Below are positions 1-56,386 of a DNA stretch of 56,386 bases, one piece after another. Under the pieces are notes generated by a model that ran no database searches, was not told where the DNA came from, and saw only the letters and a program-made list of their open reading frames with translations. The DNA comes from a virus. The stretch is taken from positions 1 through 56,386 of the IMG/VR virus record IMGVR_UViG_3300017917_001175; one strand, written 5' to 3'. Position numbers and translations under genes: made by a program. How positions within the stretch are numbered: the first letter of the stretch is position 1; each line of letters starts with the position of its first letter.

Positions 1-2
1 GT

Positions 3-977
3 CATCATGTTCAAGTTATATCTGGCCCTACGGATATTCCTAGTGCAACCACTCCAGGCGCTTTTCTTAATTTTGGTGGGACTAACATATATAAGTCTAG
101 CCAAGTTGAGCAGATCGGTCGTTTATTTTGTGACGGAGCCGTTCATTCCGGCGATCACTTTATCTTTACTGATGCTTGGCACCCTGGTATCATAAATCTA
201 AAATATATGAGTGAGCTTCTTAACATTCCTGTTAAGATTCACGCACTGTGGCATGCTGGTAGTTATGATCCCCATGACTTCTTAGGACGTCTTATCGGAG
301 ATGCTCCATGGGTACGTCATGCAGAGAAAAGTTTCTATGAAGCTATAGACCATAACTACTTTGCTACAGACTTTCACATAGACTTATTTTGCAATAATCT
401 ATTAGAAAGAGATCCTAAAGTTGTAAGGATGTTTGCTAAAGATAAGATTGTACGAACAGGTTGGCCTATGGAGTATATGCAAGATACACTTCTTCCATAT
501 AAGAATATGCCTAAGCGTGATCTAATACTGTTTCCACATCGCATCGCACCTGAGAAGCAAGTTGAAATTTTTCGAGACTTAGCTACACACTTACCGCAGT
601 ACGAATTTGTAGTGTGTCAGGATCAACAGCTAACAAAAAACGAATATCATAACTTGTTAGGCGAAGCAAAGATAGTGTTTAGTGCAAACTTACAAGAAAC
701 TTTAGGCATTAGTTGCTATGAAGGTGCGGTAGTTGACGCTATTCCTATGGTTCCGGACCGACTCAGTTACACAGAGATGTATTTCGACACATTTAAGTAT
801 CCAAGTAAGTGGACTGAGAGTTTTGATGCTTACACTGTATTTAGACCAGACTTATGTCGTGCAATCATAGAGCATATGGATAATTATAAAACCCGTATTC
901 CTATGATACGAAAACAAACGGAGTCGTTACGTGACAACTTCTTCAGCGCAAACAACTTACTCAATATCATTCGATAA
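3..977 (+). CDS. Glycosyltransferase, GT-B type (5' partial)
   Basis: The reading frame is open from the left edge, so the gene begins outside the window; the first internal ATG at 207 is not its start, because the codons from 3 to 206 give protein-like sequence (GRLFCDGAVHSGDHFIF). The C-terminal part looks like a family-4 (GT-B) glycosyltransferase. It has a nucleotide-sugar domain with the stretch ETLGISCYEGA, which fits the E-x7-E motif that binds the donor sugar nucleotide, and an upstream FPHRIAPEKQ segment typical of the GT-B linker. It probably transfers a sugar to DNA, a virion protein or a cell-surface target; the acceptor cannot be told. Its last 47 bases overlap the next gene. Confidence 0.7.
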   Translation, partial: HHVQVISGPTDIPSATTPGAFLNFGGTNIYKSSQVEQIGRLFCDGAVHSGDHFIFTDAWHPGIINLKYMSELLNIPVKIHALWHAGSYDPHDFLGRLIGDAPWVRHAEKSFYEAIDHNYFATDFHIDLFCNNLLERDPKVVRMFAKDKIVRTGWPMEYMQDTLLPYKNMPKRDLILFPHRIAPEKQVEIFRDLATHLPQYEFVVCQDQQLTKNEYHNLLGEAKIVFSANLQETLGISCYEGAVVDAIPMVPDRLSYTEMYFDTFKYPSKWTESFDAYTVFRPDLCRAIIEHMDNYKTRIPMIRKQTESLRDNFFSANNLLNIIR

Positions 978-1293
978 TACCAGTACCACAACAGGTTTTG
1001 TTGCACAGGATATTTCTACTGTAGTCAGCGGAATCACTATTCCGTCATCCTCTTATACCTATTCAATTGGGTCAGGTACTTCGTCTACTATATCTATAAC
1101 AGATTTAACTAGCGAGTACGCAGTAGACTGGGGGAATGTTGAGTGGGCTAATTGTTTTCCAGATTGGGATAGAATTCAAAAAATGTGTGAAGAATATCCC
1201 GGTTTGAAAATTGCGTTTGAAAAGTTTAAAACAACGTATAATCTTGTAAAGGATGATTATGATACTCCAAAAGATAAAAGAAAAACTCCTTAA
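931..1293 (+). CDS. Small modular phage protein, unknown function
   Basis: The protein has 120 residues and starts at GTG, supported by GGAG at 920-923 with a 7-base spacer, inside the end of the glycosyltransferase gene. It has two parts. Residues 1 to about 65 are Ser/Thr-rich and low in charge, like a beta-rich virion segment. The rest (from VDWGNVEW to DKRKTP) is charged and helical and resembles a tail found on small proteins of marine T4-like phages, from memory. It overlaps the cupin gene by about 35 bases. It may be a minor virion or fibre-associated protein; no function can be assigned. Confidence 0.55.
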   Translation: MTTSSAQTTYSISFDNTSTTTGFVAQDISTVVSGITIPSSSYTYSIGSGTSSTISITDLTSEYAVDWGNVEWANCFPDWDRIQKMCEEYPGLKIAFEKFKTTYNLVKDDYDTPKDKRKTP

Positions 1294-1750
1294 CTGGCTT
1301 GAGAAAAATGGACGCAAAAGAATTATTATGGATCGAGCTTCGGCAGAGCCGTATCTTGAAAGGTACTATGTTTTCCTTAAAGACAGAACACGGTTTCCAT
1401 TTAATGTGTTCATTCACAAGTTTCTTAAATCAGACCCCGATGATGTGCATGATCATCCATGGCCTTACGCTACTTTAATACTTCGAGGCGGCTACTACGA
1501 GTGGACTCCTAACTTTGATGCTGATGGAAAAATGATCGGAGAAACTAGGCATTGGCGTGGTCCTGGTCATTTTAGAATTTGTAATCCAAACTCTTATCAT
1601 AGGATTGAACTTAAACCCGGCGTAACTGCCTGGACTATGTTTATGCCAGGGCCGCAAAAAAGAGAGTGGGGATTCCTTGTAAAAAATAAATGGATACCAA
1701 ATGGCGACTATCTACAATACAAAGCTAACGAATACAACGCTACCAAGTAA
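1259..1750 (+). CDS. Cupin-fold protein
   Basis: The central segment DVHDHPWPYATLILRGGYYEW, continued by HWRGPGHFRI and NSYHRIELKPG, has the histidine spacing and Gly/Pro turns of a small metal-binding cupin barrel. Such proteins may be sugar-nucleotide isomerases, dioxygenases or binding proteins, and the substrate is unknown. Two in-frame ATGs exist (1253 and 1259). AAAGG ends at 1252, which touches the first and sits six bases before the second, so 1259 is chosen. Its 3' end overlaps the next gene by 50 bases. It lies between two small modular proteins and beside a glycosyltransferase, which suggests a sugar-related role; that is inference. Confidence 0.6.
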   Translation: MILQKIKEKLLNWLEKNGRKRIIMDRASAEPYLERYYVFLKDRTRFPFNVFIHKFLKSDPDDVHDHPWPYATLILRGGYYEWTPNFDADGKMIGETRHWRGPGHFRICNPNSYHRIELKPGVTAWTMFMPGPQKREWGFLVKNKWIPNGDYLQYKANEYNATK

Positions 1751-2114
1751 TTACTCTGTTACTGGACTAAATGGTTACGCTGGAGCGATTACTAACACTG
1801 GTACTATTTCTTGGGCGCCGCCGCCACCGCAGAACTTTGTAAGTAATAATGGTAATCCAATCATGACCATTCCACATGATAGTTCGACTGTTATCTTAGA
1901 AGATCGAGCTACATTAGAAGTTAAAGGTAAAGTTAAGATAAACGGATTGGATTTAGAAGAACGGCTAAAAACGATTGAAAGAATCTTGGCAATTCCTGAG
2001 AGAGATGCTACAATAGAGGCTAAGTATCCTTCATTAAAGAAAAAATTTGATGAGTATATTAACGCATTAGAAAAATACCGAACATTTGAAAGAATAAAAG
2101 GAGATAGCGAATGA
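1701..2114 (+). CDS. Small modular phage protein, unknown function
   Basis: The protein has 137 residues. The N-terminal part (1 to about 55) is Asn/Thr-rich with a run of four prolines (WAPPPP). The C-terminal part is helical and charged (GLDLEERLKTIERIL, then YPSLKKKFDEYI), a tail I recognise from small proteins of marine T4-like phages. It starts inside the cupin gene without a clear ribosome binding site, so it may depend on translational coupling. The layout resembles the gene at 931: a variable beta-like head and a conserved helical tail. The function is unknown; a virion-associated role is a guess. Confidence 0.5.
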   Translation: MATIYNTKLTNTTLPSNYSVTGLNGYAGAITNTGTISWAPPPPQNFVSNNGNPIMTIPHDSSTVILEDRATLEVKGKVKINGLDLEERLKTIERILAIPERDATIEAKYPSLKKKFDEYINALEKYRTFERIKGDSE

Positions 2115-2347
2115 GAGAGCTACATGAATCAGTAAAGCATACAGCTAAAGAAGTAGTCATTAAAGAATCTGAAGGATTTAGACTACGACTAGAAAAATGG
2201 GAATCAATCAGTCCCAAAGGATTATTTGCACTTGATTTAATTCAAGAAAGTCTAGACGACGAAGGCAAAGTTCTTTACACTAGTACTTACAGCTTCAATA
2301 TGACTAAAGAAGAACTTCAAACTCTTGCCAACGGTTTGACAGTATGA
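2111..2347 (+). CDS. Conserved hypothetical protein
   Basis: The protein has 78 residues and starts at an ATG overlapping the upstream stop (ATGA), with a strong AAAGGAG 8-9 bases before it. It is alternately charged and hydrophobic (GFRLRLEKWE, LFALDLIQES, YSFNMTKEELQTLANGL), which suggests a small beta-sheet protein ending in a helix. No catalytic motif is visible. Its stop overlaps the phosphoribosyltransferase start, so the two are probably translated together. The function is not recognised. Confidence 0.6.
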   Translation: MRELHESVKHTAKEVVIKESEGFRLRLEKWESISPKGLFALDLIQESLDDEGKVLYTSTYSFNMTKEELQTLANGLTV

Positions 2348-2892
2348 AGAAAGTCTACTACACTTGGCGACAAGTACAAGGTGCAGTATTAGAGATTGCA
2401 CGACAGATGTCTGCACACGACTGGAAGCCAGACTATATTGTAGGAATTACCCGAGGTGGCCTTGTTCCAGCTAATTTGCTAAGTCAATACACTGGCATTA
2501 AGATGCATACACTTAATGTCAGTCTTCGTGACGGCGATGGTGGAGAAAGTAATCTTTGGATGGCAGAAGATGCTATTGGTGTAGTTCCTACGGAACGTAG
2601 CAAAGAATTTGGTGGCCACAAGCATGTAGAGAAACTTAAAAAGAAGATTCTCATTGTTGACGATATCAACGACAGCGGCGCTACAATTAATTGGATTAAA
2701 CAAGACTGGCCTAGCGGGTGTTACCCCGATTCCGAAGAATGGGATCAAGTATGGGGAGACAATGTTCGTGTTGCTGTTTTAACACACAACTGGTCTAGTG
2801 AGTTTAAAGACCCTGACTATTATGCTTGGGAAGTTAACAAAGCAGAAGACGATTGTTGGTTAGTTTATCCTTGGGAGGATTTTTGGAGATGA
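2344..2892 (+). CDS. Phosphoribosyltransferase
   Basis: This is a type I phosphoribosyltransferase fold protein of 182 residues. The PRPP-binding signature KILIVDDINDSGAT lies at residues 101-114, and an upstream IVGITRGGLVPA loop binds the pyrophosphate. The family transfers phosphoribose between PRPP and a purine or pyrimidine base in nucleotide salvage; the base used here cannot be read from the sequence. The hood segment (residues 62-95) is acidic and unlike standard bacterial Hpt or Gpt. It overlaps both neighbours by four bases (ATGA). A nucleotide-supply role fits the FolE, ThyX and QueE-like genes elsewhere in the window. Confidence 0.82.
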   Translation: MKKVYYTWRQVQGAVLEIARQMSAHDWKPDYIVGITRGGLVPANLLSQYTGIKMHTLNVSLRDGDGGESNLWMAEDAIGVVPTERSKEFGGHKHVEKLKKKILIVDDINDSGATINWIKQDWPSGCYPDSEEWDQVWGDNVRVAVLTHNWSSEFKDPDYYAWEVNKAEDDCWLVYPWEDFWR

Positions 2893-3095
2893 TTAAGAGT
2901 ATTTTAAAACTAATTTTTGGTCTTGCACTGTTAGTAGCAGTAATTGTATTTGGACCATTGTTAGGTATTTGGAGTTTGAATACACTATTTCCTGTGTTAG
3001 CGATTCCATATACTTGGCAAACTTGGGCGGCATTCTTATTGCTGTTTGGTAGTGCAACTGGATTAAATCTTGGCGTTAAGAGAGTTAGAAAATGA
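2889..3095 (+). CDS. Small membrane protein
   Basis: The ATG at 2889 overlaps the upstream stop and has GGGAGGA about 9 bases before it, so it is preferred over the upstream in-frame ATG at 2853. The protein of 68 residues has two hydrophobic segments, about residues 5-27 (ILKLIFGLALLVAVIVFG) and about 40-58, followed by a basic end (KRVRK). It should sit in the host inner membrane with two passes. No holin signature can be proved, but a small two-pass membrane protein in a phage could be a holin or a membrane-remodelling factor. The function is unknown. Confidence 0.6.
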   Translation: MIKSILKLIFGLALLVAVIVFGPLLGIWSLNTLFPVLAIPYTWQTWAAFLLLFGSATGLNLGVKRVRK

Positions 3096-3268
3096 CCGAC
3101 TTAACTATTGAATCCTTAAAAGAAAAAATTAAAAAAGTTGACGAAGACATTGATGCTCTACGTCGGCAGGGAGATGCTAGTAGACGTCTCGAAGTATTAA
3201 ACGAGTACAAAGCATACTTAGAAGACGAGCTAAAGTTTCTTAAAAAAGAACAACGGGAGAAACGTTAA
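3092..3268 (+). CDS. Small coiled-coil protein, 58 residues
   Basis: This short gene runs from the ATG at 3092, overlapping the upstream TGA, to a TAA that overlaps the next ATG (TAATG at 3266). The protein is highly charged and helical (ESLKEKIKKVDEDIDALRRQ, then YKAYLEDELKFLKKEQ), with heptad-like hydrophobic spacing, and so probably forms a coiled coil. Perfect stitching to both neighbours argues that it is real. The function is unknown. Confidence 0.65.
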   Translation: MTDLTIESLKEKIKKVDEDIDALRRQGDASRRLEVLNEYKAYLEDELKFLKKEQREKR

Positions 3269-3657
3269 TGGAAAATCAAAAAGTAATGTTTTCCCAGCCT
3301 CCTTATATAGAAGATAGTAAAGCACCGTGGGATACTGTAATAGCAGAAGACTATCATGTAAAAGTCTTTAAAGACAAATATCCAGTTACAGATGGACATG
3401 TATTATATGTACCAAAGTATAATACAGTAGCAGTGCTTGTTGATGCATTTGAAGATGCTGTTAGATTTGGAATACAGCAAGTCAAAGACGGACACTGGGA
3501 CGGATTTAATGTAGGTTTTAACTACGGACAAGCTGCCGGTCAAACTGTCGAATGGCCTCATGTACATCTAATTCCAAGACGTAAAGGCGACATGGAAGAT
3601 CCCACAGGAGGCGTTAGACATGTTATTCCAGAAAAAGGAAATTACCGTAAATGGTAA
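3268..3657 (+). CDS. HIT-family nucleotide hydrolase/transferase
   Basis: The protein has 129 residues. The motif GQTVEWPHVHLIPRRKGD near residues 91-108 matches the histidine-triad loop of the HIT family, which cleaves phosphoramidates or dinucleoside polyphosphates. The catalytic middle His (H98) and last His (H100) are present. The first His of the classic triad is Trp (W96), as in some bacterial and phage HIT proteins. An upstream DGHVLYVPK segment fits the strand that carries a conserved substrate-binding His. It overlaps both neighbours by a few bases. Hydrolysis of Ap4A-type or AMP-conjugated nucleotides is the likely role. Confidence 0.8.
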   Translation: MENQKVMFSQPPYIEDSKAPWDTVIAEDYHVKVFKDKYPVTDGHVLYVPKYNTVAVLVDAFEDAVRFGIQQVKDGHWDGFNVGFNYGQAAGQTVEWPHVHLIPRRKGDMEDPTGGVRHVIPEKGNYRKW

Positions 3658-3854
3658 TGGAATATAAAGTTCGAATACCTTGGCAAGGTCAATCAGGATT
3701 TTGGTGGAACGAAACCTGCATATCAGTATTAGAAGTTTTTGGCCTTCCTGGAGATCGATTCATGTTTCATCCACAACAAAACTACATGGAATTTAGCTTT
3801 ACTAAAGAAAAGGATGCAGAGTTATGCAAATTACTCCTAAGCGAGAAACTATAG
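3651..3854 (+). CDS. Conserved hypothetical protein
   Basis: The protein has 67 residues, or 65 if it starts at the ATG at 3657 that overlaps the HIT stop as TAATG. AAGGAA upstream fits 3651 better. The sequence is rich in aromatics (WQGQSGFWWNE, GDRFMFHPQQNYMEFSF) and ends in a short charged helix. It resembles small conserved proteins of marine T4-like phages, from memory, with no known function. Its 3' end overlaps the next gene by about 30 bases. Confidence 0.55.
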   Translation: MVMEYKVRIPWQGQSGFWWNETCISVLEVFGLPGDRFMFHPQQNYMEFSFTKEKDAELCKLLLSEKL

Positions 3855-4021
3855 AAGTATCAATCGTAATCATAACTACAATCATAGCATTTGTACTAGT
3901 CATTTTCTTTTTACCGTCTCAAAGATCAAAAGTTTATGACTGTAGTTTAGCTGAGATATCCCCAGACTTTCCCCCAGCAGTTCGAGAAGAATGTCGCCGT
4001 ATTCGAGCGAAAAACATTTGA
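3824..4021 (+). CDS. Small single-pass membrane protein
   Basis: The protein has 65 residues with one clear membrane segment at about residues 12-31 (VSIVIITTIIAFVLVIFFL). A short positive N-terminus suggests N-in topology. The C-terminal 30 residues contain two cysteines and a Pro-rich, Arg-rich tail. No lipobox is visible. It could be a spanin-like or inhibitor protein, but nothing in the sequence decides this. It is the last gene before an intergenic gap and so may end a transcription unit. Confidence 0.5.
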   Translation: MQITPKRETIEVSIVIITTIIAFVLVIFFLPSQRSKVYDCSLAEISPDFPPAVREECRRIRAKNI

Positions 4022-4089
4022 TAAAACCTAAATAAGAGTGTATAGTTATACTATATGGCAATCCTCTGCCTTAACATCGGAGATTTAAA
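4022..4089 (+). promoter_or_regulatory. Intergenic region with possible late-like promoter
   Basis: This 68-base gap is one of the few in the plus-strand array. It contains CCTAAATA (4027-4034), which matches 6 of 8 positions of the T4 late box TATAAATA, and an AT-rich TATACT at about 4048. No TTGACA-like element is suitably placed. GGAG at 4079-4082 is the ribosome binding site for folE. Promoter activity is possible but unproved. Confidence 0.25.
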
Positions 4090-4785
4090 TTGAGTGAAAA
4101 ACATCTAGCACAAGTAATCCGCGAAAAAATGCGAGCGGATGGTAAAAGATTCTGGGCAGGAGACAATGTCTCAGAATACATTACAGACGAAATCAAACAC
4201 AAACTTATTGACGAAGCAACAGAAGCATTTGAACTAGTGCTTGACCGCTTGCTAATTGATCGCGAAACAGATCCTAACTCGCACGGTACAGCGAGACGTC
4301 TAGCTAAAATGTACTTTAATGAAATTATGAGTGGACGTTATGACCCAGCACCAGACGCAACAGCCTTTCCAAATGATTCAGCGGACCGTTATGAAGGTAT
4401 GCTGGTTGTTCGTAGTGAGCTTCGCAGTATGTGTAGCCATCATCATCAGCCCGTTAATGGTGTTGCCTATATTGGTATTATTGCGGCTTCCAAACTCATT
4501 GGCCTCTCTAAGTACACACGTATCGCACAGTGGTGCGCCCGACGTGGTACTCTCCAGGAGGAACTTGCTAATGATATTGCTCGCGAGATCGCCAAAGCAA
4601 CCGGAGCAAAAGACGTAGGTGTCTACATTCAAGCCACCCACGGTTGCTGTGAGAATCGAGGTATTATGGCACATAGCAGTTTAACGCAGACTACAGTATT
4701 GAAAGGTGCATTTAAAGACGATCAAAGTACAAAGAAAGAATTCTTTGACAACATCAAACTTCAACAAGATTTTGCACCACGATGA
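4090..4785 (+). CDS. folE: GTP cyclohydrolase I
   Basis: FolE converts GTP to 7,8-dihydroneopterin triphosphate, the first step towards folate and towards 7-deazaguanine (queuosine-type) bases. The zinc and catalytic residues are present: CSHHHQP near residues 115-121 and the second cysteine in HGCCENRG near 184-191. The length of 231 residues is normal for the family. The start is a TTG with GGAG seven bases upstream; no good ATG lies in frame nearby. The gene ends in an ATGA overlap with the next one. With a QueE-like enzyme about 1.1 kb downstream, it probably feeds deazaguanine synthesis for DNA or tRNA; folate supply for thymidylate metabolism is the alternative. Confidence 0.93.
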   Translation: MSEKHLAQVIREKMRADGKRFWAGDNVSEYITDEIKHKLIDEATEAFELVLDRLLIDRETDPNSHGTARRLAKMYFNEIMSGRYDPAPDATAFPNDSADRYEGMLVVRSELRSMCSHHHQPVNGVAYIGIIAASKLIGLSKYTRIAQWCARRGTLQEELANDIAREIAKATGAKDVGVYIQATHGCCENRGIMAHSSLTQTTVLKGAFKDDQSTKKEFFDNIKLQQDFAPR

Positions 4786-5456
4786 CCTATTGTTTAGTAC
4801 CCATGACAGTGACTGAGCTAACTGCTCTGATTACTCCTAGTTTTATTCCCGAGTTTCAAAAACGAATGGATGGTTATCTTAACGGCTACCGCGAAGATAT
4901 TAAAAAAGGTCGTCCATTAAGCATTGGGAAAGAAACTTGGGAGTATGCTGTTGCAGATTCTATTCCTAACGCAGATTGGTTTGGTGCTGGTCATAGTTTG
5001 ATTGACGTTAAAATTGGCAACGATATTGGAATAGATGTAAAAGGTGTAAGCAAACAGAAGAAGTCAAAAAACACTACCGAAGCAAGTATGTTTCAAAACT
5101 TTAATCAAGATGCAAAAACACACTTTACAAATAAAAACGCTCAAGGTGTGTGGGATATTCATGTAAGCGGTTGGCTTAAGAAACTTGACACTGTCTCAGA
5201 ATACTATATGCTGGGAATTATTAGAGACAAAGAAACACTTGATTGCTCGTTATGCGGATTCAAAGTTTCTAATAAGACAGCCAGCTATCTAGCAGAAAAT
5301 ATTTCATTTAACAATGCATCTATTAAGATTTCTGGACTAGCTGATCCAGATTTTATTAACATAAGATACTATAATAGTAAATCAAGATTAGAGATCATCT
5401 TTACTGAAAAGTGTTGGAAGGATCCAATCTACGCTTTACCAGTTTACAAATTTTGA
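4782..5456 (+). CDS. Possible PD-(D/E)XK-fold nuclease
   Basis: The protein has 224 residues. Near residues 71-88 the pattern HSLIDVKIGNDIGIDVKG has a strand with Asp75 and, ten residues on, Asp85-Val-Lys87. This spacing fits the catalytic D...(D/E)-x-K core of restriction-endonuclease-like folds. It is followed by a Lys-rich loop and an SMFQNF segment. This is a motif-level match only, and the rest of the chain is not recognised. The start overlaps the folE stop. If it is a nuclease, it could degrade host DNA or DNA lacking the phage's own base modification, which would fit its place between folE and queE; that is inference. Confidence 0.45.
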   Translation: MTYCLVPMTVTELTALITPSFIPEFQKRMDGYLNGYREDIKKGRPLSIGKETWEYAVADSIPNADWFGAGHSLIDVKIGNDIGIDVKGVSKQKKSKNTTEASMFQNFNQDAKTHFTNKNAQGVWDIHVSGWLKKLDTVSEYYMLGIIRDKETLDCSLCGFKVSNKTASYLAENISFNNASIKISGLADPDFINIRYYNSKSRLEIIFTEKCWKDPIYALPVYKF

Positions 5457-5463
5457 GGACAAA

Positions 5464-5922
5464 ATGAAAGCACAACAACCAGCAGAAGGTATTTTAAAAA
5501 CAAACGACTACGGTAACAGTAAATGGTATTCTGTAGTTTGCGGGTGCGGTCAACCTGATCACCAACTTACTGTAGAAGTTGAGGCAGAAGACACTGGCAT
5601 TAGCGTTAATACCTATGCTACTGTTAAGACTGACTATTGGAAGGACACTATTGAAAAAAGATACGACATCGATAGTCCTTGGTTACAAGAATTTGACTGG
5701 GTGTGGAAAGACATTGTAAACGGACTTATTGCTAGATTAAAACTAACTTGGCGTATCTGGGTCGACGGTTATGTTCGTGCTGAAACAACTACACTTATGA
5801 CTAAACAACAAGCCCTTAACTTTGCAGAAACCTTAAAATCTGCAATTAAAGATGTAGAGAGTTTTCAAAATACAAACCTCAAAGAACAAACAAAAATTTA
5901 TAATGAAGGCGATTGTGTATGA
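5464..5922 (+). CDS. Conserved hypothetical protein
   Basis: The protein has 152 residues, with the ribosome binding site GAGGA just before the ATG. An N-terminal CGCGQPDHQL segment (Cys-x-Cys and a His) may bind a metal. It is followed by alternating beta strands (TVEVEAEDTGISVNTY), a Trp-rich middle (WLQEFDWVWKDIV) and a C-terminal helix. It resembles conserved unknowns of marine T4-like phages. Its stop overlaps the queE start (ATGA). The function is unknown. Confidence 0.55.
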   Translation: MKAQQPAEGILKTNDYGNSKWYSVVCGCGQPDHQLTVEVEAEDTGISVNTYATVKTDYWKDTIEKRYDIDSPWLQEFDWVWKDIVNGLIARLKLTWRIWVDGYVRAETTTLMTKQQALNFAETLKSAIKDVESFQNTNLKEQTKIYNEGDCV

Positions 5923-6773
5923 GCAAAATTAAAATTGCAGAGCTGTTTTACAGCATTCAAGGAGAAGGACGCTATATGGGTGTGCCTTCTGTTTTCTTAC
6001 GTACATTTGGTTGTAACTTTAAGTGTGCAGGCTTTGGTATGCCTAAGGGAGAACTTTCACAAGAAGTAGAATTAATTGCAAAACGTATTGGAGAGTTTAA
6101 AACTTATAACGAATTACCACTGGTTAGTACAGGTTGTGATAGTTATGCATCGTGGGATCCAAGATTCAAAGACCTTTCGCCGATGCTTACAACAGATAGT
6201 ATTGCAGAAGCCATTGTTGACACACTACCTTACAAAGAATGGCAAGATGAACATCTAGTTATTACAGGAGGCGAGCCGTTACTAGGTTGGCAACGTGCTT
6301 ATCCAGATTTGCTAAATCATCCTAAAATGGCCGGTTTAAAAGAAATTACTTTTGAAACTAACGGTACTCAAGAATTATCTAAAGAATTTAAAGATTATCT
6401 AGTCGGTTGGCAAATGCCTAACTTTGATTTTAACAGAGAGATTACTTTTAGTGTAAGTGCTAAACTAAGTTGTTCTGGAGAAAGTCGAGACGAAGCAATT
6501 CGTCCAGATGTAGTTTGCGGTTACGAAGAAGTTGGCTACACATATCTTAAATTTGTTATTGCCACTGAAGAAGATGCTGAAGAAGCTCTAGAGACGTTAG
6601 ACATTTATCGTGCTGAGGGATTTACTGGTCCTTGTTACTTAATGCCAGTAGGCGGTGTTGAAAGTGTTTACACATTAAATAACCGACGTGTAGCAGAACT
6701 AGCAATGAAGAACGGTCTTCGCTACAGTGATAGATTGCAAGTGCCGTTGTTTAAAAATGAGTGGGGAACATAA
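5919..6773 (+). CDS. queE: QueE-like radical SAM enzyme (7-carboxy-7-deazaguanine synthase)
   Basis: QueE turns 6-carboxytetrahydropterin into 7-carboxy-7-deazaguanine. The N-terminal YSIQGEGRYMGVPSVFLR block, the GGEP motif and the ETNGT segment are family hallmarks. Numbering from the ATG, the cluster cysteines are C32 and C36, but the third is not in the usual CX3CX2C position. About 34 extra residues intervene before STGCDSYASW, whose Cys-Asp matches the normal C-D-T-x-x-W, so the third ligand is probably C73. The ATG at 5919 overlaps the upstream stop and has GAAGG nine bases before it. With folE upstream, it points to deazaguanine synthesis; queD and queC are not in the window. Confidence 0.85.
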   Translation: MSKIKIAELFYSIQGEGRYMGVPSVFLRTFGCNFKCAGFGMPKGELSQEVELIAKRIGEFKTYNELPLVSTGCDSYASWDPRFKDLSPMLTTDSIAEAIVDTLPYKEWQDEHLVITGGEPLLGWQRAYPDLLNHPKMAGLKEITFETNGTQELSKEFKDYLVGWQMPNFDFNREITFSVSAKLSCSGESRDEAIRPDVVCGYEEVGYTYLKFVIATEEDAEEALETLDIYRAEGFTGPCYLMPVGGVESVYTLNNRRVAELAMKNGLRYSDRLQVPLFKNEWGT

Positions 6774-7207
6774 TGAAAAATTGGCTTAAAAAAATTACCG
6801 GTATTGCTAAAATTGAAGAAGAGAAAGCAAAACTAGAAGCAGAAAAACTTGCGGCAGAAGAAGAAGCACGTAAAGCTAAAGAAGCAGAAGAACTTGCTAA
6901 ACTTACACCTAAAGAACGTGCTACTAAAAGAAAAGAACCTTGGGTCGCAGTATTAGATACTCATGTCAACAAAGATAACATTAGAAACGGTTTCTTTGAA
7001 TTAGATTGGAACGAGTATTTTATAAAACAACTAAAAGATTCTGGATATGGTCTAGAAGGAGACCCAGACGAAGAAATTGTTGATCGCTGGTTCCGAGACC
7101 TAGCAAGAAGTATGCTATCCGAAGAAGGAATGGATCCAAAACAGTTTTATAACGCAGGATACATTAACGTAACTAAACTAGCCGGCGGCAAGGCACAAGT
7201 AGAATGA
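6773..7207 (+). CDS. Conserved hypothetical protein with charged N-terminal coiled coil
   Basis: The protein has 144 residues, starting at the ATG that overlaps the queE stop (TAATG), with GGGGAA five bases before it. Residues 10-45 form an Ala/Glu/Lys helix (EEEKAKLEAEKLAAEEEARK), probably a coiled coil. The C-terminal domain (from KEPWVAVLDTHVNKDNIRNG, through FELDWNEYFIKQL, to DRWFRDLAR) is globular and resembles conserved unknowns of marine T4-like phages. The function is unknown. It ends in an ATGA overlap with the oxygenase-like gene. Confidence 0.6.
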   Translation: MKNWLKKITGIAKIEEEKAKLEAEKLAAEEEARKAKEAEELAKLTPKERATKRKEPWVAVLDTHVNKDNIRNGFFELDWNEYFIKQLKDSGYGLEGDPDEEIVDRWFRDLARSMLSEEGMDPKQFYNAGYINVTKLAGGKAQVE

Positions 7208-7782
7208 AAATTCTTGAAAAGAATGAATATATCGATCAGTACAACTTTTCTTCTTTAATTACTGAAGAAGATAACAAAGAGCTAATTAAGATCGCTCAGG
7301 ATATTATTGCATCAGGTGACTACTTTACTAATAGTCCAAAGTATCAAACTAAGCAAAACTTGTTTGCAAGACCCGAGCTTGTATTTTTAAAAATGCGTCA
7401 AAGCTTCTTGTATTCTTGTTTTATGTTTTTAGGACGAGAAGTGCGTATTAAAAACATCATGAGTTGGGTGTTTATGACTAACAACCAAACTACTGAGAAC
7501 AGGGATATATTTTGGCACAATCACCACATCAACGATAATAATGGTACTACTGATACAGTCAGTGGAATTTGGTATGTGCATATCCCAATCACTAGTAATC
7601 CAGATATCACTGGCACAGAATTTTCAATGTCTGGGCCTCCAAATTTTGATGAAACATTCTTCCTAAAACCAAATCAGTTGACATGGAATGTATATCCTAG
7701 TAAACTATGGCATAGACCCGGTATAACTGATTCAGATCAGTACCGTTTTGTTTTTGCCGCAGATATGGAATACTATAAATGA
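7204..7782 (+). CDS. 2OG-Fe(II) oxygenase-like protein
   Basis: The protein has 192 residues and the layout of phage 2-oxoglutarate/Fe(II) oxygenases. WHNHHIND near residues 104-111 supplies possible first iron ligands, SGIWYVHIP is the following core strand, KLWHRPG (H170) fits the distal His ligand, and R181 in YRFVFAAD fits the 2-oxoglutarate salt bridge. Such enzymes hydroxylate proteins, nucleobases or small molecules, and the target is unknown. The exact first-shell ligands are uncertain because several His residues lie together. It overlaps both neighbours by four bases. Confidence 0.65.
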   Translation: MKILEKNEYIDQYNFSSLITEEDNKELIKIAQDIIASGDYFTNSPKYQTKQNLFARPELVFLKMRQSFLYSCFMFLGREVRIKNIMSWVFMTNNQTTENRDIFWHNHHINDNNGTTDTVSGIWYVHIPITSNPDITGTEFSMSGPPNFDETFFLKPNQLTWNVYPSKLWHRPGITDSDQYRFVFAADMEYYK

Positions 7783-8768
7783 CATACATTTTGGTTGATA
7801 CAGCCAACACATTTTTCCGTGCTAGACACGTTGTACAAGGATCGAGCGATATCAAACTTGGTATGGCCTTTCATATTACTTTTAATAGTATTAAGAAGGC
7901 GTGGCAAGACTTTGAAGGGAAACATGTTGTCTTCTGTCTCGAAGGTCGTAGCTGGCGTAAAGATTTTTATAAACCTTATAAAGCTAATCGAGCAGAAAGC
8001 CGGGCGGCACTAACTCCAAAAGAGCAAGAAGAAGATAAATTGTTCTGGGAAGCCTTTGACGAATTTAAAAAATTTGTTATTGAAAAGACCAACTGTACAG
8101 TTTTACATCATCCGCAACTAGAAGCAGATGATTTAATTGCTGGTTTTATACAAAGTCATCCAAACGATAATCACGTTATTATCTCAACTGATAGCGATTT
8201 CTATCAACTAATTGCTCCAAACGTAAGTCAATACAACGGTGTTCAAGAACATCATATTACACACGAAGGCATTATTGATGCTAAAGGAAAACGTGTAAAG
8301 GATAAAAAGACCGGAGAAGATAAAGCAGTGCCTAACCCAGAATGGCTATTGTTTGAAAAATGTATGCGAGGCGACACTAGTGACAACGTCTTTAGTGCTT
8401 ACCCAGGTGTGCGTGTTAAAGGTACTAAAAATAAAGTTGGTCTAACAGAAGCGTTTGAAGACCGTAAGTCAAAAGGCTTTGCGTGGAACAATCTCATGCT
8501 TCAGCGTTGGGTCGACCATAATGGTGAAGAACATCGCGTACTAGAAGACTACGAACGAAATCGTAGATTAATTGATTTATCGTATCAACCCGAAGATATT
8601 AAACAATTAATTAAACGGACTATTGAAGTTGATTGTGTAGCTAAAGACGTTACACAAGTAGGTATTCGTATGCTCAAGTTTTGTAATGCTTGGGATATGA
8701 AAAAGATTGCAGACAATATTCAATCTTACGCAGAACCATTTCAAGCAAAATATCCTAAGGAGAATTAA
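7779..8768 (+). CDS. rnh: RNase H / 5'-3' exonuclease, T4 Rnh-like
   Basis: This is a FEN-family 5' nuclease of 329 residues, near the T4 Rnh length of 305. The metal-binding acidic motifs are in order: ILVDTAN (D7), LEADD (114-118), STDSDF (136-141) and GDTSDNV (198-204), the last being the start of the helix-hairpin-helix region. In T4 this enzyme removes RNA primers from lagging-strand fragments together with gp32. The C-terminal third holds a basic insertion (KGTKNKVGLTEAFEDRKSKG). The start overlaps the oxygenase-like stop. Confidence 0.88.
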   Translation: MTYILVDTANTFFRARHVVQGSSDIKLGMAFHITFNSIKKAWQDFEGKHVVFCLEGRSWRKDFYKPYKANRAESRAALTPKEQEEDKLFWEAFDEFKKFVIEKTNCTVLHHPQLEADDLIAGFIQSHPNDNHVIISTDSDFYQLIAPNVSQYNGVQEHHITHEGIIDAKGKRVKDKKTGEDKAVPNPEWLLFEKCMRGDTSDNVFSAYPGVRVKGTKNKVGLTEAFEDRKSKGFAWNNLMLQRWVDHNGEEHRVLEDYERNRRLIDLSYQPEDIKQLIKRTIEVDCVAKDVTQVGIRMLKFCNAWDMKKIADNIQSYAEPFQAKYPKEN

Positions 8769-8769
8769 T

Positions 8770-9321
8770 ATGGCATGGCCAAATGGACCTGAACCAACTG
8801 ATGTAACACCAGAGCCTGTGAAAACTACTACATGGACTGTGTCACCTTACTATAAAAAATCTTGTGAAGAACACGAACACTATACTAAAGATGGCATGAC
8901 TATTATCCGCAAGACTGGATATCGAGGTGCTAGTTTTATCGTAGAAACAAACGACGGCAATCCTCCAGAGTTTGAATTTGACTACGTCCCAGGCGGAGAT
9001 GGTTCAAAAGATAGCATCAACATGTACAACTGTTACGGCAACAACATTGAAAATGTTGAACTAGATAGCATGTGGGACGGTTGCTGGGAAGATATTGAAT
9101 ACCCCGAAGAAATGGATGAAGAAGAACAAGAGCGTCTAGCAGAACTTATTGAAGAAGAAGGCGATGTCTATGATGTACTTGAAAATCAAGAAGGCTGGAT
9201 GCTAGACGAAACAGAAGCGTGGATCTGGGGTCCTATTCTTATTGAAGACGCAAACGGTAATCGAGTCCGTATTATTGTAGCAGACGAAGATGGCAATGTA
9301 ATTGACTACGAGGAAGAATAA
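8770..9321 (+). CDS. Highly acidic protein, unknown function
   Basis: The protein has 183 residues starting at 8770, with AAGGAGA before the ATG; this start is preferred over an upstream in-frame ATG at 8707 inside the nuclease gene. I count 48 Asp/Glu against 11 Lys/Arg, most of them after residue 95 (EYPEEMDEEEQERLAELIEEE). The C-terminal segment EAWIWGPILIEDANGNRVR resembles the matching part of the next protein (DHVAILGPVKIELVDANG), which suggests distant paralogy. Strongly acidic phage proteins may mimic DNA or bind basic partners; here that is only a hypothesis. No catalytic motif is seen. Confidence 0.6.
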   Translation: MAWPNGPEPTDVTPEPVKTTTWTVSPYYKKSCEEHEHYTKDGMTIIRKTGYRGASFIVETNDGNPPEFEFDYVPGGDGSKDSINMYNCYGNNIENVELDSMWDGCWEDIEYPEEMDEEEQERLAELIEEEGDVYDVLENQEGWMLDETEAWIWGPILIEDANGNRVRIIVADEDGNVIDYEEE

Positions 9322-9806
9322 TGGAAAAGCTCTATCGCATTACACCTCTAGAAAAGAAAAGCGTTGAATACTTTGTTGACGTTTACGAACGTATGCCGGA
9401 TGGAACTATCCGTGGCTTTGATGTGACTGAAGTGTGGCGATGGGGTCAAGGATTTCGCCCCGAAGATGAACCTGTTTGGAAATTTGAAACTGACCGTGTT
9501 CATTGTCGACCGGAAGTAGGTTGGGGTTGTGAACTTGACGACTTAATCTCAGTTTATGTAAACTTTAGTGACGGATTTACTGACGAAGAAAAAGCAGACA
9601 TTGAAGCTATACTTCGAGGTGAGAAAGAAGATGAAGATGGGCGTTGGGGGACTGCGTGGATTTACGACGGCGATCATAACTGGGAAATTGAAGACGACCA
9701 TGTGGCGATTCTTGGTCCTGTTAAGATCGAACTAGTAGATGCTAACGGTTACGGTGAAAGTGCTATATTAGAAGCTAACGTGGAGCCATACGACGATGAA
9801 GTGTAA
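9321..9806 (+). CDS. Acidic protein, possible paralogue of the upstream gene
   Basis: The protein has 161 residues, with a start that overlaps the upstream stop (TAATG). It is acidic throughout, with about 44 Asp/Glu against 16 Lys/Arg. It contains two DEE/DED clusters (FTDEEKADIEAIL and KEDEDGRWG) and a C-terminal beta hairpin ending in LGPVKIELVDANGYG that echoes the upstream protein. The function is unknown. The gene order and shared C-terminal pattern suggest duplication followed by divergence. Confidence 0.58.
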   Translation: MEKLYRITPLEKKSVEYFVDVYERMPDGTIRGFDVTEVWRWGQGFRPEDEPVWKFETDRVHCRPEVGWGCELDDLISVYVNFSDGFTDEEKADIEAILRGEKEDEDGRWGTAWIYDGDHNWEIEDDHVAILGPVKIELVDANGYGESAILEANVEPYDDEV

Positions 9807-9951
9807 TTTCTGCGGTGAGACTGTTAAAGAAAACGGAATAGGGTGCGATTGGAAACAAGGACGATGTCCGCATCGTACACCAATGCTAACAGATTATCAT
9901 TTTAGATATTTTAACCTGTGGCAAACAATTAAAGGATGGTTTAAAAAATGA
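9796..9951 (+). CDS. Tiny zinc-knuckle-like protein, 51 residues
   Basis: The ATG at 9796 lies inside the end of the acidic gene, and the stop overlaps the next ATG (ATGA at 9948). The protein starts MKCNFCGETV and continues with GCDWKQGRCPHR. Cysteines 3, 6, 17 and 24 plus His26 could bind one zinc ion. The C-terminal half is aromatic and basic (YHFRYFNLWQ, GWFKK), as in small nucleic-acid-binding proteins. The tight stitching on both sides supports a real gene. The function is unknown. Confidence 0.6.
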   Translation: MKCNFCGETVKENGIGCDWKQGRCPHRTPMLTDYHFRYFNLWQTIKGWFKK

Positions 9952-10430
9952 CAGAGATATATGCAAAGCCTATTGTAGATGGAAAATTCTGGATTGTAGA
10001 ACAGGGTGGCGAAAAAATTGCTACCTTACATAAAAAAGAAAATAACAAGTTCATCCTAAGCAGTAGCAACGGAGAAATGATGTTTAATAAGAAAGAAGAA
10101 CTTACTAAACAATTTGGAAAAGAGTTCTTCTTAACTAGTACAAAGGTAAAAGTAACACCAAGTACAGAATCAAAAGAATGCCACGGATATCCGACATCAT
10201 GCAAACCGTATAATGCTATGTACGACGTTAGGCGTAAGCTCCCATTGTTTACTAAATCTAATCAAAGTAAGAGCCTATATTGTGCCGGTTACTATGTAAT
10301 TAAGTTTGATAAAGGATGGGTTAAGAGTTTTTGTCCCAAGGCAATTACTATTGAACGCTATCCATTTAAAGGTCCTTTTAAATCAGAATTAGAAATGAAG
10401 GCAGTTTTAGCAAATGCAAAATCAGATTAA
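9948..10430 (+). CDS. Conserved hypothetical protein
   Basis: The protein has 160 residues. The N-terminal third is a plausible small beta domain (DGKFWIVEQGGEKIATLHKKENN). The middle and C-terminal parts carry a striking pattern (CHGYPTSCKPYNAMYDVRRKLPLF, then SLYCAGYYVIKF and WVKSFCPKAITIERY) that I recognise as strongly conserved in marine T4-like phages, without known function. Four cysteines could form a metal site. It overlaps the next gene by 17 bases. Confidence 0.62.
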   Translation: MTEIYAKPIVDGKFWIVEQGGEKIATLHKKENNKFILSSSNGEMMFNKKEELTKQFGKEFFLTSTKVKVTPSTESKECHGYPTSCKPYNAMYDVRRKLPLFTKSNQSKSLYCAGYYVIKFDKGWVKSFCPKAITIERYPFKGPFKSELEMKAVLANAKSD

Positions 10431-10662
10431 TTTAACTCCACTTACACAGTTTGTTCAACAACTTCGAGTAGCAGAACAAACACAGAGTAAAGAGCTTAAG
10501 ATGAGTATTCAGCAAGCAAGGGCGTTGTCCCTTGTTTTGCTTGAAATGCAAGAAAAGCTACTACAAGACTACGAGACCATGTTTAACGAACTTAAACGAA
10601 GCCTTGATACTGATGTTATAACAGTTTCTATGGATGGCGGGGGTTTCGAAACTCCAAAGTAA
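10414..10662 (+). CDS. Small helical conserved hypothetical protein
   Basis: The protein has 82 residues and is largely alpha-helical (FVQQLRVAEQTQSKELKMSI, ALSLVLLEMQEKLLQDYETM), with regular hydrophobic spacing that suggests a coiled coil. It ends in a short Gly-rich tail (SMDGGGFETPK). It starts inside the preceding gene. The function is unknown, and it is the last gene before a possible late-type promoter. Confidence 0.58.
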   Translation: MQNQINLTPLTQFVQQLRVAEQTQSKELKMSIQQARALSLVLLEMQEKLLQDYETMFNELKRSLDTDVITVSMDGGGFETPK

Positions 10663-10665
10663 AGA

Positions 10666-10673
10666 GATAAATA
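10666..10673 (+). promoter_or_regulatory. T4-late-like promoter box GATAAATA
   Basis: GATAAATA matches 7 of 8 bases of the T4 late box TATAAATA and is the same octamer found before several structural genes on the other strand. Transcription would start near 10679, downstream of the in-frame ATG at 10675. This favours ATG 10702 as the start of the next gene. It is a sequence match only. Confidence 0.35.
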
Positions 10674-10701
10674 TATGCGTAGTTTATTGGAGACTTTGTT
10701 A

Positions 10702-10986
10702 ATGAGCAGACCAAAACCGCGCATATTACTAGAACATACAAACAAAAAAACTTATAAATCTGAGCAGGTTTTAGAAGCTGAAGCCATATGGGCTGTTTTT
10801 TATAAGGGAGAGCCCTTTAATCTAAAGAGCTTTAATAGTCTCACATCTTATCCCGGACCAAAGTATAAAAAAGTTAGTTTTTCAAATCCTGGACATGCCC
10901 ATAACTTAGCCAAAAAACTTAATTTAACTTTTGGCTGTGAAGATTTCCAAGTAGTTAAACTAACTACTGGTACTATTGTCAAATAA
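10702..10986 (+). CDS. Conserved hypothetical protein
   Basis: The protein has 94 residues from ATG 10702; an in-frame ATG at 10675 would add nine hydrophobic residues but lies on the late-like promoter box and lacks a ribosome binding site. GGAG lies about 11 bases before 10702. The protein begins [19 protein letters not shown] and carries a basic, Ser/Lys-rich middle ([24 protein letters not shown]). It resembles conserved unknowns in marine T4-like phages. No motif assigns a function. Confidence 0.5.
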
Positions 10987-10987
10987 T

Positions 10988-11389
10988 ATGATTGAGAGAG
11001 ATACCCTAACTAAAGTATTTTTAAAAGAATGGGGTAAAAGCATCGACGATGCTAACGTACAGCTCTACTCTAGAAAATGGTGGCAGAGTAATAGAGTAAA
11101 CAAGAAAAATGCATTTCGGTTGAGCGATGAAGGTTTTGAGTTTTTAACTAACGAACTCAAAGTTCAAATGTACGAAGTGCCATTTACTGAACCAATTGAG
11201 TTAAGTCCACAAACTATTATCTTTTTGGAAAGATACATAGATTGCCCTTACTACTTAACTACCCAAAGTATTACAGTTTTTTCAGAACGCAAGAGTTTTG
11301 AGCTTTATTTGTTTTCGGACGATATTCGAAAATTTGGCTTAGTTAAAGCAATGAACGAACGCCAAAAAGATCTAAACCCTGAAGACTAA
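10988..11389 (+). CDS. Conserved hypothetical protein
   Basis: The protein has 133 residues starting at ATG 10988, one base after the upstream stop. An in-frame TTG at 10976 is possible but less likely. The sequence (TLTKVFLKEWGKSIDDANVQ, LYSRKWWQSNRV, RLSDEGFEFL) resembles a conserved family in cyanophages and other marine T4-like phages, from memory. The LSDEGFEFL segment could be part of a small winged-helix-like domain, but this is weak. It is the last gene before a consensus sigma70 promoter. Confidence 0.58.
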   Translation: MIERDTLTKVFLKEWGKSIDDANVQLYSRKWWQSNRVNKKNAFRLSDEGFEFLTNELKVQMYEVPFTEPIELSPQTIIFLERYIDCPYYLTTQSITVFSERKSFELYLFSDDIRKFGLVKAMNERQKDLNPED

Positions 11390-11391
11390 GG

Positions 11392-11420
11392 TTGACACTC
11401 AGGTCAACTTCGCTTATAAT
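11392..11420 (+). promoter_or_regulatory. Consensus sigma70 promoter with inverted repeat over the -35
   Basis: TTGACA (11392-11397), a 17-base spacer and TATAAT (11415-11420) form a perfect consensus promoter. A perfect 6-bp inverted repeat, GTTGAC (11391-11396) and GTCAAC (11403-11408) separated by six bases, overlaps the -35 element and could be an operator. Transcription should start near 11427, giving a leader of about 47 bases before the MoxR gene, which carries AAAGGA as ribosome binding site. Confidence 0.85.
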
Positions 11421-11473
11421 ACACACATAACGCAACAAATTCCGTTTGTAACACACTTTTTAAAGGAAACAAA

Positions 11474-12562
11474 ATGAGCGAAGTTATTAGCCGCACCGTT
11501 GGCCCTAAGAATGCTAAAAAGTCTCTACGCAAGGCTTTTAAGAACAAGCGTCCAATCTTCCTATGGGGCCCCCCAGGTATTGGCAAATCCGATATCATCA
11601 AACAACTCGGTGACGAGCTAGGCGCCCATGTTATTGATGTTCGTCTTTCACTTTGGGAACCTACTGACATCAAAGGTATTCCTTATTTTGACTCAAACAC
11701 TAACAAAATGGTTTGGGCTCCTCCGCTAGAACTTCCAGACGAAGCTCTTTCTACTCAGCATAAGCAAATCATCCTGTTCATGGACGAAATGAACTCTGCG
11801 GCTCCTGCTGTACAGGCCGCGGCTTATCAGCTAGTTCTAAATCGCCGTGTTGGTACCTACAAGCTACCTGACAATGTTGTTATGGTTGCCGCAGGTAATC
11901 GTGAAAGCGATAAGGGTGTTACCTATCGTATGCCTGCTCCGTTGGCTAACCGTTTCGTTCATTTGGAAATGACCTGTGACTGGGACGACTGGCAAGAATG
12001 GGCTGTTGAAAACAAGCTACATAAAGATGTTGTTGGTTTCCTAACTTTCTCTAAAAAGGACCTGTATGACTTCGATCCTAAATCCGCAAGCCGTGCGTTT
12101 GCTACTCCTCGTTCATGGTCATTCGTTAGCGAATTGCTTACTGACGATGACTGCGATGAGTCTACTCTTACTGACCTAACCTCAGGTGCTGTTGGTGAAG
12201 GTCTTGCTGTTAAGTTTATGGCTCATCGTAAGCATGCCAGCAAGATGCCTAACCCAACTGATATCCTTAAGGGTACAGTTAAAAAGATGGATTCTAAAGA
12301 AATCTCTGCACAATATTCTCTAGTTGTTAGCCTTTGCTATGAACTTAAGGATGCATGTGATAAGAACGTCAAAGATTGGAATGATCAAGTTAACTACTTC
12401 TTCCAATTTATGATGGACAATTTTGAAACTGAGCTTGTTATTATGGGTACTAAACTTGCCCTAAGCACTTACAAACTTCCTCTAGATCCAGATGAAATTA
12501 AGTGTTTTGATGACTTCCATAGCAAGTTTGGCAAGTATATTGCGGCGGCTACAGAGAAGTAA
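11474..12562 (+). CDS. MoxR-type AAA+ ATPase
   Basis: The protein has 362 residues with a full AAA+ core: Walker A GPPGIGKS (32-39), Walker B IILFMDEMN (99-107), sensor-1 Asn in VAAGNRES (about 142) and an arginine-finger candidate in PAPLANRF (160). The layout matches MoxR/RavA-like chaperone ATPases, which work with a partner carrying a von Willebrand A (VWA) domain to remodel or insert metals into client proteins. The next gene encodes exactly such a partner. It has its own consensus sigma70 promoter, so it is probably expressed early by host polymerase. The client is unknown. Confidence 0.88.
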   Translation: MSEVISRTVGPKNAKKSLRKAFKNKRPIFLWGPPGIGKSDIIKQLGDELGAHVIDVRLSLWEPTDIKGIPYFDSNTNKMVWAPPLELPDEALSTQHKQIILFMDEMNSAAPAVQAAAYQLVLNRRVGTYKLPDNVVMVAAGNRESDKGVTYRMPAPLANRFVHLEMTCDWDDWQEWAVENKLHKDVVGFLTFSKKDLYDFDPKSASRAFATPRSWSFVSELLTDDDCDESTLTDLTSGAVGEGLAVKFMAHRKHASKMPNPTDILKGTVKKMDSKEISAQYSLVVSLCYELKDACDKNVKDWNDQVNYFFQFMMDNFETELVIMGTKLALSTYKLPLDPDEIKCFDDFHSKFGKYIAAATEK

Positions 12563-12577
12563 GCAACCATAGCCCAC

Positions 12578-12606
12578 TTGACAGGACCTACGGGTCCTGT
12601 TATAAT
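12578..12606 (+). promoter_or_regulatory. Consensus sigma70 promoter whose spacer is an inverted repeat
   Basis: TTGACA (12578-12583), a 17-base spacer and TATAAT (12601-12606) form a perfect consensus promoter. The spacer is almost wholly a perfect 8-bp inverted repeat: ACAGGACC (12581-12588), TACG loop, GGTCCTGT (12593-12600). In RNA from the upstream gene this would form a stable hairpin with a UACG tetraloop, so it may also weaken or end upstream transcription, though no good T-run follows. As DNA it could be an operator between -35 and -10. Transcription should start near 12613. Confidence 0.85.
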
Positions 12607-12634
12607 ATATACATAGTAAACACTAGGAAATAAT

Positions 12635-13825
12635 ATGGCACATGCAGATCCAATTATCGACAAAATTATTGTAGCAAGAGTTGGACTTTTGCTACGTCAT
12701 CCATTCTTTGGCAACCTTGCAACTCGACTCCAAATTAAAGAAGCAGACGATTGGCTACCAACTGCCGCTACAGACGGGCGCCATATTTTCTTTAATCGTA
12801 AATTTTTTGAACCGCTAACTAGCAAACAAGTTGAATTCGTTATTGCACACGAAATTCTACATGCAGTATTTGACCATATGGGTCGTAACGAAGGTCGCGA
12901 TCGTAAAATTTACAACATTGCCGCTGACTATTGCGTTAACGGTCAATTAGTTCGCGATCGAATTGGCGAACAGCCTCCACAGATTAAAATCTTCCACGAT
13001 CCAAAATACTACGGTTGGAGTGCGGAACAAGTTTACGACGATATCTATAATAAGATGGACGACGAAGAACTTGCGGCACTTGGCCAGTTGCTTGACGAGC
13101 ACGTTGATTGGGGTGAGAATAACGGCGATGGCAACGGCAATAAGCCACAGTATTCTAAAGAAGATCTTAAAAAGATTCGAGACGAAATGCGTGAAGCTGT
13201 AATGCAAGCCGCACAAGCCGCAGGTGCAGGTAATGTGCCTGCAAGCATCGCTCGAATGATTAAAGAGCTTACTGAGCCTAAGATGAACTGGCGTGAAATC
13301 CTACGTCAACAAATCCAAAGCACTATTAAAAATGACTACACCTTTACTCGTCCAAATCGTAAAGGCTGGCATATGAACGCTATTCTTCCCGGCACTAACT
13401 ACGACGAAACAATTGATATTTGCGTGTCAATTGACATGTCTGGTTCTATCGGTGACGAACAGGCCAAGGATTTCCTAAGCGAGATCAAAGGCATTATGGA
13501 AGAATACAAAGACTTTAAAATTAAGCTATGGTGCTTTGACACTAAAGTCTATAACGAACAAGACTACGATGGTTACAACATGGACTCGTTTATGGATTAC
13601 GAGCCAATGGGCGGTGGCGGTACTGAATTTGATGTCAACTGGGATTATATGAAAGAACATCAGATTCAACCTAAAAAGTTTATTATGTTCACGGACGGTT
13701 ATCCATGGGGTAGCTGGGGTGATGAAAACTACTGCGATACAGTATTCATTATTCACGGTAATAACACAGTTGTTCCGCCATTTGGTGAGTACGCATACTA
13801 CGAAGAAGTCAAGGCTAATGCATAA
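12635..13825 (+). CDS. Putative metallopeptidase / VWA-domain protein (DUF2201-like)
   Basis: The protein has 396 residues in two domains. The N-terminal domain has a zinc-peptidase motif HEILH in FVIAHEILHAVFDH (about 72-76) and a downstream Asp/His-rich helix. The C-terminal domain is VWA-like with the metal-ion (MIDAS) signature DMSGS near 268-272, a Thr in GGGGTEF near 331 and the Asp in FTDGYP near 355. This architecture matches the family with a putative metallopeptidase domain followed by VWA, usually coded next to MoxR ATPases, as here. A Gly/Asn-rich linker (about 160-175) joins the domains. It has its own consensus promoter and the ribosome binding site TAGGA. The client is unknown. 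Confidence 0.85.
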   Translation: MAHADPIIDKIIVARVGLLLRHPFFGNLATRLQIKEADDWLPTAATDGRHIFFNRKFFEPLTSKQVEFVIAHEILHAVFDHMGRNEGRDRKIYNIAADYCVNGQLVRDRIGEQPPQIKIFHDPKYYGWSAEQVYDDIYNKMDDEELAALGQLLDEHVDWGENNGDGNGNKPQYSKEDLKKIRDEMREAVMQAAQAAGAGNVPASIARMIKELTEPKMNWREILRQQIQSTIKNDYTFTRPNRKGWHMNAILPGTNYDETIDICVSIDMSGSIGDEQAKDFLSEIKGIMEEYKDFKIKLWCFDTKVYNEQDYDGYNMDSFMDYEPMGGGGTEFDVNWDYMKEHQIQPKKFIMFTDGYPWGSWGDENYCDTVFIIHGNNTVVPPFGEYAYYEEVKANA

Positions 13826-14113
13826 ATGGCTTTAAAGAACGGAAAACCAAATCAGCTAAATTATTTTGATTTGCGGAGGGTAGAATTTGCCTCTCCGCAC
13901 TTCAAATACACATCTATAGACCGATACACACCAACACTACATAAACAGTTGGATAGCTGGATTAAAACTAACTTAAACAGCCGATACTATATAGGGCAAG
14001 CCCTATCGTTGGATAATACAAATACAATCATACATGTCACAAAGATAGGCTTTGAATCTGAAAAAGAACTCAGTTTCTTCACGATTGCCTGTCCACATAT
14101 TCAATCGAGATAA
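13826..14113 (+). CDS. Conserved hypothetical protein
   Basis: The protein has 95 residues and starts directly after the stop of the VWA gene without a clear ribosome binding site, so it is probably translationally coupled. It is a basic, beta-rich protein (HKQLDSWIKTNLNSRYYIGQ, then IIHVTKIGFESEKELSFFTI). The pattern resembles conserved unknowns next to replication genes in marine T4-like phages, from memory. Coupling to the MoxR/VWA pair makes a shared process possible, but nothing proves it. Confidence 0.55.
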   Translation: MALKNGKPNQLNYFDLRRVEFASPHFKYTSIDRYTPTLHKQLDSWIKTNLNSRYYIGQALSLDNTNTIIHVTKIGFESEKELSFFTIACPHIQSR

Positions 14114-14145
14114 TTATATACGTACTTTTCATATAAGGAGTTACC

Positions 14146-14373
14146 ATGACCGAAGAAGTTAAAAAGAACGAAGAAGCACAACAACCAGCAGGTGAAGCTA
14201 CAGAGCTCACTATTGCAGATCTAAGCACTATGAAAGTTATTATTGATATTGCTAGTTCAAGAGGTGCTTTTAAGCCAAACGAAATGACTGCTGTAGGACA
14301 AACATATACTAAACTAAGTGCATTCTTAGACCAAGTTGCTAAACAGTCAGAAGCGGCAAAACAAGGAGCATAA
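14146..14373 (+). CDS. Small conserved hypothetical protein
   Basis: The protein has 75 residues with a strong AAGGAG before the ATG. The N-terminal 25 residues are Glu/Lys/Ala-rich and probably disordered. The rest (LSTMKVIIDIASSRGAFKPNEM, then VGQTYTKLSAFLDQV) is helical and strongly resembles a conserved family in marine T4-like phages of unknown function. It stands three bases before the next gene. Confidence 0.6.
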   Translation: MTEEVKKNEEAQQPAGEATELTIADLSTMKVIIDIASSRGAFKPNEMTAVGQTYTKLSAFLDQVAKQSEAAKQGA

Positions 14374-14376
14374 ATT

Positions 14377-15009
14377 ATGCAAACATTAAAACACGTAGGT
14401 AGAATTAAGTCATCTGGCAAGAAATGCTTAGTGGCTTATAGAACTCTACCTGGGGACGCTTATAGTGCCCTAATTATCCCAACTGAAAGTCTGCCCGACG
14501 AGCAACACAATGCTATCATCAACTTAGTCGAAAGTGCGGCTGCTCAAGAGTCTTATGAATTTGCAGAAGCCCTTGACCGTATGCAGTTCCCAGATGGAAG
14601 CCGTATGTTGCCAGCACTTCATGTACAACAAAAGCTAGTTAAGATTAGTACTGACCAAGTTGAAATGGTGCCAACTATCGGTGCTTCAATTTTGCTTTCA
14701 GAACTAAATCAAATCATTGCAGAGCAAAGAGGTATTGCCGTTGATGAACTACATATTAAACCTAGCTCTCAAGATAAAAACAAAGCTGAAGTAGTTGAAG
14801 TAGCAACTGCACAAGAGCTACCAGCCGAGACTGCTGATGTATCTAAAACTACATCTTCGAGTGTTACTGAAACTGTGGCTCCTACTACTTTTGATTCGCC
14901 AGACGCTGAAGCTAAGTTTTACAGATCACAAGCTGATAAGTTAGCAAAACAAGCGGCAGAATTCCGTCGCAAAGCCGAGGAGTTGGTTCCGACCAAAAAA
15001 TCTAAATGA
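14377..15009 (+). CDS. Conserved hypothetical protein
   Basis: The protein has 210 residues. The N-terminal domain (1 to about 130; KHVGRIKSSGKKCLVAYRTL, then LPDEQHNAIINLVES, then RMLPALHVQQKLVKIST) is a compact mixed fold that I recognise as conserved in cyanophages and other marine T4-like phages, without known function. A Thr/Ser/Glu-rich linker (about 135-175) leads to a basic helical tail (KFYRSQADKLAKQAAEFRRK) that may bind nucleic acid or form a coiled coil. Its stop overlaps the next start. Confidence 0.6.
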   Translation: MQTLKHVGRIKSSGKKCLVAYRTLPGDAYSALIIPTESLPDEQHNAIINLVESAAAQESYEFAEALDRMQFPDGSRMLPALHVQQKLVKISTDQVEMVPTIGASILLSELNQIIAEQRGIAVDELHIKPSSQDKNKAEVVEVATAQELPAETADVSKTTSSSVTETVAPTTFDSPDAEAKFYRSQADKLAKQAAEFRRKAEELVPTKKSK

Positions 15010-15326
15010 TAACTAAGGGAAGAGTCCTTCCCAAAGAAGTCATAGATTGTTGGCCAGAAGTATTTGGTGAAGTAAAGCTTCATGTTTTACCTCTTAGGTA
15101 TCTACATGCTGTCATTATCACTTTCAAAGACGGAAAAGTGTGGGAAGTAAAAATAACAAGAGAGGATCAGCTCAAAGGCTGGGAACCCTTTGAAAGATCA
15201 ATATCCGAACTATTCAAAACTTATGAAAATAGAATAGACAGTGTTGATTTTAGACTTGATACAAAGAGTATTAGAAAAGACATCGAAAAAGTTACCAAAC
15301 GTTTTTTAAAGAAAAAGAAACTATGA
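15006..15326 (+). CDS. Conserved hypothetical protein
   Basis: The protein has 106 residues, with an ATGA overlap on both sides. It begins MITKGRVLPKEVIDCWPEVF, continues with a beta segment (HAVIITFKDGKVWEVKI) and ends in a very basic helix (KDIEKVTKRFLKKKKL). It resembles a conserved family just upstream of or near thyX in marine T4-like phages, from memory. The basic end suggests nucleic-acid contact. The function is unknown. Confidence 0.6.
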   Translation: MITKGRVLPKEVIDCWPEVFGEVKLHVLPLRYLHAVIITFKDGKVWEVKITREDQLKGWEPFERSISELFKTYENRIDSVDFRLDTKSIRKDIEKVTKRFLKKKKL

Positions 15327-15997
15327 AAGTTAAACTAATTAGTGTAAGTAAACCTAGTAGACAAATGTACGACGAAGGCATTACTGATGCGCAAGAGCTT
15401 ATTGCGTTTTGTGCTAGAGTAAGTAATCCGTCAAATCAGTTTAATCTCGAAACAAGTGAAAAACTAATTCGTTATCTAACTAAACACAAGCACTGGTCTC
15501 CTCTTGAGATGGTTAGTGCTTGTCTCGAAATTGAAACTACTAGAGATATTGCTCGTCAAATCTTACGTCATCGTAGTTTTAGTTTCCAAGAGTTTAGCCA
15601 GCGTTATGCTGACCCAACCAAAGATTTAGATTTTGTTGTTCGCGAAGCTCGTCTTCAAGATACAAAGAATCGTCAGAACAGTATCAGTACAGATGATGCA
15701 GATCTACAGGCATGGTGGGACGCACAACAAAAATTCATCATCGAAAACGTTCGTAGAATTTACGGTGAAGCAGTTGAACGAGGTATTGCTAAAGAACAAG
15801 CTCGTGCTATCCTTCCAGAAGGCAACACAGTAAGTAGGCTTTATATGAATGGTACACTACGTAGTTGGGTACATTTTATCGAACTAAGAAGCGGTAATGG
15901 TACTCAACTAGAACATATGGAAGTAGCAAGAGAATGTGCAAAGGCAATTGCCGACGTATTTCCAATGGCTAATGAGTTTGTTCAAACTGACTCTTAA
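15323..15997 (+). CDS. thyX: Flavin-dependent thymidylate synthase
   Basis: ThyX makes dTMP from dUMP using FAD and methylene-tetrahydrofolate. The protein has 224 residues, normal for the family, and carries the ThyX signature RHRSFSFQEFSQR (82-94). The substrate-binding region near the C-terminus (YMNGTLRSWVHFIELR) is also typical. It ends the plus-strand array: an intrinsic terminator lies 29 bases after its stop. Its last 29 bases overlap the end of the convergent minus-strand glycosyltransferase gene. Confidence 0.95.
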   Translation: MKVKLISVSKPSRQMYDEGITDAQELIAFCARVSNPSNQFNLETSEKLIRYLTKHKHWSPLEMVSACLEIETTRDIARQILRHRSFSFQEFSQRYADPTKDLDFVVREARLQDTKNRQNSISTDDADLQAWWDAQQKFIIENVRRIYGEAVERGIAKEQARAILPEGNTVSRLYMNGTLRSWVHFIELRSGNGTQLEHMEVARECAKAIADVFPMANEFVQTDS

Positions 15998-16649
15998 GCC
16001 ATTCGAAATCGTTTATCAAACTAAGTGCCGGAATATTTCCGGCATTTTTTTCACCGTATGCTCGGCCGGCGAGTGCGCCCTTTATAGCGTATTCACCATA
16101 GGGCTTATCTGCACCTGTGCCGCACCATGTTTTTAAACGTGCAACAGTTTCAACATCTACTTGACTATCAATTACCTTACTAGCAAGTTTGCAACACTCT
16201 CTGAAAGCACTACGCCATGTATTATAAGGATCAGTATTAAACGCTGTAATGTTGCTTACTTCTTCCATTGGAATAAAATAAGGACTGATGCTCGTTGTCA
16301 TGTCAGGTTTTGATGTATCCATATTTAATGTAAGGATCTTTGGTAAGAGCTTTACACCGCCATATCCGTACTCTAAACCATTAATGGGGTTTTTACTTCT
16401 CCAAACATGAACGTGATCCCGCTGATGGCTCGGTGGGTCGTAATCAAAGTTAAAAGTGTCAAGCACTTGGGCATCAGCATCTACTACCCAAAACATTTCA
16501 AAAAAGCTACGGCGGGCGGCTTCAATATGAGCTTGGTGTATTCCTTTAACACCTCTAACATGTTTTACTAAAGGAAATCGTTCTTTAAGTCTTTGAAAAT
16601 TTTCTTCAGCTTGTGGCTCGTTATAACTGATAAAGATTATATCAAACAC
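15969..16649 (-). CDS. Glycosyltransferase, GT-A-like
   Basis: The protein has 226 residues. It begins MFDIIFISYNEPQAEENF, typical of nucleotide-sugar binding in GT-A folds, and has an acidic metal motif DAD in FWVVDADAQVLD (57-59). The segment NGLEYGYGGVKLLP is shared with the upstream gene product (NNLMYGNGGLKLWT), so the two are paralogues. It is the last gene of a six-gene operon read from a promoter near 20170-20194. Its end overlaps thyX, and it carries the thyX terminator on the opposite strand. The sugar and acceptor are unknown. Confidence 0.7.
   Translation of the reverse strand: MFDIIFISYNEPQAEENFQRLKERFPLVKHVRGVKGIHQAHIEAARRSFFEMFWVVDADAQVLDTFNFDYDPPSHQRDHVHVWRSKNPINGLEYGYGGVKLLPKILTLNMDTSKPDMTTSISPYFIPMEEVSNITAFNTDPYNTWRSAFRECCKLASKVIDSQVDVETVARLKTWCGTGADKPYGEYAIKGALAGRAYGEKNAGNIPALSLINDFEWLKSQFEQTH
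16026..16051 (+). terminator. Intrinsic terminator after thyX
   Basis: A perfect 8-bp stem, TGCCGGAA (16026-16033) and TTCCGGCA (16037-16044), with a three-base loop, is followed by seven T's (16045-16051). It is directional: on the minus strand no T-run follows the hairpin. It lies wholly inside the coding region of the convergent minus-strand glycosyltransferase, whose codons it forms (around Gly-Asn-Ile-Pro-Ala). Confidence 0.88.
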
Positions 16650-17541
16650 GTTTAATTACCCTTGGCGTATTGCTGTAGACTGCTTTAAAAAATTTGCTTC
16701 CGGCAGGATCTAAATTGGCTATTTCAATTTTAAGTTTTTCTCTAAGCTCTTTACCTAAGAAATTAATTTGAGCTGTTTTAACTTCTGGATCTGCACCGTC
16801 GTGCTGACTATTCCAATGGTTAGTAAGCCATTCAAAATCTCGAACATTGGCATAATCCCAGTCAGTACAGTTAGTCATCCAGCACCCTTCTCTTGCGCCA
16901 AGAATACTCCAGATACCGTTTTCTACATCTGCACCAACACTGCACCAGATAAGAAGACGCTGATAGTTTTGCCACCATATCTTACGGATGTCTTCAATCT
17001 TAGAGCCTTGATTTAGACTCATCTTTACACCTTCTCGAAATCCTGCTCTCCAGGCTTGAAAAGGGCTAGCATTAGTAAAACTTTCTGAATAACTTTCATT
17101 AAACTGATAATACCTGTCATCAAAGCAAAATTCTACTTTACCCTTTTCGTCACCTTCAACAGAATTTTCATGAGTCTTCATGTTGTTAACAAATTTACGT
17201 GTCCATAGCTTAAGACCGCCATTACCGTACATTAAGTTGTTTACATGTACTTTGCCACACCAGCTAAACACATGATCCGGTGTTAAACCTAGTTTGTCTA
17301 TATTTACTTCAACTTCTAAGAATTTTGGATCAACAATGTTGTCAGCATCTACGGTGACAAAGTATTCAGTGTCGCTTAATGCGGCGCAGGCCTTGTGTGC
17401 GGCATCTGATCCTTTAACCCCGTGAACACGTTTTGCCCACGGTGCTTTTGCTAGCAGGTCAGCATAGTTTTTTTCTGCATTAGGTTCGTCATAGCTTAAA
17501 AAAATAATATCTTGTTCTATAACTTTAATTACATTACTCAT
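16642..17541 (-). CDS. Glycosyltransferase, GT-A-like (paralogue of its neighbour)
   Basis: The protein has 299 residues, with the start DIIFLSYDEPNAEKNYADLL and the acidic motif VDAD (64-67), as in GT-A glycosyltransferases. It shares most of its first 200 residues in pattern with the next gene product, including GVKG, NGGLKL and the Trp-Arg segment FQAWRAGFREG (against YNTWRSAFREC). It adds a C-terminal extension of about 50 residues. It overlaps both neighbours by eight bases. Modification of fibres or of another surface is a plausible role given the nearby fibre genes; that is inference. Confidence 0.7.
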   Translation of the reverse strand: MSNVIKVIEQDIIFLSYDEPNAEKNYADLLAKAPWAKRVHGVKGSDAAHKACAALSDTEYFVTVDADNIVDPKFLEVEVNIDKLGLTPDHVFSWCGKVHVNNLMYGNGGLKLWTRKFVNNMKTHENSVEGDEKGKVEFCFDDRYYQFNESYSESFTNASPFQAWRAGFREGVKMSLNQGSKIEDIRKIWWQNYQRLLIWCSVGADVENGIWSILGAREGCWMTNCTDWDYANVRDFEWLTNHWNSQHDGADPEVKTAQINFLGKELREKLKIEIANLDPAGSKFFKAVYSNTPRVIKRV

Positions 17542-18121
17542 GTATAATCCTTAATCCGTATGTCTTAAACACTAACTTTGAACTTATAGATATTTTATCT
17601 ATTTTGTTTTCAATGTTTGTTTCAAATGGAATATCTAAGTATTCGCTAGATACTAGGTCTTGTAAATCAATAAAAATAGTTCTAACTAAAAAATCAAAAT
17701 CATTCTCTAAAGTAACAAAGAACACTAACTTTGGAGCTAGTATAGATTCATGATCGTTTGTTAAAGACTTGTTAATCGAAAACCTCCATGACTTGTTCGG
17801 AGCATGCCATGTTACTAAACACTCAACATCTTTATCTGTTTCAGTGATCCATTCAAACACTGTACTTTTAAAAGCATATCCCTGGTCTGTTGCTGGAACA
17901 ATTCCTAGGCTAGAATTACCTTCCTCGTCTCGTTTGTAGCCAACAAGATAATCTCCAAAGCTCCAAGTGTTTGTTAAGAACCCTTCAACTTCTTTAAATT
18001 CTACCTTGATGCCAGTTTCGTATCTGTCATCTTTTTCGTTACCTACAGATAAAATCTTTCCAGACTTCTTATCGTAGTACACATAATGAGTTAACTTTAG
18101 ATCAGATTTTTTCTTTTTCAT
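17534..18121 (-). CDS. Hypothetical protein in glycosyltransferase operon
   Basis: The protein has 195 residues with a Lys-rich start (MKKKKSDLKLTHYVYYD) and a beta-rich body (GKILSVGNEKDDRYETG, YLVGYKRDEEGNSSLGIVP, ECLVTWHAPNKSWRFSI). No glycosyltransferase motif is seen. It may be a small virion protein, since a similar short beta-rich style is common in T4-like structural genes, but I do not recognise the family. It overlaps genes on both sides. Confidence 0.55.
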   Translation of the reverse strand: MKKKKSDLKLTHYVYYDKKSGKILSVGNEKDDRYETGIKVEFKEVEGFLTNTWSFGDYLVGYKRDEEGNSSLGIVPATDQGYAFKSTVFEWITETDKDVECLVTWHAPNKSWRFSINKSLTNDHESILAPKLVFFVTLENDFDFLVRTIFIDLQDLVSSEYLDIPFETNIENKIDKISISSKLVFKTYGLRIIHE

Positions 18122-18971
18122 TTGATATCATCTCTAATCTATTTAGAATTTTTTTTGACAAGAAACTTTTTTCTACATAATGAAACAGCTTTGGTTGTCG
18201 AATATTTCCAACAATTAATTCTCCATTGGAATTAAGAACGTATGGCACAGCATTTTGCCAAGTAGTTGGAATTAGAGGCCAACCTTGTATAGGTGACTTC
18301 ATGTGTACAAACTCTATAGGACTTGTTTTGTCAATTACACTATTATAACTTAAAGTAATTTCAATTGCTATTGCTGCCGCAAGGTCCATACTTAACCAGT
18401 TCTGATAGCTTACTGGTGCAAACTTTGTATAACACCATTCCCAGTTATTGACTACAAATTCCAAGGCCTTATAAAATTCGTAAGCTGGATCAGTCTTCTT
18501 AAAATAGTGGCAGGCAAAATAAGGATTAGTTAAACCGTTATCTATAAATGCTCGCCTATGAACAGTGTCGGTTTCTATTGGTTCTAATTTATGATTTAAG
18601 ATCCTTGAACAAAATTTTAAATCATAGTTACTACAGTATTTCCACCAATCACTGATATCATCTAAAAATAACATATCAGTGTCTAACACCATAGTTTCTT
18701 CATATGGGGTAACATGGAAAAACTTCCAACGATTGTCAGCTTTGTATTTTGAATCCTTTGATGAATCAAACCAAGGAATCTCAATGATGTTATCAAACAC
18801 AGATCTGTATTTCTTAGGAACTTTTTCATTAGTCATAATACTAATGTCAGTAACTTCCTTTTGTGTATTCTTAATACTAAGGGCCAAAGCGTAGGCCTGC
18901 TCAACATAATTTGTTGATTTAGTATTTTCAGCATGTACTAGAAATCCTTTAGACACCTCTACCTCCATCAA
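18102..18971 (-). CDS. Glycosyltransferase, GT-A / GT8-like
   Basis: The protein has 289 residues. It has the fold signs of GT8-like enzymes: an early Ala/Leu helix (QAYALALSIKNTQ) and an acidic metal motif in VLDTDMLFLDD (96-105) after a KFFHVTPYEETM segment. Such enzymes use UDP- or similar sugars with a divalent metal. It has no signal peptide. The exact donor is unknown. It shares its general layout, with a YKADNRWKF-like segment before the DxD, with the next gene (LSSRKLEWKN), so the two may be distant relatives. It overlaps both neighbours. Confidence 0.7.
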   Translation of the reverse strand: MMEVEVSKGFLVHAENTKSTNYVEQAYALALSIKNTQKEVTDISIMTNEKVPKKYRSVFDNIIEIPWFDSSKDSKYKADNRWKFFHVTPYEETMVLDTDMLFLDDISDWWKYCSNYDLKFCSRILNHKLEPIETDTVHRRAFIDNGLTNPYFACHYFKKTDPAYEFYKALEFVVNNWEWCYTKFAPVSYQNWLSMDLAAAIAIEITLSYNSVIDKTSPIEFVHMKSPIQGWPLIPTTWQNAVPYVLNSNGELIVGNIRQPKLFHYVEKSFLSKKILNRLEMISNEKEKI

Positions 18972-19794
18972 TGACCCTTGTCAGGCTGACTTTATTCATA
19001 ACATGAACATCAATGTCCTGGACTTTGCCTGCAATATACTCGCCAAGGTGATTTTGTTTTTCTGCTAAAAATTTAACAACATTATTGTCTGCTGACACAA
19101 GTATATCTTTGTCAAGTAAGTATGACATTGTACCTGGAAGTTCAATTGCAAAGTCGCCCGACATCTTGCCATTCATAATATGTATTGCAATACTAAAGGC
19201 ATAATCGTTTCTAAAAATAGCGTTTTCGATGTTATATAAAACTCTGAAATATAACCAGTTGTGCTTAATATAAGAAACAAGATCAAAGAACGCTTGAGTT
19301 AAAAAGTTTTTCTTAAAGACAAACACAGTTGCCCAGTAAAACGGAATTGAATATCCGTTTATTCTTTCAAAAGCAGAAGTATTCCTCCAACCTGCTAAGT
19401 CAAAACTTTTTTTATATATTTGGAAATTCTCATCTCGTTCTAAGGCGATTTTTAATACTGAAGAATTAATTAAGTAATCGCTATCTAAAACTAAAGTCTT
19501 ATCATACGGGGTTAGATCGTAAGAACGATTCCTTGACAAATTCTTCCATTCTAATTTTCTAGACGAAAGTGTTCCATCATAGAATAACTTCTGGCCGCCT
19601 GTTTCTACCAAAGTTTCTATAACTTGATCAAAGGGGTGATCTGGATATGTTTTCTCAAGCCACTGAGGATTATCAGTTACAATGCTTACTGGAATATCTA
19701 AGAACTTTCTTACCCTGTCAGCACAATAAACAGCAAGTTTAGTATAATCAATGCCTGCGTTATTATGAGCAAAAATTAAAGCACCTGTGGTCAT
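18949..19794 (-). CDS. Glycosyltransferase, GT-A-like
   Basis: The protein has 281 residues. The start MTTGALIFAHNNAGIDYTKL, the segment PVSIVTDNPQW and the metal motif LVLDSDYLIN (102-110, DSD) fit a GT-A glycosyltransferase. The middle has a Trp- and aromatic-rich region (FYWATVFVFKK, KHNWLYFRVLYNIE) and then a variable C-terminal part of about 80 residues that may bind the acceptor. It overlaps the gene upstream in the operon by four bases (ATGA). Confidence 0.68.
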   Translation of the reverse strand: MTTGALIFAHNNAGIDYTKLAVYCADRVRKFLDIPVSIVTDNPQWLEKTYPDHPFDQVIETLVETGGQKLFYDGTLSSRKLEWKNLSRNRSYDLTPYDKTLVLDSDYLINSSVLKIALERDENFQIYKKSFDLAGWRNTSAFERINGYSIPFYWATVFVFKKNFLTQAFFDLVSYIKHNWLYFRVLYNIENAIFRNDYAFSIAIHIMNGKMSGDFAIELPGTMSYLLDKDILVSADNNVVKFLAEKQNHLGEYIAGKVQDIDVHVMNKVSLTRVIDGGRGV

Positions 19795-20141
19795 AACTGA
19801 ACCATGTCTCCGATCTTTCTCTTAGATTTAATCTCAGCAAACTTTACAGAATATTCGTTCAACGCTGTCATGTATATAGACGTAATCTTATCGAAAAACT
19901 CTTTTACGTCTACAATAACTACAGGGAATGTATTAACATCAACAAATGGTACATCATGTGTGTACCCAAGATCTAGCATTGTTTTTGTGAAATTTATTAG
20001 CTCTGGATTAATCTTAAAGGTGCCACCGTTTTCGTAATAAACTAGCTTTTGATTAAATTCTTCTAAAACAATTCTTCGTTGATTTGAAAGTGTAGCCATG
20101 TAATTAGCTACAGCAAATGCTTTCTCTAATCTTTCATCCAT
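19791..20141 (-). CDS. Hypothetical protein, first gene of glycosyltransferase operon
   Basis: The protein has 116 residues and is mostly helical: an N-terminal helix (LEKAFAVANYMATLSNQRRIV), a middle segment with KINPELINFTKTML, and a C-terminal helix (YMTALNEYSVKFAEIKSKRK). It resembles small proteins next to fibre genes in marine T4-like phages, from memory. It could be a chaperone or a structural adaptor, but nothing decides this. It directly follows the promoter and hairpin region. Confidence 0.55.
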   Translation of the reverse strand: MDERLEKAFAVANYMATLSNQRRIVLEEFNQKLVYYENGGTFKINPELINFTKTMLDLGYTHDVPFVDVNTFPVVIVDVKEFFDKITSIYMTALNEYSVKFAEIKSKRKIGDMVQL

Positions 20142-20148
20142 AAATAAA

Positions 20149-20194
20149 CCCCAAGTAGTATAGTATTTTATACTAGTTGGGGCTATGTTGTCAA
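20149..20194 (-). promoter_or_regulatory. Sigma70-like promoter overlapped by a long inverted repeat
   Basis: On the minus strand TTGACA (20189-20194) is followed by TATAAA (20167-20172) at a 16-base spacer, or TAAAAT at an 18-base spacer. A 14-bp inverted repeat with one mismatch (20149-20162 and 20169-20182, six-base loop) overlaps the -10. Read through from the structural genes, the RNA hairpin is followed by TTTATTT. It could therefore act as a terminator for the late block as well as an operator or leader hairpin for the glycosyltransferase operon. Transcription would start near 20160. Confidence 0.65.
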
Positions 20195-20205
20195 GAGATT
20201 TGACT

Positions 20206-21156
20206 TTATGCTATACCGGTTGTACTTGCGCTCGGTTGCGGAGTTGAAACGTTATCACCAGTTGCTCTATAAGTTCTAACGTTGCTTACTAGTGTACCGT
20301 CAACCATTTCGTCAATACCAAATCCTGGATCAGGCAATGAAGGAGGAGCTGCCGAATCGTCCCACCAGTGAATCTTAAAGTCTGCTACATAGCCAAATGG
20401 TGCGGCTGATCTACGTGCATAGATAAAATATTTGTTAGCAGAGTATGCACCTGCTGGAGCATCTTTTTCAAATATCAATTCATAGCTGGTTCCAATTTCG
20501 TACCAACCGTTAGTGCCAATGTAATCAGCAGTACCAGTACAAGTTACACCAGTGTAGTTAAAAGCAATAGTGCCCATACTACTGAGCATTGTTGTCCAAG
20601 TAACATTCTTTAATCCTGCAGATCCGCCTGAGCGAGCAGAACTAAACTCTATTTGACCGCCTGCGTTGAAAAAGTATCGAGCCGCATCGTCTGAAACAAA
20701 ATTAACTGTAACTGTTTGTTCAATTCTACCGTTCCATGTAGAAGTTCTAACCTGCTGTGTAACTAAGTCTGCTCTTGTGGCTTGGTTAGCTGGAGGAGGT
20801 GCTGTTAAACGTGCAGACTCTGCATCATTAGCCATTGCTAGATAAGCCGCTCTCCAATCTTCTCTAACTTGTTTTGCGGCTGTAGCAATTGGAAGGTCTG
20901 AGCCAGCAACGTAACCAGCTTCGCCCGGAGCTTTTGAACCAATATCAACACCAGTTTGGTGCTGTCTAGCTCTAATAATATCGCTACGTAGATTATTCCA
21001 TTGGGCCGCAGTAATTTTAGAAAACTGACCTACTTGGTTACTTGAAAGACTTTGTCCATAACCAGATGTTCCAGACCCAGATCCCATAACCAAAGCAATT
21101 TTACTTTGTATTACGTTATAATCATTAGCAATAATTAATGTATTTTGACCAGCCAT
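20206..21156 (-). CDS. Virion structural protein, unknown function
   Basis: The protein has 316 residues. The N-terminal half has a Gly/Ser-rich stretch (MGSGSGTSGYGQSL), then helices with NNLRSDIIRARQHQ. The C-terminal half is beta-rich (QTVTVNFVSDDAARYFFNAG, then GTSYELIFEKDAPAG) with an Asp-Pro-rich end. This fits a tail or fibre-associated protein. I recognise the pattern ANDYNVIQSKIALV from marine T4-like virion proteins. Read from a late-type promoter (21183-21190), with AAGGACA before the ATG. It is the last gene of the structural block. Confidence 0.65.
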   Translation of the reverse strand: MAGQNTLIIANDYNVIQSKIALVMGSGSGTSGYGQSLSSNQVGQFSKITAAQWNNLRSDIIRARQHQTGVDIGSKAPGEAGYVAGSDLPIATAAKQVREDWRAAYLAMANDAESARLTAPPPANQATRADLVTQQVRTSTWNGRIEQTVTVNFVSDDAARYFFNAGGQIEFSSARSGGSAGLKNVTWTTMLSSMGTIAFNYTGVTCTGTADYIGTNGWYEIGTSYELIFEKDAPAGAYSANKYFIYARRSAAPFGYVADFKIHWWDDSAAPPSLPDPGFGIDEMVDGTLVSNVRTYRATGDNVSTPQPSASTTGIA

Positions 21157-21182
21157 TTGATGTCCTTAATATCTACGCACTT

Positions 21183-21190
21183 TATTTATC
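21183..21190 (-). promoter_or_regulatory. T4-late-like promoter GATAAATA
   Basis: On the minus strand GATAAATA (7 of 8 match to the T4 late box) lies 26 bases before the ATG of the 316-residue virion protein, in a 36-base gap. The position and the repeated octamer upstream of other structural genes support a late promoter dependent on gp55. Confidence 0.6.
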
Positions 21191-21192
21191 TA

Positions 21193-22701
21193 TTATAAAA
21201 TCACACATTCTACTAGTTTGACCCCAGTATCATCGCTTGATTCTAGTGCAATAGCAAAAACATCATTAGCGTGTGGAACTCCGGCTACGGCAGTTCCGTT
21301 ATTCGAAGCAATTAAACGCTGTCCTTTTCTTACAGCACCTGTAACTTTAACAGGAACACGACCTTTTAGAGCAACTGGCTGTCCAACTGCATCCTTGTTC
21401 ATTAAATACGCAGGATTTGCAGAAATAGCACCTAATGCTCTGTCACCGTACTTACATGCAGTTACTTCTTTTTCACCGCCTACTGATACTACTGTACCAA
21501 CTTCGTATTCTGCATCAGTAGCATATACTTCTGCTAAGTCAGCATAGTTAGCGGCTGTAGCTGTACCAACAAAGAATGTAGCTTTTACTGCACCTGGCGT
21601 AATTGTTACACCACTAATGACTTCAGCATTGGATGTTCTAACAACAACTGTTCCTGGGCCTGCTTCTACACTGGCAGTTCTATAATCGTCAGCACCAACT
21701 TGTAGTGTATTTGCTCTAGTTGCCGCACCGTTAAAGGTTACAGCATTAATTGTTTTGAATCTAAGAGCACCAGAACCAATATCTGTAGCATTATCAACGC
21801 CTGGCAGAATATCGTTACCTACTAACTGTAGTGGAGTTCTTGTAGCTTGGCCAGATGTTACTTGGAATTTGATTGTGTCGTTTAACTGGTTTTGAATTAC
21901 AGGGAAAGTGTTTATACCAGATGTGCTGTTAAACACACGTAAACGAGGTGTATCGCCTACAGTAAATCCTGCGTCTGAGAAATTAACTAGGCTGTTAAAA
22001 ACTGCTGAACCTTTCTTAACGAAATCACTTGCAGGATCTCCGCCTAATCTGTCTGAGTTAGTAGCAGTACCAAAGAATCTATGGTTTGCTGTATTTTGTG
22101 TTACACCGTTAGCATCACTGTAAGCAAGTGTAATACCTTGTTTAATCTGTGTAAATCCGTTAATAGCACTAGTATTTGTATCTAATGTAAATGACTGATC
22201 AGTGCTAACAACAAAAATTGTTTGTCCGTCAACTACTGCTTCAATAATTGCGTGACTTGCACCTAATGTATCTCTAACAGATCTAGAACGCATTTGTGTT
22301 GTCTGTGACCCTGCAACACCTTGTGGTCCTACTAGAATATAAGTTGCGCCATCCCATGTATAAAGTTGTTTGTTTTGCGTATCAAACCAAAAATCGCCAA
22401 CAGTTAAACCTGTTGGAGCACTTGCACCAATCTCGGCGCCACCAGTTGTACGGAATTTAGCACCATCATAAAACTTTAACTTACTGTTGCCGCTGTCATA
22501 CCATAACTGTCCAGGCAAAGGGCGTGGAGGCTGTGTAGTATTAGCAAAGTTTTCTAGCAAGAACAAGAAGTTCTCGTTTTGAACTTCACCGTAACCTGCA
22601 TAGTTTTTACCGATCAGCTTAAGATCAGTTGTGCTATCAATTGTACCATCAGCGATAGTAGCAATGACTTGTCCGTTATATCTGTTAATGGTATATGGCA
22701 T
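21193..22701 (-). CDS. Tail fibre protein (502 residues)
   Basis: The N-terminal module (TINRYNGQVIATIADGTIDS, then GKNYAGYGEVQNENFLFLLE, then RPLPGQLWYDSGNSKLKFYD) is shared with the next two fibre genes and probably forms the base-attachment domain. The body is a beta-rich shaft with TTGGAEIG and DNATDIGSGALRFKTI repeats. The C-terminal 120 residues (from AANYADLAEVYATDAEYEVG to KLVECVIL) form a distinct beta-rich head that may bind the receptor. It is one of four fibre-type genes in the late block. Confidence 0.8.
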   Translation of the reverse strand: MPYTINRYNGQVIATIADGTIDSTTDLKLIGKNYAGYGEVQNENFLFLLENFANTTQPPRPLPGQLWYDSGNSKLKFYDGAKFRTTGGAEIGASAPTGLTVGDFWFDTQNKQLYTWDGATYILVGPQGVAGSQTTQMRSRSVRDTLGASHAIIEAVVDGQTIFVVSTDQSFTLDTNTSAINGFTQIKQGITLAYSDANGVTQNTANHRFFGTATNSDRLGGDPASDFVKKGSAVFNSLVNFSDAGFTVGDTPRLRVFNSTSGINTFPVIQNQLNDTIKFQVTSGQATRTPLQLVGNDILPGVDNATDIGSGALRFKTINAVTFNGAATRANTLQVGADDYRTASVEAGPGTVVVRTSNAEVISGVTITPGAVKATFFVGTATAANYADLAEVYATDAEYEVGTVVSVGGEKEVTACKYGDRALGAISANPAYLMNKDAVGQPVALKGRVPVKVTGAVRKGQRLIASNNGTAVAGVPHANDVFAIALESSDDTGVKLVECVIL

Positions 22702-22723
22702 TTTACTCTATTCCTTGTCCTTG

Positions 22724-22731
22724 TATTTATG
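22724..22731 (-). promoter_or_regulatory. T4-late-like promoter CATAAATA
   Basis: On the minus strand CATAAATA (7 of 8 match to the T4 late box) lies in the 56-base gap before the 502-residue fibre gene, 22 bases upstream of its ATG. Consistent with a gp55-type late promoter. Confidence 0.5.
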
Positions 22732-22757
22732 CTATTTTGGATTGTTATTACAGTGGG

Positions 22758-24446
22758 TTAAATATCGCTTTGATATGTCCAAACTCCGCTAATTAATCGA
22801 TATTCTTTGGCTATACTTACGTCTATACACCATACTCTTAGGTAAGTGTTTTCTTCAAAGTCTGCAGGTCTAAAGATTTTAGCTAAAATTGTAGCGCCTA
22901 GTTGGGCATTTGTAAGTGTACCTAAGTTTACGGATAAACCTTGCGGTGCGCTTCTTACTTTAAAATTAGTGTAACCTATAGGCGTTGCATCAGTATTGGC
23001 ATAAGTTGTTGTTGGTGCGTTGTTAGCGTCTACTTCGTATAGCAAATTACTAATCTTTGAAGAACTTACGCTGATTATACCGCCATTTTGCGGTGTTAAA
23101 ATTATATCACCAACACCACCACCTGAACTAATATGTGAAATAACATTGTTATTAATGTTGATGTTATCAACTTGCAGTTGATTTAATGTTCCAATATTGT
23201 TCAAACCTAATGCACTTGTTACAGTATTACCTAGTGCTGTTTGACTTAGTACTTCAAAGTTGTTAATCTTATAAACTTTGCCGGAGACTAAATTGATGTT
23301 TTCACTTGAGTTCCAAGAAGCAGTTGAACTACCCCATGTAAATGTTTTATCTACATCTGATCCTGCTTCAACACTAAATCCTGCACCATCTGCTGTTGAG
23401 TTTGACGGACTTGTAACTTTTGCTAGCTCGATTAACTTATCTTGAATCTCAACATTTGTTGTGTTAACTGTTGTAGTAGCACCTTCAACTGTTAAGTTTC
23501 CTCGAATTCTTGTGTCACCTGCAACATCAAGCATAGCTGTTGGTGCAGATGTATATAAACCAATTCTTTGATTAGCGGCATTGATGAATAAACTTGGCTG
23601 TAGACCGTTACTATTAAAACTTTGAATGACAAAGTTTTGATTTATAATGTTTGAGTTTAATTGTAATGCGTTATTTGCAAATTTAAATTCGCTGTTTTGA
23701 CTAGTTCCTAATACTAACGGTGTTGAATTTAATATTCTTATACTACCATTAGCAACAGTAAATCCGTCTGCTGGGTCAACTTGTAAGAAACTTTGTGCAG
23801 TTTTTAAACTTCCATCTTCAGCAACTAAAGAATCTGCTTGGCTTGCAGGCGCATTAATTTTAATTCCAGAATATGCCGCTGTAAATCCTATCTTAATGTC
23901 TCCAGTGAATCCTGGAATAGGACTTCTAGGAGTAAAAGCAGATGTACTAAAGATACCTATTAGTACTTGTCCAACATATAAAAACAAAACTGTTCTATTA
24001 ATGTCATTTGAATCAATAACATCATTAACTTGGAATCCGCTAATACCCTGTTGTGCTGTATAGATAGGACCTGCTAAAAGATTTGCGGCTCCATCATTAA
24101 AATACATTTGCTGTCTAGCACTGTCAATCCAGATATCGCCGGCAGCAATACTACTTGGAATTGTTGAACTTACAATAGTCCCGCCTGATACTTTAAAACC
24201 AGTACCGTCGTAAACTTTTAAACGCCCTTCGCTAGTATCATACCATAGCTGACCCTGTAAAGGTCTGTTAGGCTGACTAGTATTAGCAAAGTTTTCTAAT
24301 ATTTTGATAAAGTTTTCATTAAACAACTCGCCGTAAGTTGTTGCATTTTTACCAACAAGGGTAATATCTGTTGTTACTTGATCAATTGTGCCGTCAACAA
24401 CTTCTGTTAAAACGGATCCGTCAGTTTTATTGATAATGTAACTCAT
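22758..24446 (-). CDS. Tail fibre protein (562 residues)
   Basis: The N-terminal module (SYIINKTDGSVLTEVVDGTI, then GKNATTYGELFNENFIKILE, then RPLQGQLWYDTSEGRLKVYD) is a clear paralogue of those in the neighbouring fibres. The middle has a trimeric-shaft pattern with MLDVAGDTRIRGNLTVEGAT, typical of fibre sequences with a repeated DxxG-NLTVxG unit. The C-terminal part differs from its neighbours and ends in a beta-rich tip. Its start overlaps the upstream stop, so no promoter lies between. It probably forms or joins a fibre; the position in the virion is unknown. Confidence 0.78.
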   Translation of the reverse strand: MSYIINKTDGSVLTEVVDGTIDQVTTDITLVGKNATTYGELFNENFIKILENFANTSQPNRPLQGQLWYDTSEGRLKVYDGTGFKVSGGTIVSSTIPSSIAAGDIWIDSARQQMYFNDGAANLLAGPIYTAQQGISGFQVNDVIDSNDINRTVLFLYVGQVLIGIFSTSAFTPRSPIPGFTGDIKIGFTAAYSGIKINAPASQADSLVAEDGSLKTAQSFLQVDPADGFTVANGSIRILNSTPLVLGTSQNSEFKFANNALQLNSNIINQNFVIQSFNSNGLQPSLFINAANQRIGLYTSAPTAMLDVAGDTRIRGNLTVEGATTTVNTTNVEIQDKLIELAKVTSPSNSTADGAGFSVEAGSDVDKTFTWGSSTASWNSSENINLVSGKVYKINNFEVLSQTALGNTVTSALGLNNIGTLNQLQVDNININNNVISHISSGGGVGDIILTPQNGGIISVSSSKISNLLYEVDANNAPTTTYANTDATPIGYTNFKVRSAPQGLSVNLGTLTNAQLGATILAKIFRPADFEENTYLRVWCIDVSIAKEYRLISGVWTYQSDI

Positions 24447-26590
24447 TAGATAACCCCAGTAAAGATAATGTAGTTGATAGTTAAGTACGGATTCATAGCA
24501 TTAAATGGCTGTCCAATCTGTGAAGAAATAACGCTACCGCTGTTTCTTAAACCAGAACCAGAACCAGATGCGCTACCTAATCCAGCTTCAGCTAAACTAT
24601 CAGGACCAGCACCAGGTAAACCTGCGGCATAGTATTGTGCAAGTCCGCTGTTTAAATTGTGTTTGTGATCTGGTAAGTTACTAACTTCAAGAGTTTTATA
24701 CTCACCAGTATTAGTACCAGCACCTAATGTATCAGCAACTACATCAGTAACACGGTTAGCACTGCCGCCGCCTGCTGGTATTTGAATTGTTGGATCGTCT
24801 TTATCAGGAACAGTATTAGTGTTATCCATGTTATCACGACCAAGTGGGAATCTACCTCTAAAGTCAGGGAGAGCAAATGTTGCTTTTCCTCTTAACTCTG
24901 CAGGTGTCTTATAAATGTAACCGATTACTGCAAACAAGTCCGGATAGTCACCAATAACTAATTCTGATCCATCGCAGAACAAGTAACCCGCTGGAGGTGT
25001 TGGGCCAGCATATGGAAATATTGCACCAATAGGTACAATAGGAATATTCTTAATAAAGTTCTGCTTTGATACTTGTCTTAGACCAGCTCCCTCTCTAAAA
25101 ACTAACAATCTGTCAGTTAATAAGGAGTCAGTAGTTGATGTTTTTCCAGTAATAATGTCAGCGTTGACAGTAGTTTGGAAAATTTGATATCCCGAAGGAC
25201 TTCCTGTTTGAGGTAACTGTCCGTCAAATACTATGTCTTCGTCACTAGAAATATCGCCACGGATTCTAAATCTTGTAGGACTTGCTAGTTTTGCGGCAGA
25301 TCCTGTAATATCACCGGACAATGAACCAGTAAATGCTCCGTTGAAACTACCAACAAAGCTCTGTGCATATATGTTACGGAATCTTCTTGTAGCTGTACCT
25401 AAATCATATAAATCAGTTGCATTGTTCGATCCAGGAACAATAACTGATCCCGCAACTGGATTTCCATTTTCATCTAAGTTGTTAAAGTGAATTCCGCCGT
25501 TGACTTGAATATCTCCGCCAAACTGGGATTGTTTAGCAACACTTAGACCGCCATTAGTTGCGATACTTCCTACTCCTAATGCTGTTGCATCAGTTGTTCC
25601 TTGAACTATCAAGTTACCATCTGTAATAATATTTCCTGCAACGTCAAGCGCCTGCTGAGGATTAGTATTATTAGGACCTAATCCAATAAAACCGTTTGCA
25701 TCTACGTGGATTGCAGTAACAGTTGTACCAGCATTGTTTAGTTTTACTTCAAAATAACTGCCGCTGGTCTTAGAATAAAGTACTGTTGAGTTAGCGTCGG
25801 TTGAAATATTAAAACTAAGATCGCTACCAATACTTAGACCTGCGTTGTTACGAATGTTCAACGGAAAGTTTGTTGTACTTGATTGGTCGCTTCTTAAGAA
25901 ATTACTTGCGGCAACCTCTGATCCATTAATTACCAAAGAGTCTGCTCTGCTAGCTGTACCCCAAAACTTAGTCGGAGCAGTAGAACTTGTAGCATCAACT
26001 GTACTTAAATTAAGTCCTTGTCCAATATTTTGAAATCCTGCAATAGCAGTCTTTGGTGTAAATGATGCCTTGCTAAAAATTGCAATTCTGTTGTTCTCAG
26101 AAAAGATTGTAACAACATTATGATCAACGTTTGATGTATCTGTTATTGTTTCAATGTCTGGGCCAGTCTTAAGTCCAGAACTAAATTGAGGTCCAACTAA
26201 TAACCAGTTAGATCCAGAGTAGATATATAACTGTTGATTGTTTGTATCTACCCAGAGGTCTCCCCTTAGACTTGATGCAACAGAAGGCTCACTTGAAGAC
26301 TTCTTTACAGTGCCTGCCGGTGTCCATGTTGTTCCATCAAAAACTTTTAATAGGTTAACACCTGCGCTGTTATCGTACCATAACTGTCCTTGTACTGGAT
26401 TAGGTGGAGGTGTATTTCTTGCAAAATTTTCTAGCAAGTGTAAAAAATTTTCTGCAATAACAGGTGCATAACCTGCATAGTTCTTTCCTGGGAAAGTTAA
26501 ACTTGTTTCTGTGTTAAGACTTTGGTCCTGTACAGTTAAACTTGGCTTTGCAGGATTTGTTGTTTCGGTAAATCTAACTTGGTATGCCAT
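24446..26590 (-). CDS. Tail fibre protein with phage tail collar domain (714 residues)
   Basis: The N-terminal module (GKNYAGYAPVIAENFLHLLE, then NPVQGQLWYDNSAGVNLLKV) is shared with the two downstream fibres. A shaft with QQALDVAGNIITDGNLIVQG follows. From about residue 520, the segment VPIGAIFPYAGPTPPAGYLF and DFRGRFPLGRD match the tail collar domain found in T4 gp12 and many fibres. The chain ends QPFNAMNPYLTINYIIFTG, a common fibre end with this domain. It may be the short tail fibre or another receptor fibre. Confidence 0.85.
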   Translation of the reverse strand: MAYQVRFTETTNPAKPSLTVQDQSLNTETSLTFPGKNYAGYAPVIAENFLHLLENFARNTPPPNPVQGQLWYDNSAGVNLLKVFDGTTWTPAGTVKKSSSEPSVASSLRGDLWVDTNNQQLYIYSGSNWLLVGPQFSSGLKTGPDIETITDTSNVDHNVVTIFSENNRIAIFSKASFTPKTAIAGFQNIGQGLNLSTVDATSSTAPTKFWGTASRADSLVINGSEVAASNFLRSDQSSTTNFPLNIRNNAGLSIGSDLSFNISTDANSTVLYSKTSGSYFEVKLNNAGTTVTAIHVDANGFIGLGPNNTNPQQALDVAGNIITDGNLIVQGTTDATALGVGSIATNGGLSVAKQSQFGGDIQVNGGIHFNNLDENGNPVAGSVIVPGSNNATDLYDLGTATRRFRNIYAQSFVGSFNGAFTGSLSGDITGSAAKLASPTRFRIRGDISSDEDIVFDGQLPQTGSPSGYQIFQTTVNADIITGKTSTTDSLLTDRLLVFREGAGLRQVSKQNFIKNIPIVPIGAIFPYAGPTPPAGYLFCDGSELVIGDYPDLFAVIGYIYKTPAELRGKATFALPDFRGRFPLGRDNMDNTNTVPDKDDPTIQIPAGGGSANRVTDVVADTLGAGTNTGEYKTLEVSNLPDHKHNLNSGLAQYYAAGLPGAGPDSLAEAGLGSASGSGSGLRNSGSVISSQIGQPFNAMNPYLTINYIIFTGVI

Positions 26591-26593
26591 TTA

Positions 26594-27202
26594 TTAAACT
26601 CCTGCAAGGCCTGTTAGACTCTGTATTCTTACAGTATAGTCAATTTGAATTAATCTGTTTAAAGACTTTTGCACAGGATGAAAGATAACGTGTGTTAACA
26701 ATAAACTTTGTCCTGTAGTACTATAGCTCTTTAAACCTAATTCGTCAAAAATGTAAGGACTGTTAGAGTCGTTGCTATTATCAAATGCTTGTTGTCCGCT
26801 AGGCTCACCGTAATCTAGTAAGCAAGTTACAAATACATCAGTATAGTTTGTACCAGTTACGTGACGAGCTTCAATAAAATTTCTTGTTGGATCAGTATTA
26901 TTGCTTGATCTGTCATCAACTACTTTAGAATATGTTTGATTGTACAAGCTGGCGTTTGAACCTGTGCTGTTAGGAGTTAGATATGTAATAATACCTGTAG
27001 GATCAACTGCTGTTCCGCCGTTACCAAAAGCCATTTCGTAGATAAAACCCTGGCCGCTGTTAGCTAAACTTTGAGCTAACGCTATACTCATATTCTCATA
27101 ATGGATAGCATTACGCTTGTTTATATAGACTTCAGCAGATACGGGATCCCATATCTTAATATGTCCTTCTACGTGTACGCCTGTGACTTCTTTACTCTGC
27201 AT
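26594..27202 (-). CDS. Virion structural protein, unknown function
   Basis: The protein has 202 residues. It carries the segment NKRNAIHYENMSIALAQSLA and a beta-rich body (GFIYEMAFGNGGTAVDP, VFVTCLLDYGEPSG, IQIDYTVRIQSLTG). I recognise this as a conserved small baseplate- or fibre-associated protein in marine T4-like phages, exact role unknown. It lies between the collar fibre and the large 708-residue fibre and is preceded by a late-type promoter (27223-27230). Confidence 0.65.
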   Translation of the reverse strand: MQSKEVTGVHVEGHIKIWDPVSAEVYINKRNAIHYENMSIALAQSLANSGQGFIYEMAFGNGGTAVDPTGIITYLTPNSTGSNASLYNQTYSKVVDDRSSNNTDPTRNFIEARHVTGTNYTDVFVTCLLDYGEPSGQQAFDNSNDSNSPYIFDELGLKSYSTTGQSLLLTHVIFHPVQKSLNRLIQIDYTVRIQSLTGLAGV

Positions 27203-27222
27203 AGTAATCTCTCTTTATTCTA

Positions 27223-27230
27223 TATTTATC
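27223..27230 (-). promoter_or_regulatory. T4-late-like promoter GATAAATA
   Basis: On the minus strand GATAAATA lies in the 57-base gap between the 708-residue fibre and the 202-residue structural protein, 20 bases upstream of the latter's ATG. Same octamer as at 21183 and 48008. Confidence 0.6.
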
Positions 27231-27259
27231 AAGCAATATAATGTGCTAGTTTTATAATT

Positions 27260-29386
27260 TTACCAAGTTCCTGCGGCATGCGGTGTTCTTTTCCAAATAT
27301 CTGCTACTCCATCAGTGTAAGTAGTTGTGCAATAGTAAATGTAACTAGCATCTATAGCTACCATACCAGCAGTATCCCCTGCAGATCCTTTACTTGTTGC
27401 AGGAGTTACGCTAGTTGTTGGGAACTGCATACGCCCTTGTAAATTAAATTTCCATTCGTAATCAGGATCGTATCCAATACTATCGCTATTGCCCACAGCG
27501 ATAATTACTGAAGAGTTATGATTCCCCCCTATTTCTACAGACTTAGTATAGAATCTACCAACGTAAACTCTGCCATCTTGTGACTGTCCAGGATCGGCAA
27601 ATCCTTCTGGACCGCGTCCAAACCGGTATCCACCTGAAATATAAACGTCACCGCCGTCACTACTTAATGCATCGTTGTTTGCAGGGCCGCCACTAACATA
27701 AACATTTCCGGACGGCGTGCTACCGCTCGACTTGCCGCCTGTTATAGTAACGTTGCCACCTTCGCCGCCAAAGGAAGTTTTCTTATTTTCTCCACCTAGG
27801 ATGAATACTGATCCTTGATCATTTACAGAACTATTGTAGAGATCAGAACCACGAATATAAATGTTTCCGCCGGCGCCGAGTTGAGAACTTCCAGCTTGGA
27901 GTGTTACATTTCCGCCGTCTGTACCGCCTAGTTCGTCTTTTCCTCGAATAGTTATTGAACTTGGCCCAGATATTAATCCGGTGCTAACAATTAGTGCATC
28001 AGTTGCTGGATCGGTGCTCAGGGTAACAGTAATGACATCTAACTGCGCTTCGTACCCATCTATAAAAGATTGTGCCGATGCTATCTGTGACTGATACCCA
28101 GCTATCTGACCTAGTAATATACTACGTTGTCCTAGTAACACACCTATTTGAGACACTGCTTGATTATAAAGCGGATTTGAAGGGCCTTGGCTAACAATTC
28201 CTTCCCAGTAAAGTAATTGATTGTCAATTGACGTAACTTGTTGTTGTAACGGATCTATTAATGCCTGACGACCTGCAATATAAGATTGTAACCCTGTAAT
28301 GCTTGATTGAATTGCTGTTGGGTCGCCAGTTAGTGTTAAATTGCCCGGGAATGTTGTAGACTTATCAGGATTAAATACCCACTGTGTTGGAGTACCGCTA
28401 TTTGCATCTAGTGAAAATACAACACCGCTTGCACTAACCCATAGAGCATTTCTAGTAACTGAACTGTCAAAAGGATCATCTGCTGGTCCGTTGTTAGCCC
28501 AGTTTAATTCTGGACCTCCATTACTGCCATTGTTAAACCCTGCAATGATCATAGGATATGAGCCAGGTGTTGAATTAATCCACGACGTGCCAAGCACTGT
28601 CTCAGGAAGTGTTAACACACCTGCGTGATTAAAGTTCCAGAACTTTATATCATTACCGTCACTGACAACAAGACTTGCTCCAGAATCTCCAACAAGGACT
28701 TGAGTATTTTTAGTCGTAGACGGATTCTCAATATCAAGAGCCCAACGAAGTATTAAATTATTATTAGGAACAGTTCCGTTGTCCCCTGCTAGAAGAGTAA
28801 AATCACCACTGGATACTAATGTAGCATTTAAACCAGACCCCACTAAATCAATCATCGAGTCGCCGTTAACTAAAGCACTGGCAACACCTAACGATACACT
28901 AACGACTCCATCTTGATTTACAGTTAAGCCTGTTCCAATTTTAATTCCACCAAGGACGTTTGAACTAGCAGTTGGAAGAGTGTAAGGCGATGCAACAGCA
29001 GATAGTGTACCAAAATTGTCAATAGTTAAGTTGTCGCCAACTCGGATGCCGCCAAGGGTATTATTTGTAGCAGTTGGCAGTGTGTAAACCTGTGCGGTAA
29101 CTACACCATCTTGGTCTATGTTTAAACCAGTTCCAAGTTTAATTACACCAAACTCTGTTGGGGAAGCAATCTTAGAAGATACAGTTACCTGCCCGGAAGG
29201 GTTGCTTATTGCAATTCCGCGGCCTGGTAATAGTGTATTGACAATAGAAACAGGAGTGTTGCCATCGCTAGTTAATGCGTTATACAATTCTGTAAAGTTT
29301 GCATTAATCTTTTGCGCTCCTGTTCTTAATGGATCTCCAGTTCCGTCGTTTATTGTAGATCCTAAATTAATTAACTGCTTTGCCAT
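27260..29386 (-). CDS. Tail fibre-like protein with coiled coil and Gly-rich repeats (708 residues)
   Basis: The N-terminal segment NDGTGDPLRTGAQKINANFT is typical of cyanophage and marine myovirus fibres. Residues about 75-170 hold three LGGI-type repeats (TLPTATNNTLGGIRVGDNLT style). Residues about 355-450 form a helical, probably coiled-coil block (PLQQQVTSIDNQLLYWEG, LLGQRSILLGQIAGYQSQ) that resembles one in the giant protein. Residues about 480-640 are Gly-rich beta repeats (GGNVTLQAG, GGNIYIRG, GGNVTITGG, GGDVYISGG), as in a beta-helix or a polyglycine adhesin. The Gly-rich part is the best candidate for receptor binding. Confidence 0.78.
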   Translation of the reverse strand: MAKQLINLGSTINDGTGDPLRTGAQKINANFTELYNALTSDGNTPVSIVNTLLPGRGIAISNPSGQVTVSSKIASPTEFGVIKLGTGLNIDQDGVVTAQVYTLPTATNNTLGGIRVGDNLTIDNFGTLSAVASPYTLPTASSNVLGGIKIGTGLTVNQDGVVSVSLGVASALVNGDSMIDLVGSGLNATLVSSGDFTLLAGDNGTVPNNNLILRWALDIENPSTTKNTQVLVGDSGASLVVSDGNDIKFWNFNHAGVLTLPETVLGTSWINSTPGSYPMIIAGFNNGSNGGPELNWANNGPADDPFDSSVTRNALWVSASGVVFSLDANSGTPTQWVFNPDKSTTFPGNLTLTGDPTAIQSSITGLQSYIAGRQALIDPLQQQVTSIDNQLLYWEGIVSQGPSNPLYNQAVSQIGVLLGQRSILLGQIAGYQSQIASAQSFIDGYEAQLDVITVTLSTDPATDALIVSTGLISGPSSITIRGKDELGGTDGGNVTLQAGSSQLGAGGNIYIRGSDLYNSSVNDQGSVFILGGENKKTSFGGEGGNVTITGGKSSGSTPSGNVYVSGGPANNDALSSDGGDVYISGGYRFGRGPEGFADPGQSQDGRVYVGRFYTKSVEIGGNHNSSVIIAVGNSDSIGYDPDYEWKFNLQGRMQFPTTSVTPATSKGSAGDTAGMVAIDASYIYYCTTTYTDGVADIWKRTPHAAGTW

Positions 29387-29391
29387 ATTTC

Positions 29392-32300
29392 TTATCCTTG
29401 GTCGAATGTGCTTCCTGTAGAATCAAAGCTATTTCCTGTACTGTCAAAAGTACCCGGGGCTTGTCCTATATTTTCATATTTACCTATACTTGTGTACCAT
29501 ACACCCGGTGCGGCTTTTAAGAAGTTAGCTATCTTACTGTTATCATCTAAAATGTTAACATCACCGTCCCATGCTACGCCCGTTCTCTTAACAACTGTGA
29601 CTCGAGTTCCAAACTCTAATCTGTTTGTTAATCGTAACTGTTTGTTTACTGCATCAACAGCAAACTCTGCATCCATTTGAACATCGCCTTCTGGACTATC
29701 TGGGTAGTTGTTTACATGCACCATGTAAGGCTTCTTCTTCAAACGTATATTGCCGATGAAGAATACCCAGTTAGCCTTATCGTTCTCAAATGACGTTGTG
29801 CTTGTATGATCAGCAACGCATCGATAAGTGTAACTACCAATCTCAACAATATCATCAACTTTGTAGTCGACATTTGATTCCCAACTTAGAGTTGTGTAAC
29901 CGCCAACAAATACTTCGATATCGTTGGCTTGTCTATAACCTGCTGGTATAGTTGATGTGAATCCTTGTGTGTAGGTCCAGTTTGTTGCTGGATCAACTCC
30001 AGTAGCTGGGTCCATTGGAATAAATGTTAGGGGAACAATATTAGTACCATCAGATTTAATTTGCTCAACTATCGTAGTCTCAGTGTAAGGAATAGTCTCC
30101 GAAGCTCCGATATCTTGAACAAAGCTACCTGCTGGGTGTCTTTCTGGAACACCTGTACCTAATGTACCTCTTCTTAACTGTCCTAAAATGTTTCCATTCT
30201 TAGTAAAGTACTCAATACGTTCACCTCTAATTTCAATAATACCAGGCTTGTTGTTTTGAATGCTTGGTAGGTCAAAATTAGTTGCGTCTTCGACTTCAAT
30301 AGTTGTGTCAGTATAATTAAGAGCTTTTACTAGCTTAGTTTGTTTATTAGCATTTAATCTCTTATAGTGTACTCTATTGAGCATGTCTTTAAATTGCATG
30401 TAAGACACACCTTGTCCTAGAGGTTTGCCGCCAAATGTTATAATACCAAACTCGTCGGCAGTTTCAGGATATGCAGACAACTTGATGCTAGATTTATCTT
30501 CATTTAATTTATAATCAACGCTAGGTGTTAATAACTTACCATTCTTTGTTACTAGCACATAGTTGTCATCAAGTACTGGTCTGTCAAGAACAATAACTCC
30601 TCCAGATATGCCTCTGTAAGTGTAATACTCAGGAGTATCGGGAGTTATTACCAAGTTAGACGATACGTTAACTGCTGTTCTTTGTACGTCAAGAATATCG
30701 TGTTTATAAGAGCTAATAACTTCAATTTGATCAGCAAGAGTGTATGCTCTTGAGAATTCAATCTTTGGAGTTGTTCCAGAAATATACGAGTATTCTGCAT
30801 CCTTTCTAACACTTACAACTAGTTCTTGATTTAGATATTTCTGGCGAATTGACTGTGTTATCTTAACAGTAACTCCGCTGATATCTATAGTATAATCAAT
30901 GCCAGTTCTTAACAAGTCACCGCCGGCATATACAAATACTTCATCACTTGATAAGCTGTAAGGTAAGAACTTTGCTGGATCAATATTGTAGTTTACTCGT
31001 GTTCCGGTAATCTTAAAGTAACTGTTGTTTGGTCCTCTTAGAATTTGCTGGCCAACACGAACAATCATATTAGATTCAGTTGGTAAACTATCTCCAACAA
31101 TGTACTCGAGGTCATATAAATTAGATCCGTTACCTTGGAAGCGTTCTGTTTTAGTTAGGGAATAACTTTGTTCAGTTCCGCTAACTATTACATAGTTAAT
31201 AATTGCTCCGTTTGATGGAGGAACACTAAAGTATAACCCAACTCTGTTAGGACTATCGTAACTTGAATCTGTTTTAAATATTCCCGGAGTGCCTGGTTCT
31301 GCAGGAAGACCGTTAACATATACAAGATAGTTAACTGGCTGTACCCATGGCGCTCTTGTTACAAATTCAGTTTGAACTCCGTCACCAACAAAGTAATCTA
31401 AATCAAGTACGCCAGAGCCGTTAAAGCCAAAGCTAAACACAGATACAACTTTGCCACTTGAAGGAGCTGTTAAGAACTTAATCAGTCTGTTAGGATAATC
31501 AACAACATAGTCAATGCCTAATGTAGAAATAATTGACTCGTTTGACAATTCTCCAGTGTTAGGATCTCGAACACCTTCTGTAGTTTTTACAATTACTGCT
31601 GTTGGTGTGTTTGGTTGTTGTGTGATTAAAAAGTCTGTGGTTACACCGTCTGCAACATAACTATCAACTTTAAGACTTGCACCGCCTGTGCTTAGTCTAT
31701 CATAGACCTTAATAGCAACTGCATCAACAACTTGCCCCGGAACAACTTCTTCTGTTGCTGGACTGCTTGTTGGAGTAACAAACCCATCGCCGTCAACAAG
31801 AATGTCATCTGCGGCTAAACCGGTTGCTGATGAATAAGCTAAATTGCCACCTGACAGTGCTGTGTCGTAGTCGTCTTCTTGTGGGCTAATAGAACCGTCA
31901 CTTGTGCTCTTACGCCATATAAACTGATCACCTGCATCTACTTGATAGGTATTTGGTATAGTAAATGTCTTGTAGGTAGGATCGATCTGACTGTCTGGTA
32001 TTCCGTTAGAGACCGGAGTTTGCATAATAGCTGTGTCATTTAAGACAGGAGGTAAACTATCTACAACTGCCTGAGCCGCTTGGACTTCAAGTTCTTTTGC
32101 GGCTTTGTCGGTTAAGTTGTCTGCAATTTCTTGATCTTTATCATCTAAGTCTTGTTCTTGCTGTGCAATCTCAGCTTGTTTATTTGGAATAGATGTATTT
32201 GTTAAGACATTGATTTGGCTTACTGTCGGTGCATATAAAGGATCGCTAGGTGTTAGACCAGCAAGAACAATGTTTAATGCGTTAAGTTCTGACTGAAAAT

Positions 32301-35300
32301 CAAATAGCTCATCATTTAATGTTTCTAATGTAGATTCAATGACTGCTTTTTCATCTAAAAGAACAGCGTACTGGCTTATAATAACTGCTAGCTCTGATTC
32401 CTTTGTATTTAAAGTTTGAACTGCAACTCCAGTTACATTATAGTTTTCGTCATCAAGCCTAATAGGATCAAAGTATGCAGTTATAGTTAAAGTGTTTCCA
32501 ACTGGGATCGCTTCATTTAAGAATACAGTACCGTTAGGATTAATCTGACAATCTGTTGGATCAACTAATACTCGACTAAATGTTGCGGTTGCACCAGCTT
32601 TAATTGCTTTGTAAACAATTTGATCTAATGTAATTTGATTTGTATTAGTGTTAATAGAAACAACTTTTGTGTTTAGTGCAAAGGTATTAACTGTTGTAAA
32701 AGTCATTGACCCACTTGCAGTTGTTACTGGTACTGCAGGGCCGCCTGGTGTGAGTCCAACAGTTATATTATTTCCAGAAATACTTCTTACGTAATATGTA
32801 CCTGCTTCTAATCCGCCAAAACTTGTACCTTTAATTCTTATTTGTTCGTCTATAACAAGTCCTTGGCTGCTAGACAATGTCACTAGGTTACCAGATTGAA
32901 TAGTATTTGTAACGGTTCCGTTTGGTTCTGTAATAGTAACAATATCTCCAACTGCTACACCTGTAACGTTTGTTAATGCAATTACATCACTTCCTAAAAC
33001 ATTAGGACTTGATGTACTATTAAAGGATTTAACTGTAGAAACAGTTACGACCGGAGGATAAACATTATTAATATTAAAATTGTAAATCTTTGTAAATCCA
33101 TCGCCGTTAAACGTTTCAACGTTTCTACTAATATGATAGACGTTCATTTTTGTTCCAGATTCTGGAACATATGGTATTACAAAAGAATGTGTATTGGCTG
33201 CTACGGTAACAATATAATCGTCAAATGTTCCGTCAAAACTATCCCATCTATCTGAATAGTATCCAACACTTCCCCATCCTGAACCAACATCAAATCCTAA
33301 TCCGTTGATGTTTACGCCACCGTAGTCAACACCTGTCATTAGTTGAGCTAGATCTTTTCCTAACTCTCCAGTAGCAGGATCATAATAATATTGAATCCTG
33401 TCGGCTGCATTTAGTAATGACCAGTCTTTAATATAGTTAACAACAATAGTTGAACCATTTGCTGGCGCAACATCAAAGGTTATAGTACCATAGTAGCTAG
33501 TGTATCCTTTGGTAGTTGTCTTAGCGATTGCAAGTTTATAATTTGCTCTAAGTGCTTCAACTCCATTTATAGTAACAGAAGACTTACCAATTTTAACATC
33601 AGGAGCCCATGTTAGTGGGAACTGTAATCTTGAACCAGTTCCTGTAAATGTTTGTGTTTCTTCAAGTCTGTTAATAAAATACTTTTGTGTAATTCTATCA
33701 AACTTAATCTTAACAGTGTTTGAACGAACTTTACCGTTACCTATAATAGCAATCGCCTTGCCTGGAGTTCCTCCATCAACTAGTCCGCCTTCAAGGACAA
33801 TTTGAGGAGCCGCTAAGTATCTTGAACCTTGAGAAATTACAATAATTCTAGCAACTCTGCCGTTAGTTATAAAAGCTCTGGCTACTGCGCCGGCGCCTGT
33901 ATCGCTAACAACTCGTACTACAGGTTCTGACTTATATCCAACACCGCCATCGGTGACTTCAATTGACAATACAGAATAACCAATGTTGTCATACCAATGC
34001 TTCCATGGATACTCTAAAATTTTATTATTGTCAGCTTGAATTAAACCATTTGAAACTGTTGTGTTAATAGGTAGAATCTTGTCATTCTCAAATACTGGCA
34101 TTAAATCAAAGTCAGTAGTTGATACTGGACTGTTGTCTAGTTTATCATAAACTGAAACATATTCTCTAACTTGTGTTCTATAAGGTTTAACTTCGTTAAT
34201 ATAATCTTCAAAGTTTGAAAGATTGTCATTATTGTAAGTAACTTTTTGCTTGAGGTTACCAACATTATGCGTTGCCTTAACAAAACTTGTTTTGAAAATC
34301 CAATCAACATAGTTTTGTTCACTAAAGACATAACGCACAGAACTAAAGAATAAATTTAGATAATCTTGTTTGAGAGAATCGATTAAGATATCTTGTTTAA
34401 GAGAGTTAAGAATAATTCGCAACTCTATCGATGCTGAATTATCAAATATACCAGCATCGTATAATGACGCATCAAAACCGTACTCACTGTTTGAGAAATT
34501 GTACAGATTGTCAGAGAATTGAATTGTTCCTTTCTCCCTTCCGACAACTTCATAGCTTTGAGTCCAGTCAACGCTTGAAGAATCTGCATATTTCCTCAAT
34601 AGTACCCATGTGCCTAAATTAGTTGTTCTAATCTTAACTAATTGTCCAACTTTTGATTCTAGTGAGTTTAGATCAACAAATGAGTTTACAGAATAATCAA
34701 TAGATGTGAATTCGTTGTAACCAGTTGCATACCAGTCTACATAACTCCAATACTTTCTTACATCGTAAGCCTGTGACTGTATTCTTGACCAAACTTGTGT
34801 AGTTGGTTCATAGGCATATATGCTCCAGTTTCCTTGAGCAACTGAATCACTATGGACTAAAACAGAATAATTTCTAACTGTCACTATAGTGTTTGCATCA
34901 TAACCGTAACCTGGATCAATTACTGTTGCACCAGTTATTTCACCTCTATTGTTAATTACGGCTCTAACTTTTGCACCAGTACCTGTACCAGTTATAGTAA
35001 AGTAAGGTGCTACTAGGTATCCGCTACCTCGTTGTACAATAGTTAGGTCAACAATTCTTCCATCAACAATAACTGGTGTAACTAAAGGTTTCTCGTATGT
35101 ACCAATGTTAGCAAATCTTAGTTCTTCATCAGTATCAACTGTAGAATCATAAAGACCTGTAATTATTGAAGGCTCTTGTTCAAACACATCGATATTTGAA
35201 ATATCTCTGTTTTCAACAATTAGTTCATTAATTAAGACTCTGTTAACTTGTTCTATGACTTGTTTTAGTGCCTCAAATCTATTAACAAACATTCCTTGAC

Positions 35301-38300
35301 GAGGTCTAGCTTCGATACCATATTTTAATTTTGGTGCTAGGGCAGGATCAGGAACTAAGCGACCTGCTGAGTCTTTACCGCATAAGCTATCAAACCATTT
35401 TTGTTCAATAAAGTCTGGAATGTCAGTTTGTGTATTGTTACTGATAATCTTCCACTGACTGTGAACTGACTTGTCAGTCTTAGAATTAATCCAATATTCG
35501 ATTGATAGTACAACATTCTTGTCTTCGAGTAATGGTTTTACGTTAACTAAACTAAAAGAATTAGATCCTGTTAATGCAAGGTATCTGTAACCGTATCCTC
35601 TTGGGTTTTCAATTAGATCAATTACGTCTTGAGCAGATATTGTCCTATTAGGATTGTTTGGAACAGTCCTCTTATTCTTAACCCAGTAGTAATATGTGTT
35701 TTTAAACGATTTGCTTATGTTATCATATTTTCTAACTAAACCGTAGACATTGTTACCGTATAACGATGTTCCACTTATTCCTTGTGCAATCCCTTCCTCA
35801 GTATCAGCTAATGCATTCCACTGATCAGGTAATAGTGAAGATTCAACCCATTCATAAACATCAACTGTTGCTCCTGGATACATTGTATTCCATGTACTGT
35901 TTCTGTAAACTAAGTCAGTATCGTGGCTATCAAAAAACTTAGTTGTTCTTAAGTCCCACCATAGTGTTCCAACTTGTGGTTTAGACCACGCCATACCCGG
36001 ATCAACATTTACTTGATCAGTACCAGATGAATACACTGCTGGATCGTAGAAAGTCTTATATTTTATTTCTTGGTCGGCAGGCCCTGGAATCTTACCTTGT
36101 GTTGGATCAACTACATCAAGATATGTTATTAACTTGTTTGTAACTTTATTGTATAAGAAAGCTCTCTTGACACTCTTAAGGTCAACACGGTTGCTTTCTT
36201 GATGTTTAATTGACCAGCTGGTTACACCAATACGCTTCTTATATTCGTGTACTCGGCCAGATCTAACTCCTTGATCGAGCGCATATGGAGCTCCAACTAA
36301 AATTTGATCGTTGCCAACTGCTAGGCCTGTACTATAACCAGTAGTTATATCTCCACCGTTAAGTAGGCTCTCACTGAAAATCCATTTTGTGCTGTAACGG
36401 TCATATATGTCAATTCTTCCGCTGTCTTCAGCTTTATCTAATAATTTTGTTAGATCATTATCAAATGTTGTACTACCGGCATCAAACAATGTTTGAATAA
36501 AGCTGTCTGATCCTTGACTATAGACAACGATTGTTTGGAAGTCATTCATGAACTCTACTTTAGTTCCAAATAGTTCAGCAGTTTCGGGGTCTTTGTTTAG
36601 TAGAGTTTGATAGAATTGATAGGAAGTTCCGTTGTACTGATATACATTTACGCTACCTTGGTCAATCTTTTCTCCGTCTGCGTAAATTGACGATATTGCA
36701 AGATATTCTCCTGCATCAGAAATTGCTAGACTGTATCCAAATTGAGGATCAGCACCGTCAATAGTTTGTGCTAGTGTATAAGATCCGTTGTTTGCTTGAG
36801 AGTAAACAAAAACTTTACCGTTAGTATCTAGCGCCGGTGCTGAAATTACTAACTTAGAATAATTAGCACTCATAACCATTGATTTACCAAACTGACTCTT
36901 AGCTACTACAGTTGGAGCCAATGTATTAGTTAAATCGTATCTCCAAGTTGTAACAATAAATTCTAAGATGCCCGATGGTTGACTGTCAGGCGCGGCACTT
37001 AACACAATAGAATTATTAGCAGAGTTTACTTGAGCAACATATTGATTACTACTAAAACCTTGACCTCTTACAAACATGCCTGGTTCAATTCCAGTAGTGC
37101 TTGATAGCACAATAGTAGTTCCAGAACTTCCTACTGGGTTGTAAGATGTTGATGCTCTAACAATAGTTTGATATGTTAGTCTGTAAACCTTGCCGGTATC
37201 GTTTGCGCTTCCCGGAACGCCAATAGCACCAACAAATAAAGTGTCTTTACCAAAAACTAGACTTTGACCAAAACGTTCTCCTAAGGCTGGCTCAGGGCTT
37301 AAAATTGTTTCGACTAATGAGAAAATATTACTTGAATCTTTTCTGTATATAGAAACCACACCTTGTTCGCCAACATCTTCAATTGGATCATATAAGTTAG
37401 AATTTATTCCAGTTGGATCAACCGGAATGTATGGTGTTTCTTCCCAGTAAACAACAGCGTTTCCAGATACAGTAACACTGGTAATAGGACCGACTGAGCT
37501 AACTCCGGATATAGACGCAACTTTGATTATTAAGTTATTAGCAGGTGCTGTTCCGCCTAATGATGAACCAAGCACTCTAATTTCATCGCCAATTGCATAA
37601 CCAACACCGGCATTAATAACGGTAACTGTATAGTCAGAATTTTCAGCTAAAACATTAAATGTTGCTCCAGCACCGTTGCCAGAAATGTTAGTTCCAGATA
37701 CACCATTAAATGTAAGAGTAATAACAGCAGGATCTTTTGCACCAACATTTGATACACCAGGCCCTGAATTTAATTTAGCCTTGTAGTACTTAGAATTTTT
37801 TACAACAATATCATCTACTGAATAGTTAGTAGAGTTACTCCATGAATACTTATACTTGCTACATACTTTTGAAGCTCTAGGTGTGCCTGATGCTAACCAT
37901 TGTCCGTCTTCAGAGATTGCAATAACATCACCAGTAAATTCTTTAGGTGTAGGATTTGAATTTCCTTCGTCTTTAGAAATAAATGGTGCTGTAATTGTCT
38001 GACGTTGAATCCAAGGTTGGGCATAACCAGCCTTATCATAGATAATAATGTCACCAAAATTAGTAGACACAGCTGACAAGTTTCCTTGGCTGTTTAGAAG
38101 AATTCTTCTTCCGTAACCTAAGCCGTCTTTAGGTGCAGTGTTGATAACTTCGTCAATATGGTAAGCAGGATTATATTCCCAAGTTGCCCACTTTCCGCTT
38201 CCGTTATCGTCTGTCCATAATAATTCACCTTGATTTAACACCTCGGGGATTACAGTATCTGCAGAGTCAATTGATGGAGCTCTAGAAGTTACAAAGTAAG

Positions 38301-41300
38301 CAAGATTAATGTTTTCCTTATCTTTACTTGTAAAAGTATATTTTGAAACAGTTGTATCAACTACTATTGTTTTTAAATTAACACTTTTAACCTTGTAAAA
38401 TCCTTTGATAGCTTCAACATGATCAATACCTATAATCTGTCCAACTTCAACTGGAGAATTTTTAGATAAAGTTATTGTTAGTTCTTTATTAGCATACTCA
38501 ACATTTAAAACTTTAACTTTAAGATTAGAGAATCTATAGACATTCCATTCTCTACCTTCAAATCCAACCCATACATGATCACCGTCAAGGAAGTCTGAAA
38601 TATTTTTTATAAGAACATCGTCAAACTCTTTTAGTGTATATTTCACTTCGCTAGATCTTACATAACCTGGAGTTCTTAGATAAGGAATATAATTCTTAAC
38701 AACAGGCCATGGATTGCTATTGTAACCAATTGGCGTTACATAAATGTCATTTGGTGTTTTTCTAATGATAAAATCAGCTTTTGATGTATCAGCTTCTTTT
38801 ACTAGCTCAAACCCTTGAGGGTTGTTTTTAAACTCTGCTTCATCAAGAACAATTTCAATATTCTCAAAAGCCGCATTAGCACCGTACTGACCAACACGAA
38901 CTGCCCATTCTTCGTAGAACTTAATGCTTTCTTGCCCGTCTGCACTTAATACATCAAACAACTTGTTGAGAACATTTTGTGTGCCTTTCTCAACAATCAT
39001 ACCTTGGTAGAACTTAAATTCTGAAACATCATCTTGAATAATGTTACTTAGGTATTGTCGCTTTTGATAACCGATTAAATGCTGTGCAACTGCTTGTTGG
39101 TCAGCATCAAAGTTATCGCTGTCTAGACTGTAGAAATCTGTGAACTGGCTTGCTTTATAACTCCAGTTTGGTAACATTTGAGATGTTGGTTTTTGTTCTA
39201 AACGAACCCAATCAGTGTCAACAAACTTTTCAGTTCCGGCTAATGATGTTTTTGCTGTATAGTAGAATTGCTTATACTTTACAATATCACCTAACGCATA
39301 ATCATTCCAAGGTTCCCATTCTTGAATTTTTGCTTGATCAAATATAAATCCAGGAATGTTAAAATCGCCTTTCCAATCTGAACTTACATATCCAGAAACT
39401 TTAATTCTTTCTTGTCTATATCCGCTTTGTGGATTATAAATTGTATCATTAAACAATGTTGTGTTCTTTAAAACTACAACTTGTTCTTTCTGTACAAGAT
39501 AGAATGTTGCTCCGTAAATGGCATCGTCAACTGGAGTATAACTTACTTCGTTTTCTTCTCTATAGTTGTTAAGGAAGTTAGGCTGGATTGGTGTACCGTC
39601 AACTTTAAATATCTCATATCCGTTAAAAGGATTTCTGATATCGTCAACAACACACAAAGGTGTTGAGAAAGTTAATTTTGATGCCGATGGGCTTAAACTA
39701 ATAACAGCACTACCAACAGTACTTAGACCATCTAACTTAACAAAATCAGATTCTAAGAATGTTAATGAAGGCTCAGATGTTCTTAATGCGCGATAGTATT
39801 CGCCGTTATACCTGACAATAGCACCAACTGGTGTTTCAACATTTGGTAACCATTCTTCCCATTTATCTTGGCCTGAACTCCAGTTTTGAGTTGTCCAGAA
39901 CATAAACTCTTTAGCACTAGTTTCCCAGTTTGTAACAGCTTCTAAAGAAGTATTATACTCTTCAAAAATAAATCCTTGGTCTTTTAGCCACTCACCGTAA
40001 CCTAATAAAAAGTCAACAACATCTTGGACTGTTCTAAATTTAGTTCCGTATGGTACAGTAGTAACATCAGACTTATCCCATCCTTGTCTAATGTAAGCGT
40101 CTACCCCGCCAACTACTGGCAATGATGGAAGCAAAGTATAAAAATTAGGATCAAAGACTGATGTTGTAGTGTGTAATACTTTTGCTCTATAATAACGATT
40201 TGCGTAGAATACTACTTTGCCGGCGGCATATTGAGAACGCTCAGACCACTGAGAGAATGCTTCAGAAATTCCACCTACATTTATTAGATTGCCAGTTCTA
40301 GTATAAGAATAAGATTTAAAGTAAGGTTGTGTTCTACTATAACCTTTAACAACAAATCCGTCATTTACTTTTGTTACAATTACACCACTGTATGTAATTT
40401 TCTTTACTGGACTAGAACTGTTTAGAATAATTTCGTAGTCTTCTTGTGGAACAAATACGCTTCCAGATGTTAGAGGTGTCTTGCTATCAAGAAGTAATTT
40501 AAATTTTTCTTTACTTGTAAAGCCACCAATTCTATGGCTTATTACTGCGCTGATATTCTTTAAATCATAATCGTATTCTGAGTAAGAACGTTGATTATCG
40601 CTTTGAATATAGTCAACGATGTAGTTGATAATACCAGAAGTTTTTGTATTCTTAGTACTAGAATAGATGCTAGGCAATACAACATCTTTTGGTTTAATTC
40701 TTAGACCTGTATCTTTATAAACCAGCTGTCCGGCTTTGTTTCGAATAATTCTTGACCTATCAAGTAATGTGCCAAATGTCTTTGCTGGCTGTAGCAACAT
40801 TGACGCTATTAGTACACTAAATGGATAGTAACTACTTCTGCGCCATGCATTTTCTACAGGGCTTACATCACCAAAGATGTAGTCATTAGCAATAGAACTG
40901 GTCACTACACCTGATGCTAGTCCAGATGATAGAGGACTAATAACATTTCCACTTTCATCAACTGGGATTGCTTTCTTTATATAACTGCGAATATATTTTT
41001 CTTTTACAACTGGAGGTAGTCCTGGCTCCCTAACAATACCGTCGGCAATGTCATTCCACATTACTAAATTATCTCGAGTATATGGAGCAGGGCCATACAC
41101 TTCTGTCCACCAGGTTGGTTCTTCTGTAAATCCTAACATTTCCCAAGGACATAGATTTGGTCTGTCAGTTCCTAGCATCCATTTGTAAACACCTCTCCAA
41201 TAACCAGGAAGAGGACTCTTACCGTCCGGTGTTGAAAACTCTCTGTAATTAAATGTTAGAGGATTTTCGTTGTCATAACCAATTGGTGTAGTAAAATCTT

Positions 41301-44300
41301 TATCGACAATGTTAGACCAGCTATAAAAACTTATAGATAGTACTTCATTAAACTCTTTTAAACTATAAGGTGTTGAATTGTTATAAGAAGGAACAATATC
41401 ATCAATATCAAATATTGAAGGATTGTAACTTACCTTAATGTTATTGTAAATTCGTTTTTCTAATTCTAAAATAAGATCGTCACGATAATCACCATAAGCA
41501 AGTGTTAGACTACCATCGTGACCTTGTATCATTGTTTTTGGATTTACTAATGTAGTATCAACAAAGACTTTAGGTTCATACTTTGGCCAGATACCTAGCT
41601 TAGTTGGCGTCGGCGGAACAAAGCAACCATTTGTATTTTCAAATTCATAGATTGTAATAGTATCTCCGTTTTGTATTTCTGCAGATACTACTACGAATCC
41701 TTGATCGTTAAATGTATAATCTTTTTTGTAAATTAGCTGTTCACCGTTCAAGTAAACCAACGCTGCCTTATTTGACAATTCGTCAAGATTAAATGTTCCG
41801 GTTAATGGATATGTTTTTGTTCTAAAATCTATTACTGTTAAGTCAGAACGGATGCCACCTGTACACGGTACCATATCACTAAAATAATATGGGAAGGTCT
41901 TAGGTTTATCTTTTGCAATTTCTTGCATGATAAGATTAACCTGTTTAACTGGATCTGCTTCAACACCTAAGTTTTCTGCAACAGTAATAAACGTTCTCTT
42001 AAACTTGTTATAGTCATCTCTTGCTTTTTCGATTGCTCTAACAATATTATTATTCTCAGATGTAATATGATAGAGTGACAGACTGAGAGGACCGCTGTGC
42101 TGTACGAATCTAGTACCGTATTCTGTAGTTTTACCGATATCTCTTAAATTACTTGATCCTGGGAAGGTTCCGGTAAAGGAAGTTAAATTTTCAACAATCG
42201 ACCCAACATGGTCAATTACTTCGCCTAGAGTGAAATCTCCAATTTCAGCATTTAATGGATTGTTTTGTAGATTCAACGGAATCTCATAGAACCCATTATC
42301 GTTAATAGGTTGCTTTGCAAATGCTTTTATAGTTAAAATGTCAGATAACGAAATGTCTTCATTTAATACAACTGTTTTATAATAACCAGTAGTAACTACA
42401 TTCCATTTTGAAGTTGGTAACCAAATTCCGTTAACATAAACTTTGACAATTAGATCGTTTAAGTCGTTAACATTTTCAAAAATATCAATGTCAAAATTGT
42501 TTACTTTTCCAGAATCTTTGTAAATTCTAATTGCGGCTTGAATTGTTGTTGCTTCTGAAATTTTCCATCCGTCAACATATTCTTTTTCACCGTTAGGTAA
42601 TGTTTTTTCAAGATACCCTACATTTACATTTCCAGTCACAATCGAAGAAGTGCTCTTATACTGGAATGTATCTGTTGCTAGATCAAAATTAAAAACAATA
42701 TCACCAACGTTGCTTATATTTTTGTAAGACAATGGGAACCCTAGAACAGTATCAGAAACACCTGTTCCGACTTTGTACGAGAATAATTTAGTTCCCGCAA
42801 ATGTAGATCCATCGTATGTGTCTTTGTTACCGTAGCTAATGTTATTTTCATCAACAACATCAAACAACGGAGGTTGATTTAGTTTAACTTTTTGTTGAGC
42901 CGCTAGCCAAGATGCTCCGTTATACCAATACATCAAGCCTTGATTTTTAATACCTTGACGAACTAATACAACTTGATCAGTTATTGGCTCTCCTTGATCA
43001 ACTAAATGAATTTGTCTAATACCGTCAAGTGTTAAAAACTCAACTTTATAAATTCTATTTTTAACTCTAACATCAGTGTCAGCTGTAAAGAGAACTCGTT
43101 GTCCTTGAGCTAAGTCAATTCCGTCAACGTTATATCCTAGCTGTCCTTCGATGTTTGACATTACATCTACTGTGTAGTCGTCAATTACATCAACATCAGC
43201 TATTGCAGATGTACCAAAATTAAATAAACGAATATTTGCATCAAATTCAATAATTGGTCTTACAGCTCTCGATGTTTGATCAATGTCTGCAATCTTACCG
43301 TTAAACTTTGCACTTTCTTCAATGACATCTTTATGGAACCAACGATTATAGCGGCTCCAAGGGTTATGATCGTCTGCGGCTCTATTAATAACAATATAGT
43401 CTTTTGAACCTGCAAATGAAGTTGCATCACTCCATGGCATTGTATCGAATGGAGTGTTATCAAACAATATAGCTTCGGATGTAGTGTAAGGACTGATTAA
43501 CTGTAAAATAGATTCATTAACTAATCTAATACCAGTACCAACACCTTCAACATAGTATTGCCCAACTGTGTAAGACTCCGGAATAACGTTTCCAACAAAG
43601 GAAACTTTCATACCGTTGCTTAACTTTGTTCCGTTTGGAAGACTGTACTCTTTCTTACCAATAATGTCTTTATCAATATCAAGGAAAGTGTTATCATCAA
43701 TAGAAGCTACTTGGAGAACTCCGCCTAGATCTACATCTGCTTCACTGACATAATATAATACGTCTGGAGAACTATAAGGAACAGTAAATTCTATTACACC
43801 AGATTCAATACCGTTATTAATTAATCCAAGTGTTGCATATCGATCAAATGTTCCTAGTGTCCTTTTTGTCTTAATAGAAAAAGGATTTCCAGGACTGTTA
43901 ACAGTAAATCTGTAAGTCTGTCCTCTGTATAGTTTAATTGTTGGGTTCTGTGTTAGACTGTCTGGTGAGAAAACATAAACATTATTATCTGCTTCTGCTT
44001 GAACTTCAACTGAGTATTCGCTAACAATATTTTGTTGTTGTCCAGAGATTCTAATAACATCAGGACCGTATGGTAGCCAATAGTAGTTTTGGAAGTTAAC
44101 AAACTTATCCCAGTTAATGTGCGGATCCCATGAGTAAAATTCTTGGGCATTTAATCTTGAATGATTTTGTGTGTTAGATCCAAAAACACTAAGTTGGTTA
44201 ATGTAGTCAATATAATCTTTAAAGAAGGTAGTATTACCTAGATCATCTTTAACTATGAAACTAGGATCTAGCTGATAATTTTGTCTAGTACTGTCGGCTG

Positions 44301-44496
44301 CTTGTATAAAAATGTCGTCGCCGGTTGTCGATTTAGAATTTTTTCTTCCTATGTAACCGTTGATCTTTTTTACAGTGCCTGGCTGTATTAGCTGGTCGAT
44401 AGTAGCTTGTAAGAATTTCTTATTAGAATCAGTTCTAAAATATCTTGGTAGTAGTTCTGAACTAAGTGATTTTCTTTTGCCTTTTTTATCAGCCAT
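29392..44496 (-). CDS. Giant virion protein in the gp7-gp10 position (5034 residues)
   Basis: This single uninterrupted reading frame lies between gp6 and the fibres, where T4 has genes 7 to 10. Parts seen: a cupredoxin-like segment (about 175-255; IKLYRGQTYRFTV); at least five short modules of the pattern W-x5-Y-x2-G/D-D-x-V-x(5-6)-Y-x-A/C near 1420, 1550, 1725, 2215 and 4870, like carbohydrate-binding modules; six or more FG-GAP-like propeller repeats (about 2120-2760; ERFGQSLVFG, QFGYSLAIS, QILVGAPYAL); GxGY repeats (about 3150-3180 and 3510-3570); and a coiled coil (about 4030-4150). It probably includes the wedge scaffold missing elsewhere (gp7), but no gp7 match was shown. Confidence 0.75.
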   Translation of the reverse strand: MADKKGKRKSLSSELLPRYFRTDSNKKFLQATIDQLIQPGTVKKINGYIGRKNSKSTTGDDIFIQAADSTRQNYQLDPSFIVKDDLGNTTFFKDYIDYINQLSVFGSNTQNHSRLNAQEFYSWDPHINWDKFVNFQNYYWLPYGPDVIRISGQQQNIVSEYSVEVQAEADNNVYVFSPDSLTQNPTIKLYRGQTYRFTVNSPGNPFSIKTKRTLGTFDRYATLGLINNGIESGVIEFTVPYSSPDVLYYVSEADVDLGGVLQVASIDDNTFLDIDKDIIGKKEYSLPNGTKLSNGMKVSFVGNVIPESYTVGQYYVEGVGTGIRLVNESILQLISPYTTSEAILFDNTPFDTMPWSDATSFAGSKDYIVINRAADDHNPWSRYNRWFHKDVIEESAKFNGKIADIDQTSRAVRPIIEFDANIRLFNFGTSAIADVDVIDDYTVDVMSNIEGQLGYNVDGIDLAQGQRVLFTADTDVRVKNRIYKVEFLTLDGIRQIHLVDQGEPITDQVVLVRQGIKNQGLMYWYNGASWLAAQQKVKLNQPPLFDVVDENNISYGNKDTYDGSTFAGTKLFSYKVGTGVSDTVLGFPLSYKNISNVGDIVFNFDLATDTFQYKSTSSIVTGNVNVGYLEKTLPNGEKEYVDGWKISEATTIQAAIRIYKDSGKVNNFDIDIFENVNDLNDLIVKVYVNGIWLPTSKWNVVTTGYYKTVVLNEDISLSDILTIKAFAKQPINDNGFYEIPLNLQNNPLNAEIGDFTLGEVIDHVGSIVENLTSFTGTFPGSSNLRDIGKTTEYGTRFVQHSGPLSLSLYHITSENNNIVRAIEKARDDYNKFKRTFITVAENLGVEADPVKQVNLIMQEIAKDKPKTFPYYFSDMVPCTGGIRSDLTVIDFRTKTYPLTGTFNLDELSNKAALVYLNGEQLIYKKDYTFNDQGFVVVSAEIQNGDTITIYEFENTNGCFVPPTPTKLGIWPKYEPKVFVDTTLVNPKTMIQGHDGSLTLAYGDYRDDLILELEKRIYNNIKVSYNPSIFDIDDIVPSYNNSTPYSLKEFNEVLSISFYSWSNIVDKDFTTPIGYDNENPLTFNYREFSTPDGKSPLPGYWRGVYKWMLGTDRPNLCPWEMLGFTEEPTWWTEVYGPAPYTRDNLVMWNDIADGIVREPGLPPVVKEKYIRSYIKKAIPVDESGNVISPLSSGLASGVVTSSIANDYIFGDVSPVENAWRRSSYYPFSVLIASMLLQPAKTFGTLLDRSRIIRNKAGQLVYKDTGLRIKPKDVVLPSIYSSTKNTKTSGIINYIVDYIQSDNQRSYSEYDYDLKNISAVISHRIGGFTSKEKFKLLLDSKTPLTSGSVFVPQEDYEIILNSSSPVKKITYSGVIVTKVNDGFVVKGYSRTQPYFKSYSYTRTGNLINVGGISEAFSQWSERSQYAAGKVVFYANRYYRAKVLHTTTSVFDPNFYTLLPSLPVVGGVDAYIRQGWDKSDVTTVPYGTKFRTVQDVVDFLLGYGEWLKDQGFIFEEYNTSLEAVTNWETSAKEFMFWTTQNWSSGQDKWEEWLPNVETPVGAIVRYNGEYYRALRTSEPSLTFLESDFVKLDGLSTVGSAVISLSPSASKLTFSTPLCVVDDIRNPFNGYEIFKVDGTPIQPNFLNNYREENEVSYTPVDDAIYGATFYLVQKEQVVVLKNTTLFNDTIYNPQSGYRQERIKVSGYVSSDWKGDFNIPGFIFDQAKIQEWEPWNDYALGDIVKYKQFYYTAKTSLAGTEKFVDTDWVRLEQKPTSQMLPNWSYKASQFTDFYSLDSDNFDADQQAVAQHLIGYQKRQYLSNIIQDDVSEFKFYQGMIVEKGTQNVLNKLFDVLSADGQESIKFYEEWAVRVGQYGANAAFENIEIVLDEAEFKNNPQGFELVKEADTSKADFIIRKTPNDIYVTPIGYNSNPWPVVKNYIPYLRTPGYVRSSEVKYTLKEFDDVLIKNISDFLDGDHVWVGFEGREWNVYRFSNLKVKVLNVEYANKELTITLSKNSPVEVGQIIGIDHVEAIKGFYKVKSVNLKTIVVDTTVSKYTFTSKDKENINLAYFVTSRAPSIDSADTVIPEVLNQGELLWTDDNGSGKWATWEYNPAYHIDEVINTAPKDGLGYGRRILLNSQGNLSAVSTNFGDIIIYDKAGYAQPWIQRQTITAPFISKDEGNSNPTPKEFTGDVIAISEDGQWLASGTPRASKVCSKYKYSWSNSTNYSVDDIVVKNSKYYKAKLNSGPGVSNVGAKDPAVITLTFNGVSGTNISGNGAGATFNVLAENSDYTVTVINAGVGYAIGDEIRVLGSSLGGTAPANNLIIKVASISGVSSVGPITSVTVSGNAVVYWEETPYIPVDPTGINSNLYDPIEDVGEQGVVSIYRKDSSNIFSLVETILSPEPALGERFGQSLVFGKDTLFVGAIGVPGSANDTGKVYRLTYQTIVRASTSYNPVGSSGTTIVLSSTTGIEPGMFVRGQGFSSNQYVAQVNSANNSIVLSAAPDSQPSGILEFIVTTWRYDLTNTLAPTVVAKSQFGKSMVMSANYSKLVISAPALDTNGKVFVYSQANNGSYTLAQTIDGADPQFGYSLAISDAGEYLAISSIYADGEKIDQGSVNVYQYNGTSYQFYQTLLNKDPETAELFGTKVEFMNDFQTIVVYSQGSDSFIQTLFDAGSTTFDNDLTKLLDKAEDSGRIDIYDRYSTKWIFSESLLNGGDITTGYSTGLAVGNDQILVGAPYALDQGVRSGRVHEYKKRIGVTSWSIKHQESNRVDLKSVKRAFLYNKVTNKLITYLDVVDPTQGKIPGPADQEIKYKTFYDPAVYSSGTDQVNVDPGMAWSKPQVGTLWWDLRTTKFFDSHDTDLVYRNSTWNTMYPGATVDVYEWVESSLLPDQWNALADTEEGIAQGISGTSLYGNNVYGLVRKYDNISKSFKNTYYYWVKNKRTVPNNPNRTISAQDVIDLIENPRGYGYRYLALTGSNSFSLVNVKPLLEDKNVVLSIEYWINSKTDKSVHSQWKIISNNTQTDIPDFIEQKWFDSLCGKDSAGRLVPDPALAPKLKYGIEARPRQGMFVNRFEALKQVIEQVNRVLINELIVENRDISNIDVFEQEPSIITGLYDSTVDTDEELRFANIGTYEKPLVTPVIVDGRIVDLTIVQRGSGYLVAPYFTITGTGTGAKVRAVINNRGEITGATVIDPGYGYDANTIVTVRNYSVLVHSDSVAQGNWSIYAYEPTTQVWSRIQSQAYDVRKYWSYVDWYATGYNEFTSIDYSVNSFVDLNSLESKVGQLVKIRTTNLGTWVLLRKYADSSSVDWTQSYEVVGREKGTIQFSDNLYNFSNSEYGFDASLYDAGIFDNSASIELRIILNSLKQDILIDSLKQDYLNLFFSSVRYVFSEQNYVDWIFKTSFVKATHNVGNLKQKVTYNNDNLSNFEDYINEVKPYRTQVREYVSVYDKLDNSPVSTTDFDLMPVFENDKILPINTTVSNGLIQADNNKILEYPWKHWYDNIGYSVLSIEVTDGGVGYKSEPVVRVVSDTGAGAVARAFITNGRVARIIVISQGSRYLAAPQIVLEGGLVDGGTPGKAIAIIGNGKVRSNTVKIKFDRITQKYFINRLEETQTFTGTGSRLQFPLTWAPDVKIGKSSVTINGVEALRANYKLAIAKTTTKGYTSYYGTITFDVAPANGSTIVVNYIKDWSLLNAADRIQYYYDPATGELGKDLAQLMTGVDYGGVNINGLGFDVGSGWGSVGYYSDRWDSFDGTFDDYIVTVAANTHSFVIPYVPESGTKMNVYHISRNVETFNGDGFTKIYNFNINNVYPPVVTVSTVKSFNSTSSPNVLGSDVIALTNVTGVAVGDIVTITEPNGTVTNTIQSGNLVTLSSSQGLVIDEQIRIKGTSFGGLEAGTYYVRSISGNNITVGLTPGGPAVPVTTASGSMTFTTVNTFALNTKVVSINTNTNQITLDQIVYKAIKAGATATFSRVLVDPTDCQINPNGTVFLNEAIPVGNTLTITAYFDPIRLDDENYNVTGVAVQTLNTKESELAVIISQYAVLLDEKAVIESTLETLNDELFDFQSELNALNIVLAGLTPSDPLYAPTVSQINVLTNTSIPNKQAEIAQQEQDLDDKDQEIADNLTDKAAKELEVQAAQAVVDSLPPVLNDTAIMQTPVSNGIPDSQIDPTYKTFTIPNTYQVDAGDQFIWRKSTSDGSISPQEDDYDTALSGGNLAYSSATGLAADDILVDGDGFVTPTSSPATEEVVPGQVVDAVAIKVYDRLSTGGASLKVDSYVADGVTTDFLITQQPNTPTAVIVKTTEGVRDPNTGELSNESIISTLGIDYVVDYPNRLIKFLTAPSSGKVVSVFSFGFNGSGVLDLDYFVGDGVQTEFVTRAPWVQPVNYLVYVNGLPAEPGTPGIFKTDSSYDSPNRVGLYFSVPPSNGAIINYVIVSGTEQSYSLTKTERFQGNGSNLYDLEYIVGDSLPTESNMIVRVGQQILRGPNNSYFKITGTRVNYNIDPAKFLPYSLSSDEVFVYAGGDLLRTGIDYTIDISGVTVKITQSIRQKYLNQELVVSVRKDAEYSYISGTTPKIEFSRAYTLADQIEVISSYKHDILDVQRTAVNVSSNLVITPDTPEYYTYRGISGGVIVLDRPVLDDNYVLVTKNGKLLTPSVDYKLNEDKSSIKLSAYPETADEFGIITFGGKPLGQGVSYMQFKDMLNRVHYKRLNANKQTKLVKALNYTDTTIEVEDATNFDLPSIQNNKPGIIEIRGERIEYFTKNGNILGQLRRGTLGTGVPERHPAGSFVQDIGASETIPYTETTIVEQIKSDGTNIVPLTFIPMDPATGVDPATNWTYTQGFTSTIPAGYRQANDIEVFVGGYTTLSWESNVDYKVDDIVEIGSYTYRCVADHTSTTSFENDKANWVFFIGNIRLKKKPYMVHVNNYPDSPEGDVQMDAEFAVDAVNKQLRLTNRLEFGTRVTVVKRTGVAWDGDVNILDDNSKIANFLKAAPGVWYTSIGKYENIGQAPGTFDSTGNSFDSTGSTFDQG

Positions 44497-47400
44497 TGTT
44501 TACTCCATATGATGAACTTGTTGTGTTTTGTGAATCAATTACTGTAGATGCTTGAGTTGTTCCTGCAACTGATTTAATAGTTGTAGATGTTATTCCAGAA
44601 ATAATTTCAATGTCGTCAACCGTTGCACCATTAACAAATAGTTGGTCACTAGCTGATTTAATTTCAAATAAACTTCCAAATCCTAAACCTCCTAGTCTTG
44701 GAACAATTACAAAACTTGAAATGTCAGGACTTAACTGTGTCATAACGTAAGTTGATAATTCTGTAAAATAGAAAGTATCTCCAAAGTCCCAATTTTCTAA
44801 AGCAAAGAATTCTTCAATTGCTGTTAACACACGAGTTTTAATATCATTATCAGATACTACACGGTTAGCATTTTTAACAACTTTGAAACTTGCCTGTAAA
44901 TCTTGGCTTGCTGTTTGGCCGAACAATACCTTATAGTTTACTGGATGGTAAACAATTTCATCAGAAATTGCTTTGATTAAATTTAACTGTTGAGATACAA
45001 GATCGTACAATTCGCTTGAACTTGGAGGAAGAGGTTTATTAGTAATTGCCCCTGATAGCCACTGTCTAAATCTAGTGTCATATGTCTTAGTTAGCACATA
45101 CACATCGATGATGTTACTAACTCCGGGATCAATTCTTGATTCGTAGTCAGCATTATGTACATACTGAAACTTTATATTATCTCTACCAACAAATGCTTTA
45201 TAATCTAATGTTGGAACAAAAGGATCTTGTAACGTAGTATTAAGTTTAACTAATGTATCAATATCTACAAAATAGAAATATTGTCCATTTGTCCATTGTG
45301 TTAAAGGATAAGCATCTTGTTTTGTTTTTAATATTCTTACTTTAACATCTTCGTTAGAAACATAACGATAGTCTTCTTGTCCTTGACTAATTGTATATTT
45401 TTCTTGGATGATATATTTCTTTTGTAACTCAGTATTTGTAGTAGTAGCAAACACTGGAGGTGCTACAATGTTTAAGAATAGCTCAGGATTATCTACAACA
45501 CCGTTGTCATCAGAATCTGCAAAAGTTACAATTAACTTTTTAGTGTCTACATATCCATCAAGTCCTGTAAATTCTGAAGCAATATCCCAAGCCTGATCAA
45601 AAGTAAATGGCGCAACATCATCTGGTTTTGGGTTGACACTCAGTACTGAAATAGAATCTTTAATAATCGACGCAGTTTTGCTGTCATAAATCTTATTGCT
45701 TCTATCAAAATAGAATCTAACTTCTGTATCACTTTCAAATACATAACGCTGTACACGAGAAGTAACTGTGTAAAACTCGTTGTCTGTCGTAAACAACAAT
45801 AACCAGCTAGCATCTTGTTGCTGGTTTGACTGGTCGCCTTGCTTGCCTAAACTAAACTGACTCTTTGCATCAAGATTAATCTCAAACACAATTGACCAAA
45901 CTTGGTTAACAGCATCATATCTTAAACCAAATGGTTTGTTTGAAAAAATTAAATCGATCATTGTTGTTATGGTTGCGCTGTCAATCACAGTTCTCCATGC
46001 AGGAATAATTTGACTGATAATTGCGCTTGAAGGAACAACTCGATTTAAAGTAATTGGGCCAAAGCCTGTTTCTAAAACTCCGTCGCCTGCGGCAGTACCG
46101 TCGTTAACTACCGACACAACTTCTGCCCAAATGACTTTTGTTAACCCCACTTGTGTTGGGCTGTAATTAACTAATACGTTTCCGTTTAGTGTGTCAAAAT
46201 ATTTTTGTACTCCTAAAACAACTGGTGCTTCAAATCTAACTAGCGCACCATTACGGAAATATTTTAAGTCAGTGGCAGTATAAGACCCAACCTTATAAAC
46301 TGTGTTACCATCAGTTGATTGGACTGAGCCGGTTGAAGAGTTGCTGTCAGAGGTTACGTTAAACCAACGAATATCTAAACTTGCTGTTAAGAAGTTAACA
46401 AAATTGTCGTAATAGAAATTACGCAAATTAATATCTTTTAATATTTCAAAGATGTCGTTATAGATAACACCTTCGATGTCTGTTTTATTTTGATACGAAA
46501 ATCTAAATGTTGTTTCGTATTGTTCTTTGTAAAGCACACCATCGTCAGCGAATATTTGTGTTGAGCTATATTTGCCCGTTGGATCTGTTAGATCAAAATA
46601 TCTGCTAATTCCAGAACTTGTTCTATTAATTGCTTTAATTTTTGCAATTTGTGTACTAGCACTAAGAGGACTAATGTTATAGTCTTCGCCAGTAATCATT
46701 CTATTTTGTGTGTAGTATGTTGCTGGTGCATTAGCTTTAATGTTGTCGTTTGATTCAGTTACAGATGCATTTGAAACACTTGATGCAAGACTTAGTGTAA
46801 CTGTCATTGTTTCTTGCTGGCCAGTGTTTGAAGTATATGGGAAAGTGATACTTACGTTTCTAATATCTTGTGTATTAATTGTGTAAGATAAACCATTTGA
46901 AACTCTGTAGTATGCTCTAAAAGTACCTAATGGCAAATTACCAAAGGTACCGTCACTGAATTGTAAACTTATTGCATCGCCAGCTCTTGTTATAACTGAA
47001 TAAATGTTTCGAATGTCTTTGTTAAGACTGTTGTAGATAATGTTGTTAGCTTCAAGGTTTGATACCTTTTCCCAAGCTTCTGACTCTGCACCAGCACTGT
47101 TAAGTTTGTATAACCAAACATCATCATTGTTAATATTTTCTGCATCAATGTCAACAGATTCGTTATTACTTGGCTGTGCAATTGAGAATGTACCTGAGTT
47201 TAAAGTACCCTCAACGAATCTCATAAAGAAACCTGATCCTGCACTGCTCGGGCCTCGGCCGTCATCTTTATAGATACAAGAAATTGGATTACCGGCTTTT
47301 GGAGGCTCTTCGTAAATGTATGACTGTCCTTTGAATGTTGTTGAAACAACTTCAAAGCTCATGTTACGTCCTGCTACAGTCTTAGTAAATGTAAACACAG

Positions 47401-47989
47401 GCACGCCGGTTAAGGCGCTTTGTAATCTATACTGTTCTGTTGGAATACTATAAATTTCAGCTTTGTCAGCTGGATTACCAAACTGCTGTGTCTTTGCCAT
47501 TGCGGCGTTCATTACTTTAATGAACTGGTCGTACCAGTTTGGGTTGCTAGGGTCGTTCCAAACTACTGTTTGATTTGCAAGGTTTCTTCCATTGCTATCA
47601 AGTATATTTTCAGTAGTTTGTACAGTCGTAAACTTTAATAATCCGCTAGCACTCACGCATCTTTTTGCGTTATAGGACAACATACGTGCTAAACGTAATA
47701 CACTTTCACGGCGTTCTGCTAATTCTAAAAAGTTATCACGAGCATTTAAATCAACACGGAACGCAATACTTTGCCCTAGAAAAGCAATAAGATCAATGAG
47801 AGCAAGGTATTCACTAGACTCAATATAGTCGTTGTAATCTTCTGGATAGTTTTGACGAATATAGTCAATCATTGTGCGACGTAAATTTTCAAAGTCATAG
47901 CTTTGAAAGTCTGCGTTGCGAAAACTTTGATATATCTTTTTCCAGTCTTCTGTGACTAAGAGTTTATTTTGTCTAGTAGTTACGCTCAT
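44489..47989 (-). CDS. 6: Baseplate wedge protein gp6
   Basis: The protein has 1166 residues, against about 660 in T4. The N-terminal segment FENLRRTMIDYIRQNYPEDY, then YLALIDLIAFLGQSIAFRVD and RRESVLRLARMLSYN, is the conserved gp6 start. The C-terminal domain (DLQASFKVVKNANRV, VLTAIEEFFALENWDFGD) matches the gp6/baseplate-J-type end. The extra length lies in the middle (about 300-950) and includes beta-rich inserts. gp6 joins neighbouring wedges and forms the baseplate core with gp53 and gp7. Its stop overlaps the start of the giant protein by eight bases. Confidence 0.88.
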   Translation of the reverse strand: MSVTTRQNKLLVTEDWKKIYQSFRNADFQSYDFENLRRTMIDYIRQNYPEDYNDYIESSEYLALIDLIAFLGQSIAFRVDLNARDNFLELAERRESVLRLARMLSYNAKRCVSASGLLKFTTVQTTENILDSNGRNLANQTVVWNDPSNPNWYDQFIKVMNAAMAKTQQFGNPADKAEIYSIPTEQYRLQSALTGVPVFTFTKTVAGRNMSFEVVSTTFKGQSYIYEEPPKAGNPISCIYKDDGRGPSSAGSGFFMRFVEGTLNSGTFSIAQPSNNESVDIDAENINNDDVWLYKLNSAGAESEAWEKVSNLEANNIIYNSLNKDIRNIYSVITRAGDAISLQFSDGTFGNLPLGTFRAYYRVSNGLSYTINTQDIRNVSITFPYTSNTGQQETMTVTLSLASSVSNASVTESNDNIKANAPATYYTQNRMITGEDYNISPLSASTQIAKIKAINRTSSGISRYFDLTDPTGKYSSTQIFADDGVLYKEQYETTFRFSYQNKTDIEGVIYNDIFEILKDINLRNFYYDNFVNFLTASLDIRWFNVTSDSNSSTGSVQSTDGNTVYKVGSYTATDLKYFRNGALVRFEAPVVLGVQKYFDTLNGNVLVNYSPTQVGLTKVIWAEVVSVVNDGTAAGDGVLETGFGPITLNRVVPSSAIISQIIPAWRTVIDSATITTMIDLIFSNKPFGLRYDAVNQVWSIVFEINLDAKSQFSLGKQGDQSNQQQDASWLLLFTTDNEFYTVTSRVQRYVFESDTEVRFYFDRSNKIYDSKTASIIKDSISVLSVNPKPDDVAPFTFDQAWDIASEFTGLDGYVDTKKLIVTFADSDDNGVVDNPELFLNIVAPPVFATTTNTELQKKYIIQEKYTISQGQEDYRYVSNEDVKVRILKTKQDAYPLTQWTNGQYFYFVDIDTLVKLNTTLQDPFVPTLDYKAFVGRDNIKFQYVHNADYESRIDPGVSNIIDVYVLTKTYDTRFRQWLSGAITNKPLPPSSSELYDLVSQQLNLIKAISDEIVYHPVNYKVLFGQTASQDLQASFKVVKNANRVVSDNDIKTRVLTAIEEFFALENWDFGDTFYFTELSTYVMTQLSPDISSFVIVPRLGGLGFGSLFEIKSASDQLFVNGATVDDIEIISGITSTTIKSVAGTTQASTVIDSQNTTSSSYGVNNG

Positions 47990-48007
47990 GATTTGTCCTT
48001 ATAACGA

Positions 48008-48015
48008 TATTTATC
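48008..48015 (-). promoter_or_regulatory. T4-late-like promoter GATAAATA in a small palindrome
   Basis: On the minus strand GATAAATA lies 18 bases upstream of the gp6 ATG, in a 47-base gap. The octamer sits within an inverted repeat (ACGATA, two bases, TATCGT; 48004-48017). Consistent with a gp55-dependent late promoter for gp6 and the giant gene. Confidence 0.6.
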
Positions 48016-48036
48016 GTATAAAATTATCTGCGTAGT

Positions 48037-48483
48037 TTATCCTAGCAATAGCAATCCGTTATTTTGATCAAAGCGGATCTGCATACTTTGGCTGATATTA
48101 TAAGGCAAATAAGTTAGCATACACTCTAACTGTAATCCACTTTCATATTGAGTTACAGTCACTTGGCTTGCAGAAACTCTTGGGTCATAGTTTATAATTT
48201 CGTTAACATTATTCAATATAGCTTGTTTAAGATCTTCAGTTAATGGCTCAAATAATAGATCCCAAATAATGGTGCCAAACTCTGGATTCATTAAACGTTC
48301 GCCTTGACGTGTATAAAAATGATTCAGTATATCCTGCTGTATCAATTGGAAATCATATAAGGCAAAATTTTCTGTATTTGCACTTACTGTACTAAATCCT
48401 TTGTACATTTTAGGAACAATTTTATCCTGTCTTAGAGCAGGATTTAAAACTATTTTATCGTATAAGTTTGAGTTGGATGCCAT
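48037..48483 (-). CDS. 25: Baseplate wedge protein gp25
   Basis: The protein has 148 residues, close to the T4 length of 132. The conserved segment FYTRQGERLMNPEFGTIIWD, then LLFEPLTEDLKQAIL, is the gp25/GpW signature shared by contractile injection systems (for example TssE in type VI secretion). A Pro-Arg pair (DPRVSASQ) near residue 100 fits the conserved core motif. It initiates sheath assembly on the baseplate. It lies between the gp5-like and gp6 genes. Confidence 0.92.
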   Translation of the reverse strand: MASNSNLYDKIVLNPALRQDKIVPKMYKGFSTVSANTENFALYDFQLIQQDILNHFYTRQGERLMNPEFGTIIWDLLFEPLTEDLKQAILNNVNEIINYDPRVSASQVTVTQYESGLQLECMLTYLPYNISQSMQIRFDQNNGLLLLG

Positions 48484-48484
48484 G

Positions 48485-49981
48485 TTATTCTCCCTCGTTT
48501 ACAGAAGTTGCTCCAGGAGGAAGTACCTTACTAAATGTATCTATCTTTGTTGAGTACTCTTTCCATGCAGTAGGAACTGCTATAACTGCACCTGTTTCTC
48601 TATCTGTTTTTACTGCCATAAAATTCATTGGATCTAAATTTTCGTGATGTGGCCAAGGCTCGTGTGTTGGAACACGTAGCATAATTGACGATTCGGTGCC
48701 GCCGGTCTCTGTAGGATTATCAAACACAGATAATGCTGTTGCGGCAACTGCTTTTTGGTCACTGTTCATGTAAATTTTTCCAGCTGTTTCTCTATGTGTT
48801 GTGCCGCTGTTAATATGAGAATTTGCTAGACTTGTTATTTTTGTATCAGCGCCTGATAGTAATTCTAAATCAGCACCTGACTCTTGATGCAGTTTTCCAC
48901 CTGCTTTAACATTAAAATTTCTGCCAGCTTCTAAATTAATATCCCTATCTGCTTTTATGTTGAGGTCATTTTTTGTATGGATACTAACACTATCCTCAGC
49001 ATAGATATCTATCTTACCGTTACTGGTTAATTCGATCCAAGTTGTACCTTTTGCATTTCCAATGTAGATTAAATCTTCACTGTTATGTAAAAGTATTTGG
49101 TGTCCAGTTCTAGTACGTAATCTTATTAGTTCGTTATGCGGTAATGTTACATCGCCATCTGTTTCACCGTTTTCAACACTAGCATATTCTGGAGGGCCTT
49201 CGCCGGCAGGTGTCTTGCGAAGAAATTTATCATCACCGTCATCCATTACAAAGGTAGCGCCGCCTAATCTGCTGACAAAAGTTGTAACAAAATTATCAGC
49301 GTTACCAACTTTACCTTTCTTAGCGCCTGGCTGTTTATCTACGGGGCCAGGTGTTGATATACCAAAAACTGCACTTGGAGCTTCTCGTCTAGCAGAGCTA
49401 GTTGTTATTCCTCGAATGTCATCTTTGTCAAGGCCTTGCTCATCTAAAACTTTTGCAAAAGGATGTTCGGGTTTTTTTGCTTTAGTTGGATCAGCTATTG
49501 TATTATTAACTTGTCTGTTGTACTCGGCAACAGGTCTACGCTCGCCGCCAGTACTGTCAACAACTTCTTTTGTTGCGGCAATGCCCGGCACCATAAAGTT
49601 CATTGATTCGTCTGGAACACATCCAATCCAGTAACCGTACTTTTCGTTGCCGTCAATAAAAACAACAATAACTGTAGTTCCTATATCGGGCGGAACCATC
49701 CACATGCCGTAACTTTTCTGAGTGTTATCATAATCATCAACATCTGCAACATAGTCAACACTTGTTGAACCATAAAAAGGTGTCATGTATTTTACAGGTA
49801 TAGACTGACCGATAACATCCATGTTACCAGACTCTCGATATAGCTTTACATAGAAGACTCCCATGTTAGTTGGGTCTAGTAAACCAGTAACCTTACCTAA
49901 GTAGATGCCTGGTTTAACCGTCTGCGTTGAATCAAACGATTTAATATGATCTACTGTACTAAACTTGTTATAGTCTGTCAT
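48485..49981 (-). CDS. 5: Baseplate hub spike, gp5-like, without lysozyme domain
   Basis: The protein has 498 residues. The N-terminal OB-fold (GKVTGLLDPTNMGVFYVKLY, then GYWIGCVPDE) and the C-terminal beta-helix with repeated 8-residue units (WIELTSNGKIDIYAEDSVSI, then NIKADRDINLEAGRNFNVKA) are as in T4 gp5. The T4 lysozyme domain that should lie between them is absent. Instead there is a Pro/Lys-rich linker with GITTSSARREAPSAVFG and a GGATFVMDDGDD strand, a pattern seen in marine T4-like gp5. It forms the trimeric needle that pierces the outer membrane. Confidence 0.85.
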   Translation of the reverse strand: MTDYNKFSTVDHIKSFDSTQTVKPGIYLGKVTGLLDPTNMGVFYVKLYRESGNMDVIGQSIPVKYMTPFYGSTSVDYVADVDDYDNTQKSYGMWMVPPDIGTTVIVVFIDGNEKYGYWIGCVPDESMNFMVPGIAATKEVVDSTGGERRPVAEYNRQVNNTIADPTKAKKPEHPFAKVLDEQGLDKDDIRGITTSSARREAPSAVFGISTPGPVDKQPGAKKGKVGNADNFVTTFVSRLGGATFVMDDGDDKFLRKTPAGEGPPEYASVENGETDGDVTLPHNELIRLRTRTGHQILLHNSEDLIYIGNAKGTTWIELTSNGKIDIYAEDSVSIHTKNDLNIKADRDINLEAGRNFNVKAGGKLHQESGADLELLSGADTKITSLANSHINSGTTHRETAGKIYMNSDQKAVAATALSVFDNPTETGGTESSIMLRVPTHEPWPHHENLDPMNFMAVKTDRETGAVIAVPTAWKEYSTKIDTFSKVLPPGATSVNEGE

Positions 49982-52188
49982 TATTCACCTTCATTGCCTG
50001 TATTTTGATTTGTAGTATTAAATGTGTTAGTTGGCTTTGCTTCTTTGTTAGTTTCTTCGCCCTGTAACGGAATTCTATAACCTTTTAACGTTTGAGTAAA
50101 TTTACCTTGTCTAAAGTAATTTGTTACTCTGTTTACTACATACATTCCGGTAAATCCTAGAACTGGGCCTGCTTTAGGACTTGTAGACATGTCCATGTGA
50201 TTAGGTGATTTAAAATCGTACAATCCAGAAGACTGATTTATATCTAACGGACTTCTAAAATTAACCAGAATCTTCACTTCACCGTTCTGCCAGTTAACAG
50301 ATCCGTCAGCATTTAAATCTGGTACGCCCGGGACTGGCTTTGCTGTATAATTACCTTGCCCGCTTTGTGCAATCCAATAAGGGTCTCCCCAAACTTCCAT
50401 TTCTAAAACAGCCATGTCGTTTGGATTAGTAATAGCGTCGTGGAAGAACCTTGCGGCTCTGTTCATGGCACTTTCAGTTCCGCCACCGCGGCCTTCAAGA
50501 CTAGTTTTGCCGCCGGTTAACTTATGCATTGTTGCATTTGCGCCTGCACGGTTAGGAACTGGACTACCTTTGCCGATTGGTTTAGGGTCGCCTTCTTTTT
50601 CACCGTTTGACAGTGCGGCTTTTTTCTTACGTTCAGCATCAATGTAACTTTTAAAATCATCAGATGCTAACACGTTAGCAAAGTTAACACTAAAATCAAT
50701 ATTAAAACGAATAACTTCGCTGTTTCTTCCTGTGTAGATATAATCGTAACGTTTAACAATTTTTTTCTTTTCAGAATCTGGAATAGTTACTTCTTGGTTA
50801 ACTGCAGAAAATTTTGCCGCATTAGTTAAAAAAGGCACTACTCTATAAACTATGACTCTAGGATATGATCCTGTAAACTCAAGATCATCAACTGATTTTA
50901 AATAGTAAACTTGTGTGTCAATCTTAAACCACTTACGCTGACCTTTATCAATATTAGCGGCTTTTAATGCTTCATCAGGATACATGCTAGTTAAGATAAC
51001 TTGTGTTATCATAGCTGGTATGTCAGCATCTCGACTAAACTTCATAGTACCTTCAGCAGGATTTACTATAACATTTGCTCTAGTATATGTGTTAGATTTT
51101 TCGTCAAAGGTTACACCAGCTTTAACTTCTTTTGGTGCAGAATCGGCTCTCTTTTTTAAGTCGTAGCCCATCGATGCTTGGCCTATTACGTTAACTTCGC
51201 TTGCTTTTTGCGAAAGTGTAGATTGTTGTACGCCAATACGCTTAAACACATCAGTAGCTTCAGCATTGCCGGCAATAATAGCTGTTGTAGTTGCTGCCTT
51301 TTTATTCTCAGGCTTGCCTGCATTAACAGAGGAACTAGTTCCACTTGGAACTTCCTCTGTATTAGGAAATAAAATTACAATTTGGTCTGCAACTTTTACT
51401 GTACCATTCTTAACATGTTCTTGCAATTTTCTATTAACAATGTTTTGCAGGCTTTGCTCTCCAGTTTGTAATACTTCCTGTACTGTAGTTCCTTTTAAAG
51501 TTACGTCTGTTTTTAAATTAGCAAACTCAGTAGTTAGTGCTTGGCCGTTTGTTGCATATCCAGTTACACTATAGCGTGTACCTTGTTCGGTTGATTTGAT
51601 TGAAATTGTACTGAGCTTTACAGGAATGTGTCTTGCGGCAAAGGGAACATTTGCCACTTGTCCTGTTTCTGTATTTCCTCTAAACTCAATTGAAAGTAAG
51701 AAAGGAGCATCACGCCAATTAGCAAACTGAGCATCATATGCGGCTTTCTGTAAGGCATGAACAAACATACCAATACTATAAGGTTCAAATACATCAAACT
51801 GAAGTGTTGTTACATTAGTCGTTCTTGGATCAACTAAACCAATTGTTGACTCACATGTTAGATTTTCAATAAAGTACTCGTGCTTTCCGTACGATGTTTT
51901 AACTCTGTTCTCTGGTTGAGCACTAGCACTCTTACATACTATAGGAAGTTTCTTACCTCTTTGATATGTAGCATCTGGATAGTTGATATCTTCAACTGAC
52001 AAAGAACTTAATGTTATGACATAATCATAACTTGCATACTTTGACAAAATGTTAGGAGCAGGTAATTGTCCAGAAAAACTGTTTCCTAGTAAACCAGATG
52101 CGGCGGCACCTGCGTTAGACAACACATTTGTGACTGCGGAGGCGGCTCCAACTACTGCTACTGTTGCGCCTAATGCTTTTGCTACCAT
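49981..52188 (-). CDS. Large baseplate hub-like structural protein (735 residues)
   Basis: It begins with a hydrophobic Ala/Val-rich segment (about 1-30) and continues with a beta-rich domain (DYVITLSSLSVEDINYPDAT, then CESTIGLVDPRTTNVTTLQF, then FVHALQKAAYDAQFANWRD). The C-terminal part has a repeat of beta strands ending FTGMYVVNRVTNYFRQGKFT. It lies between gp53 and gp5, where marine T4-like phages carry a hub component. It probably does the job of gp27, joining the spike to the tail tube. This assignment rests on position and general pattern. Confidence 0.6.
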   Translation of the reverse strand: MVAKALGATVAVVGAASAVTNVLSNAGAAASGLLGNSFSGQLPAPNILSKYASYDYVITLSSLSVEDINYPDATYQRGKKLPIVCKSASAQPENRVKTSYGKHEYFIENLTCESTIGLVDPRTTNVTTLQFDVFEPYSIGMFVHALQKAAYDAQFANWRDAPFLLSIEFRGNTETGQVANVPFAARHIPVKLSTISIKSTEQGTRYSVTGYATNGQALTTEFANLKTDVTLKGTTVQEVLQTGEQSLQNIVNRKLQEHVKNGTVKVADQIVILFPNTEEVPSGTSSSVNAGKPENKKAATTTAIIAGNAEATDVFKRIGVQQSTLSQKASEVNVIGQASMGYDLKKRADSAPKEVKAGVTFDEKSNTYTRANVIVNPAEGTMKFSRDADIPAMITQVILTSMYPDEALKAANIDKGQRKWFKIDTQVYYLKSVDDLEFTGSYPRVIVYRVVPFLTNAAKFSAVNQEVTIPDSEKKKIVKRYDYIYTGRNSEVIRFNIDFSVNFANVLASDDFKSYIDAERKKKAALSNGEKEGDPKPIGKGSPVPNRAGANATMHKLTGGKTSLEGRGGGTESAMNRAARFFHDAITNPNDMAVLEMEVWGDPYWIAQSGQGNYTAKPVPGVPDLNADGSVNWQNGEVKILVNFRSPLDINQSSGLYDFKSPNHMDMSTSPKAGPVLGFTGMYVVNRVTNYFRQGKFTQTLKGYRIPLQGEETNKEAKPTNTFNTTNQNTGNEGE

Positions 52189-52191
52189 TAA

Positions 52192-52491
52192 TTAAATTCC
52201 TAACACTGTTTTTAAACTACTTTCTTTTGGAATGTAGATTTTCTTTCCTGGTACAAAGTCTAAAATAGGATCTTGAATTACATCTAAGTTTCTTTGTGTA
52301 AACACCCACCAAAGAGAAGGTTCGCCGTACAAGTCATAGGCTAGTAAATCTGGTCGGTATGCGTACTGCGATTCAATCGTGTATAAAAAATCGTCAGGTT
52401 CAGCACTAACTGGTCGAATGTTAAGGATACCTAAGTAATCCTGTTCAATTTCTGTTGTGTGCCAAGGACTAGTATTTGTATAAGCTGCCAT
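52192..52491 (-). CDS. 53: Baseplate wedge protein gp53-like (LysM-like)
   Basis: The protein has 99 residues, shorter than T4 gp53 (196). It contains the segment YRPDLLAYDLYGEPSLWWVF, then TQRNLDVIQDP and VPGKKIYIP, which match the LysM-like end of gp53 and of related baseplate proteins. gp53 holds neighbouring wedges together in the baseplate. It lies directly before the hub-like gene, as in related phages. Confidence 0.75.
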   Translation of the reverse strand: MAAYTNTSPWHTTEIEQDYLGILNIRPVSAEPDDFLYTIESQYAYRPDLLAYDLYGEPSLWWVFTQRNLDVIQDPILDFVPGKKIYIPKESSLKTVLGI

Positions 52492-52493
52492 AA

Positions 52494-53492
52494 TTAAACA
52501 TATCCAAATGGGTTATTTAAATAGCCGCCAGTAACAAACCTGTCAAGGCTAAATCTTCTTGCGCTAGTTCTACTGTAAACCGGAGTTAATGTTACAGAGA
52601 AAGAGCTCTTAGTTGGCACCCTAGCTTGTCCGCCAGGTGTCGAACCACCTATTCCAAATGTACCTGCTAGGCCTGCAATAGAACCAATTGTCTCAGATAT
52701 CTCACTTACAAAACTTGCGGCTTTAGCAATGCCATCAATTGACGAACTGCTTAATAAATCTGATAGGCCGCCAACACTGTCTGACAGTCCTTGTACTGCG
52801 CCTGCGGCACTACCAACCACATCACAGGCGATGTAATCGCAATCCTGCGGTAACTGAACGTTAAACTGTGTAATCACTACTGGAACATTTTTAAACACAT
52901 AATTTCCGTAACCGTTAAAATATACAATAGGCGGAGGATTGCCAGCTTTTGGATCAGATCCTGTGAACATTTTGGTTATAGATCGTAAATAGTGTACCGC
53001 GGCAATCCAATATAAAGCCTGTGAACTGTCTTCAACGTTCATTGGTGCAGTAATATCAATGTTACCTGGATCACTATTTCTGTATGCCTGGAATGGGTAG
53101 TTTGAATGGGTTGGCGCTTCGGGGGAATACCTAGCATTGGATCTTAAAGTAATCTGTGGGGTAAAAGGAAATACCAATCCGCCTGCATCCTTAAGCGGTT
53201 TTAATACTGGACTTTGTCTAAAGCTAGGCCATGTTGGAAGACTGAGTCTAACACGCCAATCGTTTTCATTTGCGCCGGCATCGCCAAACGCACTAACAGC
53301 ACTAAAAATATCGCCAATAGCTTCTCCACCTGCTGGTAGATTAGCACTTCGAATTGCTGATACAATGCCTTTGCTAGTATCAGTAACACTAGCCAAACGC
53401 TGTAAGGTATTGACTGCTTGGTTAGCCGCACCGAAAACTGCTGTACCTGCTACGATTTGTGAATTTAATTTTGCACCTGGTGTTATGGCCAT
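52494..53492 (-). CDS. Baseplate tail-tube-associated protein (gp48/gp54-like candidate)
   Basis: The protein has 332 residues. It has the segment NDWRVRLSLP, then FPFTPQITLRSNARYSPEAP and an internal YWIAAVHYLRSITKMF helix. The C-terminal part is Gly/Ser-rich and ends YLNNPFGYV. The tail tube initiators gp48 and gp54 sit at this place in T4-like baseplate operons, and this pattern is typical of marine relatives. It is the first gene of the structural block, read from a late-type box (53516-53523), divergent from gp55. Confidence 0.6.
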   Translation of the reverse strand: MAITPGAKLNSQIVAGTAVFGAANQAVNTLQRLASVTDTSKGIVSAIRSANLPAGGEAIGDIFSAVSAFGDAGANENDWRVRLSLPTWPSFRQSPVLKPLKDAGGLVFPFTPQITLRSNARYSPEAPTHSNYPFQAYRNSDPGNIDITAPMNVEDSSQALYWIAAVHYLRSITKMFTGSDPKAGNPPPIVYFNGYGNYVFKNVPVVITQFNVQLPQDCDYIACDVVGSAAGAVQGLSDSVGGLSDLLSSSSIDGIAKAASFVSEISETIGSIAGLAGTFGIGGSTPGGQARVPTKSSFSVTLTPVYSRTSARRFSLDRFVTGGYLNNPFGYV

Positions 53493-53515
53493 ATCTATTT
53501 CCCCATTTGGTAATG

Positions 53516-53523
53516 TATTTATT
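53516..53523 (-). promoter_or_regulatory. T4-late-like promoter AATAAATA
   Basis: On the minus strand AATAAATA (7 of 8 match to the T4 late box) lies 24 bases before the ATG of the first structural gene. Its last base coincides with the first base of the -35 element of the gp55 promoter on the other strand. Confidence 0.5.
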
Positions 53524-53551
53524 TGACTTTATAAACTGCGTAGTTTATAAT
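53523..53551 (+). promoter_or_regulatory. Sigma70-like promoter for gp55, spacer filled by an inverted repeat
   Basis: TTGACT (53523-53528), a 17-base spacer and TATAAT (53546-53551) form a near-consensus promoter. A perfect 9-bp inverted repeat, TTATAAACT (53529-53537) and AGTTTATAA (53542-53550), starts right after the -35 and runs into the -10, leaving a four-base centre (GCGT). Transcription should start near 53558, giving a leader of about 19 bases. CGGAG before the ATG is the ribosome binding site. Confidence 0.8.
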
Positions 53552-53576
53552 TGCACAATCCGGAGACTGAATTATA

Positions 53577-54422
53577 ATGACAATAGCAACCCCAACGAAA
53601 GTTAATTACTTAAACAATAAAGATTTACTTGCAGAAATACACAAATCAAAGAGTTCATACTGTAGCTTTACTAAGCCAGAATATCACCAGTATGACATTA
53701 TTTTGCCCAGTCTAGAAAAAATCAATATCCGAACAATAGCTGAAGCAAAAAGAAACAAAGCCAAACGGTTAACAGACCAAGCCTATGCGGCAAGACGTGC
53801 GGCTGGTGAAAAAGTTAAAATAGCAGACTGCGAAGTAGACTACAAGAAAATTTCTAAAACCGAACTTATTTTTAGAATAATGACATTTGAGCATATTCCT
53901 GGAAACAGTACACGCAAAAAGAATCCAAAAAGTACTGCTGATAGGCACGACAAAGTTAACTTTCCTCCATTCCAACATTATAAGTTTAACGATAACGACG
54001 AACTTGAATGTGTTGGAAAAAGTCATTGGACTGGAGATTTAACTAAAGGTCACTTTGACAAGGATCGAGGACAGATAACTCCAACTCTTGCCCGTATGAT
54101 GATTAAACTTTGTGAGCGTTATGCTACCAGAGGAAACGTTCGTGGTTATACCTATAACGACGAAATGAAGGGCCAAGCTATTTTGCAACTGACACAGATA
54201 GGACTACAATTTGATGAAAGTAAGTCTGATAATCCTTTTGCTTATTTTACTGCCGCTGTCACTAACTCATTTGTACGGGTCATTAATATTGAGAAGCGGA
54301 ATCAAAATATTAGGGATGATATTTTAGAAATGAATGGTATGAACCCAAGTTATTCTAGAACAGGCCAAGGTGAACACGAAGCCGCAATGAAACGCTATAG
54401 CGAAGGATCAAGTGATGAGTAA
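53577..54422 (+). CDS. 55: Late transcription sigma factor gp55
   Basis: The protein has 281 residues, longer than T4 gp55 (185). The N-terminus KVNYLNNKDLLAEI matches the T4 start, and the core RGYTYNDEMKGQAILQLTQI, then SDNPFAYFTAAVTNSFVRVI, matches the region that reads late promoters. Between them, residues about 22-165 are extra relative to T4 and contain basic and aromatic segments (AKRNKAKRLTDQAYAARR, VNFPPFQHYKF). The C-terminus ends in EGSSDE without an obvious clamp-binding hydrophobic tail like that of T4. It would direct host polymerase to the TATAAATA-like boxes of the structural genes. Confidence 0.9.
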   Translation: MTIATPTKVNYLNNKDLLAEIHKSKSSYCSFTKPEYHQYDIILPSLEKINIRTIAEAKRNKAKRLTDQAYAARRAAGEKVKIADCEVDYKKISKTELIFRIMTFEHIPGNSTRKKNPKSTADRHDKVNFPPFQHYKFNDNDELECVGKSHWTGDLTKGHFDKDRGQITPTLARMMIKLCERYATRGNVRGYTYNDEMKGQAILQLTQIGLQFDESKSDNPFAYFTAAVTNSFVRVINIEKRNQNIRDDILEMNGMNPSYSRTGQGEHEAAMKRYSEGSSDE

Positions 54423-55428
54423 TCTCTTTAAAAAAGCCGCATGTTTTACTGACATCCACTTTGGATTAAAGTCAAACAGCCAAGTGCATAATCAAGATTG
54501 CGAAGATTTCGTAGATTGGTATATCGCAAAAGCAAAGGAAGAAGGCTGTGATACAGGAATTTTTCTCGGTGATTGGCACCACAATCGTAATAGTCTTAAT
54601 ATCACTACTATGGACTATAGCCTTAGGGCCTTGGAAAAACTCGGTCAGGCGTTTGATCAGTTTTATTTCTTCCCTGGCAATCATGACTTATATTATAAGG
54701 ACAAGCGAGATATTCACAGTGTTGAGTTTGGCAAGTATATTCCTGGTATCACTGTTGTACATCATCCGATTACGGAAGGAGATGTCACACTTTGCCCGTG
54801 GCTCGTTGGAGAAGAATGGAAACAAATAGGCAAAAAGAAAGCCAAGTACATCTTTGGTCACTTTGAGCTTCCACACTTTTATATGAACGCTATGGTGCAG
54901 ATGCCAGATCACGGCGAAATCCAGTTAGATGCATTTAACGGTTACGAGCTAGGCTTCAGTGGACACTTTCACAAACGTCAAAGCAAAGGCAATATGCACT
55001 ATATTGGCAATGCTTTCCCGCACAATTATGCAGATGCATGGGATGATGAGCGTGGAATGATGATTCTTGAATGGGGCAAACAACCAGAATTTCACAGTTG
55101 GCCTGGGCAACCTACATTTAGGACTGTTACGCTAAGTCGTTTAATTGATGAAGCAGATACACTTATTCTTCCAAAACAACATCTAAGAGTAACTTTAGAT
55201 ATTGACATTAGTTATGAAGAAGCTAGCTTTATCAAAGAAAAATTTATGAGTGATTACGATATTCGTGAACTTACTCTAATTGCTGAAAAGAAAGCTGTAG
55301 AAATTAATACAGATATTGATATTCAATCGTTTGAAAGTGTTGATCAAATTGTGTCCAGTCAACTTGTGAATATCGAAAGTGACACGTATAATAAGAACAC
55401 GCTTCTAGCGATCTATAATAGCCTATGA
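54415..55428 (+). CDS. 47: Recombination endonuclease subunit gp47 (Mre11/SbcD-like)
   Basis: The protein has 337 residues from ATG 54415, which overlaps the gp55 stop; an in-frame GTG at 54412 is less likely. Calcineurin-like phosphodiesterase motifs are in order: TDIHFG, LGDWHHNR, PGNHDLYY, FGHFELP and GFSGHFHKRQ. These bind two metal ions. With gp46 it forms the T4 exonuclease that processes double-strand breaks for recombination-dependent replication and helps host DNA degradation. The length equals T4 gp47 (about 339). Confidence 0.95.
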   Translation: MSNLFKKAACFTDIHFGLKSNSQVHNQDCEDFVDWYIAKAKEEGCDTGIFLGDWHHNRNSLNITTMDYSLRALEKLGQAFDQFYFFPGNHDLYYKDKRDIHSVEFGKYIPGITVVHHPITEGDVTLCPWLVGEEWKQIGKKKAKYIFGHFELPHFYMNAMVQMPDHGEIQLDAFNGYELGFSGHFHKRQSKGNMHYIGNAFPHNYADAWDDERGMMILEWGKQPEFHSWPGQPTFRTVTLSRLIDEADTLILPKQHLRVTLDIDISYEEASFIKEKFMSDYDIRELTLIAEKKAVEINTDIDIQSFESVDQIVSSQLVNIESDTYNKNTLLAIYNSL

Positions 55429-56386
55429 AATTAAAAGAACTTACTGTAAAAAACTTTATGAGCGTGGGTAATCAAACCCAAGCCGTAGATTTTAGCAAGG
55501 AAAATCTTACACTTGTTCTAGGTGAAAACCTAGACATGGGTGGTGATGACAGCGGTTCACGTAACGGTACTGGTAAAACTACAATAGTCAATGCATTAAG
55601 TTTTGCGTTGTTTGGTACTGCACTTACAAACATCAAAAAAGATAACTTGATTAATAAAATCAACAACAAGAATATGCTAGTAACGCTGTCGTTTGAAAAG
55701 GACGGCATTGACTATCGAATTGAAAGAGGTCGTAAACCTAACGTGTTAAAGTTTTACGTTAACGACATTGAGCAAGAAACAGAAGAAACAGATGATGCTC
55801 AAGGCGATATGCGTGAAACACAAAAAGACGTTGACGAACTCATTGGTATGAGCCATGATATGTTTAAGCATATTGTGGCTTTAAACACTTATACTGAACC
55901 ATTCTTGTCGATGAAGTCTGGGGAACAACGTGCTATTATTGAGCAGTTGTTAGGTATTACTATTCTTAGTGAAAAAGCTGAAGCATTAAAAGAGCTGATC
56001 AAAGAAACTAAGGATTTAATCTTACAAGAAACAGCACAAATAGAAGCTACAAAAAAGTCTAACGAGGGTATTCAAAAAAGTATTGACAGTTTAATTACTA
56101 AACAAACTGCTTGGAACACTCAGCGAGACAACGATGTTGAAAAAATAGGTCGTGCTATTGTAGAATTAGAAAACGTAGACATTGAAGCTGAACTTACAAA
56201 ACACGCAGAGTTAAAACTTTTCGAAGAAAAGTCAGCGAAGCTGAAAAGCCTAAATAAGGAACGTGCTACGTTAGAAAGCGCGATAGCGCAAGCGGAGCGA
56301 AGCGTCCGCAAATATGCCGACGAATTAAGTAAGTTGGCTAACAAAACCTGTCATGCATGTGAACAACAGCTTCACGATCACAAGCA
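55425..56386 (+). CDS. 46: Recombination endonuclease subunit gp46 (Rad50/SbcC-like), 3' partial
   Basis: The frame starts at ATG 55425 (ATGA overlap with gp47) and stays open to the window edge, so at least 320 residues of an expected 560 or so are present. It has the Walker A GSRNGTGKT (44-52), a Q-loop candidate region (FLSMKSGEQRAIIEQLLG), a long coiled coil from about residue 180, and a zinc-hook Cys-His-Ala-Cys at 309-312 near the cut end. It is the ATPase partner of gp47. A GC-rich, palindromic island lies in the coiled coil (56277-56309). Confidence 0.95.
   Translation, partial: MKLKELTVKNFMSVGNQTQAVDFSKENLTLVLGENLDMGGDDSGSRNGTGKTTIVNALSFALFGTALTNIKKDNLINKINNKNMLVTLSFEKDGIDYRIERGRKPNVLKFYVNDIEQETEETDDAQGDMRETQKDVDELIGMSHDMFKHIVALNTYTEPFLSMKSGEQRAIIEQLLGITILSEKAEALKELIKETKDLILQETAQIEATKKSNEGIQKSIDSLITKQTAWNTQRDNDVEKIGRAIVELENVDIEAELTKHAELKLFEEKSAKLKSLNKERATLESAIAQAERSVRKYADELSKLANKTCHACEQQLHDHK

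Follow-up and report, generated by a model that had tools for sequence, protein, structure and literature searches.

Baseplate gene cluster and position of the giant gene

The stretch of DNA analysed here, referred to as the window, is the 56,386-base IMG/VR virus record IMGVR_UViG_3300017917_001175. Read downstream, the same strand encodes a gp53-like protein, a virion protein, a gp5-like protein, gp25, gp6, a giant protein and a gp9/10-like protein (Table 1), followed by a 202-aa protein, a collar fibre and further fibre-like genes. The order gp53, gp5-like, gp25, gp6 and giant matches that in phages CBB, phAPEC6, PA5oct, Atu_ph07 and Phosso, in all five of which the giant gene lies directly after gp6.

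A preliminary description of the sequence had reported a single uninterrupted gene of 5,034 residues within the wedge cluster, and this was confirmed. The probability of 5,034 open codons arising by chance at 37.7% G+C is ~10^-151, and the start of the gene overlaps the gp6 gene by 8 bp. Fusion of separate genes during assembly was considered and ruled out, because complete single-ORF relatives of similar length (4,441–4,866 aa) are found on independent contigs (L027, L081 and L082/L083). The gene had also been assigned to the place of T4 genes 7 to 10. This holds for genes 7 and 8, which the giant replaces in gene order, but gene 10 has not been absorbed, since a separate gene with a T4_gp9_10_N domain comes next and provides the counterpart of gene 9/10.

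Homology between the giant and known wedge proteins was assessed with profile and single-sequence searches. Comparison of 14 giant segments with T4 gp53 and gp5–gp12 by hhalign revealed no homology (probability ≤4.7% for T4 gp7), a PDB profile search matched no wedge protein, and PDB single-sequence searches with all three thirds of the giant returned nothing meaningful. Weak matches to a picornavirus capsid, Spike and asparaginase were dismissed as chance. Because sequence profiles connect the giant to neither T4 gp7 nor any other T4 wedge protein, the correct label at the level of sequence is "gp7-position" and not gp7. From its position, the giant would be expected to take part in a heterotrimer of the (gp6)2-gp7 type.

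Downstream, three adjoining fibre-like proteins (21193-26590, minus strand) match the same PHROGs (15511, 8309 and 14394) at their N-termini, which suggests that they may share an attachment domain and differ in their distal parts. Past the fibre-like genes, none of seven consecutive genes (15969-21156, minus strand) matches a PHROG, and Pfam yields no more than one weak, sub-threshold match.

Table 1 Features of the baseplate gene cluster and segments of the giant protein (res, residues of the giant).
Feature	Position	Strand	Basis and remarks
gp53-like wedge subunit	52192..52491	-	phrog_7145 2.7e-26; same place as CBB gp53
gp5-like hub/lysozyme	48485-49981	-	upstream of gp25 gene
gp25 wedge subunit	48037..48483	-	phrog_261, phrog_43
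gp6 wedge subunit, 1,166 aa	44489..47989	-	phrog_10646 4.5e-303, phrog_219
Giant gp7-position wedge protein, 5,034 aa	29392..44496	-	single ORF; phrog_10938 2.7e-220
Scaffold N-terminus, res 1-149	44050..44496	-	helical; common to all giant relatives; identity 0.70
Cupredoxin-like domain, res 150-270	43687..44049	-	Foldseek; S-MbCM6 gp10; phrog_677 C-terminus; copper ligands replaced
Scaffold, res 271-1409	40270..43686	-	profile matches to named jumbo phages; identity 0.63
W/Y module 1 (CBM5/12-like), res 1410-1465	40102..40269	-	Pfam CBM_5_12 26.5 bits; PDB 1ed7 0.0048
W/Y module 2, res 1541-1593	39718..39876	-	clean insertion; CBM1 profile 7.8e-07
W/Y module 3, res 1721-1769	39190..39336	-	clean insertion; CBM1 profile 4e-07; AlphaFold pLDDT ~84
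Scaffold block A, res 1770-1900	38797..39189	-	most conserved; identity 0.78
Seven-bladed FG-GAP propeller in slot, res 2100-2790	36127..38199	-	Pfam, AlphaFold, Foldseek (PDB, BFVD)
W/Y module 4, nested in blade 2, res 2214-2260	37717..37857	-	CBM1 profile 0.0032
GxGY-like stretch, nested in blade 2, res 2261-2355	37432..37716	-	in ~20% of relatives; matches Synechococcus phages only
Putative GMxVxG module, nested in blade 3, res 2448-2512	36961..37155	-	sequence and AlphaFold long hairpin
Scaffold block B, res 2791-3139	35080..36126	-	named-phage profile matches, E 8e-66 to 3e-35
GxGY repeat 1, res 3140-3207	34876..35079	-	sequence and profile comparison
Scaffold, res 3208-3507	33976..34875	-	named-phage profile matches; identity 0.61
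GxGY repeat 2, res 3508-3600	33697..33975	-	sequence and profile comparison
Hypervariable stretch with coiled-coil-like part, res 3796-4150	32047..33111	-	occupancy 0.13-0.43 over most
Two putative beta-sandwich-like repeats with GDG motif, res 4271-4450	31147..31686	-	sequence; weak mutual profile similarity
W/Y module 5, res 4866-4916	29749..29901	-	Pfam CBM_5_12 20.5 bits, below cut-off; CBM1 profile 0.00026
gp9/10-like fibre connector	27260..29386	-	Pfam T4_gp9_10_N 29.3 bits (cut-off 25); phrog_677
Collar fibre	24446-26590	-	Pfam Collar 6e-17

A family of giant proteins beside gp6

All three thirds of the giant match the phrog_10938 profile (2.7e-220, 4e-97 and 1.3e-15), which settles its membership of this family of giant proteins adjoining gp6 in T4-related jumbo phages. 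By tblastn, relatives sharing ~24–32% identity were detected in Atu_ph07, Phosso, PA5oct and its kin, SCTP-2, CBB, the 121Q/PBECO4 group, RaK2 and others, and at least 557 stretches in IMG/VR code for sequences related to its first 1,200 residues. Scans with single sequences from PA5oct and Phosso found nothing, whereas an alignment-based scan did find relatives. An NCBIfam search with the giant gave no match, and a search for host genomes carrying a relative found none. The gene preceding the giant in Salicola phage SCTP-2 encodes 3,096 residues (L092:4612-13902) and is possibly an enlarged gp6.

Several of these relatives are known virion proteins. By mass spectrometry, CBB_236 was detected in virions with 21 peptides and 7.72% coverage (PMC5259590), as was the 381.88-kDa phAPEC6 gp245 with 17 peptides (PMC7247149), and PA5oct EST35_0128 is recorded as a virion protein with the GenBank note "ESI-MS/MS". 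Since cultured jumbo phages have such virion proteins at this place, neither the size nor the virion location of the giant is surprising or new.

Encoding beside gp6 might still be incidental, the giant being a whisker, collar or tail decoration. The undetectable gp7 homology is compatible with such a non-wedge component, as is the PHROGs category of phrog_10938 ("head and packaging: virion structural protein"). Against this, gp6 adjoins the giant in every annotated relative inspected. Furthermore, a contractile wedge, in T4 and other contractile tails, needs a gp7-type component, and no other candidate was recognised between gp6 and the gp9/10-like gene. We consider a non-wedge location very improbable. 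Position and the virion proteomics of relatives together support a wedge role well, and we infer the same role for the window protein itself.

Modules inserted into a conserved scaffold

The anatomy of the protein was resolved from an alignment of 80 giants and profile searches of the named phages. The shared scaffold comprises residues 1-149, 271-1900 (minus the W/Y modules), 2791-3110 and 3230-3500, the remainder consisting of modules and less-shared stretches. For residues 1-149, profile matches in Phosso, Atu_ph07, PA5oct, SCTP-2, phAPEC6 and CBB have E-values from 4e-37 to 2e-18. In most segments, identity to the window protein is 0.60–0.78 for scaffold blocks versus 0.44–0.56 for modules (propeller 0.44; W/Y modules 0.49, 0.51 and 0.56; cupredoxin-like domain 0.55; GxGY repeats 0.51–0.52), and conservation of the propeller is lower than that of either flank in 63 of 63 relatives. 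At the sequence level, the scaffold is conserved and the modules, which interrupt it as clean insertions, are more variable. Faster divergence alone does not prove exposure, because residues 1901-2099 and 4271-4700, which lie outside the shared scaffold, are likewise less conserved; relaxed constraint also fits. The putative coiled coil (~4030-4150), recognised by its sequence make-up, belongs to a stretch found in ~20% of relatives.

The first module, residues 150-270, had been described as cupredoxin-like. The fold was borne out by Foldseek matches to multicopper oxidases (CueO) and copper nitrite reductases (NirK), with E-values of 2e-4, and by a match to a homologous domain at the C-terminus of cyanophage S-MbCM6 gp10 (8.7e-13). 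However, the type-1 copper ligands His-Cys-His-Met are replaced by N, S, D and L in most of 78 relatives, and the domain has probably lost copper binding. It is found in 85 of 89 members of the propeller-bearing clade (see below) versus none of 24 others. The cyanophage gp10 (L120:21104-22333) ends in a cupredoxin-like domain that retains H, C, H and M at the copper positions, and is a candidate copper-binding baseplate protein.

Five short W/Y modules, mutually similar in profile comparisons, were identified and, in agreement with the preliminary description, resemble carbohydrate-binding units. Only module 1 exceeds the Pfam CBM_5_12 cut-off, and marginally (26.5 versus 26.2 bits); a profile search also retrieved the chitin-binding domain of chitinase A1 (PDB 1ed7; 0.0048). 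The modules thus likely belong to the CBM5/12 fold family on sequence grounds, with putative ligand binding. In 71 of 80 aligned rows, the "GW" tryptophan of 1ed7 (W687-equivalent) aligns with a phenylalanine in module 1. Because of this substitution and the replaced copper ligands, the textbook ligands, chitin and copper, cannot simply be assumed for the giant. None of the six named phages has module 2 or 3 in the otherwise collinear alignment A3; module 1 is shared by Phosso, Atu_ph07, PA5oct and SCTP-2 but missing from CBB and phAPEC6, and SCTP-2 has additional W/Y modules elsewhere. Inside the propeller clade, modules 1-3 are near-universal and conserved.

The GxGY repeats of the preliminary description were located at residues 3140-3207 and 3508-3600. 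Such repeats are present in many virion proteins, including cyanophage gp7, gp8 and a 7,022-aa wedge protein. The further claim that T4 baseplate proteins lack modules of these kinds is correct for T4 itself but does not extend to cyanophages, given these GxGY repeats and the cupredoxin domain of gp10. The 7,022-residue protein of S-MbCM6 (L120:1-21069) is annotated as gp8, a label that seems doubtful given the separate gp7, gp8 and gp10.

An FG-GAP-type propeller had been proposed at residues 2120-2760, and one was located at ~2100-2790. Pfam FG-GAP_2 (PF14312) matches with 4.2e-10 and 40.1 bits (cut-off 23). An AlphaFold model of residues 1695-2800, built from 48 sequences, has pLDDT ~90 over most of 2095-2790, and its leading Foldseek PDB matches are mostly propeller or WD40 proteins, with E-values down to 5e-12. 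Foldseek against BFVD retrieved uncultured-phage YHYH proteins (41–47% identity), giant-virus FG-GAP proteins and proteins of cyanophage S-TIM5 and Atu_ph07. The region is accordingly modelled as an FG-GAP propeller fold, with seven blades as read from strands and repeats. A pattern search found no DxDxDG-type calcium loops within the blades. The insert in blade 2 (residues 2214-2355) is mostly missing in relatives in the 80-giant alignment, and loop divergence is not concentrated on one face of the propeller, giving no pointer to a binding face. Absence of a propeller and of CBM-like modules would have spoken against the preliminary description; both are present, and the description was not refuted on this point.

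The propeller occupies a slot between scaffold blocks A (1770-1900) and B (2791-3110), which co-occur in 143 ORFs. CBB, phAPEC6 and several uncultured relatives have a slot of 236–284 aa, whereas it spans ~650–1,350 aa (651–1,346) in nearly all propeller bearers and up to 1,537 aa in two. In the relative L177:9566-13513, a YHYH domain (Pfam PF14240, 4.7e-36) accompanies an FG-GAP propeller in the slot, and relative L163 has a weak CBM_X2 match.

The history of this slot was traced on a FastTree phylogeny of the preceding 850 residues (125 rows, midpoint root). Presence or absence of the propeller requires one change on the tree, on a branch with support of 100 leading to 90 propeller rows and 7 unclear ones. 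The unclear rows are not propeller-free, as most of those inside the clade carry Pfam FG-GAP_2 matches, and the single change also rejects frequent swapping of the propeller between lineages. None of 10 slots tested outside the clade contained a propeller. When 50,697 phage records were searched by tblastn, the window propeller matched only through its nested GxGY part and a second propeller query matched only FG-GAP-like parts of other genes (S-TIM5 and Phosso have such matches in other genes), and a propeller at this site in cultured phages was accordingly rejected. Judged from these sequences, the propeller appears to have arisen once at this site and, within the collections searched, is known only from uncultured viruses; gain is the likelier direction under the midpoint root.

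A large domain of this kind could have been fused to the wedge as a primary receptor-binding protein whose main role lies in host choice. Its size, low conservation (0.44) and the extra domains in its loops in some relatives (YHYH in L177) are in keeping with this. However, it is present throughout one large clade and does not swap between close relatives, and the window has its own collar fibre and further fibre-like genes. We regard this role as improbable.

Proposed role and comparison with known systems

The giant is probably a wedge scaffold at the gp7 position that carries exchangeable modules for adhesion, outward exposure and binding being the expected properties of those modules. In a T4-superfamily, jumbo-type phage, gp6, gp25, gp53 and the scaffold would jointly make up each of the six wedges of the baseplate. 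Surface modules (the copper-less cupredoxin, the CBM5/12-like modules, GxGY repeats and the propeller in the A-B slot) would be inserted at fixed scaffold sites and most likely project from the baseplate rim. Many weak contacts of these modules with host-surface glycans or proteins could then keep the particle at the host surface until the fibres bind irreversibly.

The main alternative is that the modules are structural, bracing a larger baseplate or docking fibres and other virion proteins with no host contact. Propellers are common protein-protein platforms. The loss of copper and chitin-type ligand residues, the near-universal conservation of W/Y modules 1-3 within the clade, the same cupredoxin domain in cyanophage gp10, a protein of the fibre-connector type, and the occurrence of GxGY repeats in many virion proteins are all consistent with it. 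On the other hand, the modules outpace the scaffold in divergence, while docking sites within assemblies usually diverge more slowly, and modules are missing from the functional relatives CBB and phAPEC6. A purely structural function is therefore possible, but we hold it to be unlikely.

If the modules are adhesive, a stronger version can be considered. Host recognition by myophages is usually credited to fibres and spikes. In a large clade of uncultured T4-superfamily phages, one ancestral propeller insertion, carried in six copies per virion alongside the CBM-like modules and the copper-free cupredoxin, could instead have turned the obligatory wedge protein into a multivalent adhesin that makes the first host contact in place of the fibres; we consider this unlikely. 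If, in a widespread clade of uncultured phages, the wedge does bear a propeller and glycan-binding-type modules, adsorption may start at the baseplate, and predicting hosts solely from fibre genes would overlook part of the interaction. A conserved scaffold with defined slots also offers clean boundaries for expressing single modules, and the assignment allows some of the largest genes still unannotated in freshwater and marine viral data to be named and placed. As far as a limited literature search goes, we found no description of the propeller clade, the slot or the copper-free cupredoxin.

Among known proteins, the closest in position and scaffold are the other phrog_10938 giants (CBB_236, phAPEC6 gp245, PA5oct EST35_0128, Atu_ph07 AUZ94962, Phosso 294 and SCTP-2 gp140), which lie at the same place after gp6 and share the scaffold of the window protein at residues ~1-149, 271-1900, 2791-3110 and 3230-3500. 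In contrast to it, they are shorter (3,323–4,555 residues) and lack the propeller and W/Y modules 2 and 3, and their slot measures 236–550 aa or, in Atu_ph07 and Phosso, ~1,560 aa including GxGY repeats. T4 gp7 resembles the giant in its place after gp6 and as the presumed wedge partner of gp6, but has 1,032 aa, no profile similarity and no such modules. The 7,022-aa cyanophage giant S-MbCM6_080 (phrog_701) also lies directly after gp6 and has ~13 GxGY stretches; however, no scaffold similarity was found outside these, and its own gp7, gp8 and gp10 genes follow.

Individual modules have counterparts outside the family. Integrin-alpha-type FG-GAP propellers (PF14312) have the repeat sequence and fold of the giant's propeller, whose blades differ in having no DxDxDG loop and which is inserted in a phage wedge protein. 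The W/Y modules have the W..x..Y..G..V.Y...Y pattern of CBM5/12 chitin-binding modules such as the chitinase A1 domain, with phenylalanine in module 1 where that domain has tryptophan. The nearest precedent for a wedge protein with carbohydrate-binding folds is baseplate wedge 3 of the unrelated phage Vp4, Gp119, which binds Bacillus cereus cells (PMC11406892). Gp119 is a Herelleviridae protein of 831 aa with CBM16-like and Xyn10B-like folds, and its cell binding was established experimentally, whereas for the giant we infer it.
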